The notes under the pieces: model-generated
What the model saw: the letters and a program-made list of their open reading frames with translations, nothing else
Told to the model about the DNA's origin: nothing
The model's database searches: none
Shown: piece by piece, positions 1 through 64,000 of the stretch
Position numbering within the stretch: position 1 is the stretch's first letter
Layout of the letters: every line of letters begins with the position of its first letter
DNA from: Pelagibius litoralis
Lineage (GTDB): Bacteria; Pseudomonadota; Alphaproteobacteria; Kiloniellales; Kiloniellaceae
DNA: 64,000 nucleotides
NCBI RefSeq assembly: GCF_011683915.1
Contig: NZ_JAAQPH010000004.1
Span: 186,001 to 250,000, forward strand
Direction: 5' to 3'
Made by a program: the position numbers and the translations under genes

Positions 1-483
1 CGCGCGGCCACCGGATGGGTATCGGATAAATTCGGTGGTGGCCGGGTGACCTTCTGGGTTTTCCTGGGCATGATCATCGCTGTTTGGGGCGTTCTTCAGT
101 TCCTGCCGCAAAACGGTACTGCAGGCCATTTCTGGGGCTTCTTCGCCTGCTTCATGGCGCTCTTCTTCCTGACCGGCGTGGGCAATGCCTCGACCTTCCA
201 GATGATCCCATCGATCATGAAGAAGGAAATCGCCCGCCTGATACCGAACGGCGATCCGGCGGTGAACCAGAAGACGGCCGAGCGGGAAAGCGCCGCGATC
301 ATTGCTTTCACCAGCGCGATCGCCGCCTACGGCGCCTTCTTCATTCCGAAGGCCTATGGCACCTCGATCGACATGACCGGCGCCCCGCACGGTGCGCTTT
401 GGGCCTTCCTCGGCTTCTACGTGGTCTGCGTTGGGATCACGTGGTTCTTCTACAGCCGCAAGAGTGCCCCGGTTTCCTGCTGA
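1..483 (+). CDS. narK: Nitrate/nitrite transporter NarK, C-terminal part (5' end outside window)
   Basis: This reading frame is open from the first base and encodes the last 160 residues of a major-facilitator nitrate/nitrite antiporter. The segment GWVSDKFGGGRVT at the window edge matches the conserved glycine-rich cytoplasmic loop of NarK/NrtA-type carriers. After it come hydrophobic segments (FWVFLGMIIAVWGVL, FWGFFACFMALFFLTGVGN, the last C-terminal helix near FLGFYVVCVGITWFF). The GNAS(T)FQMIP stretch is the second nitrate-signature-like region. It sits 65 bp upstream of narG on the same strand, so nitrate uptake or nitrite export is probably co-transcribed with the reductase. The N-terminal half and the operon promoter lie outside the window, so regulation cannot be judged here. 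Confidence 0.9.
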   Translation, partial: RAATGWVSDKFGGGRVTFWVFLGMIIAVWGVLQFLPQNGTAGHFWGFFACFMALFFLTGVGNASTFQMIPSIMKKEIARLIPNGDPAVNQKTAERESAAIIAFTSAIAAYGAFFIPKAYGTSIDMTGAPHGALWAFLGFYVVCVGITWFFYSRKSAPVSC

Positions 484-548
484 AGCTTTGACTTGCCCTG
501 CGCCGGCCAAGACGCCGGCGCAGGCCCCCACGCTGAGGAGACAGAGAT

Positions 549-3500
549 ATGAGCCATCTGCTCGACAGATTGAACTTCCTCCAGTCCAAAGAACTGGAAC
601 AGTTCTCGAACGGGCACGGCCAGGTGACGCGGGAAGACCGCGCCTGGGAAGACACCTACAGAAACCGCTGGCGCCATGACAAGGTCGTGCGCTCGACCCA
701 CGGGGTGAACTGCACCGGATCGTGCTCATGGAAGATCTACGTGAAGTCGGGGATCGTGACCTGGGAGACCCAGCAGACCGACTATCCCCGAACCCGCCAC
801 GACCTGCCGAACCACGAGCCGCGCGGCTGCGCGCGGGGCGCTTCTTACAGCTGGTATCTCTACTCCGCCAACCGGGTGAAGAATCCGCTGGTTCGGGGCA
901 AGCTTCTGAAGCTCTGGCGCCGGATGCGCGAGACGATGAGCCCGGTCGAGGCCTGGACCGCGCTGCAGCAGGACCCGATCCTGCGCGCTTCCTACGTCGA
1001 AACCCGCGGCAAGGGCGGTTTCGTTCGCGCCAGTTGGGACGAGGCGACCGAGATCATCGCGATCGCCAATGCCTATACGGCAAAGACCTATGGCCCCGAC
1101 CGGGTCTTCGGATTCTCGCCGATCCCCGCCATGTCGATGGTCAGCTATGCCGCCGGCAGCCGCTATCTCAGCCTGCTCGGCGGTACCTGCATGAGCTTCT
1201 ACGACTGGTACTGCGACCTGCCGCCCGCAAGCCCGATGACCTGGGGCGAGCAGACCGACGTGCCGGAATCGGCCGACTGGTACAACGCCGGCTACCTCCT
1301 CGTCTGGGGGTCGAACGTGCCGCAGACGCGCACGCCGGATGCGCATTTCTATACCGAGGCGCGCTACCGCGGCACCAAGTCCGCCGTCATCTGCCCGGAC
1401 TATTCCGAAGCCGCCAAGTTCGGCGACGTGTGGCTCAACGTCAAACAGGGTACCGACGCGGCGCTCGCCATGGCCTTCGGCCACGTCATCCTGCGCGAAT
1501 TCCATCTGGACCGGCAGACCGCCTACTTCGAGGACTACTGCCGCAAGTACTCCGACATGCCGATGCTGGTGCAGCTGGAGGAAAAGGACGGCCGGCTGGT
1601 GCCGGGCCGGTTCCTGCGCGCCGACAGTCTTGACGGCAAGCTCGGCGAAGCGAACAACCCGGAATGGAAGACCATCGCCATCGACGAGGCCACCAGCAAC
1701 CTGGTCGCGCCGAACGGCTCGATCGGTTATCGCTGGGGCGAGCAGGGCGAATGGAACCTTGAGGAACGCGCCGGCGAGGCGGACACCTGCCTGAAGTTGA
1801 CATTGGTCGGCGACACCGACCACGACGAGGTCGTGGGGGTCGATTTCCCCTACTTCGGCGGCGCCGCCACGGCTGCATTTGCCACCGACGCCGATCATCC
1901 CGAAGTGCTGACCCGCAACATCCCCGCCCGCCGTGTGAAAACCGCCCAAGGCGATGTACTGGTCGCCACGGTCTTCGATCTTTTCTGCGCCAACTACGGC
2001 CTCGACCGCGGCCTCGGTGGCGACTGGGTGACAGACGACTTCATGTCCGATGTGCCCGGCACCCCGGCCTGGGCCGAAAAGATCACCGGTGTCGATGCCG
2101 AGAAGATCATCCATGTGGCGCGTGAGTTCGCGTCGAACGCCGAGAAGACCAGCGGCAAATCCATGGTCATCATCGGCGCGGCGATGAACCACTGGTACCA
2201 CATGGACATGAACTACCGCGGCGTCATCAACATGCTGGTGATGTGCGGCTGTGTAGGTCAGTCGGGCGGCGGCTGGGCGCACTATGTGGGGCAGGAGAAG
2301 CTGCGCCCGCAGACCGGCTGGGCGCCCCTGGCCTTCGCGCTCGACTGGGGCCGTCCACCCCGGCACATGAACTCCACCTCGGCCTGGTATGCGCACAGCG
2401 ATCAGTGGCGCTACGAGACGCTGACGGCAAGTGAGATCATCAGCCCCACCGCACCTGAGGGCGACTGGGACGTCTCGCTGATCGACTACAACATCCGTGC
2501 CGAGCGAATGGGCTGGCTGCCCTCGGCACCGCAGTTGAAAACCAACCCCTTGGAGGTTGCCAAGGCGGCCAAGGCGGCAGGCAGGGAAATACCCGCCTAC
2601 GTGGCCGAACAGCTCAAGTCCGGCGCCCTGGAAATGTCCTGCGAGGACCCGGATGCGCCCGAGAACTGGCCCCGCAACCTCTTCGTCTGGCGGTCCAATC
2701 TGCTGGGCTCGTCCGGCAAGGGGCATGAGTACTTCCTCAAGCACCTTCTGGGCACCGATCACGGTGTTCTGGGCAACGACCTGGGCGAGGAGGGCCAGCA
2801 GTTGTCGAAGGAGGCGAAGTGGCATGACGAAGGCCCGCGCGGCAAGCTCGACCTTCTCGTCTGCATCGACTTCCGGATGAGCACGACCGCGGTCTATTCC
2901 GACATCGTGCTGCCCACGGCAAGCTGGTACGAGAAGAACGACCTCAACACCAGTGACATGCATCCTTTCATCCATCCGCTCCAGGCGGCCGTGGACCCGG
3001 CCTATGAGTCGAAATCGGATTGGGAAATCTTCAAGGCGATCGCCAAGAAGTTTCAGGAGCTGGCGCCGGAAATCCTGGGGCGGGAGACGGACATCGTCGC
3101 GCTGCCCATCCTGCACGATACCCCTGGCGAAATTGCGCAGGATCAGGTGCGGGACTGGAAGAAGGGCGAATGCGATCTGATTCCCGGCAAGACGGCGCCG
3201 GCCTATGTGGCGGTCGAGCGTGACTACACCGCCATCCATGATCGCTTTGTCGCCCTTGGCCCGCTCATGGACAAGATCGGCAACGGCGGCAAGGGCATCG
3301 CCTGGGACACCAAGAAAGAGGTCCAGCACCTGCGTGAGCTGAACGGCGAGTGGCGGGACGGTCCCGCCAAGGGCTGCCCGAAGATCGTGACCGACATCGA
3401 CGCCTCCGAAGTGATCCTGATGTTGGCGCCGGAGACCAACGGCGAGGTCGCGGTCAAGGCCTGGGAGGCGCTCGGCAAGGCCACGGGGCGCGAACATACC

Positions 3501-4289
3501 CACCTGGCGCGGCCCAAGGAAGACGAGAAGATCCGCTTCCGCGACATCGCCGCCCAGCCGCGCAAGATCATCTCGTCGCCCACTTGGTCGGGCCTGGAAA
3601 GCGAGAAGGTCTGCTACAATGCGGGCTACACCAACGTCCACGAGTTGATTCCCTGGCGGACGCTGACTGGCCGTCAGCAGCTCTACCAGGATCACCTCTG
3701 GATGCGCGCCTTCGGTGAGGGCTTCATGTCCTACCGCCCGCCGGTGGACCTCAAGACCATCACCAAGGAGTTGAACCAGGACGCCCGCGACGGCGAACCG
3801 CATCTGGTGTTGAACTTCATCACGCCGCACCAGAAGTGGGGCATCCACTCGACCTATTCGGACAACCTCCTGATGCTTACCCTGAACCGGGGCGGACCGG
3901 TGGTCTGGATCTCCGAGCCTGACGCCAAGCGTGCCGGGATCGAGGACAACGACTGGGTCGAGGCCTACAACGTGAACGGCGCGCTTACCGCCCGCGCCGT
4001 CGTCTCCCAGCGCATGAGGGACGGCACCATCTTCATGTATCACGCGCAAGAGAAGATCGTGAACACGCCGGGGTCCGAGAAAACCGGCCTCAGGGGCGGT
4101 ATCCACAACTCGGTGACGCGCACGACGCTCAAGCCCACCCACATGATCGGCGCCTACGCCCAGCAGAGCTACGGCTTCAACTACTACGGCACCGTGGGAT
4201 CGAACCGGGACGAGTTCGTCGTTGTGAGGAAAATGCGCAAGGTCGATTGGCTCGATCAGCCCGCCAGCCAGAAGGAGACCGCGAAATGA
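549..4289 (+). CDS. narG: Respiratory nitrate reductase alpha subunit (Mo-bisMGD catalytic subunit)
   Basis: This 1246-residue protein has the usual NarG length. It reduces nitrate to nitrite at a molybdenum bis-MGD centre on the cytoplasmic face of the membrane. The N-terminal FS0 [4Fe-4S] ligands are visible as His51, Cys55, Cys59 and Cys94. The Mo-coordinating aspartate is Asp219 in YDWYCDLPPASP, followed by WGEQTDVPESADW. The dinucleotide-binding region (NLFVWRSNLLGSSGKG) and the C-terminal HQKWGIHSTYSDN block are also typical. AGGAGA lies just before the ATG. The stop overlaps the narH start (ATGA), which suggests translational coupling. No truncation or missing ligand was seen. Confidence 0.98.
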   Translation: MSHLLDRLNFLQSKELEQFSNGHGQVTREDRAWEDTYRNRWRHDKVVRSTHGVNCTGSCSWKIYVKSGIVTWETQQTDYPRTRHDLPNHEPRGCARGASYSWYLYSANRVKNPLVRGKLLKLWRRMRETMSPVEAWTALQQDPILRASYVETRGKGGFVRASWDEATEIIAIANAYTAKTYGPDRVFGFSPIPAMSMVSYAAGSRYLSLLGGTCMSFYDWYCDLPPASPMTWGEQTDVPESADWYNAGYLLVWGSNVPQTRTPDAHFYTEARYRGTKSAVICPDYSEAAKFGDVWLNVKQGTDAALAMAFGHVILREFHLDRQTAYFEDYCRKYSDMPMLVQLEEKDGRLVPGRFLRADSLDGKLGEANNPEWKTIAIDEATSNLVAPNGSIGYRWGEQGEWNLEERAGEADTCLKLTLVGDTDHDEVVGVDFPYFGGAATAAFATDADHPEVLTRNIPARRVKTAQGDVLVATVFDLFCANYGLDRGLGGDWVTDDFMSDVPGTPAWAEKITGVDAEKIIHVAREFASNAEKTSGKSMVIIGAAMNHWYHMDMNYRGVINMLVMCGCVGQSGGGWAHYVGQEKLRPQTGWAPLAFALDWGRPPRHMNSTSAWYAHSDQWRYETLTASEIISPTAPEGDWDVSLIDYNIRAERMGWLPSAPQLKTNPLEVAKAAKAAGREIPAYVAEQLKSGALEMSCEDPDAPENWPRNLFVWRSNLLGSSGKGHEYFLKHLLGTDHGVLGNDLGEEGQQLSKEAKWHDEGPRGKLDLLVCIDFRMSTTAVYSDIVLPTASWYEKNDLNTSDMHPFIHPLQAAVDPAYESKSDWEIFKAIAKKFQELAPEILGRETDIVALPILHDTPGEIAQDQVRDWKKGECDLIPGKTAPAYVAVERDYTAIHDRFVALGPLMDKIGNGGKGIAWDTKKEVQHLRELNGEWRDGPAKGCPKIVTDIDASEVILMLAPETNGEVAVKAWEALGKATGREHTHLARPKEDEKIRFRDIAAQPRKIISSPTWSGLESEKVCYNAGYTNVHELIPWRTLTGRQQLYQDHLWMRAFGEGFMSYRPPVDLKTITKELNQDARDGEPHLVLNFITPHQKWGIHSTYSDNLLMLTLNRGGPVVWISEPDAKRAGIEDNDWVEAYNVNGALTARAVVSQRMRDGTIFMYHAQEKIVNTPGSEKTGLRGGIHNSVTRTTLKPTHMIGAYAQQSYGFNYYGTVGSNRDEFVVVRKMRKVDWLDQPASQKETAK

Positions 4290-5809
4290 GAGTACGCGCA
4301 CAAGTCGGCATGGTGCTGAACCTCGACAAATGCATCGGGTGTCACACCTGCTCGGTCACCTGCAAGAATGTCTGGACGAGCCGTGAAGGCGTCGAATACG
4401 CCTGGTTCAACAACGTCGAGACCAAACCCGGCATGGGTTATCCAACCGACTGGGAGAACCAGGCGCGCTGGAACGGCGGCTGGGAGCGGACGAAGTCCGG
4501 CAAGCTGCAGCCCAAGCAGGGGTCGAAGTGGCGGATACTGGCGAACATCTTCGCCAACCCCGACCTTCCCGAGATCGACGACTATTACGAGCCTTTCGAT
4601 TTCGATTACGACCACCTCAAATCAGCGCCGGAGATGGCGGCCTTCCCGACCGCGCGGCCACGCTCCAAGATCACCGGTGAGCGCATGGAGAAGATCGAGA
4701 AAGGCCCGAACTGGGAAGAGATTCTGGGTGGGGAATTCTCCAAACGCAGCCAGGACTACAACTTCGACGGCGTGCAGAAGGAGATCTACGGGGAATACGA
4801 GAATACATTCATGATGTATCTCCCCCGGCTCTGCGAGCACTGCCTGAACCCGGCCTGCGCCGCATCCTGCCCATCAGGCGCGATCTACAAGCGCGAGGAA
4901 GACGGCATCGTCCTGATCGACCAGGAGAAGTGCCGCGGCTGGCGCATGTGCGTCAGTGGCTGTCCCTACAAGAAGGTCTACTACAACTGGTCCACGGGCA
5001 AATCCGAGAAATGCACACTGTGTTATCCGCGGATCGAATCCGGTAACCCGACCGTCTGTTCGGAAACCTGCGTCGGCCGTATCCGCTATCTGGGCGTGAT
5101 GCTCTATGACGCCGACAAGATCGAGGCGGCGGCGAACGCTGAAAAGACGACCGATCTCTATGATGCGCAGTTGGACGTGTTCCTCGACCCGCAGGACCCC
5201 GCGGTGATCGAGGCCGCAAGGGCCGACGGCATCCCCGAGGACTGGATCAAGGCGGCGCAGGAAAGCCCGATCTGGAAGATGGCGATGGAGTGGAAGGTGG
5301 CCTTCCCCCTTCATCCCGAGTACCGGACGCTGCCCATGGTCTGGTACATCCCGCCGCTCAGCCCCATCCAGAACGCCGCCCAGGCGGGGGCGATCGGCAT
5401 GGACGGTGCGATGCCCGACGTGCGCAGCCTGCGCATACCGGTGAAGTATCTCGCCAACATGCTGACGGCGGGTGACGAGGAACCGGTCGTCCAGGCGCTC
5501 GAGCGGATGCTCGCGATGCGTTCCTACATGCGCTCGAAAACCGTCGAGGGCGTGATTGACGAAGGTATCGCATCGCGTGTCGGGCTGAGCGGCCGGATGA
5601 TCGAGGATATGTACAAGATCATGGCGATCGCCGACTACGAGGACCGCTTCGTGATCCCCACCACGCACCGCGAGGAGGTCGAGGACGCTTACGACCTGCG
5701 CGGCGGCTGCGGCTTCACCGACTCCAACGGCTGCTCGGGCGGGATCAGCAAGGGCAATCTCTTCGGCGGCAAGAAACGCTCGCTGAAAATGCCGACGGAG
5801 GTGATGTGA
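4286..5809 (+). CDS. narH: Respiratory nitrate reductase beta subunit (iron-sulfur electron transfer)
   Basis: This 507-residue ferredoxin-like subunit passes electrons from NarI haems to NarG. Cluster motifs in order are CIGCHTCSVTC near the N terminus, CEHCLNPACAASCP, CRGWRMCVSGCP, and CTLCYP with a later CSETC. The tryptophan in CRGWRMC replaces a cysteine, the known signature of the [3Fe-4S] centre in NarH. I chose the ATG that overlaps the narG stop. It begins MRVRAQVGMVLNLDKC, which matches the family N terminus, whereas an in-frame start 39 bp upstream would lie inside narG. The stop codon overlaps the narJ start by one base. Confidence 0.98.
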   Translation: MRVRAQVGMVLNLDKCIGCHTCSVTCKNVWTSREGVEYAWFNNVETKPGMGYPTDWENQARWNGGWERTKSGKLQPKQGSKWRILANIFANPDLPEIDDYYEPFDFDYDHLKSAPEMAAFPTARPRSKITGERMEKIEKGPNWEEILGGEFSKRSQDYNFDGVQKEIYGEYENTFMMYLPRLCEHCLNPACAASCPSGAIYKREEDGIVLIDQEKCRGWRMCVSGCPYKKVYYNWSTGKSEKCTLCYPRIESGNPTVCSETCVGRIRYLGVMLYDADKIEAAANAEKTTDLYDAQLDVFLDPQDPAVIEAARADGIPEDWIKAAQESPIWKMAMEWKVAFPLHPEYRTLPMVWYIPPLSPIQNAAQAGAIGMDGAMPDVRSLRIPVKYLANMLTAGDEEPVVQALERMLAMRSYMRSKTVEGVIDEGIASRVGLSGRMIEDMYKIMAIADYEDRFVIPTTHREEVEDAYDLRGGCGFTDSNGCSGGISKGNLFGGKKRSLKMPTEVM

Positions 5810-6519
5810 TGGACCGCACGGTAAAAGCCCTCTCGCTGATCCTCAGTTATCCGACGCGCGCGTTGCAGGCGGCGATGCCGGAGATCGGGGGCGTTCTCGC
5901 CGCCGACACCCGGCTTACCGCAGCAACTCGCAGGGCGCTGCGCCCGCTGGTCGAAGAACTGGCCGGCCGCGATATCTACGACCTCGAAGAACGCTTCGTG
6001 CTGCTCTTCGACCGCTCGCGCAGCCTGTCTCTCAACCTCTTCGAGCATGTCCATGGCGAAAGCCGCGACCGGGGCGGCGCCATGGTCAGTCTGGTGGAGA
6101 CCTATCGCGCGGGTGGTTTCGAGCCCGCCACCTCCGAACTGCCCGACCATCTGCCGGTACTCCTGGAGTTCCTGTCCACGCAGCCAGCGTCTGAGATGCA
6201 GGAGACCCTGGCGAACGCGGCCCACATCTTCGAGGCCCTGAATACCCGGCTGATCCGGCGCGAGAGCCATTACAGCGCCGTTTTTTCCGCCCTGTTGCAG
6301 CTCTCCGGCGTGTCGGCCGACACCGAGGCCGTGGCCGAGCTCCTGGAGCAGCCCGAGGACGACCCCGGCGACCTCGCCGCGCTCGACGCGGTCTGGGAGG
6401 AGAGCCAGGTCACCTTCGGCCCCGACCCGAACGCCGGCTGTCCGCAGGTGCACGAGATGCTGTCGCGCATGGACGCGCCCACCACCCCTAATTCGGCCCG
6501 AGACACCGCGGCCAAGTGA
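5809..6519 (+). CDS. narJ: Nitrate reductase delta subunit, NarG assembly chaperone
   Basis: This 236-residue protein is a TorD/NarJ-family chaperone. It holds apo-NarGH for molybdenum cofactor and FS0 insertion and is not part of the final enzyme. The conserved blocks LILSYPT near the N terminus, LEERFVLLFDRSRSLSLNLFEHVHGESRDRG, and LPVLLEFLS are clear. The ATG overlaps the narH stop (TGATG); a GTG three bases upstream is in frame but less likely. It sits between narH and narI, the standard order. Confidence 0.96.
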   Translation: MDRTVKALSLILSYPTRALQAAMPEIGGVLAADTRLTAATRRALRPLVEELAGRDIYDLEERFVLLFDRSRSLSLNLFEHVHGESRDRGGAMVSLVETYRAGGFEPATSELPDHLPVLLEFLSTQPASEMQETLANAAHIFEALNTRLIRRESHYSAVFSALLQLSGVSADTEAVAELLEQPEDDPGDLAALDAVWEESQVTFGPDPNAGCPQVHEMLSRMDAPTTPNSARDTAAK

Positions 6520-6533
6520 CGGAGGACTGAGAC

Positions 6534-7307
6534 ATGAGTATCGACTTCTTCATCTTCGGCATCATGCCCTACGTCGCGCTGACCGTGCTGATCGTCGGCT
6601 CGATCGCACGATACGAGCGCGATCCCTTTACCTGGAAATCCTCGTCGAGCCAGCTTTTGCGGCGCAAACAACTGATGTGGGGCTCGGTCCTGTTCCACGT
6701 CGGCATCATCGTCGTCTTCTTCGGCCATCTGGTCGGCCTCTTCACGCCGATCTGGGTTCTCGATGTCATCGGCATCAGCTACGGATTCAAGCAACTCATG
6801 GCCATCGTTGTCGGCGGCATCGCCGGGGTCGCGGCGTTGATCGGCGCCAGCATGCTGCTGCACCGTCGCCTGTCCGACCCGCGTATCCGCAAGACTTCCA
6901 GTTTCGCCGATATCGGCATCCTCTCCTTGATCTGGCTGCAGCTTGTGGTCGGCCTCGGCACGATCTTCCTGTCGATGAAGCATCTCGACGGCGGCGAGAT
7001 GGTGCGTTTCATGACCTGGGCTCAAAGCGTTATGGGTCTGCAGCTCAATGCCTGGCTTGAAGTGGCCAATGTGCACGCCCTGTTCAAGTTCCACATCTTC
7101 CTCGGCCTGCTGATCGTGATCCTGTTCCCCTTCACCCGGCTGGTGCACATGCTGTCGGCGCCGGTGCGTTATCTCTGGCGTCCGGGCTACCAAGTGGTGC
7201 GGTCGCGGCGCCAGACGCCCCTATCGGGCCGGCGGGGTGCCGCCGCGTCAGCCCCAACACGCGCCGCGCAGCCTTCTGCCGGCGGTATCGCCAAACCAGC
7301 GGAGTGA
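6534..7307 (+). CDS. narI: Respiratory nitrate reductase gamma subunit (cytochrome b)
   Basis: This 257-residue membrane subunit oxidises quinol and passes electrons through two b-haems to NarH. Five hydrophobic segments are visible. The four haem-ligand histidines fall at 55, 65, 187 and 205, essentially the spacing of enterobacterial NarI (FHVGII, FFGHLVG, FKFHIFLG, RLVHML). The ORF runs about 30 residues past the usual end in an Arg/Ala/Pro-rich tail (after QVVRSRRQTP) of unknown role. A GGAGGA-type ribosome site precedes the ATG. The stop is 5 bp before the next gene's ATG. Confidence 0.97.
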   Translation: MSIDFFIFGIMPYVALTVLIVGSIARYERDPFTWKSSSSQLLRRKQLMWGSVLFHVGIIVVFFGHLVGLFTPIWVLDVIGISYGFKQLMAIVVGGIAGVAALIGASMLLHRRLSDPRIRKTSSFADIGILSLIWLQLVVGLGTIFLSMKHLDGGEMVRFMTWAQSVMGLQLNAWLEVANVHALFKFHIFLGLLIVILFPFTRLVHMLSAPVRYLWRPGYQVVRSRRQTPLSGRRGAAASAPTRAAQPSAGGIAKPAE

Positions 7308-7312
7308 CGGCT

Positions 7313-8116
7313 ATGAGCACATCGTTGTTTCCCGATCTTGTCGTGAACGGCGAGGTTATCCCGCAAGCGGAATTGGACGCGGAAACCCAGAACCACCCCG
7401 CACCCAAGGGCAAGCCGTTGATCGCCCGGCGCAAGGCCGCCAATGCACTGGCCGTCCGAACCCTTCTGTTGCAGGAAGCGCGGCGGCGCGGATTACAGGC
7501 TGAACCCCGCGAGGTGGCGCCAGAGCGGTTCGAGACGGAGGAGGAGGCCCTGATCCGGGGCCTTCTCGACCAGGCGATCCCGGGAACCTCACCGACCGAC
7601 GCGCAGGTTCACGCCGAATGGGCGCGCGACCCGTCGCGCTTTCGCAGCCCGCCGCTCTGGGAGGTTTCGCACATCCTCTGCGCCTGCGATCCCCGCGATG
7701 ACGCGGCCCGACAAGCCGCCCAGGCACGGGCAGCGGCGTTGAGTGGGGAGGCTCTGGGCGATCCCCGCGGCTTTGCCGCCTTGGCAAGGCGCGCCAGCGA
7801 CTGCGGCTCCAAGGCGAACGGCGGCGCTCTCGGACAGCTCGGCCCCGGCGATACCGTGCTGGAGTTCGAGACCGCCCTGCGCAAGCTGTCGGAGGGCAAG
7901 ATCACACCCGAACCGGTGCTCAGCCGCCACGGTTGGCATGTTATCCGGCTGGACGCGGTGGCCCCGGGTCAGACGCTGCCCTTCGAGAGCGTCAAGGATC
8001 AGATCGGCGCCGCTCTCGAAAGAGCGGCCTGGGCCGAAGCAGCCCGGGATTTCATCGCCGAACTTGTCGATTCCGCCGAGATATCCGGTGCGAACCTCCG
8101 AACTGCCCAGCACTGA
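7313..8116 (+). CDS. PpiC-type peptidyl-prolyl cis-trans isomerase of the nar operon
   Basis: This 267-residue protein carries a parvulin (PpiC/NifM-like) domain at about residues 115-225. LWEVSHILCACDP starts the domain, FAALARRASDC and GGALGQLGPGDTVLEFE form its centre, and SRHGWHVIRLD closes it. The N-terminal 100 residues are a helical NifM/SurA-like region (VVNGEVIPQAELDAETQNH). No signal peptide is apparent, so a cytoplasmic folding helper for Nar subunits is likely. That role is inferred from operon position, since parvulins of this type recur behind narI in many proteobacteria. I chose the ATG 5 bp after the narI stop; an in-frame GTG lies inside narI. Confidence 0.9.
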   Translation: MSTSLFPDLVVNGEVIPQAELDAETQNHPAPKGKPLIARRKAANALAVRTLLLQEARRRGLQAEPREVAPERFETEEEALIRGLLDQAIPGTSPTDAQVHAEWARDPSRFRSPPLWEVSHILCACDPRDDAARQAAQARAAALSGEALGDPRGFAALARRASDCGSKANGGALGQLGPGDTVLEFETALRKLSEGKITPEPVLSRHGWHVIRLDAVAPGQTLPFESVKDQIGAALERAAWAEAARDFIAELVDSAEISGANLRTAQH

Positions 8117-8126
8117 AGAGCGCGAC

Positions 8127-8696
8127 ATGAACCGCAAAATCGCCCCCCAGCAACGCGGAGACTGCCTGACCCCGACCGATCTGAATCTCATCCGAAAGCC
8201 ACTTGATTTCATTGCCGAAGACCACCTGCGCGAACGCGAGATCTGCGCCACCTTGGATCGGATCGCCGAGGCATCCGTGCCGGAACGCGGCGACCTTGAA
8301 ATCGTTTTGACCTTTCTGGACGGGGAGTTCGCCGTCCATAGCGCGGACGAACAGGATGGTCTGTTCCCTTTGATGCTGGCGCGCTGTGCGCCCGAGGACG
8401 AAATCGACAAGGTCATCCTGCGGCTTCAGGCGGCCCACCGCCACGCCTCTCTATGCATGCCGAAAATCCTGGCGCTGTTGCGGGATCTGCTGGTCAGCGC
8501 GGCCGCGCCCGACGCCGATGCCCGGGCCTTGCTGCGCGAATTCGCCGCCAGCGAGCGCCAACATCTTATCGTCGAGAACGCGATCATCCTGCCGATCGCC
8601 CGCGCGCGGCTGACCGAAGAAGACCTGATGGCGCTGACCCAGGGGATGCAGCGGCGGCGCGGTTTGGATCAGCCTAACGGAGGTGCGTCACGTTAA
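8127..8696 (+). CDS. Hemerythrin-like HHE-domain protein
   Basis: This 189-residue protein is predicted to be a four-helix hemerythrin-like fold. Candidate di-iron ligands are His33 (EDHLRE), His71 and Glu75 (HSADEQDGLFP), His104/His106 (AAHRHA), and His146 with Glu150 (ERQHLIVENAIILP). Proteins of this family bind O2, NO or iron, and are linked to iron-sulfur repair in other bacteria. Here it is the last gene of the nar operon, 10 bp after ppiC, so nitric-oxide or oxygen sensing, or Fe-S cluster protection during nitrate respiration, is a reasonable inference. The ATG was chosen because the upstream in-frame sequence lies within ppiC. Confidence 0.85.
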   Translation: MNRKIAPQQRGDCLTPTDLNLIRKPLDFIAEDHLREREICATLDRIAEASVPERGDLEIVLTFLDGEFAVHSADEQDGLFPLMLARCAPEDEIDKVILRLQAAHRHASLCMPKILALLRDLLVSAAAPDADARALLREFAASERQHLIVENAIILPIARARLTEEDLMALTQGMQRRRGLDQPNGGASR

Positions 8697-8799
8697 AGCG
8701 CCGCAGTGCCAAGACGGGTTTCTTGCGACAAGGCAGAAGCGGCCGGTTCTCTGAAAAACGGCTGTTGCAGGAAATTGGTCGAGAACCTCTTGTCTGGAA

Positions 8800-9186
8800 T
8801 CAGATTTGGAAACTTTCGATCAGTTGGGCAAGTGAGCGCCCGGCAATGATCTGATAGATACCGTTCATGACCAGCAAGCAAACCACGAAGATGGCGAGGC
8901 TGCAGAGCCGGTTCGCGGCGATGCGGGCCTGGCGGCGCGCTTTCAAACGCCGTTGGGCGTAGGCGAGAGGTGGTTTTAAGGAAGAGGGCTGCCGAGAGGC
9001 GCTGCTGGCAGAGGCGCTCTGGGAAGTCAGCACCATCTCGCGCTGGTTGCCGTCTTCATCCCAGATGACATGCCCCTGCTCCAAGGTGCCGGAAGCAAAC
9101 AGCCGGCGGGCCAGCTCTTTGACCTCGGATATGCTGTTGCCGACGCCTTGGAGGGCCCAGCTCTCGTTGTAAAGAAAATAGATCAT
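8800..9186 (-). CDS. Small hypothetical protein with one C-terminal membrane segment
   Basis: This 128-residue protein is not recognised. The N-terminal 55 residues (MIYFLYNESWALQGVG to WDEDGNQREMV) look like a small folded domain, vaguely GYF-like in its Trp/Asp spacing. A Ser-rich linker follows, then a basic stretch (RRLKARRQARIAANR) and a hydrophobic helix (LAIFVVCLLVMNGIYQII). That layout predicts a cytoplasmic domain tethered to the inner membrane. It is convergent with the nar operon, which ends about 100 bp away. The start is supported mainly by the well-formed protein. Confidence 0.55.
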   Translation of the reverse strand: MIYFLYNESWALQGVGNSISEVKELARRLFASGTLEQGHVIWDEDGNQREMVLTSQSASASSASRQPSSLKPPLAYAQRRLKARRQARIAANRLCSLAIFVVCLLVMNGIYQIIAGRSLAQLIESFQI

Positions 9187-9192
9187 GATCTC

Positions 9193-9516
9193 TTAAAGTC
9201 CGGCAGGCCCAGAATGAGCGCCTAACTTTCTCAGGACAGGAGTTGACGTCGGCTCAGTCGCCCCGCGCGGGGAAAACGTCGTCCGGCGCTGGTAGGCAAA
9301 AGCCGGAAGACGAGAAAGACAAATGGTCCGGCTGAAAGGAAACGAGAAGAGGCGCAGCGGGTCTGTCTTCAGGCTCTGCCTAAACCCGGTCGAGCCTGAG
9401 GTGAGTTCGGGATCAAGGATAGCCTGGGCCAAGCGATGCGCAGGGTCTTCCCGCACCGGCATGAACTCCCTCTGGGCGACCGTTTTGCCCGCGTTCTCGA
9501 CCTTGCGATCACTCAT
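9193..9516 (-). CDS. Doubtful short ORF upstream of the small membrane protein
   Basis: A 107-codon frame lies on the same strand as the following gene and 6 bp before it. It has no recognisable domain. The first 45 residues (MSDRKVENAGKTVAQREF onward) look protein-like, but the remainder is Arg/Ser/Thr/Pro-rich, as expected of a chance frame. It may be a real small gene with a frameshift, or just the leader of the next transcript. Treat as unsupported unless homologues exist. Confidence 0.2.
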   Translation of the reverse strand: MSDRKVENAGKTVAQREFMPVREDPAHRLAQAILDPELTSGSTGFRQSLKTDPLRLFSFPFSRTICLSRLPAFAYQRRTTFSPRGATEPTSTPVLRKLGAHSGPAGL

Positions 9517-9918
9517 AATTCCAGCGATATCTTATGCTTACCCGGATCAAGAGCAATTGCATGGCCGTTTAGTTGGCCGGTTTTTTCTTGCCTAATTCGA
9601 TTAATCGTTTTCGGTTAGAATGCGGCTTTCAACGGCGATCACGGCTTCGAATGTGCTGAGCCATGGAGTGTTGTGGTTGAGGGACTCAAAATCCGCACAG
9701 TAGCCAGTCGATCAGCGTCGTGACGGTCATGCCGCGATTGAATCAGGTTTCGCCGAGCTGGTTCCCCAGGCTCCTGAGCTCGCCGTCGCCGCGCTTGCGA
9801 TCCACAACTCTTTTAACTGTGGGGTTCTTGGGTATCACACCGGACGCCTTGCTGCCGCGGGACCGGTCGGCGTCGGCTTCACACATGCGCCGGCCTCGAT
9901 CGCGCCGACCGCGGGTCG
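9517..9918. other. Gene-poor gap between coxF and the small membrane protein
   Basis: About 400 bp without a convincing gene. Its first part is AT-richer than the surroundings (TTAATCGTTTTCGGTTAGAA near 9600) and could hold a promoter for the leftward gene. A weak GGCC-N8-GGCC hairpin followed by a run of Ts lies near 9562-9590. The part next to coxF contains a 45-codon leftward frame (MCEADADRSRGSKASG start) that ends in a stop near 9745; I could not assign it. The imperfect stem CCACA-N11-TGTGG near 9800-9822 could be a weak cox terminator. Confidence 0.3.
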
Positions 9919-10752
9919 TTATGCTGTCTGTTTTGCGACAGCCTGTTGCTGTTGGCGGTAGGATTGAATCACCTCGGCGATGATCGACAGGGCGATCTCC
10001 TGGGGTGTAATCGCGCCGAGGTCGAGGCCCGCCGGGGCCTTCACGCGGTCGAGCTGTTCGGGCGCCACGCCGTCGGCGGTGAGCCGCCCGCGAAGGTTTG
10101 CCATCTTCTTGCGGCTGCCGACGAAGGCAATGTGGTTGGCGTCGAGCGATAGCATCGCACGGAGTGCGGCAAGGTCGCCGCTGCCCTGGGTGGCGACGAC
10201 GATGAAGCGCTGACTGCGATTCGTATTCTCAAGTTCAAAGCCATCGATGAGTTGGTCGATGTCGCCGAAAGCTTCGCGGCTCGTTTTGGGCGCGCAGGCG
10301 ACGACCCGATAGCCGAACTGGCGGCCCAGTTCGGTGAGGGCTATGGCGACCGGACTGGCGCCGCAGACGACCAGCTCCGGTTTCGGCAGCATCGGCTCCA
10401 CGAAGATGTCCATGGTGCCCTGGCTGGGGCACATGTTGGATGCGAAGCGCACGCCCTCGCTTTCCTCTCCGGCGGTGAGGCCCTGCTCCTGGAGCAGGTC
10501 GGCCGGCTGCACTGAAACCAGCCGTGGCTTACCGTCGGCGATGGCTTCGCGCGCGGCCTTCAGGACCGCTGATTTGGCGCAGCCGCCACCGATCCAGCCG
10601 TCCGATATGGTGCCGTCGGGCCGGATCACCGCCTTGGCGCCGGCCTTGGCGGCGGTCAGCGAGACGGTGCGCACCACGGTCGCCAGGGCAAAGGCCTCGC
10701 CGGTCGCTTTCAGATCGGAAACCAGATCGAGAATGTCGGCAGCGGGGGTCAT
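9919..10752 (-). CDS. coxF: CoxF, XdhC-family molybdenum cofactor maturation protein
   Basis: This 277-residue XdhC/CoxI-family protein acts in loading or sulfurating the Mo-cofactor of molybdenum hydroxylases. The N-terminal XdhC domain shows ALATVVRT, the invariant GGGC in DGWIGGGCAKSAV, and SNMCPSQGTMDIFVEP. The C-terminal Rossmann-type domain begins LVVCGASPVAIALTELGRQFGYRV. It is the last gene of the leftward cox operon, about 10 bp after coxE, the same place coxF holds in Oligotropha (Afipia) carboxidovorans. I chose the internal ATG (MTPAADILDLV); the longer frame has a non-homologous 38-residue extension overlapping coxE. Confidence 0.88.
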   Translation of the reverse strand: MTPAADILDLVSDLKATGEAFALATVVRTVSLTAAKAGAKAVIRPDGTISDGWIGGGCAKSAVLKAAREAIADGKPRLVSVQPADLLQEQGLTAGEESEGVRFASNMCPSQGTMDIFVEPMLPKPELVVCGASPVAIALTELGRQFGYRVVACAPKTSREAFGDIDQLIDGFELENTNRSQRFIVVATQGSGDLAALRAMLSLDANHIAFVGSRKKMANLRGRLTADGVAPEQLDRVKAPAGLDLGAITPQEIALSIIAEVIQSYRQQQQAVAKQTA

Positions 10753-10762
10753 CGGCGCGCCC

Positions 10763-11953
10763 TCACAGCCGTTGAAGCTGTGGTTCGAGGGCGGCAAGGC
10801 TTTCCAGCGTGTTGGCCGGGGCGAAGAGGTCGAGATAGGGCAGGGCCGCCGCCATGCCTGCCGCAACCGGGGCGTAGTCCTTCCAGCCTTTCAGGGGATT
10901 GAGCCAGACGATGCGGCAGCCGCGCTTTTTCAGTCGTTGCAGGGCGGTGGCGATCATCGCCGGCGGATCGGTGTCGTAGCCGTCGGAGAGGATGACCACC
11001 ACGCTGCGCCCGTTCACCCGCTGCGCGGCATACTGTGCATTGAATTGGGCGAGATTGGCGCCGATGCGGGTGCCGCCGCCGAAGCCGTCGGCGAGCAGGG
11101 AGAGGCGGTTCACGGCGCGCAGGCTGTCGTGGTCGCGCAGGGCGTCGCTGATCGGCACCAGCCGGGTGTGGAAGAGATAGGCGTCGGTGCGCTGATCGGC
11201 GCTCATCAGGCCTTTCAGGAAGGCGAGGAAGACCCGCGCGTAGACTGTCATGGAGCCGGAGACATCGAGCAGGGCCACCAGATGCACCGGCCGGTCCGGG
11301 CGGCGCCGTTTCAGCAGGCGGATGGGCTCGCCGCCGGCGCTGACGCTCGCCCTGGCGATGCGCCGAAGGTCCAGCTGCGCCCCGCGCCTTGCCGCCTTGC
11401 GGCGGCGGGAGCGGCGGTCGCGGATGTTCTTGCCGAAGCGCTCGGCAACCCGCTCGGCGCGCTTCAGGTCTTCCGGCATCATCAGCTCGCGCAGATCGAC
11501 CTTTTCGATGTTGCGCAGGCGTGAGGCGACCAGTTTTCCGTCACCGCTGTGGCTGAACCCATCGGAATCATCGCCACCCTCGGGCTGGTCGAGCGCGCCC
11601 TTTTCGCCGCTGCGGGATTCCCGGTCGACGCCGGGCCCGAAGGTCGGCACCTGGTGCTTCGTCCGGCGTTCGTCCCGGGTGGCGAAGCCTTGACGCTCCC
11701 GCCCGCTGTTCAGCCAGTAGGCCTCGAAGAGGTCGTCGAAGCGCTCGAAACGCTCGGCATCGCCGGCACAGATGGCTTTCAGGGCCAGCCGCGCCTCCGC
11801 CGCATCCCAGGCCTTGATGGTAGTGAGCGCCTTCAGCGCGATTCCTGTTTCAGGGGGCCCGACCGGCAAGCCATTGGCGCGCAGATGGGCCATGAAGTCG
11901 GCCATCCGCTCTGTCGTGCCGGCGGCCCGGGCGGGAAAGCGGGTCACCTGCAT
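10763..11953 (-). CDS. coxE: CoxE, von Willebrand factor A-domain protein
   Basis: This 396-residue CoxE-type protein carries a C-terminal VWA domain. The MIDAS metal-site motif is visible in LLDVSGSMTVY, with a later conserved ILSDGYDTDP. The middle is basic (RRSRRRKAARRGAQLDLRR). With the AAA+ protein CoxD it forms the chaperone pair that, in O. carboxidovorans, inserts S and Cu to build the [CuSMoO2] site; that role is known from the family, not shown here. The ATG overlaps the coxD stop (TGATG); a GTG three bases upstream is also in frame. Confidence 0.92.
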   Translation of the reverse strand: MQVTRFPARAAGTTERMADFMAHLRANGLPVGPPETGIALKALTTIKAWDAAEARLALKAICAGDAERFERFDDLFEAYWLNSGRERQGFATRDERRTKHQVPTFGPGVDRESRSGEKGALDQPEGGDDSDGFSHSGDGKLVASRLRNIEKVDLRELMMPEDLKRAERVAERFGKNIRDRRSRRRKAARRGAQLDLRRIARASVSAGGEPIRLLKRRRPDRPVHLVALLDVSGSMTVYARVFLAFLKGLMSADQRTDAYLFHTRLVPISDALRDHDSLRAVNRLSLLADGFGGGTRIGANLAQFNAQYAAQRVNGRSVVVILSDGYDTDPPAMIATALQRLKKRGCRIVWLNPLKGWKDYAPVAAGMAAALPYLDLFAPANTLESLAALEPQLQRL

Positions 11954-12834
11954 CACGCGGCCTTTCCGGCCAGGCGCTGGGCGACTTCCGGCGGTATCGC
12001 GGCGCAGTCCGCCTGAGTTTTCAGCAGGCAGACCAGCGACGCCTGCAGAGCCACGGGGTCTTCGGCCAGGTCGTTGATGCCCAGGCCGCTCAAGGCCGCC
12101 GCCCAGTCCAGGGTTTCCGCAACGCCCGGCTTTTTCTCCAGGTCCTCTTTGCGCAGCGCTTGAACAAAGCCGACGATCTGTTCGGCCAGCCGCGTTTCGA
12201 TGCCGGGGTTGCGCTTGTTGAGGATGGCAAGTTCCGAGGCTCTGTCCGGGTAATCGACGAAAGAATAGATGCAGCGCCGCCGCAGGGCATCGGAGAGATC
12301 GCGCGCGCCGTTCGCGGTCAGGACGACATGGGGCCGCGTCGTTGCTTCGATGGTGCCCAGCTCGGGAATCGAAATCTGAAAGTCGGAGAGCACTTCCAGG
12401 AGATAGGCCTCGAACTCCTCATCCGCCCGGTCGATTTCGTCGATCAGCAGAACCGGCGCAGTCTCCTGCTGGATCGCCTCAAGCAGGGGCCGGCGCAGCA
12501 GGAACTTCTCGGAGAAGATCCGCTCTTCGATTTCCTCCGAGGAGGCGTCTTCGTTGGCCGCCGCCCGGATCGACAGCAGTTGGCGTTGATAGTTCCATTC
12601 ATAGATTGCCGCCGCCGCATCCAGGCCTTCGTAGCACTGCAGTCGGATAAGGCGGGTGTCCTTCAGCTCGGCGAGGGTCTTGGCGACCTGGGTCTTGCCG
12701 ACGCCGGCCGCGCCCTCCAGCAGCAGGGGGCGGCCCAGCGCCAGGGAAAGATGCAGCGCCATGGCGAGATCGTCGGAGGCGACATAGCCGGTTGTCGCGA
12801 GATCGGATTTCAGCTCGGTCCAGGTCATGGTCAT
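11953..12834 (-). CDS. coxD: CoxD, MoxR-type AAA+ ATPase
   Basis: This protein of about 293 residues is a MoxR/CoxD AAA+ ATPase. Walker A is GAAGVGKTQ, Walker B is VLLIDEIDRAD, and sensor 1 is VVLTANGARDL. CoxD in O. carboxidovorans is a membrane-associated chaperone that partly unfolds apo-CO dehydrogenase so its copper-sulfur-molybdenum site can be built. Two ATGs lie six bases apart (MTMTWTEL); the longer frame adds 14 residues that run into the gap after coxL. It lies between coxL and coxE in canonical order. Confidence 0.93.
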   Translation of the reverse strand: MTMTWTELKSDLATTGYVASDDLAMALHLSLALGRPLLLEGAAGVGKTQVAKTLAELKDTRLIRLQCYEGLDAAAAIYEWNYQRQLLSIRAAANEDASSEEIEERIFSEKFLLRRPLLEAIQQETAPVLLIDEIDRADEEFEAYLLEVLSDFQISIPELGTIEATTRPHVVLTANGARDLSDALRRRCIYSFVDYPDRASELAILNKRNPGIETRLAEQIVGFVQALRKEDLEKKPGVAETLDWAAALSGLGINDLAEDPVALQASLVCLLKTQADCAAIPPEVAQRLAGKAA

Positions 12835-12876
12835 CGAAAGGGGCGCGGGAAAAATTTCCCCGCGCCCGCTCCCCAC

Positions 12877-15297
12877 TTACGCATGCAGCCCGAGATCGTT
12901 GGCGGTCTTCCAGATCCGCCAGTGATCGTGGGGCATTTGCGTGTGGGTCAGGCCGAAGGCCCGGAAGGCGTCGTTCACCGCGTTGGAGAAACAGGGTACC
13001 CCGCCGACGTTCGGGCTCTCGCCGACGCCCTTGGCCCCGATGGGATGATGCGGGCTGGGCGTTTCCGTGTAGTCGGTGGTGTAGTGGGGCGTCTCCCAGG
13101 CCGTCGGCAGGAAGAAGTCCATCAGGGTCGCGGTCTTGACGTTGCCGATCTCGTCGTAGGCGATTTCCTGGCCCATGGCGATGGCCAGGGCCTCGGTCAG
13201 GCCGCCGTGCACCTGCCCTTCGATGATCATCGGGTTGATCCGCGTTCCGCAGTCGTCAAGTGCGTAGAACTGGCGGACAACGGTTTCACCGGTATCGACG
13301 TCGATGTCCAGCACGCAGATATAGGCGCCGAAGGGATAGGTCATGTTGGGCGGATCGTAGTAGCTGACCGCCTCCAGCCCCGGCTCGACGCCGGGGATCG
13401 CCTGGTTGTAGGCGGCGTAGGCAATTTCCTTCATGGTCTTGAAGCGCTCCGGCGCGCCCTTCACCGCGAAGCGGTCGACATCCCACTCGACGTCGTTGTC
13501 ATGCACCTCCAGCAGGTAGGCGGCGATCATCTGCGCCTTGGCGCGGATCTTCCGCCCGGCGAGCGCCGTCGCCGCACCGGCCACCGGCGTGGAGCGCGAG
13601 CCGTAGGTGCCCAGGCCGTAAGGCGCGGTATCGGTGTCGCCTTCTTCGATGGTGATGTCGTCGGCGGGAATACCGGTCTCCGTCGCCAGGATCTGGGCGA
13701 AGGTCGTCGCATGCCCCTGGCCCTGGGAGATGGTGCCGAGGCGGGCAATGGCCGAGCCGGTCGGGTGGATGCGGATCTCGCAGGAATCGAACATGCCCAT
13801 GCCCAGGATGTCGCAGTTCTTCACCGGCCCGGCCCCGACGATCTCGGTGAAGTGGGTGAGGCCGATGCCCATCAGCTTGCGGGTCTCGCCGCGCTTGAAG
13901 GCTTCCAGCCGCTCGGCCTGTTCCCGCCGCAGTCCGTCGTAGTCGACGGCCTTCAGGGCCTTGTCCCAGGCGGTGTGGTAGTCGCCGGAATCGTACTCCC
14001 AGCCCAGGGCCGAGTGGTAGGGGAATTGGTCCTTCCTGATGAAGTTCTTGGCCCGCAGCTCGGCGGCGTCCATGCCCAGCTTGATGGCCAGGACCTCGAT
14101 CATCCGCTCGATGAAATAGGCGGCCTCGGTCACGCGGAACGAGCAGCGGTAGGCAACCCCGCCCGGCGCCTTGTTGGTGTAGATTCCGTCGACGGCCAGA
14201 TAGGCGGTTGGGATGTCATAGGAACCGGTACAGATGTTCATGAAGCCGGCCGGGAACTTGGTCGGATCGGCACAGGCATCGAAAGCGCCGTGGTCCGCCG
14301 TGGTGTGGCACCAGAGGCCGGTGATCCTGCCGTCCGAAGTCGCGGCGATTTTGCCCTTCATCCAGTAGTCGCGGGCGAAGGCCGTGGACATGAGGTTTTC
14401 CATGCGGTCCTCAATCCACTTCACCGGCTTGCCGGTGACGATGGAGGCGACGATGGAACAGACATAGCCGGGATAGACCCCGACCTTGTTGCCGAAGCCG
14501 CCGCCGATATCCGGCGAGATGATGCGGATGTTGTGCTCGGCGATGCCCGACAGCAGCGAGGCCACGGTGCGCACCACGTGCGGCGCCTGGAAGGTGCCCC
14601 AGACGGTCAGCTTGCCGTTCACCTTGTCCATGGAGGCGACGCAGCCGCAGGTCTCCAGCGGGCAGGGGTGGGTGCGGTGATAGTAGACCATCTCCTCGGC
14701 CACCACCGGCGCCTCGGCGATGACCGCCTCGGTCGCCGCCTTGTCGCCCTGTTCCCAGGTGAAGATGTGGTTGGGGTGACGCCGCGGGCCGTGGGCGCCC
14801 TCCAGATCGTCGGCGATGTCTTCGCGCAGGATCGGCGCGTCCGGCAGTTCGGCCTTGAAGGGATCGACCAACACCGGCAGTTCCTCGTAGTCGACCTCGA
14901 CCAGTTCCACGGCGTCGGCGGCGATGTAGCGGTCCTCCGCCACCACGAAGGCGACTTCCTGGCCCTGGAACAGCACTTTGCCGTCGGCCAGCACCATCTG
15001 CTTGTCGCCGGCCAGGGTCGGCATCCAATGGAGGCTGAGCGGCTCCAGATCCTTGGCGGTCAGCACGGCGACGACGCCGGGCAGGGCGAGGGCCGCCTCG
15101 GCATTGATCGACTTCACCCGCGCATGGGCATAGGGCGAGCGCACGAAATCGCCGAACAGCATGCCGGGCTGTTGGATATCGTCGACGTAGTTGCCTTTGC
15201 CCTGGGTGAAGCGCACGTCCTCGACGCGCTTGCGGGCGGTGCCCAGGCCTTTCAGGGCGGCGGAGCGTTCGCTTTTCGGGGGGCTCATCTCGTTCAT
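12877..15297 (-). CDS. coxL: Aerobic CO dehydrogenase large subunit, form I (molybdenum catalytic subunit)
   Basis: This 806-residue subunit oxidises CO to CO2 at a bimetallic Cu-S-Mo site bound to molybdopterin cytosine dinucleotide. The form I active-site loop AYRCSFR is present, with the copper-binding cysteine at residue 385, close to Cys388 of O. carboxidovorans. Form II proteins instead have AYRGAGR. Other Mo-cofactor contacts are GGGFGNK and the C-terminal [10 protein letters not shown] containing the catalytic glutamate. The ATG overlaps the coxS stop (ATGA), and the next residues ([11 protein letters not shown]) fit the family, so the longer frame into coxS was discarded. Confidence 0.98.
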
Positions 15298-15785
15298 TGG
15301 GCTGCCTCCTTGGCGGCGTTCATCTCGGCGGCGGCGGCCAGGATCGCCTTGACGATGTTCTGATAGCCGGTGCAGCGGCAGAGGTTGCCCGCCATGCCGA
15401 AGCGCACGTCTTCCTCGCTGGGATTCGGATTTTCCAGCAGCAGGCGATGGGCGCGGATGATCATCCCCGGCGTACAGAATCCGCACTGCAGGCCGTGGTG
15501 CTCACGGAACATCTCCTGCAGCACATGCAGGTTGTCCGGATCGCCCAATCCTTCGACGGTGGTGATGTCGGCGCCCTCGGCCTGGGCGGCGAAGACCGTG
15601 CAGGACTTCACCGACTTGCCGTCCATATCCACGGTGCAGGCGCCGCAGTGCGACGTCTCGCAGCCGATGTGCGGGCCTTTGATGCCAAGCCTCTCGCGCA
15701 GGACATGGATCAGCAGTTCACGGGGCTCGGCAAGGGTTTCGACTTCCTGGCCGTTTACGGTCATTTTCAGATGTGTCTTTGCCAT
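15294..15785 (-). CDS. coxS: Aerobic CO dehydrogenase small iron-sulfur subunit
   Basis: This 163-residue subunit carries two [2Fe-2S] clusters. The N-terminal plant-ferredoxin motif is CETSHCGAC followed by VKSC. The second, helical cluster motif is CGFCTPGM, then NLCRCTGY. It relays electrons from CoxL to the FAD of CoxM. It lies 15 bp after coxM, with the coxL start overlapping its stop. Confidence 0.97.
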
Positions 15786-15800
15786 CGGTTCCTCCCAAAC

Positions 15801-16655
15801 TCAGGCGCGCGACCAGGCGCGTTCGATCGCGCGGCGCAGGATCACCCCGGCGACGTGTATCTTGAACGCGACGGGCCCGCGGTTGTCTTCGGCCGGTTCG
15901 ATGTCGTTGAGCGCGGCGGCGACGGCGGTCTTGATGGCCTGATCGTCGAGCGGGCTGCCCGTCAGGGCGGCGCCGGCATCGGCGCTGTACACCGGCGTGT
16001 CGGAGAGGTTCGTCATGGCAATCGAAGCTGCGGAGCAGCGATCGCCATCCTTGCTAAGGAGCACCGCCGCGGCTGCGGTGGCGTAGTCGCCGATCTTGCG
16101 TTTCTGCTTTTCATAGGCATAGCCGCCTTTCGGTGCGGTGAAGGAGATGGCGGTCAGGATCTCCTCGTCCGTGCGGGCGGTGAAGTAGGCCGCTTCATAG
16201 AAGTCGCGCGCCGCCACCTGACGCTCGCCGTCGGGCCCGACCAGGGTAAATGTCGCGTCGAGGCACTGCATCAGGCCGGGCATGTCGTTGCCCGGGTCGC
16301 CGTTCGCCACGTTGCCGCCGATGGTGCCGACATAGCGGACCTGCGGATCGGCGATCTGCAGCGCCGCCTCGCGCATGATGGGCGCGGCGTCCTGCAGTGC
16401 AGCATTCTCGATCAACTCGTGCTGGGTCGTCATGGCGCCGATGGTGACGGTACCGCCGTCGACGCGAATGCCTTTGAGGTCGCCGATCTTCTGCAGATCG
16501 ATGAGATGGCTCATGTCGGCCATGCGCAGTTTCATCATCGGAATGAGGCTGTGGCCGCCGGCGATGACACGCGAGTCCTCGCCCAGCTCGGCCAGCAGCT
16601 TTACCGCCGCGTCGACAGACTCCGGCCGATGGTACTCGAAAGCACCTGGTATCAT
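15801..16655 (-). CDS. coxM: Aerobic CO dehydrogenase medium FAD-binding subunit
   Basis: This 284-residue flavoprotein accepts electrons from CoxS and hands them to the quinone pool. The two FAD-pyrophosphate motifs of the family are clear: AGGHSLIPMMKLR and TIGGNVANGDPGND. A good GGAGG ribosome site lies 6-10 bases before the ATG. It is the first structural gene of the leftward operon, and the 179 bp upstream of it holds the direct-repeat pair described separately. Confidence 0.97.
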   Translation of the reverse strand: MIPGAFEYHRPESVDAAVKLLAELGEDSRVIAGGHSLIPMMKLRMADMSHLIDLQKIGDLKGIRVDGGTVTIGAMTTQHELIENAALQDAAPIMREAALQIADPQVRYVGTIGGNVANGDPGNDMPGLMQCLDATFTLVGPDGERQVAARDFYEAAYFTARTDEEILTAISFTAPKGGYAYEKQKRKIGDYATAAAAVLLSKDGDRCSAASIAMTNLSDTPVYSADAGAALTGSPLDDQAIKTAVAAALNDIEPAEDNRGPVAFKIHVAGVILRRAIERAWSRA

Positions 16656-16783
16656 TCTTTCCTCCCGGTCCTACGATTATGTCGCCTGCCTGATGGGCAG
16701 GGCGCTTTCTTGTTGGGAACCAGTAAAGAACAGGCCCGGGCGGCGGGACAGCCGGTTTGGCACTAGCGGTGCGCGGCTGTCAC

Positions 16784-16822
16784 GAACTGCGATTTATCGG
16801 AATGAACTGCGGCCGTAAATCG
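16784..16822 (-). promoter_or_regulatory. Candidate LytTR-type direct repeats upstream of coxM
   Basis: On the coxM strand, CGCAGTTC occurs twice, at 16804-16811 and 16784-16791, exactly 20 bp apart on the same face of the helix. LytTR regulators such as AgrA bind paired direct repeats with a CAGTT core spaced about two helical turns. An overlapping inverted repeat (CGATTTA/TAAATCG, 16790-16796 and 16816-16822) frames one copy. The site lies 129-156 bp before the coxM start and just behind the gene for a LytTR-domain regulator. Binding is an inference. Confidence 0.45.
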
Positions 16823-16834
16823 GGGAGCGGCCGA

Positions 16835-18034
16835 TCAGAGGCCCAGCGCCTCGCGAAGCGGTTCGATGCGCGTACGGCTGACCGGAACCGCCGGCAGATG
16901 AGAAAAGGCGTCGAACCGGCAGGCCGCCTTGTCCTTGCGCCGTTCGAAGCTGGTCACGTGTCCGATGTTCACCAGATAGCTGCGGTGGGTCCGGTGAAAC
17001 TGGGTAGCGGGCAGCCGCTTTTCCGCCTCTGAGATCGACCAGGGGCAGAAGAGTTTCTCGTTCTCGGCGTAGAGATAGGTATATCGCCCCTCCGCGCGCA
17101 CGGCCGCGATGACGTCGCTCGAGATGAAGAATGTTTTCTTGTCGCGCTCATAGGGAATGCGCACCACCGGGGGAATGCCAAGCACCGGCGTATCGTAGGG
17201 GATGGGCGCCGGCCCGGCTTTGGCTTTTGTCTCTGGTTGCAGCGCACCATTCGGCGCCGGGGCAGTTTGTTCCGGCTTTGCCGCCCCCGGCCTTGCCGTT
17301 TGCGGCGTCGCTTCGGCCAAGGCGCCGCCGGGCGCAATGAAAGTGACCGCCGACAGCAGGAAGGTGCCGCAGATCACAAAGGCGGCCAGGGTGACGATGA
17401 TCGCCAGGGTGCCGTTTTCCAACGAGGTCGTCATGGTCTCCGGCGCCGGCATCGGCAGGAACCCGGTCCAGTACATGGCGGAAAAATGGACCACCACGAC
17501 CGAAAGGCCGAAGACCAGGGTGCCGGCGACGATGTTCTGCTTTGTGCGTTTTCCGTAAGCCGCCCAGATCGCCGCAACACCCATCGCGGCGGCCAGGATG
17601 ACCGCCACCGCTTTTCCCGGCAGCTCAAAGACCGGCAGGCAGCCGCGCATGCCGGAAATTCCCAGGAAATGCATGGAGATGATGCCGCTGCCCAGCAGGA
17701 TGCCGGCAATCACCATGTTGCGCGGCGTGCGGACCCGGAAATGCATCAGCAGCAGCGCCACGCCGACCAGCAGAATGGCGATCAGCGCCGATCCCAGGGT
17801 GTAAAGCGCGTCGTAGAATATCGTGATCGGGAAATCCATGGCAAGCATGGCCACGAAATGCATCGACCAGATTCCGCCGCCCAGGACGAAGGCCGACATG
17901 ACGACCAGCGTCTTGCGCGCGTTGACCGACAGCTGCGAGATCCCGTTGGTCAGTGCAAGCCCGGTAAAGGCCGCCATGAAGGAGATGAAGATCGCTGCCA
18001 GTACCAAGGAGAAGTCGTAGGTATACGGCACCAT
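16835..18034 (-). CDS. coxC: CoxC-like membrane regulator with MHYT sensor and LytTR DNA-binding domain
   Basis: This 399-residue protein has an N-terminal MHYT domain of about seven membrane segments (residues 10-230). Its three metal-binding motifs are WSMHFVAM, ISMHFLGI and VVHFSAMY. A Pro/Ala-rich linker follows (about 235-285), then a LytTR DNA-binding domain (about 295-395: FISSDVIAAVRAEGRYTYLY, FHRTHRSYLVN). MHYT domains have been proposed to bind copper and sense CO, NO or O2. The same fusion is found as CoxC/CoxH in carboxydotrophs. It lies directly upstream of coxM on the same strand, so it is the obvious candidate CO-responsive activator. Confidence 0.88.
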   Translation of the reverse strand: MVPYTYDFSLVLAAIFISFMAAFTGLALTNGISQLSVNARKTLVVMSAFVLGGGIWSMHFVAMLAMDFPITIFYDALYTLGSALIAILLVGVALLLMHFRVRTPRNMVIAGILLGSGIISMHFLGISGMRGCLPVFELPGKAVAVILAAAMGVAAIWAAYGKRTKQNIVAGTLVFGLSVVVVHFSAMYWTGFLPMPAPETMTTSLENGTLAIIVTLAAFVICGTFLLSAVTFIAPGGALAEATPQTARPGAAKPEQTAPAPNGALQPETKAKAGPAPIPYDTPVLGIPPVVRIPYERDKKTFFISSDVIAAVRAEGRYTYLYAENEKLFCPWSISEAEKRLPATQFHRTHRSYLVNIGHVTSFERRKDKAACRFDAFSHLPAVPVSRTRIEPLREALGL

Positions 18035-18107
18035 GGCATAGTTTTACCGCTATTCCCGGCCCGCTTGCAAATAACGCCCGGTCACTTGTTCGATAGAGTT
18101 TTTCTGG

Positions 18108-18220
18108 GTTTGACGGCACCGGCCCGCACCCCCTCCCGGCCACCCATAGGATACTGGCGTTGGGTGGCCGGGAGGGGGTGCGGGCTGGAACCGCTGCGAC
18201 GTCAGTCGAAAACGCTATAG
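18108..18220 (+). repeat. Dispersed intergenic repeat, long copy (copy A)
   Basis: The outer ends are GTTTGACGGCACCGGCCCG (18108-18126) and GTCGAAAACGCTATAG (18205-18220). Both ends recur without mismatch, inverted, at 34813-34853, where they are only 6 bp apart. Here they are separated by 78 bp that contain a large inverted repeat. The element lies between the start of the coxC-like gene and the end of the LacI-family gene. Confidence 0.75.
18122..18185. repeat. Perfect 25-bp inverted repeat with 14-nt loop
   Basis: The arms 18122-18146 and 18161-18185 are perfect complements (left arm begins GCCCGCACCCCCTCCCGG). They are separated by 14 bases. There is no T-run on either side, so it is not a standard intrinsic terminator, although it could stop transcription of the LacI-family gene. 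It is the insert that lengthens repeat copy A relative to copy B. Confidence 0.85.
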
Positions 18221-18253
18221 AGCGAAATCCGCTGCCGCCGGACCGCCGGCCCC

Positions 18254-19258
18254 TTAGCCGGGGGCGATGAGGGCCGGGTTCACCTTCACGATCCTTGGCG
18301 TCGTATCCTCCGAGGTCAGAAGCTGGAAAGCCTCGCGGATCAGGCCCTCGACATCCTGGCGCACCATGACCACCGGAAAGCGCAGGTAGCGTACGAAGGG
18401 ATCGTAGTCGTAGCAGCCGACCACCAGGCTCTCCACCGTCTCGGGCGGCAGGGAGCCGAGGAAACTCAGCCCGCCTTCGAAAGCGATGGTGGAGTTCACG
18501 AGAAGCGCCCGCGGCGCGGTTTCCGGATTCTGGAACAGCACCTGGGCCTGGCGGGCGACGGTTTCCGGGTTGTAGCCGGTGGCGACGACCTGTTCCGACG
18601 CAAAGTCTCCGCTCCGCCTGGTCACCACCTTGCGGAAGCCGGCGATGCGTTCGCTGGTGGCGAAGTCTTTCTCCCGCCCGCCGAGGAAGTAGATCCGGCC
18701 CTTCAGCCGCGCGTCGGCCCCGGGTTTGGCGTCGAACATGGCCTCGGTCAGGGCGACCGCCCCGGCAAGATTGTCGGAGATCACCGAGGGGGCAAGACTG
18801 CCGGGCAGGTCGACGTTGACGTGGCGTAGGCCTGCGTCCCTGCAGAGCCGGCTGATCGCATCGGGATCGGTCGCCCCGGCGATGAACAGCGAATCAACGG
18901 CGTAGGAAATCAGGGTTTCCGCCGTGCGCTGCTCTTCCTCAGGGTCGCGGTGGGTGCTGACGGTGATCGGGCAGAGGCCGCGGCGCCGGGCCTCGACCTC
19001 GAAGGACTGGGCGAGGGAAGCGAAGAAGCGGTTGTCGTACATCGGCATGATGAGCCCGGCGAGGCCGGAGCGCGACTGCCTGAGCCCGCGGGCCTGCAGG
19101 TTGGTGCGATAGCCTTCGCGTGCGGCGATGCTCTGGATCTGCCGGACCGTGCTTTCCTTGATCCGCCGCTCCCGCCAGGTGCCGTTCAGGGCGGCGCTCA
19201 CCGTCGACGGCGAAGCCCCCGATAACTGTGCCAGATCGTAGATCGTCGTTTTCTTCAC
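18254..19258 (-). CDS. LacI-family transcriptional regulator
   Basis: This 334-residue repressor has an N-terminal LacI helix-turn-helix and hinge (TIYDLAQLSGASPSTVSAAL, then VRQIQSIAAREGYRTN). A periplasmic-binding-like sugar domain follows (GLIMPMYDNRFFASLAQSFE, with conserved VDSLFIAGA and VVGCYDYDPF). I chose the GTG at 19258 (VKKTTIYD) because it gives the standard LacI N terminus; the longer frame adds 27 unrelated residues. It is divergent from a sugar ABC importer operon, with a LacI-type palindrome between them, so it probably represses that operon until the sugar or a phosphate of it binds. Confidence 0.92.
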   Translation of the reverse strand: MKKTTIYDLAQLSGASPSTVSAALNGTWRERRIKESTVRQIQSIAAREGYRTNLQARGLRQSRSGLAGLIMPMYDNRFFASLAQSFEVEARRRGLCPITVSTHRDPEEEQRTAETLISYAVDSLFIAGATDPDAISRLCRDAGLRHVNVDLPGSLAPSVISDNLAGAVALTEAMFDAKPGADARLKGRIYFLGGREKDFATSERIAGFRKVVTRRSGDFASEQVVATGYNPETVARQAQVLFQNPETAPRALLVNSTIAFEGGLSFLGSLPPETVESLVVGCYDYDPFVRYLRFPVVMVRQDVEGLIREAFQLLTSEDTTPRIVKVNPALIAPG

Positions 19259-19352
19259 CGTCTCCAACTGCTCGCTACCCTCTGTATGGCGCCCGTCGGC
19301 ACAGGTTCTTCCCGATTTGCCCGGAATCTTTAGGGCCATCCTATGAACGTGC

Positions 19353-19399
19353 TTGACTCAAAACGCCAGTCCAATAACCTTGCACTATCGATTGTGCAA
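19353..19399 (+). promoter_or_regulatory. Promoter and LacI-type operator of the sugar ABC operon
   Basis: The 20-bp near-palindrome TTGCACTATCGATTGTGCAA (19380-19399) has 9 of 10 base pairs matched and the central CG typical of LacI-family operators. A -35-like TTGACT (19353-19358) and a weak -10-like TAACCT (19375-19380, 16-bp spacer) lie just upstream. The operator therefore covers the expected transcription start. It is about 70 bp before the binding-protein ATG. Confidence 0.7.
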
Positions 19400-19466
19400 A
19401 GCAACTTGCCTGAAGAGCAGGATGGTGCAGACGATCACCGATAAGAAAAAACATAGGGAGGATAAG

Positions 19467-20459
19467 ATGTTCGCGAGATTTATGAGGGCAGCGGCGCTTG
19501 CGCTCGCTATGGCCGGAATTGCGACCGGCGCTGTCGCTGCGGAGAAGCCGAAGCTGGGCGTTGTCGTCAAGATCGGTGGCATCCCCTGGTTCAATGCCAT
19601 GGAAGTGGGCATCAAACAGCGCGGCGAAGAACTGGGGATGGAGGCCTTTATGATCGGCCCGACCAGCGCCGACCCGGCACTTCAGGTGCGCGCCATCGAG
19701 GATCTGATCGCCCAGGGCGTCGATGCCATCGGCGTGGTGCCCAACGACGCCGAGGTGCTGGAGCCGGTTCTGGCCAAGGCCCGCGCCCAGGGCATCAAGG
19801 TCATCACCCATGAAAGCCCCGACCAGAAGAATGTCGACTGGAACTTCGAACTGGCCTCGGCCAACGGCTTTGGCGAGGCCCATGCCGACCTGCTGGCCGA
19901 GAAGATGGGCGGCAAGGGCGAGTATGCGGTTTTCGTCGGCTCGCTCACCGTGCCGCTGCACAACGCCTGGGCCGATGCCGCCATCGCGCACCTGAAGGCG
20001 AAGTACCCGGACATGACGCTGGTCAGCGAGCGTCACGGCGTGGCGGAATCGGCCGACGACAGCCGCAAGACGGCGCTCGATCTGATTTCCGCCAATCCCG
20101 ACCTGAAAGGTTTCCTCGCCTTCGGCAGCCAGGGGCCGATCGGCGCCGGCCGCGCCATTGCGGAGCGCCGCAAGGTGGGTGAGATCTTCGTGCTCGGCCC
20201 GTTTTCGCCCGGCCAGGGGCAGAAGCTGATCAAATCCGATGCCATCTCCGGCGGCTTCATGTGGAATCCGATGGAGGCCGGGCGGGTCTTCGTCACCATG
20301 GCCGACCTGCTGATCAAGGGCGAGGAAATCAAGCCGGGAATGCAGATCGAAGGCTTGGGAACGATCTCTCCGCAAGCCGGATCGACCAACATCATCGTCG
20401 ACCAGTTGGTGACCATCAACAAGGACACCGTCGACGAACTGGCTGCAATGGGTCTCTGA
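19467..20459 (+). CDS. Sugar ABC transporter periplasmic substrate-binding protein
   Basis: This 330-residue protein is a type I periplasmic sugar-binding protein (RbsB/FrcB/RhaS family). It has a signal peptide (MFARFMRAAALALAMAGIA ending near AVAA). The mature part starts KPKLGVVVKIGGIPWFNAME. Conserved sites include AIEDLIAQGVDAIGVVPND and GKGEYAVFVGSLT. I chose the ATG preceded by AGGGAGGAT; the longer frame has no signal peptide at its start. The sugar is unknown; the downstream epimerase and kinase suggest a ketohexose or related sugar. A terminator-like hairpin follows the gene. Confidence 0.93.
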   Translation: MFARFMRAAALALAMAGIATGAVAAEKPKLGVVVKIGGIPWFNAMEVGIKQRGEELGMEAFMIGPTSADPALQVRAIEDLIAQGVDAIGVVPNDAEVLEPVLAKARAQGIKVITHESPDQKNVDWNFELASANGFGEAHADLLAEKMGGKGEYAVFVGSLTVPLHNAWADAAIAHLKAKYPDMTLVSERHGVAESADDSRKTALDLISANPDLKGFLAFGSQGPIGAGRAIAERRKVGEIFVLGPFSPGQGQKLIKSDAISGGFMWNPMEAGRVFVTMADLLIKGEEIKPGMQIEGLGTISPQAGSTNIIVDQLVTINKDTVDELAAMGL

Positions 20460-20475
20460 CTGCTGTCGACCTGCC

Positions 20476-20508
20476 GGGGCGGTGCCTGATGGTGCCGCCC
20501 CTTTTTTT
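20476..20508 (+). terminator. Intra-operon intrinsic terminator after the binding-protein gene
   Basis: GGGGCGG (20476-20482) pairs with CCGCCCC (20495-20501) across a 12-nt loop, and seven Ts follow directly. It lies between the binding-protein and ATPase genes, so it probably lets extra binding-protein mRNA be made while some transcripts read through. Confidence 0.8.
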
Positions 20509-20536
20509 CACCCGGGCTTTTGGGGATTGATGGGGT

Positions 20537-22039
20537 ATGGCGGAGCGGGCCGGGCCAGGGGCAGTGCTGGCGATGCAGAGGGTCTCCAAGACCTTCGGCG
20601 GCGTCAAGGCCTTGGATCATGTAGCCTTCGAGGTTCGCGCGGGCGAAGTGCATTGTCTGGCCGGCGAAAACGGCTCGGGCAAAAGCACGCTGATCAAGAT
20701 CGCCACCGGCGTCTATTCGGCCGATCCGGGTGCCGACATCCGGATCGCAGGGCAGCGCGTTGCGGCACCGACGCCGGGCCTCGCGCGGCGGCTCGGCATC
20801 GCGGTGATCTGGCAGGATCTTGCGCTGTTCCCGGAGATGACCGTGGCCGAGAACATCGCCTTCGAGACCCTGTTGGGCGCGCGCCCGCGGTTGGCCTCGC
20901 AGCGGCGCCTGCGCGAAACCGCGCAGCGGGCCTTGGACCGGCTCGATGTGGCGCTGGACCTTGAGGCCCCCTTGCGCAGGCTGCCCATCGCCAAGCGCCA
21001 GATCGTCGCCATCGCCCGCGCCCTGGTGGGCGAGGCAAAGCTGATCTTCATGGACGAGCCGACCGCCTCTCTGACCCAGACCGAGACCGATCATCTGCTG
21101 GCGATCGTGCGCAATCTTGCGGCCGGCGGCGTTGCCGTGGTTTTCGTCAGCCATCGCCTGGCGGAGGTACTGGAGATCGCCGGCGCCGTGACGGTGCTGC
21201 GCGACGGCGGTCTGGTCGGCGTTTTCCCCACTGCGGGCATGACCCAGTCGCGGCTTACCGAACTGATGACCGGCCAGACTTTCGACAACGCGGTCGCGGC
21301 GCGCGATCGCAGCACCGCTGCGCCGGTTCTGGAAGTGCGCGGCCTGACCCGCAGCGGCGAATACCAGGATATCGACCTGACGATCCGCGCCGGCGAGACC
21401 GTCGGCATCACCGGGCTGATCGGCGCCGGCCGGACGGAGCTTGGCCACACCCTCTTCGGCATGACCCGGGCGGAGCGCGGTGAGATCCGGCTGCACGGCA
21501 GGCCCGTCGCCTTTCGCTCCAACAAGGATGCCATCCGCGCCGGCGTCGCTTACGTCTCGGAAGACCGGCTGTCGCTCGGCCTCATTCAGCCGCAGTCGAT
21601 TGCCGACAACCTGGCCCTGCCGGTTCTCGACCGTCTGCTTTCCGGCGGTCTCATTTCGCCGCGCCGCAAGGCGGAGCTGGTGGACAGTTGGATCCGCGAT
21701 CTGGCGGTGAAGATCGGCAAGCCCGATGATCCGGTCTCCACGCTCTCAGGCGGCAATCAGCAACGCATCGTCCTGGCCAAGTGGCTGGCGACGGAACCGC
21801 GGCTGCTGATCCTGGATGCGCCGACGGTCGGCGTCGATGTCGGGGCCAGGGCCGGAATTTTCGCGATCATCCGAAAGCTCGCCGAGCAGGGCCTCGCCAT
21901 CCTGCTGATTTCCGATGAAGCGCCGGAGGTCCACTTCAACGCCGACCGGGTTCTGCATATGGCGGGCGGGCGGATCGTCGGCGAATACGACCCGCGGGAA
22001 ACCAGCCTCGCGGCCCTGGAACGCGCCGTCTATGCGTAA
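20537..22039 (+). CDS. Sugar ABC transporter ATP-binding protein (two nucleotide-binding domains)
   Basis: This 500-residue protein is an RbsA/MglA-type double ATPase. The first domain has Walker A GENGSGKST and Walker B KLIFMDEPTASL. The second has GLIGAGRTE, signature LSGGNQQR and LLILDAPTVGVD. The degenerate second Walker A is normal for this family. It energises import by the two downstream permeases. The ATG at 20537 gives a typical N terminus. Its end overlaps the next gene by 8 bp. Confidence 0.95.
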   Translation: MAERAGPGAVLAMQRVSKTFGGVKALDHVAFEVRAGEVHCLAGENGSGKSTLIKIATGVYSADPGADIRIAGQRVAAPTPGLARRLGIAVIWQDLALFPEMTVAENIAFETLLGARPRLASQRRLRETAQRALDRLDVALDLEAPLRRLPIAKRQIVAIARALVGEAKLIFMDEPTASLTQTETDHLLAIVRNLAAGGVAVVFVSHRLAEVLEIAGAVTVLRDGGLVGVFPTAGMTQSRLTELMTGQTFDNAVAARDRSTAAPVLEVRGLTRSGEYQDIDLTIRAGETVGITGLIGAGRTELGHTLFGMTRAERGEIRLHGRPVAFRSNKDAIRAGVAYVSEDRLSLGLIQPQSIADNLALPVLDRLLSGGLISPRRKAELVDSWIRDLAVKIGKPDDPVSTLSGGNQQRIVLAKWLATEPRLLILDAPTVGVDVGARAGIFAIIRKLAEQGLAILLISDEAPEVHFNADRVLHMAGGRIVGEYDPRETSLAALERAVYA

Positions 22040-23015
22040 CCTGGTCCGCGCCAATACCACCGAGTTCTGGCTGATCCTGGTGATCCTCGCGCTGAGCCTT
22101 TTCCTGTCAGCGGCAACCGAACAGTTTTTCAGTCTGGTCAACTTCACCGACCTGATGAACACCTCTGCCGTCAACCTGATCTTTGCCATGGGCTTGGTCG
22201 TGGTGCTGATCGCCGGCGGGATCGACATCTCCTTTGCCGTGGCGGCCTCTGTGGTGCAGTACGTGACGGCACTGGCCCTGATGTCCCTCGGCGGCGGCAA
22301 CTGGGCGCTGGGCTTCATCATTGCCGGTCTCTGCGGGATCACCCTGGGGGCGGTGAACGCCGCGCTGATCCATCACTTCCGGATCATCTCCATCGTGGTC
22401 ACCATCGCCACCTTCAACGTCTTCTTCGGCCTACTGATGTTCTTCACCAGGGGCGTGTCGATCTACAACCTGCCGGACTGGTGGAGCGCGCGCATCATCC
22501 TCTGGGAGCAGGAGACCGCGAGCGGCGCCTGGGCGGAGCTGACCCTGCCGGTGCTGGTCATGTCGATCTGCGTTTTCCTGACCTGGATGCTGATCGGCCA
22601 CAGTTCCACCGGGCGGCAGCTCTACGCCTACGGCGACAACCCGGAGGCGGCGCGGCGCATCGGCATCAACGAGGCGGCGATGCAGTACATCGCCTTCGGC
22701 TGGCTCGGCCTGATGACCGGCATCGCCGGGCTGATGCAGGTGAACTACGCGCAGGAGGTCGTGCCCAATGCGCTTTTCGGGCGCGAGCTTGATGTGCTGG
22801 CCGCCGTGGTGCTGGGCGGTGCGCGGCTTGGCGGCGGGCGCGGCACGGTGTTCGGCTGCGTGATGGGCGTGCTGCTGATTGCCATCGCCGAGAACGGGCT
22901 GAACCTGCTGGGCGTTTCGCCCTATGCCTTCAAGATGGTCGTCGGCGCCATTATCCTGGTCGCCATCACACTCTCCAATCTCTCCCTCGATACGCTTGTC
23001 AGGCAGCGAACATGA
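22032..23015 (+). CDS. Sugar ABC transporter permease 1
   Basis: This 327-residue membrane protein is of the RbsC/FrcC type (BPD_transp_2), with 8-10 hydrophobic segments. Typical blocks are NLIFAMGLVVVLIAGGIDIS near the N terminus, YAYGDNPEAARRIGIN in the cytoplasmic loop, and VLGGARLGGGRGTVFG. I chose the ATG overlapping the ATPase 3' end (MRNLVRANTTEFW); the longer frame is inside the ATPase. The next gene starts in ATGA overlap. Confidence 0.93.
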   Translation: MRNLVRANTTEFWLILVILALSLFLSAATEQFFSLVNFTDLMNTSAVNLIFAMGLVVVLIAGGIDISFAVAASVVQYVTALALMSLGGGNWALGFIIAGLCGITLGAVNAALIHHFRIISIVVTIATFNVFFGLLMFFTRGVSIYNLPDWWSARIILWEQETASGAWAELTLPVLVMSICVFLTWMLIGHSSTGRQLYAYGDNPEAARRIGINEAAMQYIAFGWLGLMTGIAGLMQVNYAQEVVPNALFGRELDVLAAVVLGGARLGGGRGTVFGCVMGVLLIAIAENGLNLLGVSPYAFKMVVGAIILVAITLSNLSLDTLVRQRT

Positions 23016-23998
23016 TGGCCTGGCTGAAAGCGCGCCTCGGGGCGGAGGTTCTGGGTCTTGGGCTTTTCCTGGTGCTGGTGGTGCTGGTGTTTTCCTTTGC
23101 CAGCGACCGTTTTCTCACCGCCGCGAACTTCGGTTCCGTCGCCGTGCAGCTTCCCGAGCTCGGCCTGCTGACTCTGGCGATGCTGCTGCCGATCCTCTCC
23201 GGCGGCCTGAACCTCGCCGTCACCTATACCGCCAACATCTCGGCCCTGACCCTTGCCTGGGTGCTGCAGGCCAATGGCGGGCCGGAGGCCGGCTTCGGCG
23301 CCTTCGTCCTCGGGTCGCTGCTGGCGCTGGCGGTCGGCGGTGCAGCGGGTTTCGTCATGGGGGCGGTGGTCGCCTATTCGCGCGCCCATCCCATCCTGGT
23401 CAGCCTGGCGATGATGATCTTCCTGCGCGGCCTGGGCGAATACCTGACCCGCGGCGGCGATATCTCCGGCTTCCCCGACTTCGTCGCCGCCATCGGCCAC
23501 GGCAGCATCCTGGGGGTGCCCGCGCCCTTGATCGTTTTCCTGGCCTGCGTGCTGCTCTGGCAGATCCTGCTCGGGCGCAGCCGGCTCGGTTTCTTCACCT
23601 ACATGGTCGGCTCGAACATCGAGGCGACGCGCTATTCCGGGGTGAACACCAAGCGCGCGCTCACATTGATCTACACGCTCTCGGGCCTGATGTGCGCGGT
23701 GGCGGGCATCGTCATGATGGCGCGCTTCAATTCGGTGCGGGTCGGCCACGGCGAGGCCTATCTGCTGATCACCGTGCTCGCCTGCTTCCTGGGGGGTGTC
23801 GACCCCTTCGGCGGCTTCGGGCGGGTGACGTCGGTGCTGCTGGCGCTGGTGATTCTGCAGCTGCTTTCCTCCGGGCTCAACCTCCTGGGGGCGAATCAGC
23901 ATCTCAGCACAGCGGTCTGGGGCCTGTTCCTCATTGCCGTCATGGTGCTGCGCTTTGGTTGGAAAAGATGGATTGAAATGAGGAGGAACGGGACATGA
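23012..23998 (+). CDS. Sugar ABC transporter permease 2
   Basis: This 328-residue RbsC-type permease is a second, different member of the same family (MLLPILSGGLNLAVTYTANI, GSNIEATRYSGVNTKRAL, FLGGVDPFGGFGR). Two dissimilar permeases behind one double ATPase suggest a heterodimeric channel, as in AI-2/Lsr and rhamnose RhaPQ importers; most ribose-type importers use one. Start and stop both overlap their neighbours by 4 bp. Confidence 0.93.
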   Translation: MMAWLKARLGAEVLGLGLFLVLVVLVFSFASDRFLTAANFGSVAVQLPELGLLTLAMLLPILSGGLNLAVTYTANISALTLAWVLQANGGPEAGFGAFVLGSLLALAVGGAAGFVMGAVVAYSRAHPILVSLAMMIFLRGLGEYLTRGGDISGFPDFVAAIGHGSILGVPAPLIVFLACVLLWQILLGRSRLGFFTYMVGSNIEATRYSGVNTKRALTLIYTLSGLMCAVAGIVMMARFNSVRVGHGEAYLLITVLACFLGGVDPFGGFGRVTSVLLALVILQLLSSGLNLLGANQHLSTAVWGLFLIAVMVLRFGWKRWIEMRRNGT

Positions 23999-24843
23999 AG
24001 GGTTTGGGCGTTCACACCAGCCTCTGGGCGATGAACTGGACCCGCGAGGGGGCCGAGACCTCGGTTGCCGAGGCCAAACGTTACGGCGTGGATTTCATCG
24101 AGATCGCATTGCTCGATCCACCGGCGGTCGACACGGCGCATACCCGCGCGCTCCTGGAAAAGGCGGAGATGACGGCGGTCTGTTCGCTGGGTTTGCCGGA
24201 GGAGTGCTATGCTTCGCGCGACCCGGAAAAGGCGGTCGCGTTTCTCTCCCTCGCCGTCGACAAGACGGTGGAGATCGGCGGCCTCGCCCTCTCCGGCGTG
24301 ACCTACGGCGGGATCGGCGAGCGTACCGGCGTACCGCCGACCCAGGATGAGATCGACAATGTCGCCCGGGCGCTGGCCGGCGCCGCCAGGTATGCGAAGT
24401 CGAAGGGCATCGATCTCGGCATCGAGCCGGTCAACCGCTATGAAAATCATATCATCAACACCGGACGGCAGGCGGCGGAGATGATCGACAAGGTCGGCGC
24501 CGACAACATCTTCATTCACCTCGACACCTATCACACCAACATCGAGGAGCATGGCGTCGCCAACGGCATCCTCGCGGCGCGCGAGCACCTGCGCTACATG
24601 CATATGTCGGAGAGTCACCGCGGCGTGCCGGGCAGCGGCACCTGCGACTGGAACGAAATCTGCGGCACCCTGGCGGCGATCGGCTTCGACGGCGGCCTGG
24701 CCCTGGAGAGCTTCATCAACCTGCCGCCGCAGATCGCCTCGGCGCTTTCGGTCTGGCGGCCGGTGGCGGACAGTGCCGACCAGGTGATGCTGGAGGGCCT
24801 GCCCTTCCTGCGCAACATGGCCAGGCAGTACGGGCTCATCTGA
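23995..24843 (+). CDS. Sugar epimerase/isomerase of the D-tagatose/D-psicose 3-epimerase type
   Basis: This 282-residue TIM-barrel protein belongs to the xylose-isomerase-like superfamily (AP_endonuc_2 fold). Likely metal ligands are the Glu in GIEPVNRYE, Asp and His in HLDTYHTN, His in RYMHMSESHRG and Glu in LALESF. EPVNRYENHIINT is the hallmark of ketose 3-epimerases. It would interconvert imported ketohexoses (or related sugars) at C3 before the kinase acts. The exact substrate is unknown. It overlaps both neighbours (ATGA upstream, one base downstream). Confidence 0.85.
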   Translation: MKGLGVHTSLWAMNWTREGAETSVAEAKRYGVDFIEIALLDPPAVDTAHTRALLEKAEMTAVCSLGLPEECYASRDPEKAVAFLSLAVDKTVEIGGLALSGVTYGGIGERTGVPPTQDEIDNVARALAGAARYAKSKGIDLGIEPVNRYENHIINTGRQAAEMIDKVGADNIFIHLDTYHTNIEEHGVANGILAAREHLRYMHMSESHRGVPGSGTCDWNEICGTLAAIGFDGGLALESFINLPPQIASALSVWRPVADSADQVMLEGLPFLRNMARQYGLI

Positions 24844-25496
24844 TGGCGCCGGGCGGCCGCGCCCTGGAGGCTGCGGAATTCATCGCCCTGCTGGGCGACC
24901 TGCAGCGCAAAACACCGCCGGGCGCCCGGCGGATCGTGGCGCTTGCCGGCGCGCCGGCTTCGGGAAAGTCGACCCTGGCCGAGGTGGCGGAGGCCAAGCT
25001 GAACGAGGAGATGCCGGGGGCCTGCGCGGTGCTGCCCATGGACGGTTTTCACTATGACGACGCGGTGCTGGAGGCGCGGGGCTGGCGCGCGCGCAAGGGG
25101 GCGCCGCATACCTTCGACGTTGGCGGCCTGGCCGCCATGTTGGCGCGGCTGCGGGCCAATAGGGAACCGGCTGTCGCCGTACCGCGCTTCGACCGGGGGC
25201 TGGAAATCGCCCGCGCCGCTGCGGTTCTCATCGAGCCTTCGGTGCGCCTGATCCTGGTGGAGGGAAACTACCTTCTCTTAAAGGAGGCGCCCTGGGATGC
25301 GCTGGCACCGTTGTTCGACCTGACGGCCCTGATCGAAAGCGATGAGGAAACCCGGGTCGCGCGGCTGAGGCAACGCTGGCTGGATCACAATCTGAGCGCT
25401 CCGGAGATTGCCGCGAAGCTGGAAGAAAACGACCTGCCCAACGGGCGCCTGGTTTACGCCAACAGCCGTGAAGCGGATCTTGTGATCGTCACCTGA
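24843..25496 (+). CDS. P-loop sugar/nucleoside kinase, FrcK-like
   Basis: This 217-residue P-loop kinase resembles uridine/pantothenate kinase-type enzymes and the FrcK protein encoded with the Sinorhizobium fructose importer. Walker A is GAPASGKST (about residue 42). The catalytic region is PMDGFHYDD, and LVEGNYLLL gives the Walker-B-like strand. It probably phosphorylates the imported or epimerised sugar. It ends in an 8-bp tail-to-tail overlap with the leftward SorC-type regulator gene. Confidence 0.82.
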   Translation: MAPGGRALEAAEFIALLGDLQRKTPPGARRIVALAGAPASGKSTLAEVAEAKLNEEMPGACAVLPMDGFHYDDAVLEARGWRARKGAPHTFDVGGLAAMLARLRANREPAVAVPRFDRGLEIARAAAVLIEPSVRLILVEGNYLLLKEAPWDALAPLFDLTALIESDEETRVARLRQRWLDHNLSAPEIAAKLEENDLPNGRLVYANSREADLVIVT

Positions 25497-26526
25497 TGTC
25501 GCCGGGCTGGTCGACAAGCGCCTTTGCCGTGGCCTCGTCGGTAATCAGTGCCGACATCAGCTTGCCCCTCAGCGCGGCCTTTAAGGGCGCCACCTTCTGC
25601 GGCCCGCCGCCCACCACAACCGTGAGCCGCTGCGGTGGGATTTCAAGCGGCAGACTGGCGACCCGCCGGTTGACTGGGCTGTCCAGCGGGCGCCCCTCCG
25701 CATCGAAAGCCCAGCCGGTGATCTCGCCTACCGCGCCGGCTTCGATCAGGGCCGAGATATCGCTGTCGGTCATGAAGCCGTCACTCTGGATCGGGGCCTG
25801 CCAACCGATCTCGCTGATTCCCACGAAGCTGGCGCGGGCCTGGTCGCGCAGTTCGCGCAAGACCGTAAAGGCACGCTGGCTCTGCAGGGCTTCGCGGTCG
25901 GCGACCGTCTCGGTCAGCACCGGCGCCGGCATCGGGTAGCGTTGGGCAGCGACCTTGTCGCCCAGGCGCATCACCACGTCGTAGGGGCTGGCCTGGCCGC
26001 CGGCCGCCATCGCGCCGACCAGCGACACCACCTTGTGCTGCGGACGGTCGAGCGTGTCCAACTCCTCCACCGCGGCCCGCAGCGTTCGCCCGGTGCCGAC
26101 ACAGACAATCATCGGCGCCTTCGATGCCAGCAGGCGCTGCAGGCGCACGGCGGCGGCCACCGCGATGCCGCTGGTCGAGCCCGGTGCCGCCGGATCGCTG
26201 GGGGTCACGTCGCAGAACGCCAGGCCGTGGCGCTCGGCCAGGCTGGCCGCCAGTTCGGTGCAGGAGGCGATCGGATGGTCTAGCCGGAACTTGATCAGCT
26301 TCTCGCTCACGGCCAGCGCGACAAGGCGTTGCACGGCCTGGCGCGACAGGTCGAGCTGCGTGGCGATCTCGTCCTGGGTCCGCCCGCCGATGAAGTAGAG
26401 CCAGGCGGCCCGCGCGGCGTCGTCGCGCCGTTTGTCGGTCTGCCGGTCCGTGGAGGGGGATGAAGAGCCAGGGGATGAAGGCAAAGGGACGGCACACCTC
26501 TGTTCCAGCACCCCAGGGGGTGGCAA
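25489..26526 (-). CDS. SorC/DeoR-type sugar-binding transcriptional regulator
   Basis: This protein of up to 345 residues has a helix-turn-helix (AAWLYFIGGRTQDEIATQLD with LSRQAVQRLVALAV) and a sugar-phosphate-binding SorC domain (VCVGTGRTLRAAVEEL, VVSLVGAMAAGG). It resembles SmoC, the regulator of the Rhodobacter sorbitol/mannitol operon. The upstream boundary is uncertain: 26526 is a TTG, and a second in-frame TTG at 26484 would give a more usual length. It is divergent from the smo-like operon and presumably controls it through the palindrome at 26722-26746. Confidence 0.88.
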   Translation of the reverse strand: MPPPGVLEQRCAVPLPSSPGSSSPSTDRQTDKRRDDAARAAWLYFIGGRTQDEIATQLDLSRQAVQRLVALAVSEKLIKFRLDHPIASCTELAASLAERHGLAFCDVTPSDPAAPGSTSGIAVAAAVRLQRLLASKAPMIVCVGTGRTLRAAVEELDTLDRPQHKVVSLVGAMAAGGQASPYDVVMRLGDKVAAQRYPMPAPVLTETVADREALQSQRAFTVLRELRDQARASFVGISEIGWQAPIQSDGFMTDSDISALIEAGAVGEITGWAFDAEGRPLDSPVNRRVASLPLEIPPQRLTVVVGGGPQKVAPLKAALRGKLMSALITDEATAKALVDQPGDIR

Positions 26527-26695
26527 TTGAACGACAGCCGGGCATTTGTGCGCCGCAGCATGAGAAGGGTTCGAGGCCGCCCAAAGCGGGGGTGCCGCGA
26601 AATAAGCTACTGAAATGCTTGTAACCTAATTCCCAGCCCATGAAAAGCCGGCCCCTTCACGGCGGCATCAGCCCGGCCACCCTACGAATGGTCTC

Positions 26696-26754
26696 TTGAC
26701 TCTCATTTGCAGAAGACCGATCATATGCTCAATAACAGAGCATATGCTCATAAA
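26696..26754 (+). promoter_or_regulatory. Promoter and SorC-type operator of the polyol operon
   Basis: CATATGCTC (26722-26730) and GAGCATATG (26738-26746) form a perfect 9-bp inverted repeat with a 7-nt AT-rich spacer. CATATGCTCA recurs at 26741, giving an overlapping 19-bp direct repeat. A TTGACT -35 (26696-26701) and GATCAT -10 (26719-26724), 17 bp apart, place the operator over the -10 and start region. An AGGGAGGAAGG ribosome site follows before the binding-protein ATG. Confidence 0.7.
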
Positions 26755-26775
26755 CCTAGGGAGGAAGGCTTAAAG

Positions 26776-28086
26776 ATGGTCCTCACACGACTCGCGCTCA
26801 CCGCAGGCGTTCTGCTTGCATCGACGGCACTCGCTTCTGCGGAAACCCTGACGATCGCCACGGTCAACAACGGCGATATGATCCGCATGCAGAAGTTGTC
26901 GAGCGAATTCACCGCGCAGAATCCGGACATCGAGCTGGAATGGGTGACGATGGAGGAGAATGTGCTCCGCCAGAAGGTCACCACCGACATCGCCACCAAG
27001 GGCGGCCAGTTCGACATCATGACGATCGGCACCTACGAGGTTCCGATCTGGGCCAAGCAGAACTGGCTGGTCGCGCTTGACGATCTGGGTGCCGACTATG
27101 ACGTGGACGATCTGCTGCCGGCGATCCGCGGCGGCCTGACCGTCGACGGCAAGCTCTATGCCGCGCCCTTCTACGGCGAAAGCTCGATGGTCATGTACCG
27201 CACGGACCTCTTCGAGAAGGCGGGCATTGATATGCCCGACGCCCCGACCTGGGACTTCGTTGCCGATGCGGCTCGCAAGATCACCGACAAGGACAACGAG
27301 ATCTACGGCGTCTGCCTGCGCGGCAAGGCCGGCTGGGGCGAGAACACGGCCTTCCTGTCGGCGACCGCCAACTCCTTTGGTGCGCGCTGGTTTGACATGG
27401 ATTGGAATCCGCAGTTCGACACACCCCAGTGGAAGAACACGCTGACCTTCTATGTCGACCTGTTGAACGACGCCGGCCCTCCGGGCGCCTCTTCCAACGG
27501 CTTCAACGAGAACCTCGCCCTCTTTCAGTCCGGCAAGTGCGGCATGTGGATCGATGCCACCGTGGCGGCCTCCTTCGTGACCAATCCGGCTGAATCCAAG
27601 GTGGCCGATCAGGTCGGCTTTGCGATGGCCCCGGACAACGGCCTGGGCAAGCGCGGTAACTGGCTCTGGGCCTGGTCGCTGGCCGTTCCCGCCGGCTCCG
27701 AGAAGCAGGCAGCGGCGCAGAAGTTCATTGGCTGGGCGACCAGCAAGGCCTATGCGGAATTGGTTGCCTCGAAAGAGGGTTGGGCGAATGTGCCGCCGGG
27801 CACCCGGACCTCGCTCTATGAGAATGCGGAATACCAGAAGGCCGCCCCCTTTGCCGCGATGACTCTGGAATCCATCAAGGCAGCCGATCCGACCAAACCG
27901 ACCGTCGACCCGGTTCCCTACGTCGGCGTGCAGTTCGTGGCGATCCCCGAATTCCAGGGCATCGGCACCGCGGTGGGGCAGCAGTTCTCCGCCGCCCTGG
28001 CCGGCACCACCTCGGTCGACCAGGCGCTGAAGAACGCGCAGAACCTGACCGAGCGTGAGATGAAACGCGGCGGCTACATCAAGTAG
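26776..28086 (+). CDS. smoE: Polyol (sorbitol/mannitol-type) ABC transporter substrate-binding protein
   Basis: This 436-residue family-1 extracellular solute-binding protein matches the length and layout of Rhodobacter SmoE. It has a signal peptide (MVLTRLALTAGVLLASTALA, cut near SA-ET). The mature sequence TLTIATVNNGDMIRMQKLS, FDIMTIGTYEVPIW and YAAPFYGESSMVMYRTDLF fit polyol binders. I chose the ATG with a strong AGGGAGGA site rather than an upstream frame start that runs through the promoter. A strong hairpin follows it before smoF. Confidence 0.92.
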   Translation: MVLTRLALTAGVLLASTALASAETLTIATVNNGDMIRMQKLSSEFTAQNPDIELEWVTMEENVLRQKVTTDIATKGGQFDIMTIGTYEVPIWAKQNWLVALDDLGADYDVDDLLPAIRGGLTVDGKLYAAPFYGESSMVMYRTDLFEKAGIDMPDAPTWDFVADAARKITDKDNEIYGVCLRGKAGWGENTAFLSATANSFGARWFDMDWNPQFDTPQWKNTLTFYVDLLNDAGPPGASSNGFNENLALFQSGKCGMWIDATVAASFVTNPAESKVADQVGFAMAPDNGLGKRGNWLWAWSLAVPAGSEKQAAAQKFIGWATSKAYAELVASKEGWANVPPGTRTSLYENAEYQKAAPFAAMTLESIKAADPTKPTVDPVPYVGVQFVAIPEFQGIGTAVGQQFSAALAGTTSVDQALKNAQNLTEREMKRGGYIK

Positions 28087-28098
28087 CCGATCCTCCTG

Positions 28099-28131
28099 AC
28101 GGGCCGCCTTCCATGGCGGGTGGCGGCCCGT
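28099..28131 (+). terminator. Strong stem-loop between smoE-like and smoF-like genes
   Basis: ACGGGCCGCC (28099-28108) pairs perfectly with GGCGGCCCGT (28122-28131) across a 13-nt loop, followed by ACTTTTC. The T-run is short, so it may act as a partial terminator or as an mRNA-stabilising end that raises binding-protein output over the membrane components. Confidence 0.65.
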
Positions 28132-28182
28132 ACTTTTCATCACTTCGACCTTCTCTGGTCCCGTCTGAAAGGGAGTGGCGCT

Positions 28183-29055
28183 ATGGCGACCATGCACACC
28201 CAAAACACTGCGCGCTTGATGATGTCGCCGGCCGTGCTGATGTTGCTGGTCTGGATGGTCGTCCCGCTCGGCATGACGCTCTACTTCTCCTTCCTGCGCT
28301 ACAATCTGCTGATGCCGGGGATGGAGCATTTCACCGGCTTTGGTAACTACGAATTCTTCCTCAGCGATCCTGCCTTTTTCGAAGCGCTCGCCAATACGCT
28401 GCTGCTGGTCGGCGGAGTGCTTCTGGTCACCGTGGTCGGCGGTACCTTCCTCGCGATCCTGATCAACCAGCCCTTCTGGGGGCAGGGCATCGTCCGCCTG
28501 CTGGTGATTGCGCCCTTCTTCGTCATGCCGACGGTTTCGGCGCTGGTCTGGAAGAACATGCTTATGCATCCGGTGAACGGGCTCTTCGCCTGGATCGCCC
28601 ACGGCTTCGGCTTGGACCCGGTCGACTGGCTCGCCGTGCTGCCGCTCTTCTCGATCACCATGATCGTTGCCTGGGGCTGGCTGCCCTTTGCCACCCTGAT
28701 TATCCTGACCGCCCTGCAATCGCTCGATCAGGAGCAACAGGAAGCGGCGGAGATGGACGGCGCCGGGATCGTCTCGATCTTCACCTATATTACGCTGCCG
28801 CATCTGTCGCGGGCGCTGACCGTGGTGGTGCTGATCGAGACCATCTTCCTGCTTTCCATCTTCGCGGAGATTTACGTGACCACCAGCGGTGGTCCGGGCA
28901 CGGCCAGCACCAATATCTCATTCCTCATCTATGCAGAGGCGCTGTTGAAGTACGACGTGGGTAGCGCTGCGGCCGGCGGCGTGGTGGCCATTATCCTCGC
29001 CAACATCGTTGCGATCTTCCTGATCCGGATGATCGGCAAGAACCTGGAGGCGTAA
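28183..29055 (+). CDS. smoF: Polyol ABC transporter permease (SmoF-like)
   Basis: This 290-residue MalF-type permease has six membrane segments. The cytoplasmic EAA loop is QEAAEMDGAGIVSIFTYITLP. GTASTNISFLIYAEALLKYD is typical of the polyol subgroup. I chose ATG 28183, preceded by GGGAGTGG; the longer frame starts inside the hairpin region. Downstream smoG starts 4 bp after the stop. Confidence 0.92.
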   Translation: MATMHTQNTARLMMSPAVLMLLVWMVVPLGMTLYFSFLRYNLLMPGMEHFTGFGNYEFFLSDPAFFEALANTLLLVGGVLLVTVVGGTFLAILINQPFWGQGIVRLLVIAPFFVMPTVSALVWKNMLMHPVNGLFAWIAHGFGLDPVDWLAVLPLFSITMIVAWGWLPFATLIILTALQSLDQEQQEAAEMDGAGIVSIFTYITLPHLSRALTVVVLIETIFLLSIFAEIYVTTSGGPGTASTNISFLIYAEALLKYDVGSAAAGGVVAIILANIVAIFLIRMIGKNLEA

Positions 29056-29059
29056 AGTC

Positions 29060-29890
29060 ATGGCCCGCGAAACGACCCGCAACCGCAAGCTCGTCTTCAC
29101 CGTCATCGGCTGGACGATCGGTCTGACCCTGTTCTTCCCGATCCTCTGGACCATCATCACCAGCTTCAAGACCGAGGGCGAGGCCATTGCCTCGCCGCCG
29201 AGCTTTGTCTTCTTCCAATGGACGCTGGAAAACTATTTTGAAGTGCAGACCCGGTCCGACTATTTCAAGCATGCCATGAACTCGGTGATCATTTCCCTCG
29301 GCTCAACCGGCCTGGGTTTGCTGGTCGCCATTCCCGCCGCCTGGGCCATGGCCTTTTCGCCGACAAAGCACACCAAAAACGTCCTCATGTGGATGCTCTC
29401 CACCAAGATGTTGCCGCCGGTCGGCGTGCTGGTCCCTATCTTTCTGATCTTCCGCGACTTCGGCTTGCTCGATACCCGCACCGGCCTGGTGGCGGTGCTG
29501 ATGCTGATGAACCTGCCGATCATCGTCTGGATGCTCTACACCTACTTCAAGGAGATCCCCGGCGAGATCCTGGAAGCAGCGCGCATGGACGGCGCGACCC
29601 TGGGCAAGGAGATCGTCTATATCCTGGCGCCCATGGCGGTCCCGGGCATTGCCTCGACCCTGCTGTTGAACATCATCCTCGCCTGGAACGAGGCCTTCTG
29701 GACACTGAACCTGACGGCTGCCGACGCGGCGCCGCTCAGTGCCTTCATCGCGTCCTACTCCAGCCCGGAGGGTCTGTTCTGGGCAAAGCTTTCGGCGGCC
29801 TCAACCATGGCCATTGCACCCATCCTGGTGATGGGCTGGTTCAGCCAGAAACAGTTGGTCCGCGGCCTCACCTTCGGCGCGGTCAAATAG
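29060..29890 (+). CDS. smoG: Polyol ABC transporter permease (SmoG-like)
   Basis: This 276-residue MalG-type permease has six hydrophobic segments and the EAA loop [20 protein letters not shown]. It pairs with the upstream SmoF-like protein. The start ATG is 4 bp after the smoF stop, and the smoK gene follows after 13 bp with a GGGGAGA ribosome site. Confidence 0.93.
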
Positions 29891-29903
29891 GGGAGATAGT
29901 ACG

Positions 29904-30905
29904 ATGGGTGCAATCACACTTCAGAAGGTGTCCAAGTCCTTTGGCGACGTTACCGTCATTCCCGGCGTCGACCTGGAGATAAACGATGGCGAGTTCGTCG
30001 TCTTCGTCGGTCCCTCGGGTTGCGGCAAGTCGACCCTGCTGCGGCTCATCGCCGGACTTGAAGATGTGACCTCCGGCGCTATCCGCATCAATGGAACCGA
30101 TGCGACCGGCATGCCGCCGGCAAAGCGGGGCCTCGCCATGGTGTTCCAGTCCTATGCGCTCTACCCGCATATGAGCGTATACAAAAACATCGCCTTTCCC
30201 TTGAAGATGGCCGGCCAGGATCAGGCGGCGATCAAGCAGAAGGTGGAGTCCGCCGCCTCGGTTCTCAATCTGACCGATTATCTCGACCGCCGGCCGGGCC
30301 AGCTTTCCGGCGGCCAGCGCCAGCGCGTCGCTATCGGCCGTGCCATCGTGCGCGAACCGGATGCCTTTCTCTTCGACGAGCCGCTGTCGAATCTCGATGC
30401 TTCTCTCCGGGTCAACATGCGCCTGGAAATCAGCGAACTGCATCAGTCGCTGGCGACCACCATGATCTATGTGACCCACGATCAGGTCGAGGCGATGACC
30501 ATGGCCGACAAGATCGTTGTGCTGCGCGCCGGCAACATCGAACAGGTCGGCTCGCCCCTGGAGCTCTACCGCAATCCGGCGAATGCCTTTGTTGCCGGTT
30601 TCATCGGTTCGCCGAAGATGAACTTGATCGAGGGTCCCGAGGCGGAGAAACAGAGTTGTACCACGCTGGGCGTTCGCCCCGAGCATATTGCGGTCTCGAC
30701 CGATGGCGGTGCCTGGAAGGGTGTCGTCGGCGTCGCCGAGCACCTGGGCTCCGATACCTTCCTGCATGTTCGTGTGGAAGGTGTTGGTCTGATGACCGTG
30801 CGCGCCGAGGGCGAATTCGATCTGCATCACGGCCAGACAATCTTTCTGACGCCGGTCCCCGATAAGATTTACCGCTTCGACAAAAACGGCAACGCGATTC
30901 GATGA
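29904..30905 (+). CDS. smoK: Polyol ABC transporter ATP-binding protein (SmoK/MalK-like)
   Basis: This 333-residue MalK-type ATPase has Walker [11 protein letters not shown]-loop [15 protein letters not shown], signature [14 protein letters not shown], Walker [14 protein letters not shown] and switch [10 protein letters not shown]. The C-terminal TOBE-type regulatory domain starts after [12 protein letters not shown]. It overlaps the next gene by ATGA, so importer and dehydrogenase are translationally coupled. Confidence 0.95.
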
Positions 30906-31675
30906 ACCGGCTGGCCGGCAAGACCGCCTTGATCACCGGTGCCGCCCGCGGCATCGGCGCCGCTTTTGCCGAGGCTTATGCCCGTGAAGGGGCGGTGGTT
31001 GCGATTGGCGACATCGATCTGGCCCGTGCGCAGGAGACAGCCGCGTCGATCGGCAAGGCTGGCTTTGCGGTGAAAATGGATGTGACGGATCAGGCCTCCA
31101 TCGACGCCGCCGTGGCGCAGGTTGTGGAACGCGCCGATGCCATCGATATCCTGGTGAACAATGCGGCGCTGTTCGATCTTGCGCCGATTACCGAGATTAC
31201 CCGGGCGAGCTACGACCGTCTTTTTGCGGTGAACGTCGCCGGTGCCCTCTTCACCCTGCAGGCGGTGGCGCGCGCCATGATCGCGGCGGGCCGCGGCGGC
31301 AAGATCATCAACATGGCCAGCCAGGCCGGGCGGCGCGGCGAGGCGCTGGTCGCGGTCTACTGCGCCAGCAAGGCGGCGCTCATCAGCCTGACCCAGTCGG
31401 CGGCGCTCAATCTCATCGAACATCGCATCAATGTGAACGCCATCGCCCCCGGGGTGGTCGAGGGTGAGCATTGGGAAGGCGTCGATGCGCTGTTTGCCAA
31501 GTACGAGAAGCGCCCCCCGGGCGAGAAGCAGCGTCTGGTCGGCGAGGCCGTGCCCTACGGTCGCATGGGGCGGGCGGAGGATCTCATCGGCATGGCGGTG
31601 TTCCTGGCGTCTGCCGAGAGCGACTACGTCGTCGGCCAGACCTACAACGTCGACGGCGGCAACTGGTTGAGCTGA
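30902..31675 (+). CDS. smoS: Polyol dehydrogenase, short-chain type (SmoS-like)
   Basis: This 257-residue SDR enzyme closely resembles Rhodobacter SmoS sorbitol/L-iditol 2-dehydrogenase in length and motifs. The NAD site is TGAARGIG, the structural NNA is [12 protein letters not shown], and the catalytic Ser-Tyr-Lys includes MASQAGRRG and YCASKAA. It probably oxidises an imported hexitol to a ketose. The start overlaps the smoK-like gene. Confidence 0.9.
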
Positions 31676-31688
31676 AAGGCCTGGTGTC

Positions 31689-32465
31689 ATGTATCTCGAA
31701 AAGCTGAAACTGGACGGAAGGGTCGCGGTGGTCACCGGTGGCGGGCAGGGAATCGGTGCTGCCTGTGCCCGGGCCCTGGGCGAGGCCGGGGCGACGGTGA
31801 TCATTGCCGAACTGCAGCCGGAGCGGGCGGAAGCCTGTGTTGCGGATCTGGCCAAGCTCGGCATCCGGGCCGAAGCCGCGCCGCTGGATGTCACCAGGTC
31901 GGATGATGTCGACAGGGTCGCGGCCGAGGTCATTGCCGGGCACGGGCGCGTCGACATCCTGGTGAACAACGCCGGGGTGGCCAAGAGCGATGTAAAGGCG
32001 GAAGACACCAGCGACGATCACTGGCGTTTTCACATGGATGTCAATCTTGACGGCCTGTTCTGGTGCTGCCGGGCTTTCGGGCGTCAGATGCTGAAGCAGG
32101 GCAGTGGCTCCATCGTCAACATCGGCTCGATGTCCGGTTTCATCGTGAACAAGCCGCAACCGCAGGCCTTTTACAACGCCTCCAAGGCAGCGGCCCATCA
32201 TCTCACCAAGTCTTTGGCGGCGGAGTGGGGCGCCAGAGGCGTGCGGGTGAATGCCGTCGCGCCGACCTACATCGAGACCCCGCTGACCGCCTTTGGCATG
32301 AACGAAAGTCCGGAGATGTACAAAACCTGGCTCGATATGACGCCGATGGCGCGGGTCGGCCAGCCCGAGGAGATCGCCTCCGTGGTGCATTTCCTCGCCT
32401 CCGATGCCGCCAGCCTGCTGACCGGGGCGGTCGTGCTGGCCGACGGTGGCTATACCTGCTGGTAA
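31689..32465 (+). CDS. Second short-chain polyol dehydrogenase (galactitol/arabinitol/threitol type)
   Basis: This 258-residue SDR has TGGGQGIG, LVNNAGVAKSD, and the catalytic motif SMSGF with YNASKAAAHH. The C terminus (VVLADGGYTCW) resembles the galactitol-dehydrogenase group, where C-terminal residues help bind Mg2+. It differs clearly from the SmoS-like enzyme next to it, so the operon can probably oxidise two polyol classes. Thirteen bases separate the two genes. The exact substrate cannot be read from sequence. Confidence 0.85.
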   Translation: MYLEKLKLDGRVAVVTGGGQGIGAACARALGEAGATVIIAELQPERAEACVADLAKLGIRAEAAPLDVTRSDDVDRVAAEVIAGHGRVDILVNNAGVAKSDVKAEDTSDDHWRFHMDVNLDGLFWCCRAFGRQMLKQGSGSIVNIGSMSGFIVNKPQPQAFYNASKAAAHHLTKSLAAEWGARGVRVNAVAPTYIETPLTAFGMNESPEMYKTWLDMTPMARVGQPEEIASVVHFLASDAASLLTGAVVLADGGYTCW

Positions 32466-32506
32466 GAGGCGGCTATCCTCTCTCAGACTTTGAGGGGCTT
32501 GAACCG

Positions 32507-33199
32507 ATGACCGCGGCGCCGGTTGGACTGATCATCTTCGACTGCGACGGGGTGCTGGTGGACAGCGAACCGCTGTCCATGCGTATCCTGCTGCAGGCCA
32601 TCGCCGAAGCCGGGGCTGAGATCGATGCCGCCCAGGGCTACGAGGCCTTTCTCGGCAAATCGCTCGCTTCGGTCTGTGCCTTGCTGCGCCGCGACTATCG
32701 GGTCGACATGGACGATGCCGCGCTGGAGCGCATGCGCGAGCACCTCTATCAGGCGATCCGGCAGGAGCTGCAGCCCATTGCCGGTATCGCCGAGGCCCTC
32801 GACGGGCTGGCGCGGCCGGTTTGCGTTGCCTCCTCCAGCCAGCCGGAGCGGATCGGCCTGTCGCTGGAAGTGACCGGCCTGGCCCCCTTTTTCAACGGCC
32901 ATGTCTTCAGCGCTTCGATGGTGGCGCGCGGCAAGCCGGCCCCTGACCTCTTCCTGCATGCGGCGCGGGAGATGCAGGTCGCCCCGTCCGACTGTATTGT
33001 GGTGGAGGACAGCCCCGCCGGGATCGTCGCGGCATTGAAAGCCGGTATGGGCGTTTTCGGTTTCACCGGCGGCAGTCACGCACGTTCGCAACCGCATCGG
33101 CAAAAACTGGCGGCCCTGGGCCCAATACAGGTTTTCGAGGACATGCGGGAACTGCCGGGCCTGATTCGAAATCTGGAGCGGGGCCAGAGGGTATCTTGA
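32507..33199 (+). CDS. HAD-superfamily sugar-phosphate phosphatase/phosphomutase-like hydrolase
   Basis: This 230-residue HAD-IA protein has motif I DCDGVLVDSE with the nucleophilic first Asp, motif II VASSSQ, the motif III lysine in GKPAPDLF, and motif IV VVEDSPAG. It resembles MtlZ-type proteins encoded in polyol operons and beta-phosphoglucomutase relatives. I chose ATG 32507 (MTAAPVGLIIFDCDG); the longer frame lies in the upstream SDR gene. It shares one base with the following kinase. Confidence 0.87.
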   Translation: MTAAPVGLIIFDCDGVLVDSEPLSMRILLQAIAEAGAEIDAAQGYEAFLGKSLASVCALLRRDYRVDMDDAALERMREHLYQAIRQELQPIAGIAEALDGLARPVCVASSSQPERIGLSLEVTGLAPFFNGHVFSASMVARGKPAPDLFLHAAREMQVAPSDCIVVEDSPAGIVAALKAGMGVFGFTGGSHARSQPHRQKLAALGPIQVFEDMRELPGLIRNLERGQRVS

Positions 33200-34788
33200 T
33201 GCAGGACCTGGTGGTGGGTGTCGATGTGGGAACCGGCAGCGCGCGCGCCGGCGTGCTGACGCGCGAAGGCGCTTCGCTGGGCCGTGGCGAGCAGCCCATC
33301 GACCTGCATCAGCCGCGGCACAATCACAGCGAACACGATTCCGAACAGATCTGGGCAGCGGTCTGCAGTGCGGTGCGCGGCGCCCTGACGGCCGCCGGTG
33401 TGGAGAGCGGGCGCATTGCCGGGATCTCCTTCGATGCCACCTGCTCGCTGGTTCTGCGCGACCGCAACGCGGCACCGCTCAGCGTTTCAACGACGGGCGA
33501 ACCGCGCTGGGACACCATTGTCTGGCTGGATCACCGGGCACTGGCCGAGGCTGAGGAGTGCACCGCCACCGGTCACCGCGTGCTGGACTATGTCGGCGGT
33601 GTGATGTCGCCGGAAATGGAAACGCCGAAACTGATGTGGCTGCGGCGCAACCTTCCCGATCAGTGGGAAAAGTGCGGCTACCTTTTCGATCTTGCCGATT
33701 TCCTCACCTGGAAGGCTTCGGGCGCGCTGGACCGCTCGCAATGCACCCTGGCCTGCAAATGGACCTACCTCGGTCATGAGGCGCCGGGCTGGCAGCAGGA
33801 TTTTTTCCAGCAGATCGGCCTGCCCGACCTGCTGGCGCGCGGCCAACTGCCGGCCCAGGCGAGCCCCATAGGGACCGACCTCGGGCCGCTGACGCCGGAA
33901 GCCGCCGCCGCCCTCGGCCTCACTACCGCCTGCCGGGTCGCTGCCGGCTTGATCGATGCCCATGCCGGGGCCTTGGGAGTGCTCGGCGGCTATGCCGGGG
34001 ATGCCGGGGGTATCGATCGGCACCTGGCGCTGATCGCCGGCACTTCAAGCTGCGTCATGGCGCTGTCGGCCGAGCCGCGGCCGATCCACGGTGTCTGGGG
34101 GCCTTACTTCGGCGCGGTGTTGCCCGACTGCTGGCTGAACGAGGGCGGCCAGTCCGCGACCGGCGCCCTGCTCGACCACATCATCCGCTGGCACGGCGCC
34201 GGCGGCGAAGCCGACGCCGCCATGCACGGCCGCATCGCCGCAAGGGTCATGGAACTGCGCCGGGACGAGGGGCTCGACCTCGCCGGGCGGCTGCACGTGC
34301 TGCCGGACTTTCACGGCAACCGCTCACCGCTGGCCGACCCCCAGGCGCTCGGTGTCATCTCCGGGCTTACCCTCGACAGTTCATTTGACAGTCTCTGCCG
34401 GCTCTATTGGCGCACGGCGGTGGGCATCGCCCTGGGTGTACGCCATATCCTCGATGCGCTGAACGCCAGGGGCTACGGCATCGACACGCTGCATGTCACC
34501 GGTGGGCATATCAAGAACCCGCTGCTCATGGAGCTCTATGCGGATGCCGTGGGCTGCAAGGTCATCGAACCGGCGGCTGAGGACGCCGTTCTGCTGGGCA
34601 CGGGTATGGTGGCGGCGCGGGCGGCAGGGATGTTTCCCAGCCTGACGGCCGCCGCCGAGGGCATGCAGCAGGGCGGCCGTGAACGCTTGCCCAACCCGGC
34701 GGCGCGCAGCCGTTTCGACCACGATTACACGGTCTTCCTGAAAATGCATGAGCAGCGCCGGGCTCTGGATGAACTCAGTCTGTCGTGA
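33199..34788 (+). CDS. FGGY-family carbohydrate kinase (pentulokinase/ribulokinase-like)
   Basis: This 529-residue kinase has the FGGY N-terminal phosphate-binding region VGVDVGTGSARAG and the family blocks GISFDATCSLVL, TIVWLDHRA and LIAGTSSCVMAL. The C-terminal signature is VTGGHIKNPLLMELYAD. It belongs with D-ribulose/D-xylulose-type kinases, so a pentitol oxidised by one of the dehydrogenases could be its source. The ATG was preferred to a TTG three bases upstream. It is the last gene of the polyol operon. Confidence 0.9.
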   Translation: MQDLVVGVDVGTGSARAGVLTREGASLGRGEQPIDLHQPRHNHSEHDSEQIWAAVCSAVRGALTAAGVESGRIAGISFDATCSLVLRDRNAAPLSVSTTGEPRWDTIVWLDHRALAEAEECTATGHRVLDYVGGVMSPEMETPKLMWLRRNLPDQWEKCGYLFDLADFLTWKASGALDRSQCTLACKWTYLGHEAPGWQQDFFQQIGLPDLLARGQLPAQASPIGTDLGPLTPEAAAALGLTTACRVAAGLIDAHAGALGVLGGYAGDAGGIDRHLALIAGTSSCVMALSAEPRPIHGVWGPYFGAVLPDCWLNEGGQSATGALLDHIIRWHGAGGEADAAMHGRIAARVMELRRDEGLDLAGRLHVLPDFHGNRSPLADPQALGVISGLTLDSSFDSLCRLYWRTAVGIALGVRHILDALNARGYGIDTLHVTGGHIKNPLLMELYADAVGCKVIEPAAEDAVLLGTGMVAARAAGMFPSLTAAAEGMQQGGRERLPNPAARSRFDHDYTVFLKMHEQRRALDELSLS

Positions 34789-34812
34789 TCCAGCTGCTTT
34801 TGGAGATTCGGG

Positions 34813-34853
34813 CTATAGCGTTTTCGACTTATGTCGGGCCGGTGCCGTCAAAC
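34813..34853 (-). repeat. Dispersed intergenic repeat, short copy (copy B)
   Basis: On the minus strand this reads GTTTGACGGCACCGGCCCG, six bases, then GTCGAAAACGCTATAG. Both parts match copy A (18108-18220) with no mismatch. It lies 24 bp after the kinase stop, in the convergent space before the hypothetical protein. Confidence 0.75.
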
Positions 34854-34864
34854 TGTGAAAGAGG

Positions 34865-35431
34865 CTAAAACCGCGGCGCGATCGGGACGCTGCGCAGCTT
34901 CTCGACCGTATCCTGGCGCCAACCCAGGGCGCCTTGCACATCGTCGAGGGTGAGGGCTTCGCCGGTTTCCTCGTTGATCATGGTAACGCCGGGCGGGAGT
35001 CCCGGTTTGCTCTGACCCAGCTGGTTTTGACCCCTTTGGCTTTGATAGGCCGTTTCGGCGGCGGGTAGCAGCAGTGGTGCCAGCGGCACGAACTTTGTGG
35101 CTGCCGTTCCGCGGGACGCGGGCATGACCAAGGTGCCGAGGATACTCGGTTGGAGGGGGCTGAGGCGGGGCGGTGCCGCGGGACTACTCGGCGTGCTGGC
35201 CGGCGCGCTGCCCGGCAGTGGCGCTCGCGCCGCCGGAATGATCCGGGTTTCACTTGCCGGTGAAGGTTGATTTGACCTGCCCGACGGCTGCGGATCGTTC
35301 AACGCCTTGGGGGCGCCTTTGGGCATTTGCAGTTTATAGACCACCAGCGGTCCATGCTCGCCCTGCTGTACCGAGAACACCATCGCCAGCGTGGCCACGG
35401 CACAGGCAGAGATCATTTTTCTTGGCAGCAA
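34865..35431 (-). CDS. Hypothetical exported Pro-rich protein
   Basis: This 188-residue protein is not recognised. The N terminus (MLPRKMISACAVATLAMVFS) looks like a signal peptide or anchor. It is followed by a long Pro/Ala/Ser/Gln-rich disordered stretch to about residue 130, then a short acidic module (VTMINEETGEALTLDDVQGA) with a basic tail. Such a layout suggests a periplasmic or membrane-tethered protein. It is convergent with the kinase and codirectional with the histidine kinase upstream. Confidence 0.6.
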   Translation of the reverse strand: MLPRKMISACAVATLAMVFSVQQGEHGPLVVYKLQMPKGAPKALNDPQPSGRSNQPSPASETRIIPAARAPLPGSAPASTPSSPAAPPRLSPLQPSILGTLVMPASRGTAATKFVPLAPLLLPAAETAYQSQRGQNQLGQSKPGLPPGVTMINEETGEALTLDDVQGALGWRQDTVEKLRSVPIAPRF

Positions 35432-35597
35432 ACCGTCTTCCCCGGTCGTTGTCGCAGCAGGAACGGCGGCGGCCCGTCCTTACGAATCCGGGAAAGAGTA
35501 AGCATCCGGCGCGACTCACCGGCTGAGTCATTTTTGTGATCTGGTCTGTGGCCTGGCCCGTGATCTGAGCGCGACCGGGAGGTTCTTAAGGGAGGCT

Positions 35598-37169
<1,572 letters not shown>

Positions 37170-37440
37170 TGAGGTTGTTATCTATCCGTTGCTTTCGATC
37201 TTCCCGCGTCTGCTATCGAAGCCGATTGAGGGTGTTGAAACAACAACGTATCAGTCATTGGTTTAGAGAATCTGCATATAGAATAGGATTGTTCAATTTC
37301 GCCGCGAATAACTATTCGGTATTATTAATCAAGGCGCTGACTGCCGGCCTTTGATGGATGCCGGCGTCGCTTTGGCGGCGTCAGGCGTCAGGGAAATGCC
37401 ACGAAAGCGCAGCTCATTCGTCACGAAAGCGGCGTAAATC

Positions 37441-37713
37441 TTGACCGGTATCAAGATGAACTTGCTGGCCCCCACATCCGACTTCACTTACGCCTCGCCG
37501 CAAGATACGCGCTGGCGGCGGGCCGTCATTCACGCGATCGAGCAGATCACCGGCAAGCCGCGGCTCCGGCGGCTCTATGCGGACTATTGCCGGGCGGAGC
37601 TGCATCCCTACCTCCTGCCCATCGACTACGCCGAACTGTCCGGCTTCGAAGATCGCCGTCAACTCAGCGATTACCTGCGTGCGCTCACTTACGCCCCGCA
37701 ACGCCAGCCGTAG
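37441..37713 (+). CDS. Small hypothetical protein
   Basis: This frame of up to 90 codons (or 85 from ATG 37456, MNLLAPTSDF) encodes a protein with helix-rich blocks VIHAIEQITGKPRLRRLYADY and LHPYLLPIDYAELSG. The TGKPRLRRLYADY segment resembles the N-terminal helix of some acyltransferase-like proteins, but the rest of such a domain is absent. It may be a stand-alone small protein or a truncated remnant. The flanks lack neighbours on the same strand until the cytochrome gene 266 bp away. Confidence 0.4.
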   Translation: MTGIKMNLLAPTSDFTYASPQDTRWRRAVIHAIEQITGKPRLRRLYADYCRAELHPYLLPIDYAELSGFEDRRQLSDYLRALTYAPQRQP

Positions 37714-37896
37714 CCCGGCAACCGGATCTCCGACCTGTGGTTGTTTGGTCGAAACCTGACGTTTCCCGACAACGCCGGTCCTTCTAACGCCGGAACACAT
37801 TCGCGCGATCCGCCGCTTTTCGGGCTGGGTGCGGCGATCAAAGCGCTAGAGTGGTTGTCGTCACCCATCGCCTTCATCTGGATCAGGTACAGGATA

Positions 37897-37933
37897 GGGC
37901 GCCCGAAGGGAGCCCGGCCGAAAGAATGCCGGG
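37897..37933 (+). promoter_or_regulatory. Structured leader upstream of the cytochrome gene
   Basis: Two stems overlap: GGGC (37897-37900) with GCCC (37912-37915), and CCCGGC (37913-37918) with GCCGGG (37928-37933). They share three bases, so only one can form at a time. They lie 46-80 bp before the GTG start. No known riboswitch consensus was matched; the structure may be incidental in GC-rich DNA. Confidence 0.3.
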
Positions 37934-37978
37934 CCCAGGCCTAATTCGATGGGTGTTCAACAATCGAGGGAGAAGATC

Positions 37979-38797
37979 GTGAGACCGACCCGCTGTTTTG
38001 TCGCCGCTGTCTTAACCGCCGTTTTGGCGGGCTTTTCCGCTGCGCCGGCCCTGGCCGCGGACGCCGAGGCCGGGGCCGACCTCGCCACCCAGTGCTCGGC
38101 CTGCCATGGGGCGGCGGGGATCAGCACCGGCAAGAACTTTCCCAATCTCGCGGCCCAGAAGGCCGGTTACATCGAAACCCAGTTGAAGGCCTTTCGTGCC
38201 GGCGATCGCTCGAACGAGTTGATGAACGCGATCGCGGCCTCGCTGCCCGACAGCGATATCGAAAATCTTGCCGCTCACTTCGCCAGTCTGCCCGGTGCCG
38301 ATCCGGGCGCGACGGCGGCCAACCTTTCCGGGCTCGACGGTATGGCACCCAGCTTCCCGGCCGATTTCGAAGAGGCCTTCAAGCGCTATCAGCGGATCGA
38401 TTTTGAGGGCCGCAAGCAGGTCCGCTTCTACAGTGCCAACGCCACCGCCCTGGCGGCGGCCAAGGCCGGCGGTGCTTTTCCCGCCGGCGCGTATCTGCTG
38501 GTCGAGATCTTCGAGGCCCAGGTCGATGCCGACGGCAAGCTGCTTCTGGGCGCCGACGGCCAGTTGGTCGTCGGCGAGCGGGCGGCCTTCACCGCCATGG
38601 AAAAACAGGCCGGCTGGGGGCAGGCAGTGCCGGATATCCTGCGAAACGATGATTGGCGCTATGCCGTGTTCTCGGTCGAGGGCGAGCATCGCGCCGGTCT
38701 GAATGAAGGGCCCTGTCTCGCCTGCCACAAGCCGCTGACCGACAGCGACTACACCTTCACTTATGAAACCCTGCGCGAATTCGCTGAGGCGAACTAG
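37979..38797 (+). CDS. Exported cytochrome c fused to a cytochrome P460 domain
   Basis: This 272-residue periplasmic protein starts with a signal peptide (VRPTRCFVAAVLTAVLAGFS, cut after ALA). A class I cytochrome c domain (about 30-115) has the haem motif CSACH at 39-43 and a likely methionine ligand in ELMNAI. A P460-type domain follows (about 130-270): RYQRIDFEGRKQVRFYSANA, FPAGAYLLVEIFEAQ, MEKQAGWG and haem motif CLACH at 246-250. P460 enzymes oxidise hydroxylamine or handle NO. I chose the GTG with a GAGGGAGAAG site; the upstream ATG adds ten residues before a poor signal. Confidence 0.85.
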   Translation: MRPTRCFVAAVLTAVLAGFSAAPALAADAEAGADLATQCSACHGAAGISTGKNFPNLAAQKAGYIETQLKAFRAGDRSNELMNAIAASLPDSDIENLAAHFASLPGADPGATAANLSGLDGMAPSFPADFEEAFKRYQRIDFEGRKQVRFYSANATALAAAKAGGAFPAGAYLLVEIFEAQVDADGKLLLGADGQLVVGERAAFTAMEKQAGWGQAVPDILRNDDWRYAVFSVEGEHRAGLNEGPCLACHKPLTDSDYTFTYETLREFAEAN

Positions 38798-39435
38798 GCT
38801 TCCAGCCCACGGATGAAGTTGCGGATCAGCAGTTCGGCCATATCGGCGGCGGTCATGCCGTCGGGCTGGCCCAGGCGGCCGGTGACGTTCAGCAGCGAGA
38901 TGCCGTGCACGCCGGACCACAGCACCCGACCGGAGGCGGCGCGCAAGGCCTCCTGTTCGGCGGTAAAGAAGGGGGTGAGGCAGTCGTTGACCACGGTGAA
39001 AAGCAGAGTGACGGCCTCTTCGAAGCAGGCCGGGCTGTCCCCCTCCGCGGCCGGGCGGAAGTCGAAGACGGAGAGCCAGAGCCGCGGCTGCGCCTCGGCG
39101 AAATCGACATAGGCGCGGCCCAGGGCGATGGCGCGATCCAGCGGCCGGGTCTGGTTTTCCACTGCCGCCATGGCCGCCATCGCCAGATCCCGCAGGGTGG
39201 CGGCGTTCACCTGGTAGACGATGGCATCGATGTTTTCGAAGAGGTTGTAGAGCGTGCCCGGCGAATAGCCGATGCGCTTGGCGATGGCGCGGGCCGAGAC
39301 CTGGGCGACACCCTGTTCGACCATGATCGCCCGCGCCGCTTCGGTGGCCAGGCTTGCCAGTTCTTCGCGTGAATGGTCGGACCGGCGTCCCACGTTCGCT
39401 CTCGCTCTTCCGTTGTTCCAGGTTCTCGTTACCAC
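38794..39435 (-). CDS. TetR-family transcriptional regulator
   Basis: This protein of about 213 residues has a TetR N-terminal helix-turn-helix (VSARAIAKRIGYSPGTLYNLF) and a helical ligand domain of the WHG/TetR_C type (LSVFDFRPAAEG, VLWSGVHGISLL). The start is uncertain: GTG 39435 gives a typical N terminus, while the frame extends to 39492. It is convergent with the cytochrome gene, overlapping its stop by 4 bp, so its target is more likely upstream or elsewhere. Confidence 0.85.
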   Translation of the reverse strand: MVTRTWNNGRARANVGRRSDHSREELASLATEAARAIMVEQGVAQVSARAIAKRIGYSPGTLYNLFENIDAIVYQVNAATLRDLAMAAMAAVENQTRPLDRAIALGRAYVDFAEAQPRLWLSVFDFRPAAEGDSPACFEEAVTLLFTVVNDCLTPFFTAEQEALRAASGRVLWSGVHGISLLNVTGRLGQPDGMTAADMAELLIRNFIRGLEA

Positions 39436-39533
39436 GTTCCATGAACGCTGTTCAAATTTGCTTTGGCGATTTCGATCTGCCGTACTGACCACAACGATGA
39501 GTGTGAGTTTAAAGGGGAGCCGGCGGGCATTTC

Positions 39534-39562
39534 TTGACTTCCGTAGCCCGAACGATCATAAA
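39534..39562 (+). promoter_or_regulatory. Candidate sigma70 promoter for a small transcript
   Basis: TTGACT (39534-39539) and CATAAA (39557-39562) are separated by exactly 17 bp. The intrinsic terminator at 39782-39815 lies about 250 bp downstream, so the pair would define a short transcript. It is divergent from the TetR gene. Confidence 0.4.
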
Positions 39563-39629
39563 CGGCGCAGGAATTCGCAGCGCGAAGTGCGTCGCTGCAG
39601 GAATACTTCGAGCAACAGCGAAACAGAAA

Positions 39630-39752
39630 ATGATGAAACCGGTCCAAACTACCCATCAGATTTCTGCGCAGAGCGCCTCGGCCTGGATGGCCTATGGCGA
39701 TCGCGTAGTCATTCTGCTGTGCCTGAGGGAGGGCCGCCCGGAGATGCTGTAA
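39630..39752 (+). CDS. Possible 40-residue small protein before a terminator
   Basis: The frame MMKPVQTTHQISAQSASAWM onward ends 29 bp before an intrinsic terminator. It includes a short hydrophobic stretch (RVVILLCL). No clear ribosome site precedes the double ATG, and a TTG start 96 bp upstream keeps the frame open. It may instead be part of a noncoding RNA. Confidence 0.3.
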   Translation: MMKPVQTTHQISAQSASAWMAYGDRVVILLCLREGRPEML

Positions 39753-39781
39753 ACCCAGCAACACCGGTCTAGAGAACAAGG

Positions 39782-39815
39782 ACCCTCCCGCGGCACCAGC
39801 CACGGGAGGGTTTTT
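39782..39815 (+). terminator. Rho-independent terminator
   Basis: ACCCTCCCG (39782-39790) pairs perfectly with CGGGAGGGT (39803-39811) across a 12-nt loop, followed by TTTTCTTTG. It is a clean, strong terminator with no large gene upstream on this strand. Confidence 0.88.
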
Positions 39816-39876
39816 CTTTGCGCTGACGGCAGTGCGGAGAGGTTGGACCGCCGGGAAGATAACGAGGAGCAGAACA

Positions 39877-39969
39877 ATGGCGGCATATGAAGTCTGCGCA
39901 ACCGGGCGGGGCCCAGGCGGAAGTGTATTGGGGACAGGAAGGTATGGAAGAGGGGGAATGAGATCATGA
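39877..39969 (+). CDS. 30-residue Gly/Arg-rich leader ORF overlapping the nucleotidyltransferase start
   Basis: ATG at 39877 follows a strong site (ACGAGGAGCAGAACA). The 30-codon frame MAAYEVCATGRGPGGSVLGT onward is rich in glycine. Its TGA overlaps the next gene's ATG in ATGA, the usual sign of translational coupling. It may be a leader peptide or a real microprotein. A second ribosome site for the next gene (AGAGGGGGA) lies within its end. Confidence 0.4.
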   Translation: MAAYEVCATGRGPGGSVLGTGRYGRGGMRS

Positions 39970-40766
39970 CGGCCCTTGCTTGTGTTGCCCGCGAACCGCG
40001 GGCGTTGATCGCCGAACGGCTGGACGAGATCGAACACGCTTACGACGTGCGTCTGCTGTTCGCCGTGGAGTCCGGCAGCCGTGCCTGGGGGTTTCCCTCG
40101 CCGGACAGCGACTACGACGTGCGCTTCGTCTATGCCCACCCGGCGGACTGGTACCTCTCGGTGGATGCGCAGCGCGATGTGATCGAGCTGCCCATCGAGG
40201 GCGAGATGGACATCAACGGCTGGGAGCTGCGCAAGGCCCTCAACCTGCTGATCAAGCCCAACCCGGTGCTGCTGGAATGGCTGCGCTCGCCCATCGTCTA
40301 CCGGGCCGACGGCGAGGCGATGGTGAAGCTGCTGGACCTGGCGGAGAAGACGGCGCATCAGCGCCCCTGCGGCCACCACTACCTGCAGCTCTGCCGCAAT
40401 CAGTACCGGCGCTTCATCGAGGGTCAGGAAAGGGTGAAGCTGAAGAAGTACTTCTACGCCCTGCGCCCGGCCGTGGCGCTGATGTGGCTGCGGACCAATC
40501 CGGGCCGGCCGCTGCCCATGAACCTGGGCGAGCTGCGGGCCGGGCTGGACCTGCCCGCCGGCCTCTCGACCTTTCTGGACGAGATGCTGGCGCGTAAGGC
40601 CTTGACCCGTGAGATGGGTGAGGGACCGCGCCTGGTGATGCTCGACGCCCTGATCGAAGAGGAGATCGCGCGGGCCGAGCGGGTGTTGCCGGATGCCGAG
40701 GCGCCTTCGGCGGACCTCCACCGGGAAGCCAACTGTCTGTTCCGCGACCTGGTCCTGGGGCGTTAA
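39966..40766 (+). CDS. RlaP-type predicted nucleotidyltransferase
   Basis: This 266-residue protein belongs to the RlaP/DUF2204-like polymerase-beta-fold nucleotidyltransferases. Its hallmark is SGSRAWGFPSPDSDYDVRF: Gly37-Ser38 begin the motif, and Asp49 and Asp51 are the metal ligands. The block PIEGEMDINGWELRKALNL is also conserved. Relatives are found near RNA ligases and act in predicted RNA repair, but no ligase is encoded nearby. Its immediate partner here is a choline-kinase-like protein 12 bp downstream, so a different pairing is possible. Confidence 0.85.
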   Translation: MTALACVAREPRALIAERLDEIEHAYDVRLLFAVESGSRAWGFPSPDSDYDVRFVYAHPADWYLSVDAQRDVIELPIEGEMDINGWELRKALNLLIKPNPVLLEWLRSPIVYRADGEAMVKLLDLAEKTAHQRPCGHHYLQLCRNQYRRFIEGQERVKLKKYFYALRPAVALMWLRTNPGRPLPMNLGELRAGLDLPAGLSTFLDEMLARKALTREMGEGPRLVMLDALIEEEIARAERVLPDAEAPSADLHREANCLFRDLVLGR

Positions 40767-40778
40767 GCCCCGGGACCT

Positions 40779-41762
40779 TTGGTGGATGCTTCCAGGCGGT
40801 TGCGGTGGTTTGGCCGGCGGGGCAGACTTGTCCGGCTGATCAATCGCGGGGAGCAGGGGCGGGTGGTGTTGACCGGGCCGGAGCTGGAGACCTTGAAGGC
40901 GCGGGTGCGCGGGCTGCCGCTGTGGTCCGGGCCGGTCGCGCTTCAGCGGCTTGAGGGCGGCATCACCAACGTGAATTTTCATGTCGTCGATGACTCCGGC
41001 GACGGCTATGTGGTGCGCCTGGGCGATGACATTCCGGTGCATCACGTCATGCGCTTCAACGAAGCGGCGGCGAGCCGTGCGGCCGCGGTGGCCGGGGTAT
41101 CGCCGGATGTGGTTTATACCGAGCCCGGTGTTCTGGTGGTGCGCTTTGTGGAGGGCCGCACCCTGGGCGAAGCCGATCTGCGCTCCGTCGCCATGCTCGA
41201 CCGCTTCATCCCGCTGCTGATAAAGGTGCACCGCGATGTCGGCGCGGCGTTCCGCGGGGCGGCGCTGACTTTCTGGCCGTTCCATGTGCTGCGCGACTAT
41301 GGGCGCAGTCTGCGCGAGGGCGATAGCCGTCACCTTGCCGACCTGCCCGCATTGCTCGGTATTGCCGAGAAGCTGGAGGCGGCGGTCGGCGACATCACGA
41401 TGGTTTTCGGCCACAACGACCTGCTGCCCGGCAACATCCTGGATGACGGCCGGCGGCTCTGGCTGATCGACTGGGACTACGCCGGCTTCGGCTCGCCGCT
41501 TTTCGATCTGGCCAACCTGGCGACCAACTGCGGGCTGGATGAAAAGTTGGAGCGGCATCTTCTCGAAAGCTACTTCGAGGCCCCGGCAACGGACGCTCTC
41601 TATCGCCGCTTCGCGGCGATGAAGTGCGCTTCGCTTCTGCGCGAGACCCTGTGGTCCATGGTGTCGGAGATTCACTCCTCCCTGGACTTCGACTATGCCG
41701 GCTATACGGTTGAGAACCGGGCGCGTTTCGCGCGTGCCCATGATGCTTTCATGAACCTTTAG
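40779..41762 (+). CDS. Choline-kinase/APH-family phosphotransferase
   Basis: The protein is 327 residues from TTG 40779, or about 299 from GTG 40863. It is a kinase-fold small-molecule phosphotransferase. An early substrate/Gly segment LEGGITNVNFHV resembles choline kinase. The Brenner motif is FGHNDLLPGNIL and the metal site is LWLIDWDYAGFGSPLFDLAN. A basic N-terminal extension (RRLRWFGRRGRLVRL) suggests the later start is real. It precedes, by 8 bp, an FAD/GcvT fusion of the dimethylglycine-dehydrogenase type, so a methylated-amine or choline-related substrate is plausible. Confidence 0.82.
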   Translation: MVDASRRLRWFGRRGRLVRLINRGEQGRVVLTGPELETLKARVRGLPLWSGPVALQRLEGGITNVNFHVVDDSGDGYVVRLGDDIPVHHVMRFNEAAASRAAAVAGVSPDVVYTEPGVLVVRFVEGRTLGEADLRSVAMLDRFIPLLIKVHRDVGAAFRGAALTFWPFHVLRDYGRSLREGDSRHLADLPALLGIAEKLEAAVGDITMVFGHNDLLPGNILDDGRRLWLIDWDYAGFGSPLFDLANLATNCGLDEKLERHLLESYFEAPATDALYRRFAAMKCASLLRETLWSMVSEIHSSLDFDYAGYTVENRARFARAHDAFMNL

Positions 41763-41770
41763 GGGCTCCG

Positions 41771-44224
41771 ATGGGCAAACTTCCCGCCGCCGCCAAAGTC
41801 GTCATCGTCGGCGGCGGCATCATCGGCTGCTCCACCGCCTATCACCTGGGCCGGCTGGGGATCACCGACTGCCTGCTGCTGGAGCGCAAGAAGCTTACGT
41901 CGGGCACCACCTTTCATGCCGCCGGCCTGGTGGGGCAGCTGCGCAGCTCCGCCAACATCACCCAGTTGCTCGGCTACTCGGTCGACCTCTACGACCGCCT
42001 GGAAGAAGAGACCGGGCAGGCGACGGGCTGGAAGCGCAACGGCGGCCTGCGCCTTGCCTGCAATGCCGAGCGCTGGGTCGAAGTGAAGCGCCAGGCGACC
42101 ACGGCCCACTCCTTCGGCCTGGAGATGAACCTCCTCACGCCGAAGGAGGCGCAGGACCTCTGGCCTCTGATGAATGTCGACGATGTGATCGGTGCCGCCT
42201 TCCTGCCCAGCGACGGCCAGGCCAATCCCTCCGACATCACCCTGGCCCTGGCCAAGGGCGCAAGGCAGGCGGGCGTCACCCTGCTGGAGGATACGCCGGT
42301 CACCCGCGTTGTGCTGGACGCAGCAGGGAAACTGACTGGCGTGGAAACGCCGGAGGGTATCGTCGCCTGCGAAAAAGTCGTCTGCTGCGCCGGCCAGTGG
42401 TCGCGCGACCTGGCGGCCGGCGTCGGGGTGACGGTGCCGCTGGTGTCGCTGCAGCATCAGTACATGGTCACCGAAGCCATCGACGGCGTGGCGCGCGCCC
42501 TGCCGACCCTGCGCGATCCCGACCGTCTGACCTATTACAAGGAGGAGGTCGGCGGTCTGGTGATGGGCGGCTACGAACCCAACCCGCTGTCCTGGGCGCT
42601 CGACGGCATCCCCGCCGATTTCCACTACAGCCTGCTCGATTCGAACTTCGATCACTTCGAACAGTTGATGGAGCTGGCGCTGGGCCGCGTGCCGGCGCTG
42701 GAAACCGCGGGCGTGAAGCAGTTGATCAACGGGCCGGAATCCTTCACGCCCGACGGCAACTTCATTCTTGGCGAGGCGCCGGAGCTGGCGAACTTCTTCC
42801 TCGGGGCCGGGTTCAATGCCTTCGGCATTGCCTCCGGCGGCGGCGCCGGCATGGCGCTGGCCGAGTGGATCGCCAAGGGAGAACAGCCCTTCGATCTCTG
42901 GCCCGTCGATATCAGGCGCTTCGGGCGGCCCCATGCCGACCCTGACTGGGTCCGCACCCGCACCCTTGAGGCCTATGGCAAGCACTACACCCTTGCCTGG
43001 CCGCATGAGGAGCACAGTTCGGCCAGGCCCTGCCGCCGCTCGCCGCTCTACCAGCGCCTGAAAGACCAGGGGGCCTGCTTCGGCGAGAAGCTGGGCTGGG
43101 AGCGGCCGAACTGGTTCGCGGATCTCTCTGCGGGCGCGGTGCCGGAAGACGTTTACAGCTTCGCCCGGCAGAACTGGTTCGACGCCGTGGCGCGCGAACA
43201 CCGGGCGACGCGCGAGGCGGTGACGGTCTTCGACCAAAGCTCCTTCGCCAAGTTTCTGCTGCAGGGCCCGGACGCGGAGGCAGCGCTGAGCTGGATCTGC
43301 GCCAACGACGTGGCGCGGCCCGTCGGCACGGTGATCTATACCCAGATGCTGAACGAGCGCGGCGGCATCGAATGCGATCTGACGGTGACGCGCCTTTCAG
43401 CCGAGAGCTTCTACATCGTGACCGGCACCGGCTTTGCGACCCATGACTTCGATTGGATCAGGCGCAACATCCCGGCGGGCCTGCGCGCCGAGCTGGTCGA
43501 TGTGACCTCGGCCTACGGCGTGCTGGCGCTCATGGGGCCGCTGGCGCGAGAGGTCTTGCAGTCTGTCACCGGCGCCGACGTTTCCAATGCGGCCTTTCCC
43601 TTTGCAACGGCAAGATCGCTTCCTATTGCCGGGGCGACGGTCCGGGCACTGCGGTTGACCTATGTGGGTGAGCTTGGCTGGGAGTTGCATGTGCCCACCG
43701 AATCCCTGGTCGGCGTCTATGAGGCGCTGATGGCCGCAGGTGCCGGGCAGGGCATTGGCAATGCCGGCTATCGCGCCATCGAGTCCCTCAGGCTGGAGAA
43801 AGGCTACCGCGCCTGGGGCAGCGATATCGGTCCGGACCACACGCCGCTGGAAGCCGGGCTCGGCTGGGCGGTAAAGCGCGGCAAGGGCGTTGACTTCAAG
43901 GGCCGGGCCGCGCTGGAAGCGCAGAGGCGGGGCGGCTTGAAAAAGCGTTTCGCCGGCTTCACACCGGAGGATCCGGACGTCGTGCTGCTGGGCCGTGAAA
44001 CCCTCTACCGTGACGGGCAAAGGGTCGGCTGGCTGTCGAGCGGCGGTTTCGGCCATAGCCTCGGCACGGCCATCGGCTACGGCTATGTCCGTGCTGACAA
44101 GCCGATCGACAAGACCTTCCTGGAGAGCGGGACCTACGCTTTGGAAATCGCCGGCGAGCGGATGGCCTGTCGCCTGCACCTCGCGCCGCTGATCGATCCG
44201 CGGATGACGAAGGTCAGATGTTGA
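41771..44224 (+). CDS. FAD-dependent dimethylglycine/sarcosine dehydrogenase-like protein fused to GcvT
   Basis: This 817-residue protein has an N-terminal DAO oxidoreductase domain (about 1-385). Its ADP-binding site is VVIVGGGIIGCSTAYHLG, and SGTTFHAAGLVGQ contains the histidine used for covalent FAD in DMGDH/sarcosine dehydrogenases. A FAO_M bridging region follows, then a GcvT tetrahydrofolate-binding domain (about 440-815; TFDQSSFAKFLLQGPDA, GYRAIESLRLEKGYRAW). It would demethylate N-methylated glycines and load one-carbon units on folate. Start MGKLPAAAK has a ribosome site in the 8-bp gap after the kinase. Confidence 0.9.
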   Translation: MGKLPAAAKVVIVGGGIIGCSTAYHLGRLGITDCLLLERKKLTSGTTFHAAGLVGQLRSSANITQLLGYSVDLYDRLEEETGQATGWKRNGGLRLACNAERWVEVKRQATTAHSFGLEMNLLTPKEAQDLWPLMNVDDVIGAAFLPSDGQANPSDITLALAKGARQAGVTLLEDTPVTRVVLDAAGKLTGVETPEGIVACEKVVCCAGQWSRDLAAGVGVTVPLVSLQHQYMVTEAIDGVARALPTLRDPDRLTYYKEEVGGLVMGGYEPNPLSWALDGIPADFHYSLLDSNFDHFEQLMELALGRVPALETAGVKQLINGPESFTPDGNFILGEAPELANFFLGAGFNAFGIASGGGAGMALAEWIAKGEQPFDLWPVDIRRFGRPHADPDWVRTRTLEAYGKHYTLAWPHEEHSSARPCRRSPLYQRLKDQGACFGEKLGWERPNWFADLSAGAVPEDVYSFARQNWFDAVAREHRATREAVTVFDQSSFAKFLLQGPDAEAALSWICANDVARPVGTVIYTQMLNERGGIECDLTVTRLSAESFYIVTGTGFATHDFDWIRRNIPAGLRAELVDVTSAYGVLALMGPLAREVLQSVTGADVSNAAFPFATARSLPIAGATVRALRLTYVGELGWELHVPTESLVGVYEALMAAGAGQGIGNAGYRAIESLRLEKGYRAWGSDIGPDHTPLEAGLGWAVKRGKGVDFKGRAALEAQRRGGLKKRFAGFTPEDPDVVLLGRETLYRDGQRVGWLSSGGFGHSLGTAIGYGYVRADKPIDKTFLESGTYALEIAGERMACRLHLAPLIDPRMTKVRC

Positions 44225-44337
44225 TCTGCGCGATCTTGTTTCGTCATTAAAACCCTGGATTGCTAATTAATTTTTCTCTAATATATGTGCCATAGTTTGT
44301 TCGCTTATCAGCTGAAGACCAGTCGGATGTGACAACG

Positions 44338-45015
44338 ATGGCGGAGCCGCAAGCTCTTGAAGCGGCGCGGTGGTTCCTGGCGCTGTTTTTCCCCGGGGTC
44401 GCGCTTTTCTATATCGTCAGGCTGACGGCGCGGCGGCGCCGGCTCGGACACTCTGCCGTCTGGCATGGCGTCAGGGGCAGCCGCCACTGGTGGCTTGCCA
44501 AAACCTTCGTCGTGTTCCGCAGTGTCATTACCCTGGCCATGCTTGCCCGCGCGTTCTGGCCCGGATTGGACAGCTATCTGCTGGCCTGCGGGTTTCTGAT
44601 GACATCGACGATCGTCTTTGCCGGCCTGATCGTCATGATCACCGGTTTTTCGTCGGCGATCGCGCTGCACTTTTCCATGGGCCGGGCCTGGCGCTCCGGC
44701 CTGCCGGCCAAGGGCGGGGTGCCTGGGCTGATCACCGGCGGCCCCTTTGCCTGGAGCCGCAACCCCATGTTTCTGGCCATACAGCTGGCCCAGTTCGGGT
44801 TCTTCCTGTCCTTTCCAAGCGGCTTCACCCTGATCTGCCTGCTTGTCGGGATGCTGGTCCTGCACCTGCAGGTCCGCCTGGAGGAGGCCCATCTTCTGGC
44901 CGCCCATGGCCAGGTCTATCGGGACTACTGCAAAAGCACGGCCCGCTGGTTTGCGCTTGGCCGCCTGCCCTTCGCCGCCAGAGCAGACACGACCTCCAGC
45001 ATCGTCACTCACTAG
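44338..45015 (+). CDS. PEMT/ICMT-like membrane methyltransferase
   Basis: This protein of about 225 residues (GTG 44329 gives three more) has four to five membrane segments. The conserved C-terminal methyltransferase module shows GGPFAWSRNPMFLAIQLA, LEEAHLLAAHGQVYRDYCKS and ARWFALG, matching the phospholipid methyltransferase/isoprenylcysteine methyltransferase family. The first 100 residues lack the long N-terminal region of ICMT. It probably methylates a lipid or protein cysteine at the membrane. It has its own AT-rich upstream region, so it may not be co-transcribed with the FAD-GcvT gene. Confidence 0.75.
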   Translation: MAEPQALEAARWFLALFFPGVALFYIVRLTARRRRLGHSAVWHGVRGSRHWWLAKTFVVFRSVITLAMLARAFWPGLDSYLLACGFLMTSTIVFAGLIVMITGFSSAIALHFSMGRAWRSGLPAKGGVPGLITGGPFAWSRNPMFLAIQLAQFGFFLSFPSGFTLICLLVGMLVLHLQVRLEEAHLLAAHGQVYRDYCKSTARWFALGRLPFAARADTTSSIVTH

Positions 45016-45017
45016 GG

Positions 45018-45160
45018 TCGGATCATGTTTCGACGGAACCACTTTGTGGTTGCGCCAAAACATGTGAATCCGATCGACATCGAACAGTTAGGGCAGATTC
45101 ACCCGGTCCCCAGATATCTCAGGGGATCGCCTCCGGCGATTCCATCCGACCGGGATCTGC
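45018..45160. repeat. Multi-hairpin intergenic repeat region
   Basis: Element 1 (45018-45073) is an imperfect inverted repeat, with TCGGATCATGTTT facing AAACATGTGAATCCGA, and an inner perfect stem AACCAC-TTT-GTGGTT (45037-45051). Element 2 (45093-45160) has arms GCAGATTCACCCGGTC and GACCGGGATCTGC and inner small stems (GATATC, GCC-TCC-GGC near 45128-45136). The pair resembles REP/BIME-type elements. It follows the methyltransferase stop directly. Confidence 0.6.
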
Positions 45161-45457
45161 TCTAGGCTTTCGTTGGGCAGCTGTTCCTAATTGGATCGCC
45201 GGGCAGTCGTGGCCGGGTAGATCGTGATTAACGATCAAATGAAGACGCGTCCGCTGACCCTTTTTTGTCACGGAATCGCCCGCTAACAGCGTTATATTTG
45301 GGCGAATTATTGGTGGCGCTAATAAATTGCCTCAATAAAGCCTATTCGATAGATTTGGTGTGGATATAGCGATTGCGGCAATTCAGTTGACGGTTTTGTT
45401 CAGTTTCTAGGACAAAAGCGCAGCCTGGGAGGCCGTGAAGCTTAAAAGGGGGAGAGC
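45161..45457. other. AT-rich upstream region of the DUF2589 cluster
   Basis: Nearly 300 bp with no gene, markedly AT-richer than its flanks. A TCGCCC/GGGCGA stem (45276-45281 and 45300-45305) and a weaker TTATT/AATAA stem follow one another. TTGACG near 45387 is a possible -35 with no clear -10. AAGGGGGAGAG just before the first ATG is a good ribosome site. It is the obvious promoter region for the cluster. Confidence 0.4.
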
Positions 45458-46069
45458 ATGGCAGTAGCAGGTGAACTACAAGCATTGCCGTTCGGATCGT
45501 TGATCGGCGGTCCCTTGGATGCAGCCATCGAGGCACAGGCCAAGGCTGCCGTGTCCTCGGTGAAATTCATCAAGGCAATCGGCTTCAACGATGACGGCTC
45601 GGTTCAGAACGTCACTTTCACGGCCAAGAAGGGTGAACAGGAAACGGAGATCACCGTACCCCTGCTGACCATTGTGCCGATTCCCTTCATCCGCATCGAT
45701 GAGATGACCATCGACTTCAAGGCCAACATCTCGTCCAGCAACGAAAGCGAAGACAAGACGGCCCAGTCCACGGCGAAGAACGCCAAGGTCAGCGCCAGTG
45801 CCCGCTACCTCTTCTTCAAGGCCAACCTGGAAGCCTCGGTCTCCTCCAAAAAAGATTCCGAATCGACCAAGAAATCCAAGTACTCGGTCGAAACCACCAT
45901 CGATGTGCACGTCCATGCGGTGCAGGACGAACTGCCGGCGGGCCTGGCAAAAATGCTGAACATACTGGCCGACACCATTCAGGCACCGCCCGCGGTTACC
46001 GGCCAGCCGGGCAGTGGCGGTGCGGGCGGTGGCGCTGGTGGTGGCGGCGGCGGCAAAGCGGGAAACTGA
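45458..46069 (+). CDS. DUF2589 protein A
   Basis: This 203-residue protein has the DUF2589 pattern: LPFGSLIGGPLDAAIEAQAK, KFIKAIGF, then VPLLTIVPIPFIRIDEMTIDF, and a C-terminal VHAVQDELPAGLAKML. The middle is Ser/Glu/Lys-rich (about 90-140: SSSNESEDKTAQST), predicted as an exposed loop. The tail is a Gly-rich spacer (GGAGGGAGGGGGGK). No signal or membrane segment is seen, so it is probably cytoplasmic. The function of DUF2589 is unknown. It heads a cluster with a second copy 1.1 kb downstream. Confidence 0.85.
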   Translation: MAVAGELQALPFGSLIGGPLDAAIEAQAKAAVSSVKFIKAIGFNDDGSVQNVTFTAKKGEQETEITVPLLTIVPIPFIRIDEMTIDFKANISSSNESEDKTAQSTAKNAKVSASARYLFFKANLEASVSSKKDSESTKKSKYSVETTIDVHVHAVQDELPAGLAKMLNILADTIQAPPAVTGQPGSGGAGGGAGGGGGGKAGN

Positions 46070-46280
46070 TCGCGCTGGGGCCGCCGCAGACGGTTGTTCT
46101 GCCCGGCCGTTCCGGCGCTCTCGCCCGTTTTCGACATGTCCAGACCCGCGTCTGGCGCGGTCTTATGGACTGGCTGACCGGAAGGCGCCAGCCGGCGTGA
46201 GCGGGTTGATCAAAGGTGCAGTGAATCAAGGCCGCCCGGTGAAGGGCGTGATCGCCGAGGGGGAGGCAAAGTAAACAGGG

Positions 46281-47099
46281 ATGGCCGATCTTCAACAGAT
46301 CGTCGGGGCGATCCTTCGGGATCTGGCAAAGGCGCGCTTCAGCGCCGACCTCTACTCGCGCTCGATCGCGCGCTACTACGAAAACGACTATCTGCTGCGC
46401 AAGTTTCCGGTGCCGCGCGCGGACGTGGAAGAGGTCGAGATCGACCTGAAGTTCTCCATCGCCGGGGTGCCGGAAAGCGAGGTGAACAACGAAAGCCAGG
46501 AGGCCAACGCGGCGGTGCTCTTCGAGCGTTCCGTCGAACGGCTGGTCGCCACCTTCCTGGATCTTGCCCGGGCGCGCAACGAGGCCGATGAGACTTTTCG
46601 CGAGACCTGGTGGAAATACCTGACCAAGGGCTTCAACTCCTCGGCCCTGCGCATCGACATGCGTCAGAAGGTGCTGCGCTATTTCATCGAGTCCTACACC
46701 CACATGATCGATGATGACGGCAACTTCGATGCCGGGCTGGCGCTGGCCGAGCTTGAGCGGCCGTTCCGCTGGGCCATGGAGCAATACGCCAAGGACATCT
46801 ACAGCCAGAGCGAAGAGGCAGAGGTGGAGATGAAGCAGGCGCTGCGTGCCCTGATTCAGCCGATCGTCGGCGACAAGGGCATAGCGGACGCGGTCCAGGC
46901 GATGGCCAAGCCGATCAAGACCATCTGGCACGGCAACAGCGATGCCCGTATCGAAATCATGGTGGAGGGTGGCCAGCTATCGCAGTTGAGCGAGGCGGCG
47001 ATCTCCAGCGTGAAGATCAAGGCGGTGGTCCGCAACATGGTCTGGACCGAGGTGAAAGTGGGCGAGCGCACGACGCGCCATGTCCTCACCTCTGAGTAG
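46281..47099 (+). CDS. Uncharacterised protein of the DUF2589 cluster
   Basis: This 272-residue protein is not recognised. It begins with a helix (MADLQQIVGAILRDLAKARF) and then a beta-type segment (FPVPRADVEEVEIDLKFSI). A long predicted all-helical middle follows (about 75-220), rich in Glu/Arg/Trp. The C-terminal strand pairs include IEIMVEGGQLSQL and SVKIKAVVRNMVWTEVKV. There is no membrane segment. It sits between two DUF2589 genes, so it likely belongs to the same complex. Confidence 0.75.
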   Translation: MADLQQIVGAILRDLAKARFSADLYSRSIARYYENDYLLRKFPVPRADVEEVEIDLKFSIAGVPESEVNNESQEANAAVLFERSVERLVATFLDLARARNEADETFRETWWKYLTKGFNSSALRIDMRQKVLRYFIESYTHMIDDDGNFDAGLALAELERPFRWAMEQYAKDIYSQSEEAEVEMKQALRALIQPIVGDKGIADAVQAMAKPIKTIWHGNSDARIEIMVEGGQLSQLSEAAISSVKIKAVVRNMVWTEVKVGERTTRHVLTSE

Positions 47100-47120
47100 G
47101 CCGGGAAAGGAAGGCTGGCG

Positions 47121-47816
47121 ATGTCGGACGACTCATCTGAAAAAGCAGTTGCCACGGATATCGGCGGCGGTGGGCAGCCGCCCACGGATGGCGGGGACGG
47201 CGGCGGCACCACGGCGCCGACGCCGCGCGAGCTGCCCGAACCGCAGTCTTCGGTCCTCTCCCTCGCGCAGCTGATCGGGGCGCCGATCCACGCCCTTGTC
47301 GATGCCGAAGCGCAGTCGGCCATGGCCACCGCGCGCTTCATCCGTTCCGTCGGCTTCACCGGTAACGGCGACGGCATGGGCGACCTGGGTGAGCTGCAGA
47401 TGGCGCGCTTCAAGCGGCGGCATCGCGGTGCCGATGGCAGTGACGAAGAGGTCGAGGTGCAGATCCCGCTGCTTTCCATGCTTCCCATCCCGGCCCTGCA
47501 GATCAAGGATGCGGAACTCGACTACACTGTGAAGATCGTTCAGACCGAGGCCCTGCCGCAGCGCCAGGCCGAGGTTGATCAACTGATGGCCGCCAAGCGC
47601 CAGGGCCCCACGGGCGAGCCGCCGGCGACACTGCGCGCCACCTTCGCGCGCGAGCAAGGCTCCAACGGCCGGCGCTCGGTCGACATGCTGGTCAAGATGA
47701 AGCTTCGGATCGAACAGGCGGATATGCCCGGCGGGTTGGCGCAGCTTCTGGCCCTGGCGTCGGAATCCAGCAGCCAGGATGTCTTGGCGAAGCGCGATGA
47801 AGAAGGCGACGGCTAA
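47121..47816 (+). CDS. DUF2589 protein B
   Basis: This 231-residue protein is a divergent paralog of protein A. After a Gly/Pro-rich N-terminal 40 residues it has SLAQLIGAPIHALVDAEAQ, ARFIRSVGF, VQIPLLSMLPIPALQIKDAE and a C-terminal EQADMPGGLAQLLALA. The shared LIG-P, PLL-x2-(V/L)PIP and (L/M)P-x-GLA-x2-L landmarks are in the same order. The Ser/Lys loop of A is replaced by an acidic/basic insert. It overlaps nothing; the next gene starts 3 bp after its stop. Confidence 0.85.
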   Translation: MSDDSSEKAVATDIGGGGQPPTDGGDGGGTTAPTPRELPEPQSSVLSLAQLIGAPIHALVDAEAQSAMATARFIRSVGFTGNGDGMGDLGELQMARFKRRHRGADGSDEEVEVQIPLLSMLPIPALQIKDAELDYTVKIVQTEALPQRQAEVDQLMAAKRQGPTGEPPATLRATFAREQGSNGRRSVDMLVKMKLRIEQADMPGGLAQLLALASESSSQDVLAKRDEEGDG

Positions 47817-47819
47817 GTC

Positions 47820-48098
47820 ATGACCGCAACCCAGCCCGGGAGAATTCCCTGCCCTGCCTGCAGCCAGCCGCTGGCCTTGCCGATTGAGGCGGTGCTGACC
47901 GGCCAGGCGATCGCCTGTGCCGGCTGCGGTCTTGAATTGACGGCACAGCGCGAAACCTCCCATGAGGCCCTGAATGCCCTGGGCCGCTGGTATGAGGAAA
48001 CGGCTGAGGCGCGGACCACAGCGGCCTCCGGGCAGGCCTCTGCCGCCGCGGGACAAACTGCAAAGGCGAGCCGCCGGGTGACGCGGCCGCGCCGCTGA
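47820..48098 (+). CDS. Small zinc-ribbon protein
   Basis: This 92-residue protein has two CxxC knuckles 18 residues apart (CPAC and CAGC), predicting a zinc ribbon. An amphipathic helix follows (EALNALGRWYEETAEAR) and then a basic Ala/Ser-rich tail (ASRRVTRPRR), which could contact nucleic acid or a membrane. The start ATG is 3 bp after the previous stop. It may be an adaptor of the cluster; the role is unknown. Confidence 0.7.
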   Translation: MTATQPGRIPCPACSQPLALPIEAVLTGQAIACAGCGLELTAQRETSHEALNALGRWYEETAEARTTAASGQASAAAGQTAKASRRVTRPRR

Positions 48099-48106
48099 CA
48101 ACACAA

Positions 48107-49153
48107 ATGCCGACGTACCAAAGCTGGTTCCGGCCCTGGCTCGACGATCCCGGGCCCTGGGCCGTCTGGCAACTGACGCCGGACGAAGAGACGGCAGCGG
48201 CGGTGATGCTCCGGGCGGCGGCGGGGTCGGCCTGTGCCCGATTACGGGCTGACTACGGCAGGCAGGCCAATGTCTTCGGGGGCAACGATCTGGTGACGCA
48301 GCTCGCCACCACCGCCTGCGCCGGGGACAGGCTCTTTCGGATCGCCCAGGCCGTCGCAGCGGTCGATTACTACCGCGCGCGCGTCACCGCGCGGCGACCG
48401 GAACCCGGCGGCGACACCAATCCGGTGAACCGGGTCTGCTGGTCCAGGCTGCATCCCTTCCTGATGGCGCGGTTGACGCAGTGCCTTCAGACCAATGCCG
48501 TGCAGTCGCTGGTCTGCTGTGCGATTTCCAGCCGGGTGGCGGACAAGTGGATGCCGGCGGCGGAAATGAGCCGGCAGTTGGAGCATGAACTGGTCGACAG
48601 CGGCTTGTTCTCCAGCGTCGAAGTTTCCCTCGACCTGCGGCTGCCGGTGCCGGGCGGCCGAATCTGGTTGGCTGCCGAGACGGAAAAGACCGTTGCGGCG
48701 ATCAGGAAGAGCCTGGCGCGACGCCAACCCGTCCTGGTGGAGATCCTGCGCGACCCGGCGACCTCTCCGGCGGCGGCGCAGATCGTTGTCGTTTACCGCC
48801 TGGAAGAGCCGGCGGACAACAAGGCCATGCTGACCTACTACGATCCGGCCCTGGCCGCTGCACCCGGCAGCCTGCGGATCGCCAAGACGGATCACGGTTT
48901 CGTCTTTCATGATATGCCGGGCCAGGTTGCACCCGATAGCGAAGCCCCTGAAAGCGAAGACCAGGCCGCAGCGCAGGGGCTTCATCTGCTGGCGGTGCCG
49001 CCGGCCCCGCCGCCGCTGTTCGGTGCCAGGCGATGGCTGCGCTGGTGCCTGCCCTGGGGCCTCTGCTGGTATCTGAAGCGCCGCTGGCTGGTCTGGTGTC
49101 ATCGCAAGCGGGAACAGGCGGTCAGCGGCTTGCCGTCGGGCGGGCCTCCCTGA
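48107..49153 (+). CDS. 348-residue protein of unknown function with Trp/Cys-rich tail
   Basis: I do not recognise this protein. The N-terminal part (to about 165) is helical, with many cysteines (CWSRLHPFLMARLTQC, LVCCAISS). The middle (about 195-265) has strand-type blocks QPVLVEILRDP, QIVVVYRLEE and LTYYDPAL that loosely recall papain/C39-like folds, but the usual catalytic histidine is not evident. The C terminus is a Trp/Arg/Cys-rich stretch (RRWLRWCLPWGLCWYLKRRW) likely to bind membrane. Its 3' end overlaps the convergent small gene by 32 bp. Confidence 0.65.
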   Translation: MPTYQSWFRPWLDDPGPWAVWQLTPDEETAAAVMLRAAAGSACARLRADYGRQANVFGGNDLVTQLATTACAGDRLFRIAQAVAAVDYYRARVTARRPEPGGDTNPVNRVCWSRLHPFLMARLTQCLQTNAVQSLVCCAISSRVADKWMPAAEMSRQLEHELVDSGLFSSVEVSLDLRLPVPGGRIWLAAETEKTVAAIRKSLARRQPVLVEILRDPATSPAAAQIVVVYRLEEPADNKAMLTYYDPALAAAPGSLRIAKTDHGFVFHDMPGQVAPDSEAPESEDQAAAQGLHLLAVPPAPPPLFGARRWLRWCLPWGLCWYLKRRWLVWCHRKREQAVSGLPSGGPP

Positions 49154-49346
49154 TCACCAGAACGCGGATCGGCCCGCTTTCCTTTTGGATCTCCGTCAGC
49201 ACCGCCTGCAGCTCGGGGTTTTCCTCCATATCGGCATAGACGCAGATCGCGTTCTCGGCGCGGCGGATGCCCAGGCCGTGGACCCCCCCGCGCCCGAGGA
49301 AGCGGCCTTTCAGCCGCTCCTTCAACGCTTCCAGACTGTCGTTCAT
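49122..49346 (-). CDS. 74-residue partner of the serine-protease-like protein
   Basis: This small protein (MNDSLEALKERLKGRFLG start) has a core GVHGLGIRRAENAICVYAD that resembles the N-terminal module of the upstream protease (VHAVGVGKK then CVRIYVV). It lies 10 bp after the protease stop on the same strand and is probably translated with it. It could be a stand-alone copy of that module acting as an inhibitor or adaptor; this is inference from the weak similarity. Confidence 0.65.
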   Translation of the reverse strand: MNDSLEALKERLKGRFLGRGGVHGLGIRRAENAICVYADMEENPELQAVLTEIQKESGPIRVLVIREARPTASR

Positions 49347-49356
49347 TCGGTGTTAC

Positions 49357-50460
49357 CTAGATCGGTTCGATGTCGAGGGCTTCCATGACATCATTCATCT
49401 GGTTGGCGATCCCGTAAACCCCGCTTTCCGGGCCGGCGAAGAACAGGCCGACGGCGCGGGCCGCCGCGCGGTTCACGATCAGCGAACCGCTGTCGCCGCC
49501 CAGGCCGATGGCCTGGAAGGGCGGCGTCACCTCGATGCGCAGCTGGTCGTCGAACAGGGCCACGGCGTTGGGGTCGGCCGGGTCCATGCCGACCAGGGCG
49601 TCGTAAGCCTCGTCCGTAATCACGCCCTCGGTATAACCGGTGGTGCGCCCGTGTTTGCGCACCTCCATGCCCTCCACGCCGCGCTCCATGCCTTCCAGGG
49701 CGCCGATGGAGCAGATCGTCGGGCTGCTCTCGATCTCGGGCAGCATCAGGCCGACGGCCGCATCGACCCGGTTCGGCGTCTGCCCGTCGATGACGATCTC
49801 CTGATAGCGCAGCAGCGTTGCGATGCGATCGGCGGCCGTACCGCCGTCGGCGGGCCCGGGCTGGTAGAGGTCGTCGCCGATCTCCGCCCGGTTGGTGTCG
49901 GCGAAGACGTGGTTGTTGCTGAGAGCGAGGATCTGATCCGGATCGTCGCCGGCCAGGGTCGAGCGGCAGAAGCAGGCAAGAGTGCCCGCCGTCACGTCTT
50001 CATGGGCGACGCTGATGCCGGCGACGACGGGGCGTTGTGCCGCCTGGCGGTTGTCGCTGCAGGCTTCCTGTGCCACGTCGATGCTCCTGCGTGTTGTCGC
50101 CCGGGCCGCTTTGGGCGGCGCCTTCTTCACCGCGCTCTGTCCCAGGGCGAAAGCCGGGGCCGACTCGATCACGTCGGTCACGACGCCGTCGATGCGCTGC
50201 GGCAGGTGGTCGCGCGGGGACAGCATCGAGGCGGGCAGCTTCTGCACGACATAGATTCGCACGCAGGTCTCTTTTGTCACGACGCCACCGGTGATCTTCT
50301 TGCCCACGCCGACCGCATGCACGTTACCGCCGGCGGAGGCCATGGCGGAAGAGATGCGTATGCAGCGCCGGGCGACCACCGCGCCGCCGCGCCGGCCGGC
50401 GCGCAGCAATCTTGTGCTGACTGTCTGCTTGGCTTGAAGAAGGTCGGTCGAAATTGGCAT
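49357..50460 (-). CDS. Chymotrypsin-fold serine protease-like protein
   Basis: This 367-residue protein has a likely catalytic triad: His184 (LSNNHVFA), Asp233 (RVDAAVGL) and Ser324 (GLGGDSGSLIV). That arrangement is trypsin-like, close to Nal1-type bacterial peptidases. The first 80 residues form a separate module (GGNVHAVGVGKK, CVRIYVVQKLP) followed by a linker. No clear signal peptide is seen, so it may act in the cytoplasm. It runs convergently towards the DUF2589 genes and divergently from the M20 peptidase gene. Confidence 0.8.
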   Translation of the reverse strand: MPISTDLLQAKQTVSTRLLRAGRRGGAVVARRCIRISSAMASAGGNVHAVGVGKKITGGVVTKETCVRIYVVQKLPASMLSPRDHLPQRIDGVVTDVIESAPAFALGQSAVKKAPPKAARATTRRSIDVAQEACSDNRQAAQRPVVAGISVAHEDVTAGTLACFCRSTLAGDDPDQILALSNNHVFADTNRAEIGDDLYQPGPADGGTAADRIATLLRYQEIVIDGQTPNRVDAAVGLMLPEIESSPTICSIGALEGMERGVEGMEVRKHGRTTGYTEGVITDEAYDALVGMDPADPNAVALFDDQLRIEVTPPFQAIGLGGDSGSLIVNRAAARAVGLFFAGPESGVYGIANQMNDVMEALDIEPI

Positions 50461-50658
50461 GGCGCGGCTCCAGGGGTTGGTTGATCCATGGGTTCGGCGC
50501 TCTCTCCACTTCTTTACGTGGGGGTTCCGCCGTGCAGCCGAAGGGCCTGACTGTGATAATTCTGTTCCTTCGCGGAGACTTGACGCGAAGATAGGCCGTC
50601 AATCCTTGAAAGCTGTTGCTTGCTTTGCGGCGGGGCTCTGTGGCTAGCTGTCGGGATC

Positions 50659-51936
50659 ATGCAAGACAGCCTTTTTCGACGTATCGAAGATAAGCAAAAC
50701 GATCTGGTCGCCTTGACCTGCGACCTCATTCGCTTTCCCACGGTGAACCCGCCGGGCGAAGCCTATACGCCCTGCGCCGAGTTCCTGGGGGAGCGGCTGC
50801 GCAAGCGCGGTTTCGAAGTTTCCTATCATCGCGCCGAGGGTGTGGTGGGCGACTCCGACAAATACCCGCGCACCAACGTGGTGGCGCGCATCGAAGGCGG
50901 CCGGCCGGGCCCTTGCGTTCATTTCAACGGCCACATCGATGTGGTGGCTGCCGGCGGCGGCTGGAGCGTCGATCCCTTTAACCCGTTGGTGCGTGACGGC
51001 AAGGTCTACGGGCGTGGCGCCTGCGACATGAAGGGCGGCATCGCCGCTTCGGTCATTGCCGTGGAGGCTTTGCTGGAGGAGGCGGACGGCTTTGCCGGTG
51101 CCCTGGAGATCTCCGGCACGGTCGATGAAGAGTCCGGCGGCTACGGCGGGGTCGGCTATCTGGCGCAGCAGGGCTTCTTCTCGCGGCCCCGGGTCGACCA
51201 CGTGATCATCCCCGAACCCCTGAACGTCGACCGGGTCTGCATCGGCCACCGCGGCGTCTGGTGGGCGGAGATCGAAACCCAGGGGCGGATCGCCCATGGC
51301 TCCATGCCCTTCCTCGGCGACTGCGCGGTGCGTCACATGGGCGCTTTCCTGCAGCGGCTTGAAAGCGAGCTCTATCCGGCGCTGGCCGCCAAGCGCACCG
51401 CCATGCCGGTGGTGCCGGAGGGGGCGAAACAGTCGACCCTCAACATCAATTCGCTTCATGGCGGCCTGAGCGAGGACTTCGAGGGCCTGCCGGCACCGAT
51501 GGTGCCGGATTCCTGCCGCATGATCATCGACCGGCGTTATCTCATCGAGGAAGATCCGGCGCAGGTGAAAAACGAAGTGGTCGCGATCCTGGAGAGCCTG
51601 AAGCACGACCGCGAGGGGTTCGAATACGCCCTGCGGGAGGTGCTGGCCTTCCAGCCGACCATGACCGATCCCGATGCCCCGGTGGTGCGCGCCGTCTCCG
51701 CGGCCATTCAGGAAGTGCTCGGAAGGCCGGCGCAGCAGGTGGTTTCCCCCGGGACCTATGACCAGAAGCACATCGTGCGGGTCGGCCATCTGGAGGACTG
51801 CATTGCCTATGGTCCGGGCATCCTGGATCTGGCGCACCAGCCCGACGAATACGTCGGCATTGACGATATGATTGCTTCGGCGAAGGTCATGGCCTCGGCC
51901 ACTTTGGCGCTTTTGGACCGGGCCCGGGCTGGCTAA
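50659..51936 (+). CDS. M20-family peptidase/deacylase (ArgE/DapE-like)
   Basis: This 425-residue metallopeptidase has metal-site motifs HFNGHIDVV, GRGACDMKGG and the catalytic pair in TVDEESGG. The dimerisation domain starts near VCIGHRGVWWAEIETQGRIA. It would cleave N-acyl or dipeptide bonds of imported material. I chose ATG 50659 (MQDSLFRR); the longer frame has a non-homologous leader. It is followed after about 90 bp by a peptide-type ABC importer, so these genes may be one catabolic unit. Confidence 0.9.
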   Translation: MQDSLFRRIEDKQNDLVALTCDLIRFPTVNPPGEAYTPCAEFLGERLRKRGFEVSYHRAEGVVGDSDKYPRTNVVARIEGGRPGPCVHFNGHIDVVAAGGGWSVDPFNPLVRDGKVYGRGACDMKGGIAASVIAVEALLEEADGFAGALEISGTVDEESGGYGGVGYLAQQGFFSRPRVDHVIIPEPLNVDRVCIGHRGVWWAEIETQGRIAHGSMPFLGDCAVRHMGAFLQRLESELYPALAAKRTAMPVVPEGAKQSTLNINSLHGGLSEDFEGLPAPMVPDSCRMIIDRRYLIEEDPAQVKNEVVAILESLKHDREGFEYALREVLAFQPTMTDPDAPVVRAVSAAIQEVLGRPAQQVVSPGTYDQKHIVRVGHLEDCIAYGPGILDLAHQPDEYVGIDDMIASAKVMASATLALLDRARAG

Positions 51937-52028
51937 ACTCCCTCTTCCGGCTCTTCGCGGCCGATGAAAAGAACTTCAGCGGAACGAGTCCTTACGTAAC
52001 CGCCGACCTTAGGAGGCAGAGCAGAACC

Positions 52029-53537
52029 ATGAAGAAGCTTGTCGCGTCCCCCCTGGCCAGCGCCGCTTTGGCCGCCGGTCTGGCCCTGGGCCTTGTTGCG
52101 CCGGCCCTGGTGACCCCCGCCCTGGCCGCCAAAGACAGCCTCACGCTCGCCATGCCCCTGGAGCCGCCGCATCTCGACCCCACCGCCGGCGCCGCGGCGG
52201 CCATCGACGAGGTGGTCTACGCCAACATCTTTGAAGGCCTCACCCGCATCGACAGCTCCGGTGCTGTGAAACCGGCGCTGGCGGAAAGCTGGACGGTTTC
52301 CGGCGACGGCCTCACCTATACCTTCAAGCTGCAGTCCGGCGTGACCTTTCATGACGGCAGCGGTTTCGATTCCGCCGATGTGAAGTTCTCCTTCGACCGG
52401 GCCATGGCCGAGGACAGCGTCAACGCGCAGAAGGGGCTGTTCGATTCCATTGCGGCGGTAGAGGTGCCGGATGCCGGCACCGTGGTGGTTACCCTGAAAC
52501 AGCCGGCGGGGAATCTTCTCTTCAATCTCGGTTGGGGGGATGCGGTGATCGTGGCGCCGGAAACGGCGGCGGAGAACAAGAACAACCCGGTCGGCACCGG
52601 GCCCTTCGTCTTCGGGCGCTGGGTGAAGGGCGACCGGGTCGAGATGGTTCGCAACGAAAACTACTGGGGCGAACCGGCCAAGCTCGCCAAGGCGACCATC
52701 AAGATCATCCCCGACCCGGCGGCGGCAACGGCGGCCATGCTGGCCGGGGACATCGATGCCTACGCCAATTTTCCGGCGCCCGAGGCCATGGCCCAGTTCG
52801 AAGCCGACCCGCGCTTCAAGGTGGTGATCGGCAGCACCGAGGGCGAGACGATCCTGGCCATCAACAACACCCGCGGCCCTTTAAGCGATATCCGCGTGCG
52901 CCGGGCGCTGGCCCATGCCGTCGACCGCCAGGCGGTGATCGACGGCGCCATGTTCGGCTACGGCACGCCGATCGGCACCCACTTCGCCCCGCACCATCCG
53001 GCCTATGTCGATCTGACCGGCAGCTATCCTTACGACCCTGAAAAGGCAAAGGCGCTGCTCGCCGAAGCCGGTCACGGGGACGGCCTGACGCTCAGCCTGA
53101 AGCTGCCGCCGCCCAGCTATGCCCGGCGGGGCGGAGAGATCATCGCCGCCCAGCTCGCTCAGGTCGGCGTCGAGGCCAAGATCAGCCAGGTCGAATGGCC
53201 CGGCTGGCTGGAACAGGTCTTCAAGGGCACAGACTACGATCTCACCATTGTCTCGCATACCGAACCGATGGACATCGGCATCTACGGGCGCGACACCTAC
53301 TACTTCAATTATCAGGATGCCGACTTCAAGGCGCTGATGACCAAGCTGAATACCACGGTCGACGAGACCGCGCGCTATGGCCTGCTGGGCGATGCCCAGA
53401 AGAAGCTCTCGGCGGATTCGGTGAATGTCTTCCTTTTCCAACTCGCCAAGCATGGTGTCTGGAACAAGGATGTCGTCGGTCTCTGGGAAAACAGCCCGGT
53501 GCAGGCCAACGACCTGACCGCGGTCTATTGGAACTGA
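52029..53537 (+). CDS. Peptide-type ABC transporter substrate-binding protein
   Basis: This 502-residue family-5 solute-binding protein has a signal peptide (MKKLVASPLASAALAAGLAL, cut near ALAA). Typical blocks are LEPPHLDPTAGAAAAIDEVV, SGVTFHDGSGFDSADVKFSF and RRALAHAVDRQAVIDG. It delivers peptides or related amines to the two permeases. A strong TTAGGAGGCAG ribosome site precedes the ATG. A REP-like inverted repeat follows it. Confidence 0.93.
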   Translation: MKKLVASPLASAALAAGLALGLVAPALVTPALAAKDSLTLAMPLEPPHLDPTAGAAAAIDEVVYANIFEGLTRIDSSGAVKPALAESWTVSGDGLTYTFKLQSGVTFHDGSGFDSADVKFSFDRAMAEDSVNAQKGLFDSIAAVEVPDAGTVVVTLKQPAGNLLFNLGWGDAVIVAPETAAENKNNPVGTGPFVFGRWVKGDRVEMVRNENYWGEPAKLAKATIKIIPDPAAATAAMLAGDIDAYANFPAPEAMAQFEADPRFKVVIGSTEGETILAINNTRGPLSDIRVRRALAHAVDRQAVIDGAMFGYGTPIGTHFAPHHPAYVDLTGSYPYDPEKAKALLAEAGHGDGLTLSLKLPPPSYARRGGEIIAAQLAQVGVEAKISQVEWPGWLEQVFKGTDYDLTIVSHTEPMDIGIYGRDTYYFNYQDADFKALMTKLNTTVDETARYGLLGDAQKKLSADSVNVFLFQLAKHGVWNKDVVGLWENSPVQANDLTAVYWN

Positions 53538-53563
53538 TCGTCGCAGTCTGCTTGTTTAAAAGT

Positions 53564-53677
53564 CCTCCCCCCTTGCGGGGGAGGATGTAGGAGGGGGGTC
53601 GGCGTGAACCGGCAAGAGATTATCAAGCCGAACTGCCGAATACCCCCTACCCCGGCCCTCCCCCGCAAGGGGGGAGG
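53564..53677. repeat. REP-like inverted repeat between binding-protein and permease genes
   Basis: Arms 53564-53584 and 53657-53677 are perfect 21-bp complements (left arm CCTCCCCCCTTGCGGGGGAG start), each of which is itself palindromic (CTCCCCC-CTTGC-GGGGGAG). About 70 bp of unique sequence lie between. Such CCTCCCCCGCAAGGGGG elements are typical dispersed repeats of alphaproteobacteria, known generally. It may balance expression within the operon. Confidence 0.7.
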
Positions 53678-53708
53678 GAGAACAATTTTAACGGCCCGCT
53701 AGCGCCTC

Positions 53709-54665
53709 ATGGCCGTCTTCTTCCTTCAGCGTCTCACCACGCTTTTCATCACCCTCCTGGTGGCCAGCCTGCTGGTCTTTCTGGTGATGGAGGTGCTGCC
53801 CGGCGATCCCGCCGCCGTCATTCTCGGCGTGAACGCGCGCGAAGACACCCTGGCGGCGTTGCGGGCGGAGATGGGCCTCGACCGTTCGGCCTGGGAACGC
53901 TACTTCCTCTGGCTCGGCGGTCTGCTGACCGGTGACCTGGGCCGCAGCTACACCTACGGCGTGACGGTCTGGGAACTGGTGGCCGAGCGCATCGGCCTCA
54001 GCCTGCCGTTGGCGCTGATGGCCATTGTGCTCTCCACGGTAATGGCCATTCCCCTGGGCGTGCTGGCCGCGGCGCGGCGTAACAAGGCGTCGGATGTCGG
54101 CGTCATGGGTTTCACCCAGTTGGGCATCGCCATCCCCAACTTCTGGTTCGCCATTCTGCTGATCCTGCTGTTCGCCGTGCACTGGCAGATCCTGCCCGCC
54201 GGCGGTTTCGCCGGTTGGGATGCCGGCTTCTGGCCGGCCTTGAAAACGCTGCTGTTGCCGGCGGTGGCGCTGGCCCTGCCGCAGGCGGCGATCCTGGCCC
54301 GGGTCACCCGTTCCTCGGTGCTGGAAACCCTGGGCGAGGACTATGTGCGCACCGCCCGGGCCAAAGGCCTGACCCGGCGCGCGGCGCTGTGGCGCCATGC
54401 AGTGCGCAACGCCCTCATCCCCGTCGTCACCATCATGGGGTTGCAGTTCTCCTTCCTGCTGGCCGGCACCATCATCATCGAGAACGTCTTTTACCTGCCG
54501 GGGCTGGGGCGTCTGATCTTTCAGGCCATCGCCCAGCGAGACCTCATCGTGGTGAAGGATCTGGTGATCCTGCTGGCCGCCAGCGTCGTCGTGGTGAACT
54601 TCCTGGTCGACCTGCTCTACGCGGTGCTCGACCCGCGCCTGCGCGGAGGCGGCCATGCTCTCTGA
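53709..54665 (+). CDS. Peptide-type ABC transporter permease (DppB-like)
   Basis: This 318-residue permease has six hydrophobic segments and the N-terminal oligopeptide-permease start FLQRLTTLFITLLVASLLVF. The EAA-type loop includes EDYVRTARAKGLTRRAALWR. The ATG is 31 bp after the REP element. It overlaps the next permease gene by 11 bp. Confidence 0.95.
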   Translation: MAVFFLQRLTTLFITLLVASLLVFLVMEVLPGDPAAVILGVNAREDTLAALRAEMGLDRSAWERYFLWLGGLLTGDLGRSYTYGVTVWELVAERIGLSLPLALMAIVLSTVMAIPLGVLAAARRNKASDVGVMGFTQLGIAIPNFWFAILLILLFAVHWQILPAGGFAGWDAGFWPALKTLLLPAVALALPQAAILARVTRSSVLETLGEDYVRTARAKGLTRRAALWRHAVRNALIPVVTIMGLQFSFLLAGTIIIENVFYLPGLGRLIFQAIAQRDLIVVKDLVILLAASVVVVNFLVDLLYAVLDPRLRGGGHAL

Positions 54666-55518
54666 GGCGCGCGCAGTTTCCCTCAGGGAGTTCTGGCTGC
54701 GCGGCCGCGGCCAGGCCAACCTGATGATCGGCCTGGCGGTGACCCTGCTGTTGATCGCCGTTGCCGTTCTCTCCCTGGTGTGGACGCCCTATCCGATCAA
54801 TGCCATCGACATCCCGGCGAAGCTGCAGCCGCCCTCGGCGGCGCACTGGCTGGGTACCGATCAGTTCGGCCGCGACGTGCTGTCGCGCATCATGGCGGGC
54901 GCGCGCAACTCCATCGCCGTGTCTTTGGTCGCCGTCGGCATCGGCGCCGGCCTCGGCGTGCCGCTGGGAGCGCTGGCCGCCGCCCGGCGCGGCTGGGTGG
55001 AGGAGGTGGTGATGCGCTTCAACGACTTCACCTTCGCCTTTCCCGCCCTGCTCTCGGCGGTGATGATCACTTCCCTCTTCGGACCGGGCGCCATCAACGC
55101 CATCATCGCCATCGGCATCTTCAACATCCCGGTCTTTGCCCGTCTGACGCGGGGCGCGGCCCTCAGTCTCTGGCAGCGCGACTTCGTGCTGGCGGCGCGG
55201 GTGGCGGGCCGGGGGCGCACCCGCATCACCCTGGATCATATCCTGCCCAATATCGCCAGCCTGCTGATCGTGCAGATGACCATCCAGTTCGCCCTGGCGA
55301 TCCTGGCCGAGGCGGGACTGAGCTACCTCGGGCTCGGCACCCAGCCGCCGGACCCGAGCTGGGGCAAGATGCTGAACGAGGCCCAGACTCTCATGTTCCT
55401 GGCGCCGCAGCTGGCGATCTTCCCCGGTCTTGCCATCATGGCGACGGTGCTCGGCCTCAATCTCCTGGGCGACGGCCTGCGCGATCTGCTCGACCCGCGC
55501 CTGCGGCGGCTGCGGTGA
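54655..55518 (+). CDS. Peptide-type ABC transporter permease (DppC-like)
   Basis: This 287-residue permease has six hydrophobic segments, the OppC-type periplasmic loop AHWLGTDQFGRDVLSRIM, and the C-terminal LSYLGLGTQPPDPSWG. It forms the channel with the DppB-like protein. The start ATG lies inside the end of the upstream gene. Confidence 0.95.
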   Translation: MLSEARAVSLREFWLRGRGQANLMIGLAVTLLLIAVAVLSLVWTPYPINAIDIPAKLQPPSAAHWLGTDQFGRDVLSRIMAGARNSIAVSLVAVGIGAGLGVPLGALAAARRGWVEEVVMRFNDFTFAFPALLSAVMITSLFGPGAINAIIAIGIFNIPVFARLTRGAALSLWQRDFVLAARVAGRGRTRITLDHILPNIASLLIVQMTIQFALAILAEAGLSYLGLGTQPPDPSWGKMLNEAQTLMFLAPQLAIFPGLAIMATVLGLNLLGDGLRDLLDPRLRRLR

Positions 55519-55528
55519 GGTTGCGCCT

Positions 55529-56515
55529 ATGACATTGCTCAGCCTGCAGGACTTGTCCGTGGTTCTCGACACGCCGGAGGGCCCGGCGACGGTGCTGGAC
55601 CGGGTGAGTTTCGATCTCGCGGCGGGCGAAAGCCTGGGAATCGTCGGCGAGTCCGGCTGCGGCAAATCGATGACCGCCCTGGCGGTGATGGGCCTGCTGC
55701 CGGATGCCGCCCGCTGTACGGGGCGTATCGACTTCGAGGGGCGCGATCTGCTGGCGCTGGACGAACAGGCGCTCTGTGCCTTGCGCGGGCGGTGCATCGC
55801 CATGGTCTTTCAGGAACCCATGACGGCGCTGAACCCGGTGAAGTCCATCGGTTATCAGGTGGCAGAGGGGCTGCGCTGGCATCTCGGCCTGGGGCGTGGC
55901 GAAGCCGCGGCGCGGGCGGTGAAACTGCTGGATCGGGTCGGCCTGCCGCAGCCGCGTTTCTCGCCCGATCTCTATCCGCATCAGCTTTCCGGCGGGCAGC
56001 GCCAGCGGGTGGTGATCGCCATGGCGCTTGCCTGCGACCCGGCCCTGTTGATCGCCGACGAACCGACCACGGCGCTTGACGTGACCAGCCAGGCCGAGAT
56101 CCTGGCCCTGATCGCCGAGGTCACCGCGGCTTCGGGCATGGCCCTGATGCTGATCACCCACGACCTGGCGGTGGTCTGGCAGAACACGGCGGCGATGCTG
56201 GTGATGTATGCCGGCGCGGTGGCGGAGCGGGGGACCACGGCGGAGGTCTTCGCCCGCATGGCCCATCCCTATACCCGTGGCCTGCTGGCCGCTTCCCCCG
56301 GCGCTTTGGGGGATATCCTGCCGGCCGGTCGGCGTCTCGCGACCATTCCCGGGCAGGTGCCGGACCCGCAGGACCGCCCCACGGGTTGCGTCTTTGCCGC
56401 GCGCTGCGCGCGTGCCGCCGCCGATTGCCTGCCGCGACCGCCGGCAGAGCGGGTCCTGGCGCCGGGCCATGCGGTGGCCTGTCTCCATCCCCATGAAGAA
56501 GAGACCGTGTTATGA
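55529..56515 (+). CDS. Peptide-type ABC transporter ATP-binding protein (DppD-like)
   Basis: This 328-residue ATPase has Walker [10 protein letters not shown], signature [16 protein letters not shown], Walker [13 protein letters not shown], and the C-terminal oligopeptide-type Fe-S-like cysteine region ([19 protein letters not shown]). I chose ATG 55529 ([11 protein letters not shown]); the longer frame lies in the permease gene. The stop overlaps the DppF-like start (ATGA). Confidence 0.95.
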
Positions 56516-57363
56516 GCGCCCAGGCGCCGGGGGGCGAAATGGTCTTGCGGGTCGAGAATCTGGTCCTCGAATATCCCCTGCCGCGCCAAAGCCTCTTCGC
56601 CCCCGCGCCGCGCCACCGCGCGCTGGACGGTGTCAGCCTGCAGGTCGCCCGCGGTGAGAGCCTTGCCGTGGTCGGCGAATCCGGCAGTGGCAAGTCGAGC
56701 CTGGCCCGCGCGGTTCTTGCCCTGGAACAGCCCGGTGCCGGGCGGGTGGAGCTGATGGGTCAGGATGTTTTCGCGCTTTCGCCGGGGGCGCTGCGCGGCC
56801 TGCGCCGCCATGCCCAGATGGTGTTCCAGGATCCCTATGGCTCGCTCGATCCGCGCCGCAAGGTCGGCTGGATCGTGGCCGAGCCGCTGGACGCGCTGGA
56901 GAGCGGTGTCGGCGCCGCCGCGCGTCAGGCGCGCATCGCCGAGGTTCTGGTCTCCGTCGGTCTGAAGGCGCGCGATGCGGAGAAGTTTCCCCACGAGTTT
57001 TCCGGTGGCCAGCGCCAGCGCATCGCGATCGCCCGGGCGCTGATCACCCATCCCGCTCTGATCATCGCCGACGAGCCGGTCTCGGCGCTCGACGTTTCCG
57101 TGCAGGCCCAGGTTCTGAACCTCTTCATGGATCTGCGCGAGCGCCTGGGGCTCAGCTATCTTTTCATCTCCCACGACCTGGCGGTGGTGCGCCACGTCGC
57201 CGACCGGGTCGCTGTCATGCGTCACGGCCAGATCGTCGAGGAAGGGGCTGTCGAACAGGTTTTCCGGGAACCGCAGCACCCCTATACCCGCAAACTGCTG
57301 GCGGCGGTGCCGCGTGTCGGCCATCCGCGACAAGCGGTGGCCGGTGCTACAACAGCGCCGTGA
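56512..57363 (+). CDS. Peptide-type ABC transporter ATP-binding protein (DppF-like)
   Basis: This 283-residue ATPase has Walker A GESGSGKSS, signature FSGGQRQRIAIARALI, and Walker B LIIADEPVSALD. It is shorter than usual DppF because it lacks the C-terminal cysteine region, ending soon after RKLLAAVPR. It is the last gene of the importer and overlaps the leftward small gene by 17 bp at the 3' ends. Confidence 0.94.
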   Translation: MSAQAPGGEMVLRVENLVLEYPLPRQSLFAPAPRHRALDGVSLQVARGESLAVVGESGSGKSSLARAVLALEQPGAGRVELMGQDVFALSPGALRGLRRHAQMVFQDPYGSLDPRRKVGWIVAEPLDALESGVGAAARQARIAEVLVSVGLKARDAEKFPHEFSGGQRQRIAIARALITHPALIIADEPVSALDVSVQAQVLNLFMDLRERLGLSYLFISHDLAVVRHVADRVAVMRHGQIVEEGAVEQVFREPQHPYTRKLLAAVPRVGHPRQAVAGATTAP

Positions 57364-57631
57364 CGATTTCTTCCCATTCCTGGTCGAGGCTGGTTTTTGC
57401 GTGGGGCTTGCCGGCGCGGCGGTACCAGTAGCCGGCGTTGCTCTCGTCGCCCTCGACCCGGTGCAGATAGGCATGGACCCAGGCGCCTTCGGCGCTGCTG
57501 TCGGACTGGGCGAGGCCATGAGCGGCGTCCCAGTCGTCTTTTGCCGCTTGCCAGAGGGCGGCCAGCGCGGGGGCCAGTTCCACAGGCGGTTCGGAATCTT
57601 TCAGGCTGTCGCGAAACGCTGCCAGGTCCAT
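57347..57631 (-). CDS. Conserved small hypothetical protein
   Basis: This 94-residue acidic protein (MDLAAFRDSLKDSEPPVEL start) has no named domain I can assign. The blocks WQAAKDDWDAAHGLAQ and VHAYLHRVEGDESNAGYWYR are highly conserved in many alphaproteobacterial proteins, which supports it as real. I chose ATG 57631; the longer frame is an unrelated Arg-rich run. It lies 23 bp downstream of the HlyU-like gene on the same strand. Confidence 0.78.
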   Translation of the reverse strand: MDLAAFRDSLKDSEPPVELAPALAALWQAAKDDWDAAHGLAQSDSSAEGAWVHAYLHRVEGDESNAGYWYRRAGKPHAKTSLDQEWEEIVTALL

Positions 57632-57654
57632 CGTTTTCTCTCTCCGATTGTGCG

Positions 57655-57939
57655 TCAGTCGCGGAACAGCCGCTCGCCCTGTTCGTCGATGATCTGCCGG
57701 CCTTTCACCAGGGCGAAATCGGCGGCGGCATCCTGGGACGGATGGGTATCGGCGCGCAGAAAGCTGTGCTCCTTCATTTCGCCGTCGATCTCTTTGCGGA
57801 TCACGCCGGCGGTCAGCCACTGGCTGCCCTTTTGCTGCGGCGCCGGTTGAATCTGGAAGCCGTTGTACTCGACGGATTCTGCCGACGGTGCGGTGCTGTC
57901 ACCGCCGCCGCCGCCGAAAAGCTTGCTGAAGAAGCCCAT
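57655..57939 (-). CDS. HlyU-family protein
   Basis: This 94-residue protein has an N-terminal MGFFSKLFGGGGGD and the HlyU-family core VEYNGFQIQPAP, SQWLTAGVIRKE, HSFLRADTHPSQDAAADFAL and KGRQIIDEQGERLF. In vibrios HlyU is linked to virulence regulation, but most members are uncharacterised. It forms a probable two-gene leftward unit with the next small gene. Confidence 0.85.
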   Translation of the reverse strand: MGFFSKLFGGGGGDSTAPSAESVEYNGFQIQPAPQQKGSQWLTAGVIRKEIDGEMKEHSFLRADTHPSQDAAADFALVKGRQIIDEQGERLFRD

Positions 57940-58074
57940 GGTAACAATCCCTGTTCCTGTCTGCCCGCTGTGCTGGGGTCGTTGTGTCGGTCATATTACC
58001 CGCTCAAAGGTGCTCTTCCTAGCCGGCGAGATGAACTATGCTGCGGCGACATCGAAAACAGACCGGAGGGCGGC

Positions 58075-59418
58075 GTGACCCGCCTCTATCACGACTCGCT
58101 CTACGACCGAAACACCGCCATCGGCAGCTATTGGGAGGCCTCGGCCCCGCCCTTGGATCGTGCGACGCCGCCTTTGGCGGCGGATGCTTCCTGCGAGGTC
58201 GCGGTGATCGGCGCCGGCTACACCGGGCTGACCGCCGCCCTCTCCCTGGTTGAGGAGGAGGGTGCCGACGTCGCCGTCGTGGAGGCCGGCACGCCGGGCT
58301 GGGGCGCCTCCGGACGGAACGGCGGCTTCTGCTGCCTGGGCGGGGCCAAGCTGGATTACGGCGCCATGGTGAAGCGCTACGGGCTGGCCGAAACCCGCCG
58401 TTTCTTTCAGATCCAGATCGAATCCGTCGATCTGGTGACGGGCTTCTGCGCCGATAAGGGTATCGATGCCGACCTGACCGGCAGCGGCGAGATCATCCTG
58501 GCCCATAAGCCGGGCCGTCTGGCCGGGCTGCGGGCAGAGCAGGCGCAGTTCCGCGATCTCTTCGGCCTGGACTGTCCGCTGCTGGATCGCCAGGCGCTGG
58601 CGGCGCGCGGCCTGGCGGCGGCGGATTTCCACGGCGGCCTGCTGATCCCGCCGGGTGTCGGCCTGCATCCCCTGAAGTATCTGCGCGGGTTGGCGCGGGC
58701 GGCGATCGATGCCGGGGTAAAGGTCTATGGGCAATCGCCGGTGACCGCGGTCGAACGCAGGGCGGGCGGCTTCGTCCTGGTGACACCGCAAGGCCTGTTG
58801 AAGGCGCGCAAGGTCATCATCGCGACCAACGGCTACAGCGAGGAAGCGTCGCTGCCGGCTCTGTCAGGGCGCTTGCTTCCCGTCCTCTCCAACATTCTGG
58901 TGACCCGGCCTCTCAGCCCGGCCGAGCAGGCGGAACAGGGCTGGACCGATACGACCATGTGCGCCGACAGCCGCCGTCTCCTGCATTACTTCCGCCTGCT
59001 GCCCGACGGCCGTTTTCTTTTCGGCGGGCGCGGCGCGGTATCGGGATCGGCGGCGGCGGCGCAGCGTGGCCTGCGCCGTCTGCGGCGCGACTTCGAGCAT
59101 CACTTTCCGGCCTGGACGGGGGTTGAGACAGAATACAGCTGGCGCGGTCTGGTCTGCCTGACCCAGCCCCTGGTGCCTTTTGTCGGTGCGCTTGAAGAAG
59201 AAGGGCTCTATGCCGCGCTGGCCTACCACGGCAACGGCGTTTCCTTCACGGCTTACGCGGGGCGTGCCCTTGCCGGCATGGTGGCCGGGCGTCAGGGCGC
59301 CGCGGACCTGCCCGCTGTCCTGCGGGCGCCGCTGCCGCGCTTTCCCCTGGCGTTCCTGCGCAAGGCTTACCTGGCCGGCGCCTATGGGGTCTATGGCCTG
59401 AAGGACGCGCTGGGCTGA
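58075..59418 (+). CDS. FAD-dependent amine oxidoreductase (PuuB/OrdL-like)
   Basis: This 447-residue DAO-family enzyme resembles gamma-glutamylputrescine oxidase and other amine oxidases. The N-terminal leader (LYHDSLYDRNTAIGSYWEAS) is typical of PuuB. The FAD site is VAVIGAGYTGLTAALSL, and WGASGRNGGFCC is the second conserved block. FVGALEEEGLYAALAYHGNG closes the fold. It starts at GTG 58075, preceded by CCGGAGGGC. It is not obviously in an operon. Confidence 0.87.
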   Translation: MTRLYHDSLYDRNTAIGSYWEASAPPLDRATPPLAADASCEVAVIGAGYTGLTAALSLVEEEGADVAVVEAGTPGWGASGRNGGFCCLGGAKLDYGAMVKRYGLAETRRFFQIQIESVDLVTGFCADKGIDADLTGSGEIILAHKPGRLAGLRAEQAQFRDLFGLDCPLLDRQALAARGLAAADFHGGLLIPPGVGLHPLKYLRGLARAAIDAGVKVYGQSPVTAVERRAGGFVLVTPQGLLKARKVIIATNGYSEEASLPALSGRLLPVLSNILVTRPLSPAEQAEQGWTDTTMCADSRRLLHYFRLLPDGRFLFGGRGAVSGSAAAAQRGLRRLRRDFEHHFPAWTGVETEYSWRGLVCLTQPLVPFVGALEEEGLYAALAYHGNGVSFTAYAGRALAGMVAGRQGAADLPAVLRAPLPRFPLAFLRKAYLAGAYGVYGLKDALG

Positions 59419-59467
59419 GAGGCCGGCAGGGCCGGGCGCTCAGTCTCCCAGGCGCAATCTCCCAGGT

Positions 59468-59920
59468 TCAATCTCTCACAATGTGAACCGAACAGGGGGC
59501 ATGGCGGGCGACCCGTGCCGTGTTGGGGCCAAGCAGATAGTCCTTCAATGAGGGCCGGTGGGCCGCCATGACGATAAGCTCGGCGCCGATCTCCTCGGCG
59601 GCTTCGACGATCTTCTCGTAGATCGTGCCGTGGGCGGCGATGATGCCGCCGAAAAGCTCCTTGGGGATGTGCTCTTTGGCCAGTTCCTTCATGCGCCCTT
59701 CGGCCTGCTTCACGAAGTCCTTCACGTCGTAATCGATGGAGCCGTGCTCCTCGCCGCGGATGGCATAGCGCCAGTCGATGCCGGAGGGGATGTGCGGCAC
59801 CACGGTCATCAGCCAGACTTCGCCCTGCATGATGCGCGCCTGATCGACGCCGTTGGGCAGAGATTTCAGCCAGGAAGACTGATGCTCCAGGTCGATGGGA
59901 ACCAGAACCTTTTTGGACAT
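59468..59920 (-). CDS. Universal stress protein (UspA family)
   Basis: This 150-residue Usp has the family fold KKVLVPIDLEHQSS, AELIVMAAHRPSLKDYLLGP and the C-terminal NTARVARHAPCSVHIVRD. The ATP loop here reads LGPNTARV instead of the usual G-2x-G-9x-G(S/T), so nucleotide binding may be altered. It is the last gene of a leftward unit, 17 bp after the binding-protein gene. Confidence 0.88.
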   Translation of the reverse strand: MSKKVLVPIDLEHQSSWLKSLPNGVDQARIMQGEVWLMTVVPHIPSGIDWRYAIRGEEHGSIDYDVKDFVKQAEGRMKELAKEHIPKELFGGIIAAHGTIYEKIVEAAEEIGAELIVMAAHRPSLKDYLLGPNTARVARHAPCSVHIVRD

Positions 59921-59937
59921 TGTCGCCTCCTCCCCGA

Positions 59938-61878
59938 TTACTGTTCGGCGCTATCGGCCGATTTGGCCGGGATGATGTGAAGATCGCTCGGCTGATCGGG
60001 TCTGCGCGGTGGTTTGGCGACCAGCAGATAGACCATCCAGACAAGGAATACGATGGCCAGAATATTGACGAGCGATGTCAGGGGATCGGCGATCAGCGGT
60101 TGGGGTCCTTCGTCGAGTGCCGGCCGCAGTGCCGCCGCCACCGGCGCTGCCGGGTCGACGGCCTCGGCAGTGCCGAGCGCCTTCGACAACTCCAGGATGG
60201 TGGCGTCGGGGATCGGCTGGGTGGTGGCCGTGCCCGTCGTTCCCGGCCCTTGTGCGCCAAAGGCCTCGCGGCCGCCGGAGGGCCCGGCCAGGACCATCTG
60301 GACGCCCAGCGTTTCAACGGCGCTTTCCTGTCCGGCATAGCTCCCCAAAGGGACCTGCGCCTGACGCAGGAAGGAGAAGCGCAGGGGCGCGTTGCCGTCG
60401 TTCCAGCCTTCGATCGGCAGCAGCTTGAAGGAACCGCCTTCGATCAGCTCCAGAACCGTGGTATCGCCGAGCGGTGCCATCACGAAGACCGCATCGACCA
60501 GGCCCTTGGCCATCGCTTCGAACTGAATGCCCAGCTCGCCGGCCTCGCCGGAGACGACTGAAACTTCGGCAAGGCCGAGCCCGGCCAGGGCCATGCGGGC
60601 GACCCGGTCGGAAGACGATCCGGCCTGACCGACGCCGAGCTTTGTCACCGCCGGAAGATCGGCGGGTCCGCCGCTGCGGGTGACGACATGGGCGACCTGG
60701 AAGCCGACCACGCCGAGGGCTTCGGCCTGGCTGGTCAGAACGGCGTTGTCGCCTTCCACTTCGTAGAAGGAATCGATGCCGGCCACCGCCAGGCGCGCAG
60801 CGCCGGAGGTTACGAGGTCGAGCGGATTGGCCGCCCGCTCAACCGCGACGGAGCGCTTGGGGAAAACGCTGCGCGCCGCCCGGACCGCCTTGCCGGCGGG
60901 CCCGGCGAGGGAATCCAGATCCCCCAACGCGACGATCAGCGGCTCTGCGCCTGCCGTGCCGCCGGCCTCCGACGTGGCTTCGAGCAGGTTCACAGCCACC
61001 AGGTAGTCCAGCACCACCGCAGCGACGCTGCGGCCCTCCAGCTCGACCTCGGTGATCATGTCCCGCATCGCATCGGCGGTTATCTTGTTCTCCAGCTTGG
61101 CCAGGGCGGGCGCCAGGGCCGGAAAACGGGTGAGGGCGTCGCGGCGCACCAGGGGGGAGGGCTGGTAGACCGGAAAGAAGGAGAGGTCGTCTTCCAGCAC
61201 CACCAGATCGAAACTGGCGATCTGCTGGTCGGTGCGGAACAACTCACCCACGACAGCCGTGCCGTCGAGCACCGCCTGGGCGATTTTGTCCTTGCCGCCG
61301 TCGTCGAGATCGAAGGCCAGAACCTTGCCGGGCTTCAGGCCGTAGCGGCGTACCATCGGGTTGAGGCCGTCCAGGGGCCGCTCGACGAAGGTGTCGTCGG
61401 CCGCGAAATCGATTTGGTCGAGACGGGCCAGATCGCTGATCTTGGTGATGTTCTGTCCCTGTGCCACCTCCGGGCGCACCACGAGAACATAGTCGCTGGA
61501 AAAGCCGAGCCGTTCGCGCCAATCCAGTTCCAGCGCGCCGTACAGCTCCCGCACTCTTGCCAGCGCCGCGTCCCCGTCGGTCATCGGCGGTTGACCCAGA
61601 TAGACCAGGCCGGTGCCGTTGTACTCCGGATAGAGGTCGATCTTATCCTGCTTCAAGGCCTCGAAGGTTTCCGCCGAGGAGCCATAGGGGATGGCGCGCT
61701 GGACGGTCAGGCCGTCTTCTTCGGCCATGCGCGCCATCATCTCCGCCATCAGCATGTTTTCGGTGAAGTTCTTGGAGGCGACGCGTACGACCTTTGCCTC
61801 CTCTTCCCCACAGGCCGCGAGGATCAGAGAGCCGCAGAGCAGCAGGGCGAGGGTGGTGGCTTTTCTGGATATCATCAT
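59938..61878 (-). CDS. Membrane-anchored two-domain solute-binding protein (OpuAC-like plus TAXI/NMT1-like)
   Basis: This 646-residue protein has a lipoprotein signal (lipobox LAAC, Cys23). Domain 1 (about 30-300) is a glycine-betaine/osmoprotectant-binding fold of the ProX/OpuCC type (VRVASKNFTENMLMAEMMA, IDLYPEYNGTGL). Domain 2 (about 315-520) resembles a TAXI/NMT1-type binding domain (RLAVAGIDSFYEV, VGQAGSSSDRVARMALAG). A Pro/Ala-rich linker precedes a single C-terminal membrane helix (VNILAIVFLVWMVYLLV) and a short cytoplasmic tail. No ABC ATPase or TRAP permease is encoded nearby; it lies between BCCT and Usp genes. Confidence 0.82.
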   Translation of the reverse strand: MMISRKATTLALLLCGSLILAACGEEEAKVVRVASKNFTENMLMAEMMARMAEEDGLTVQRAIPYGSSAETFEALKQDKIDLYPEYNGTGLVYLGQPPMTDGDAALARVRELYGALELDWRERLGFSSDYVLVVRPEVAQGQNITKISDLARLDQIDFAADDTFVERPLDGLNPMVRRYGLKPGKVLAFDLDDGGKDKIAQAVLDGTAVVGELFRTDQQIASFDLVVLEDDLSFFPVYQPSPLVRRDALTRFPALAPALAKLENKITADAMRDMITEVELEGRSVAAVVLDYLVAVNLLEATSEAGGTAGAEPLIVALGDLDSLAGPAGKAVRAARSVFPKRSVAVERAANPLDLVTSGAARLAVAGIDSFYEVEGDNAVLTSQAEALGVVGFQVAHVVTRSGGPADLPAVTKLGVGQAGSSSDRVARMALAGLGLAEVSVVSGEAGELGIQFEAMAKGLVDAVFVMAPLGDTTVLELIEGGSFKLLPIEGWNDGNAPLRFSFLRQAQVPLGSYAGQESAVETLGVQMVLAGPSGGREAFGAQGPGTTGTATTQPIPDATILELSKALGTAEAVDPAAPVAAALRPALDEGPQPLIADPLTSLVNILAIVFLVWMVYLLVAKPPRRPDQPSDLHIIPAKSADSAEQ

Positions 61879-61893
61879 GTCTCTTCTCCCCCT

Positions 61894-63495
61894 CTATTCT
61901 GCCGGTGTCCGGCTGCTGCCGGCCTGGCTTGCTGACTGATCGGCAGCCTGTGCCCGCGCCATTCTGCGCGCCATGCGCAGATCGCGAATCTCCGCAGACT
62001 CGTCTTCTCTCAAGGCTCGAAAGAATCCGACAAGCTGGAAGAACACGATGAAGGTGAAGGGAACCGCCCCGGTGATGGCCATGGCCTTGGCCACTGTCAC
62101 GCTACCGGAAACCAACACACCGAAAGTGATGGCAGCCATGATGATGCCCCACAGCAGCTTGGTCTTGGTATCCGGATTCAGGTTGCCGTTGGTTGTCATC
62201 ATGGAGACGACGAAAGTACCGGAGTCGGCACTGGTCACCAGGAAGATGAAGATCAGAATGATCGCCAGGATGTTCAGCAGCCCAGTACCGGGAAGATAGC
62301 TGAAGAAAGTGAACAGCGCCTTGGTGACGTCTTCGAAGACGACCTCGGCCAGGCCGCCGCCGCCGTTCATTTCGATGTACATGGAGGCGCCGCCGAAGAC
62401 AGCGAACCACAGCATGGAGAAGACCGTGGGGATCACCACGACGCCGATGCAGAACTCGCGAATGGTACGGCCGCGGCTGATGCGGGCGATGAAGATGCCG
62501 ACGAAGGGCCCCCAGGCAATCCACCAGATGAGGTAGGTCAGGGTCCAGCCGTGGGTCCAGCCGCGCAGGGAATCGTCATAGGAGAAAATCCGGAAAGAGA
62601 GAAGAACGAACTGGCTCAGGTAGTCGCCGATGGAATTGACGAAGGCATCGAGGATAAAGGTCGTCGGTCCGGCGAACAGCACCACCAGCATGATGACGAT
62701 GGCGATCACCATGTTGATGTTGGAGAGAATCTTGATGCCCTTGTCGACGCCGGTGCAGGCCGAGAGCAGGAAGCAGACGGTCATGACCACCAGAATGCCG
62801 ATGGCGATCGGCAGTGAACTCGGATCGGTGCCGAAGACTTCCGCCAGGCCGGAGCGCACCAGCAGCACACCCATGCCGAGCGAACCGGCGAGCCCGAAGA
62901 CCACGGCCATTACCGCCAGAACGTCGGACACCACCGCGACGCCGTGGGTCAGCTTGTCGCCAAGCAAGGGGCGCAGGGCATACTCGATGGGCGTCGACAC
63001 CATCGAGGGGGCGTTTTTGCGGAATACGAAGTAGGCGATCACCAGGGCGCAGACGCCGTAGATGGCCCAGGCGTGAAAACCCCAGTGCAGGTTGGTGATG
63101 ACGAAGGCCATGCGGGCCGCTTCGGCGGTCTGGCCTTCCATGCCCGGCGGTGAATAGAAGTGATACATCGGCTCGGCCACACCCCAGAACAGAAGGCCCG
63201 AACCCATGCCGCCGGCAAAAAGCATGGCAATCCAGGAGGCGGTGGAGAATTCCGGTTCCTCGTCGTCCCTGCCCAGTTTGATTTCGCCGTAGCGGCTGAC
63301 CGCCAGAAAAACCACGATGAAAACGAACATCGTGCAGGTCAGCATGAACAGCCAGTCAAGGTATTCCAGCGCCCCTGAGGTCAGGGCCACCGCAGCGCCG
63401 GTCACGTCGTCCGGCGCGACCACGCTCCAGACGCCGATGATGGCACTGAGGCCGACTGAAATGATGAGTACAAGGTTCTTGATTGGCATCCCCAC
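61894..63495 (-). CDS. BCCT-family betaine/choline/carnitine transporter
   Basis: This 533-residue secondary transporter has 12 predicted helices, the glycine-rich AGGMGSGLLFWGVAEPMYH of helix 3, LHWGFHAWAIYG of the conserved core and WWIAWGPFVGIFIARISRGR of helix 8. It imports betaine-type compatible solutes with Na+ or H+. Starts at 63495 (MGMPIKN) or two codons later (MPIKN) are both possible. It is 15 bp upstream of the two-domain binding protein, so they are probably co-expressed. Confidence 0.95.
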   Translation of the reverse strand: MGMPIKNLVLIISVGLSAIIGVWSVVAPDDVTGAAVALTSGALEYLDWLFMLTCTMFVFIVVFLAVSRYGEIKLGRDDEEPEFSTASWIAMLFAGGMGSGLLFWGVAEPMYHFYSPPGMEGQTAEAARMAFVITNLHWGFHAWAIYGVCALVIAYFVFRKNAPSMVSTPIEYALRPLLGDKLTHGVAVVSDVLAVMAVVFGLAGSLGMGVLLVRSGLAEVFGTDPSSLPIAIGILVVMTVCFLLSACTGVDKGIKILSNINMVIAIVIMLVVLFAGPTTFILDAFVNSIGDYLSQFVLLSFRIFSYDDSLRGWTHGWTLTYLIWWIAWGPFVGIFIARISRGRTIREFCIGVVVIPTVFSMLWFAVFGGASMYIEMNGGGGLAEVVFEDVTKALFTFFSYLPGTGLLNILAIILIFIFLVTSADSGTFVVSMMTTNGNLNPDTKTKLLWGIIMAAITFGVLVSGSVTVAKAMAITGAVPFTFIVFFQLVGFFRALREDESAEIRDLRMARRMARAQAADQSASQAGSSRTPAE

Positions 63496-63626
63496 GCCTC
63501 CCGTTCTCGGCGCTTTTCATCGCCGTGAAATTTTATGTCATTTTTGTTTTTCCGCTTGTTCGAAAGTTACCATGCGACGCGTGAACTGTCATCCGGTTGA
63601 ATCCTGGGGATAGATTCACTTTCGCA

Positions 63627-63654
63627 CGAGACAGCGTCCCGTGACGGTGTCTCG
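63627..63654. terminator. Stem-loop between the GNAT gene and the BCCT gene
   Basis: CGAGACA (63627-63633) pairs with TGTCTCG (63648-63654), with an inner CGTC/GACG stem. There is no T-run, so it could be a factor-dependent terminator or an RNA end-stabilising hairpin of the leftward GNAT gene. Confidence 0.4.
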
Positions 63655-63674
63655 GCAGCTCTTCAGGGGGATTT

Positions 63675-63702
63675 GCGCGACGCTCAGGGCGCGACGCTCA
63701 GG
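63675..63702. repeat. 14-bp tandem duplication over the GNAT stop codon
   Basis: GCGCGACGCTCAGG is present twice in direct tandem (63675-63688 and 63689-63702). The second copy contains the stop codon of the GNAT-type gene, so the duplication changes only sequence beyond the stop. Confidence 0.8.
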
Positions 63703-64000
63703 ACTGGGGCGGCGGGGCGAAGTTGCGGCGCAGATAGGCCGGTTGGAAGCCCGCCTTCACGATGTTTTTGAAGGAGTGTTGCGGATCGCCTTCAACCTCC
63801 TCGCCGGTGGCGGTTACCATGGTTCGGCAGTTGGCTTTCAGCGCATCTTCGATGCGGCGGCTGAGCAGGGCGGCCTGGCTGCCGCGCTGGCGATAGGCCG
63901 GGGCCGTCGCGCCCCAGTCGAACCAGGCCATGCCCTGGTCGATGAAAAGCGCGCCGGTGCCGGCCGGCGTATCGCCGTCGAAGGTCATGTAGAGCCGCCA
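63698..64000 (-). CDS. GNAT-family N-acetyltransferase, C-terminal part (5' end outside window)
   Basis: The frame is open to the end of the window, giving about the last 100 residues of a GNAT acetyltransferase. Visible is the beta4-alpha3 region: GATAPAYRQRGSQAALLSRR is motif A, where RQRGSQA is the pyrophosphate-binding loop of acetyl-CoA. KNIVKAGFQPAYLRRNF is the typical C-terminal strand. Its substrate is unknown. Confidence 0.85.
   Translation of the reverse strand, partial: WRLYMTFDGDTPAGTGALFIDQGMAWFDWGATAPAYRQRGSQAALLSRRIEDALKANCRTMVTATGEEVEGDPQHSFKNIVKAGFQPAYLRRNFAPPPQS

What the first reader, a model, noticed from the sequence alone, without database searches (positions are those of the whole stretch)
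45458..50460. DUF2589-protease cluster: best candidate for an undescribed multi-protein system
Five same-strand genes (DUF2589 A, an unknown helical protein, DUF2589 B, a zinc-ribbon protein, and a 348-residue protein with a membrane-seeking tail) face a convergent two-gene unit of a chymotrypsin-fold protease and a small partner. The five genes are tightly spaced after the first and have their own AT-rich upstream region. None has a named function I know. A protease, an adaptor-like zinc ribbon and paired paralogs resemble the layout of regulated complexes such as conflict or stress systems, but that is inference.
Basis: partly seen in the sequence, partly recalled or inferred. Interest (0 to 1): 0.75.

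Follow-up and report, generated by a model that had tools for sequence, protein, structure and literature searches.

The report
DUF2589 operon with swappable hydrolytic enzymes
The gene cluster is real: a widely scattered core of three apparently related proteins sits next to an enzyme that differs between species (proteases, cell-wall cutters, lipases), which suggests a microbial conflict or self-lysis system that has not been described.

Summary
In detail: five same-strand genes (A, H, B, Z, T) face a convergent protease (N) and small partner (S). The reading changes. The "unknown helical" 272-aa H looks like a third, divergent DUF2589 relative with a helical insert. H follows A in 68 of the 75 loci with an A gene and room downstream (80 loci scanned), so A-H plus B or a substitute is the core. 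The 348-aa T was seen only in Pelagibius and one near locus. The protease is not constant: beside the core other genomes carry papain, trypsin, caspase, M15/M23/M74, GH18/19/24, amidase, CHAP, patatin or metallo-beta-lactamase-fold enzymes; 1 of 28 listed enzymes has a hydrophobic N-terminus. In the genus, 7 of 7 core-bearing genomes carry at least one of three unrelated enzymes near the core and the core-less genome carries none of these orthologs. H's insert varies fast between conserved flanks. Best reading: a modular conflict or self-lysis system with interchangeable hydrolase effectors; direction (self or rivals) is unresolved. One of the papers held names DUF2589, in passing.

The parts
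45016..45457 (.). AT-rich intergenic region before the five-gene unit, presumed regulatory
   Evidence: 51.4% GC against 64.6% for the window; no plus-strand sigma-70-like site was found in 44500-52000, and the 1 minus-strand site equals the shuffled mean of 1.1
45458..46069 (+). A (P0001), DUF2589 protein, 203 aa; slowest-evolving member
   Evidence: PF11655 E 1.6e-32; dN/dS 0.02-0.16; AF2 model weak, pLDDT 60.5
46281..47099 (+). H (P0002), 272 aa, probable divergent DUF2589 relative with a helical insert; follows A across phyla
   Evidence: profile trained without DUF2589 finds DUF2589 at E 2.9e-5; hhalign E 1.5e-4, probability 52 and 34 with another alignment; AF2 pLDDT 87.8; A-H adjacency 68 of 75 loci
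46557..46928 (+). fast-varying helical insert of H (about residues 93-216)
   Evidence: G003 vs G007: flank 1-92 100% identical, insert 53%; Chryseobacterium median pN/pS 0.26 vs 0.10 and 0.08 for flanks, 28 filtered pairs
47121..47816 (+). B (P0003), second DUF2589 protein, 231 aa with a Gly-rich N-terminus
   Evidence: PF11655 E 7.7e-19; third gene is DUF2589 in 27 of 68 A-H loci
47820..48098 (+). Z (P0004), small protein with two CxxC pairs, zinc-ribbon-like
   Evidence: sequence; sub-threshold zinc-ribbon matches; relatives found in 18 of 80 loci
48107..49153 (+). T (P0005), 348 aa, Trp/Arg-rich C-terminal tail; accessory of this genus, fastest-evolving whole gene
   Evidence: found in the 7 core-bearing genomes of 58 relatives and no other, and in L060; dN/dS 0.23-0.39
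49122..49346 (-). S (P0006), 74-aa partner that travels with N; perhaps related to N's own N-terminal domain
   Evidence: next to N in 4 of 4 Pelagibius genomes that have close N (own); S vs N-terminal domain only probability 21, E 1.1e-3 over 26 columns
49357..50460 (-). N (P0007), Nal1-like trypsin-fold protease, the proposed exchangeable effector in this genome
   Evidence: sub-threshold Nal1_C 2.9e-5 and NAL1_N 6.7e-4; PHROG 'protease' 1.6e-49; His184, Asp233, Ser324 (motif assignment recalled) invariant in 4 aligned homologues

Best explanation
A modular conflict or self-lysis system. A, H and B (probably three relatives) with Z form a hetero-oligomeric holding and sensing complex; the fast-varying helical insert of H is its recognition surface. 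The neighbouring enzyme (here protease N, perhaps restrained by S) is an exchangeable effector kept in the cytoplasm. On recognising a trigger the complex releases or activates it, and it attacks proteins, membrane lipids or, once the membrane is breached (here perhaps with help of the T tail), the cell wall, killing or lysing the cell that carries it. Shown: conserved core, enzyme exchange, lack of leader peptides, variable insert. Inferred: complex formation, sensing, activation, killing, and that the target is the own cell.
For: Core: H follows A in 68 of 75 loci. Exchange: many unrelated hydrolase families beside the core; among 85 adjacent genes the families hit at least twice are Peptidase_C1 (3), PG_binding_1 (3), CHAP (2) and Trypsin_2 (2), none of which is among the 10 families hit twice in 85 control genes. 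In the genus 7 of 7 core-bearing genomes have at least one of three unrelated enzymes near the core, the core-less G004 none of these orthologs. Leaderless: 1 of 28 enzymes with a hydrophobic N-terminus vs 28.8% of 1144 other genes. Effector pool shared with immunity: one adjacent gene matches the PADLOC 'Effector Phospholipase' model at 1.6e-61 and one a caspase model at 3.1e-24. Variable insert in two genera. Of 16 enzyme genes listed after the core with a family or same-cluster assignment, 3 are followed within 250 nt by a same-strand gene that could be an immunity partner.
Against: No function was tested. Seven window proteins match no PADLOC model, and adjacent genes show no more defence matches than controls (35 families, single members among the 25 shown, vs 23 families, three of them with 2 members). 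Wall hydrolases cannot reach the wall from the cytoplasm without a breach, and the window core proteins have no clear transmembrane segment. Several loci have no recognised enzyme (8 tested neighbours without Pfam match and without a PHROG match where run: L046, L065, L071, L099, L115, L122, L123, L127:13228-15828). The alpha/beta-hydrolase families, also hydrolases, occur twice in the control. Fast change of the insert may be weak constraint.
Confidence: 0.42

Rival explanations
1. An outward weapon or export device: the A-H-B complex carries leaderless hydrolases out of the cell or into rivals or prey, with H's insert choosing the target.
For: The enzyme range (wall hydrolases, proteases, phospholipases) is that of inter-bacterial effectors (recalled), and 27 of 28 listed enzymes have no hydrophobic N-terminus. 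The variable H insert could bind receptors.
Against: No family of a delivery apparatus is hit twice among 85 adjacent genes (only direct neighbours examined). A possible immunity partner follows 3 of 16 enzymes. An archaeal locus also has A-H (L094).
Confidence: 0.2
2. A housekeeping holdase or adaptor: DUF2589 proteins keep lytic enzymes inactive and deploy them for autolysis, wall remodelling or protein turnover in normal growth.
For: All compared genes are under purifying selection. The weak fold matches of A include SecB chaperones (probability 0.60-0.80 but E 0.12-0.38 and TM 0.23), a lead only. In Archaeoglobus DUF2589 genes respond to growth substrate (one passage).
Against: Patchy presence (9 of 398 phylum genomes), loss or gain of core and enzyme as a unit (G004), exchange of unrelated enzymes, and a fast-varying insert are unusual for housekeeping.
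Confidence: 0.2
3. A captured phage lysis cassette in which DUF2589 proteins help endolysin-like enzymes to act.
For: L053 and L079 enzymes match PHROG endolysins (1.3e-25; several) and N matches a PHROG protease.
Against: No window core protein matches a PHROG; DUF2589-like hits in 1 of 50,697 phage records and 1 viral contig locus; the window core lacks a holin-like transmembrane segment; caspase, patatin and papain are not lysins.
Confidence: 0.06
4. The protease and the core are neighbours by chance, and the enzymes elsewhere are coincidence.
For: Loci were first read by eye; the two Pfam tallies show 25 families each; N and S are on the opposite strand here.
Against: Adjacent-versus-control contrast; co-occurrence in the genus; a Nal1-like protease with a small partner follows the core on the same strand in L130 and L135.
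Confidence: 0.05

Closest known systems
DUF2589 (Pfam PF11655)
   Same: A and B are members above cut-off
   Different: The Pfam entry gives no function; the recurring partner H, the third gene and the exchanged enzymes are not part of it
MoxR-vWA ternary and EAD-based conflict systems (PMC7159879, PMC8195603; passages read)
   Same: Exchangeable effectors including trypsin-, caspase-, lysozyme- and papain-like domains and alpha/beta-hydrolases
   Different: No MoxR, vWA or NTPase in the seven proteins; the enzymes are separate genes, and no shared adaptor domain was seen
Nuclease-protease pairs of anti-phage systems (PMC12799240; abstract, start of introduction and outline seen)
   Same: A pool of trypsin-like, caspase-family and metallo-beta-lactamase-fold enzymes recruited repeatedly by different cores
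   Different: No Hachiman, AVAST or other PADLOC core in the seven proteins; in the genus the MBL-fold protein (G002) and protease N occur in different genomes
Effector phospholipase model of PADLOC (CBASS type, recalled)
   Same: One adjacent gene matches at 1.6e-61
   Different: No nucleotidyl cyclase was seen among the families shown for adjacent genes; not searched for further
NARROW LEAF 1 (plant NAL1) proteases
   Same: Weak N- and C-terminal domain matches, His-Asp-Ser triad
   Different: Both domains below Pfam cut-off; bacterial operon context
Phage endolysins
   Same: Leaderless wall hydrolases beside the core in L053, L054, L062, L079
   Different: No holin; most loci are not phage records

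Membership tests
DUF2589 (PF11655) | match above the curated cut-off of 23 bits | tested here: met
   A 113.4 and B 69 bits
DUF2589 (PF11655), protein H | match above the curated cut-off | tested here: not met
   no Pfam match at E 1; only remote profile similarity
NAL1 protease | NAL1_N and Nal1_C above cut-off | tested here: not met
   19.8 against 27 and 23.8 against 26.1 bits
NAL1 protease | conserved catalytic triad | tested here: met
   H184, D233, S324 invariant in 4 homologues; assignment as triad by motif, recalled
MoxR-vWA ternary conflict system | MoxR ATPase, vWA protein and third component in the operon | tested here: not met
   none among the seven proteins
EAD-based conflict system | small adaptor domain shared by effector and core | tested here: inconclusive
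   no Pfam adaptor in the seven proteins; no de novo search for a shared domain was made
known anti-phage systems (PADLOC 2.0.0) | match of core proteins to a system model | tested here: not met
   0 of 7 proteins matched at E 1
phage lysis cassette | holin with transmembrane segments | tested here: not met
   best 19-residue hydropathy 0.94-1.50 in window A, H, B, Z, T; a simple scan, and some DUF2589 protein elsewhere reaches 2.51
toxin-immunity weapon | cognate immunity gene travelling with the enzyme | tested here: inconclusive
   3 of 16 enzymes followed within 250 nt by a same-strand gene; S travels with N
defence or self-killing system (function) | protects a population or kills the carrier on a trigger | not testable with these tools
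   needs expression, viability and phage assays

The most novel reading that the evidence does not exclude
A new class of modular machine spread over bacteria and at least one archaeon: three related DUF2589-fold proteins, one with a hypervariable recognition insert, form an NTPase-free device that holds and then discharges interchangeable leaderless hydrolases, so that sensing, carriage and effector exchange are combined in one small operon.
Probability: 0.28. Interest if true: 0.88.

Novelty: new variant of a known kind. Interest (0 to 1): 0.72.

Why it matters
It would give a first function to a family known only as DUF2589 and add a system without a visible NTPase whose effectors range from caspases to lysozymes. 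Exchange inside one genus (three unrelated enzymes, one core, one core-less relative) and the variable insert of H make it directly testable how such modules choose effectors and targets.

Tried and rejected
Scans with a broad DUF2589 alignment did not run (no conserved stretch). A narrower P0001-like alignment (A4) was used for the genome and viral scans, so the 80 loci lean towards that branch. The AF2 model of A is weak (pLDDT 60.5, pTM 0.40), and neither it nor the better model of H (pLDDT 87.8, pTM 0.59) gave a PDB match with E below 0.001; profile searches of PDB sequences gave nothing convincing. A reading of T as degenerate papain-like protein, made by eye, was dropped: no invariant Cys or His in 7 aligned orthologs. 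The 1258-aa DUF2589 protein of L071 as a toxin-metallopeptidase fusion was rejected: below cut-off, E 0.0017, and no HExxH. T is not detectably related to c2, c39, c37, H or DUF2589. The protease as a part of the core was rejected. A defence-island link found no support.

Results against or limiting the reading: the Pelagibius partner S matches the protease N-terminal domain only weakly (probability 21, E 1.1e-3), and S does not match the L130/L135 partners directly (probability 1.2), although those partners match the domain (probability 76, E 2.4e-5). The H-DUF2589 link is remote: single sequence against H profile gave probability 4.5. The gene finder is home-made; it missed Z in several loci and the GH19 gene of L052. 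Adjacent and control sets come from 48 loci kept at under 70% identity of their DUF2589 protein; proteins over 1300 aa were dropped, and 85 controls were drawn at random from genes 5-6 places away. Tallies show 25 of 98 and 25 of 132 families; families with 2 or more members are all shown. The 28 enzymes were hand-picked, include two without a Pfam match (L115, L122), and the background includes membrane proteins. The 28 Chryseobacterium pairs are those passing a pS filter. L130 (titled Anaerolineae) closely resembles L135 and may be a misbinned contig. Papers: searches were the searches; (AF0414, AF0415) listed 5 of 21 papers, unrelated by title; no preprints and few subscription papers are held, so 'not described' means not found there.
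Full report
The observation. The region before A is AT-rich (51.4% GC against 64.6% for the window). A and B are DUF2589 members; N has weak, sub-threshold NAL1 matches; Z is zinc-ribbon-like; H and T match no Pfam or NCBIfam model, and none of the seven proteins matches PADLOC. dN/dS is 0.02-0.44 over 24 comparisons of these genes between Pelagibius genomes, so they are maintained.

Where it occurs. DUF2589 was found in 9 of 58 relatives, 5 of 289 class genomes and 9 of 398 phylum genomes; each count includes the own genome, and the last two share some genomes. Two matches per genome is usual, but G356 has one, and the two matches of G574 are pieces of one frame. The order A-H-B-Z-T is kept in 7 of 8 same-genus genomes. 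In the eighth, G004, the M20-peptidase, substrate-binding and ABC genes that follow the cluster in the window are present without core or enzyme, so the set comes or goes as a unit. Mobile records rarely carry it: 1 of 50,697 phage records, 5 of 72,556 plasmids, 1 locus in the viral contigs.

H is probably a third relative. A profile of 84 H proteins, trained without any DUF2589 protein, finds DUF2589 proteins at E 2.9e-5 (best), against 0.014 for the best reversed sequence (E-values for a set of about 1500 genes). Profile-profile comparison aligns the N-terminal helix and the strand after it (E 1.5e-4, probability 52; probability 34 with other alignments). The AF2 model of H (pLDDT 87.8) has a helix (4-35), a strand (51-62), a helical part (about 70-218) and final strands, compatible with a DUF2589 framework split by an insert. 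The model of A is too poor to compare folds.

The core. Of 80 loci found with the P0001-like alignment, 75 had an A gene with room downstream (4 contig ends, 1 without a called A); in 68 of the 75 an H gene follows A. The third gene is DUF2589 B in 27, helical protein c2 in 28, its homologue c39 in 6, other or not called in 6, and one contig ends (c2-c39 homology E 4e-18). Z relatives were found in 18 of 80 loci. Record titles include Pelagibius, Crocosphaera, Flavobacterium, Chryseobacterium, Streptomyces, Nocardioides, Cellulomonas, Burkholderia, Tenacibaculum, Fibrobacter, Ignavibacteria and a Methanotrichaceae archaeon. T was seen only in the 7 core-bearing genomes of 58 relatives and in the near locus L060.

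The enzyme beside the core changes. Pfam or PHROG gives: Trypsin_2 (L066), NAL1/trypsin-like (L130), Peptidase_C1 (L022, L113), Peptidase_C14 (L102; L069, three genes away), Zincin_1 (L073), M23 (L092), M74 with PG_binding_1 (L076), PG_binding_1 (L079), M15_4 and Patatin (L081), phage lysozyme with M15_3 and Patatin (L062), GH19 (L048, L052), GH18 (L068), Amidase_3 (L051), CHAP (L117), endolysin (L053, PHROG only) and metallo-beta-lactamase with SH3 (L056); also DUF922 (L050) and a metallophosphatase (L127:8315-9490). Eight tested neighbours gave nothing: L046, L065, L071, L099, L115, L122, L123 and L127:13228-15828 (PHROGs run on L115 and L122). These were chosen by eye, so 85 directly adjacent genes from 48 less-redundant loci were compared with 85 genes five or six places away. 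Families hit at least twice are Peptidase_C1 (3), PG_binding_1 (3), CHAP (2) and Trypsin_2 (2) beside the core, and ABC_tran, Response_reg, two alpha/beta-hydrolase, three AAA, two HTH and one reductase family in the control. In L130 and L135 a Nal1-like protease and a small partner follow the core on the same strand; the two loci are alike and may be one lineage.

Within one genus. The close ortholog of N (77-87% identical) sits beside the core in the own genome, G001, G005 and G006; G002, G003, G004 and G007 have only about 40% identical paralogs elsewhere. A papain protein whose C-terminal half has a GHSAGS motif (read by eye) occurs in G001, G003, G005 and G007, within about 5.5 kb of A. 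The metallo-beta-lactamase-fold protein occurs only in G002, next to T. So 7 of 7 core-bearing genomes have at least one of the three enzymes near the core, and the core-less G004 has none of these orthologs.

No leader peptides. One of 28 listed enzymes has a hydrophobic N-terminal stretch, and that is the glycine-rich patatin motif, against 28.8% of 1144 other genes. The wall hydrolases are thus of the endolysin type: made in the cytoplasm and in need of help to reach the wall.

A variable domain. Between G003 and G007 residues 1-92 of H are 100% identical (pN 0.000, pS 0.240), the insert 93-217 is 53% identical (pN 0.299, pS 0.329) and the rest 93%. Their papain proteins are 94% identical, so the enzyme does not explain the change. 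In 28 filtered Chryseobacterium pairs the median pN/pS is 0.26 for the insert, 0.10 and 0.08 for its flanks, and 0.06 for the adjacent patatin. A recognition surface under changing demand would look like this; weak constraint is the alternative.

Mechanism. I read the set as a holding and sensing complex (A, H, B, Z) with an exchangeable hydrolase effector. Small partners of such proteases may be free copies of the protease's N-terminal domain: E 2.4e-5 for those of L130/L135, only 1.1e-3 for Pelagibius S. T, with its Trp/Arg-rich tail, may bring the complex to the membrane. Action on the own cell is preferred over action on rivals because a possible immunity partner follows only 3 of 16 listed enzymes and no delivery family is hit twice among direct neighbours. 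This is a lean, not a result.

What is known. One held paper names DUF2589, for Archaeoglobus genes AF0414-AF0417 that are higher on lactate (one passage). The closest published ideas are the effector-exchange systems of PMC7159879 and PMC8195603 (passages) and the protease-nuclease pairs of PMC12799240 (abstract, start of introduction, outline). Their NTPase or other cores were not found in the seven proteins, so membership is not claimed; similarity of working style is. The odds were kept, except that the rival of a phage lysis cassette is now stated at 0.06.

Noticed in passing
L071:182-9783: A Bacteroidales contig carries seven DUF2589-like frames in a row, one of them the C-terminus of a 1258-aa protein.
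   Followed up: partly
L049, L051, L052, L054: A conserved protein of 88-92 aa (cluster c67, read by eye: KGxIIG, GEHQ, YHxxFxR motifs) sits with the DUF2589 pair in loci of Pseudomonadota.
   Followed up: no
L073, L076, L080, L088, L112: After B a 170-201-aa protein (cluster c37) replaces Z; the L076 member has sub-threshold MarR/IclR helix-turn-helix matches, perhaps a regulator.
   Followed up: partly
window 49357-50460: N matches a PHROG protease family at 1.6e-49, so relatives of this protease are carried by phages too.
   Followed up: no
window 44329-45015: A PEMT/ICMT-like methyltransferase precedes the core in several Pelagibius genomes but is not next to it in G003 and G007; it is flank, not core.
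   Followed up: partly
window 10763-15486: By eye, a MoxR-like ATPase and a neighbour lie beside genes resembling a carbon monoxide dehydrogenase cluster, about 30 kb from the core; not tested.
   Followed up: no
window 549-8116: By eye, a nitrate-reductase-like operon at the window start; not tested.
   Followed up: no
L156, L157: DUF2589 genes on a Vibrio tubiashii plasmid and on a Deltaproteobacterium plasmid have a gene annotated 'peptidoglycan-binding protein' within about 3 kb; the third record, L158, has none listed.
   Followed up: partly
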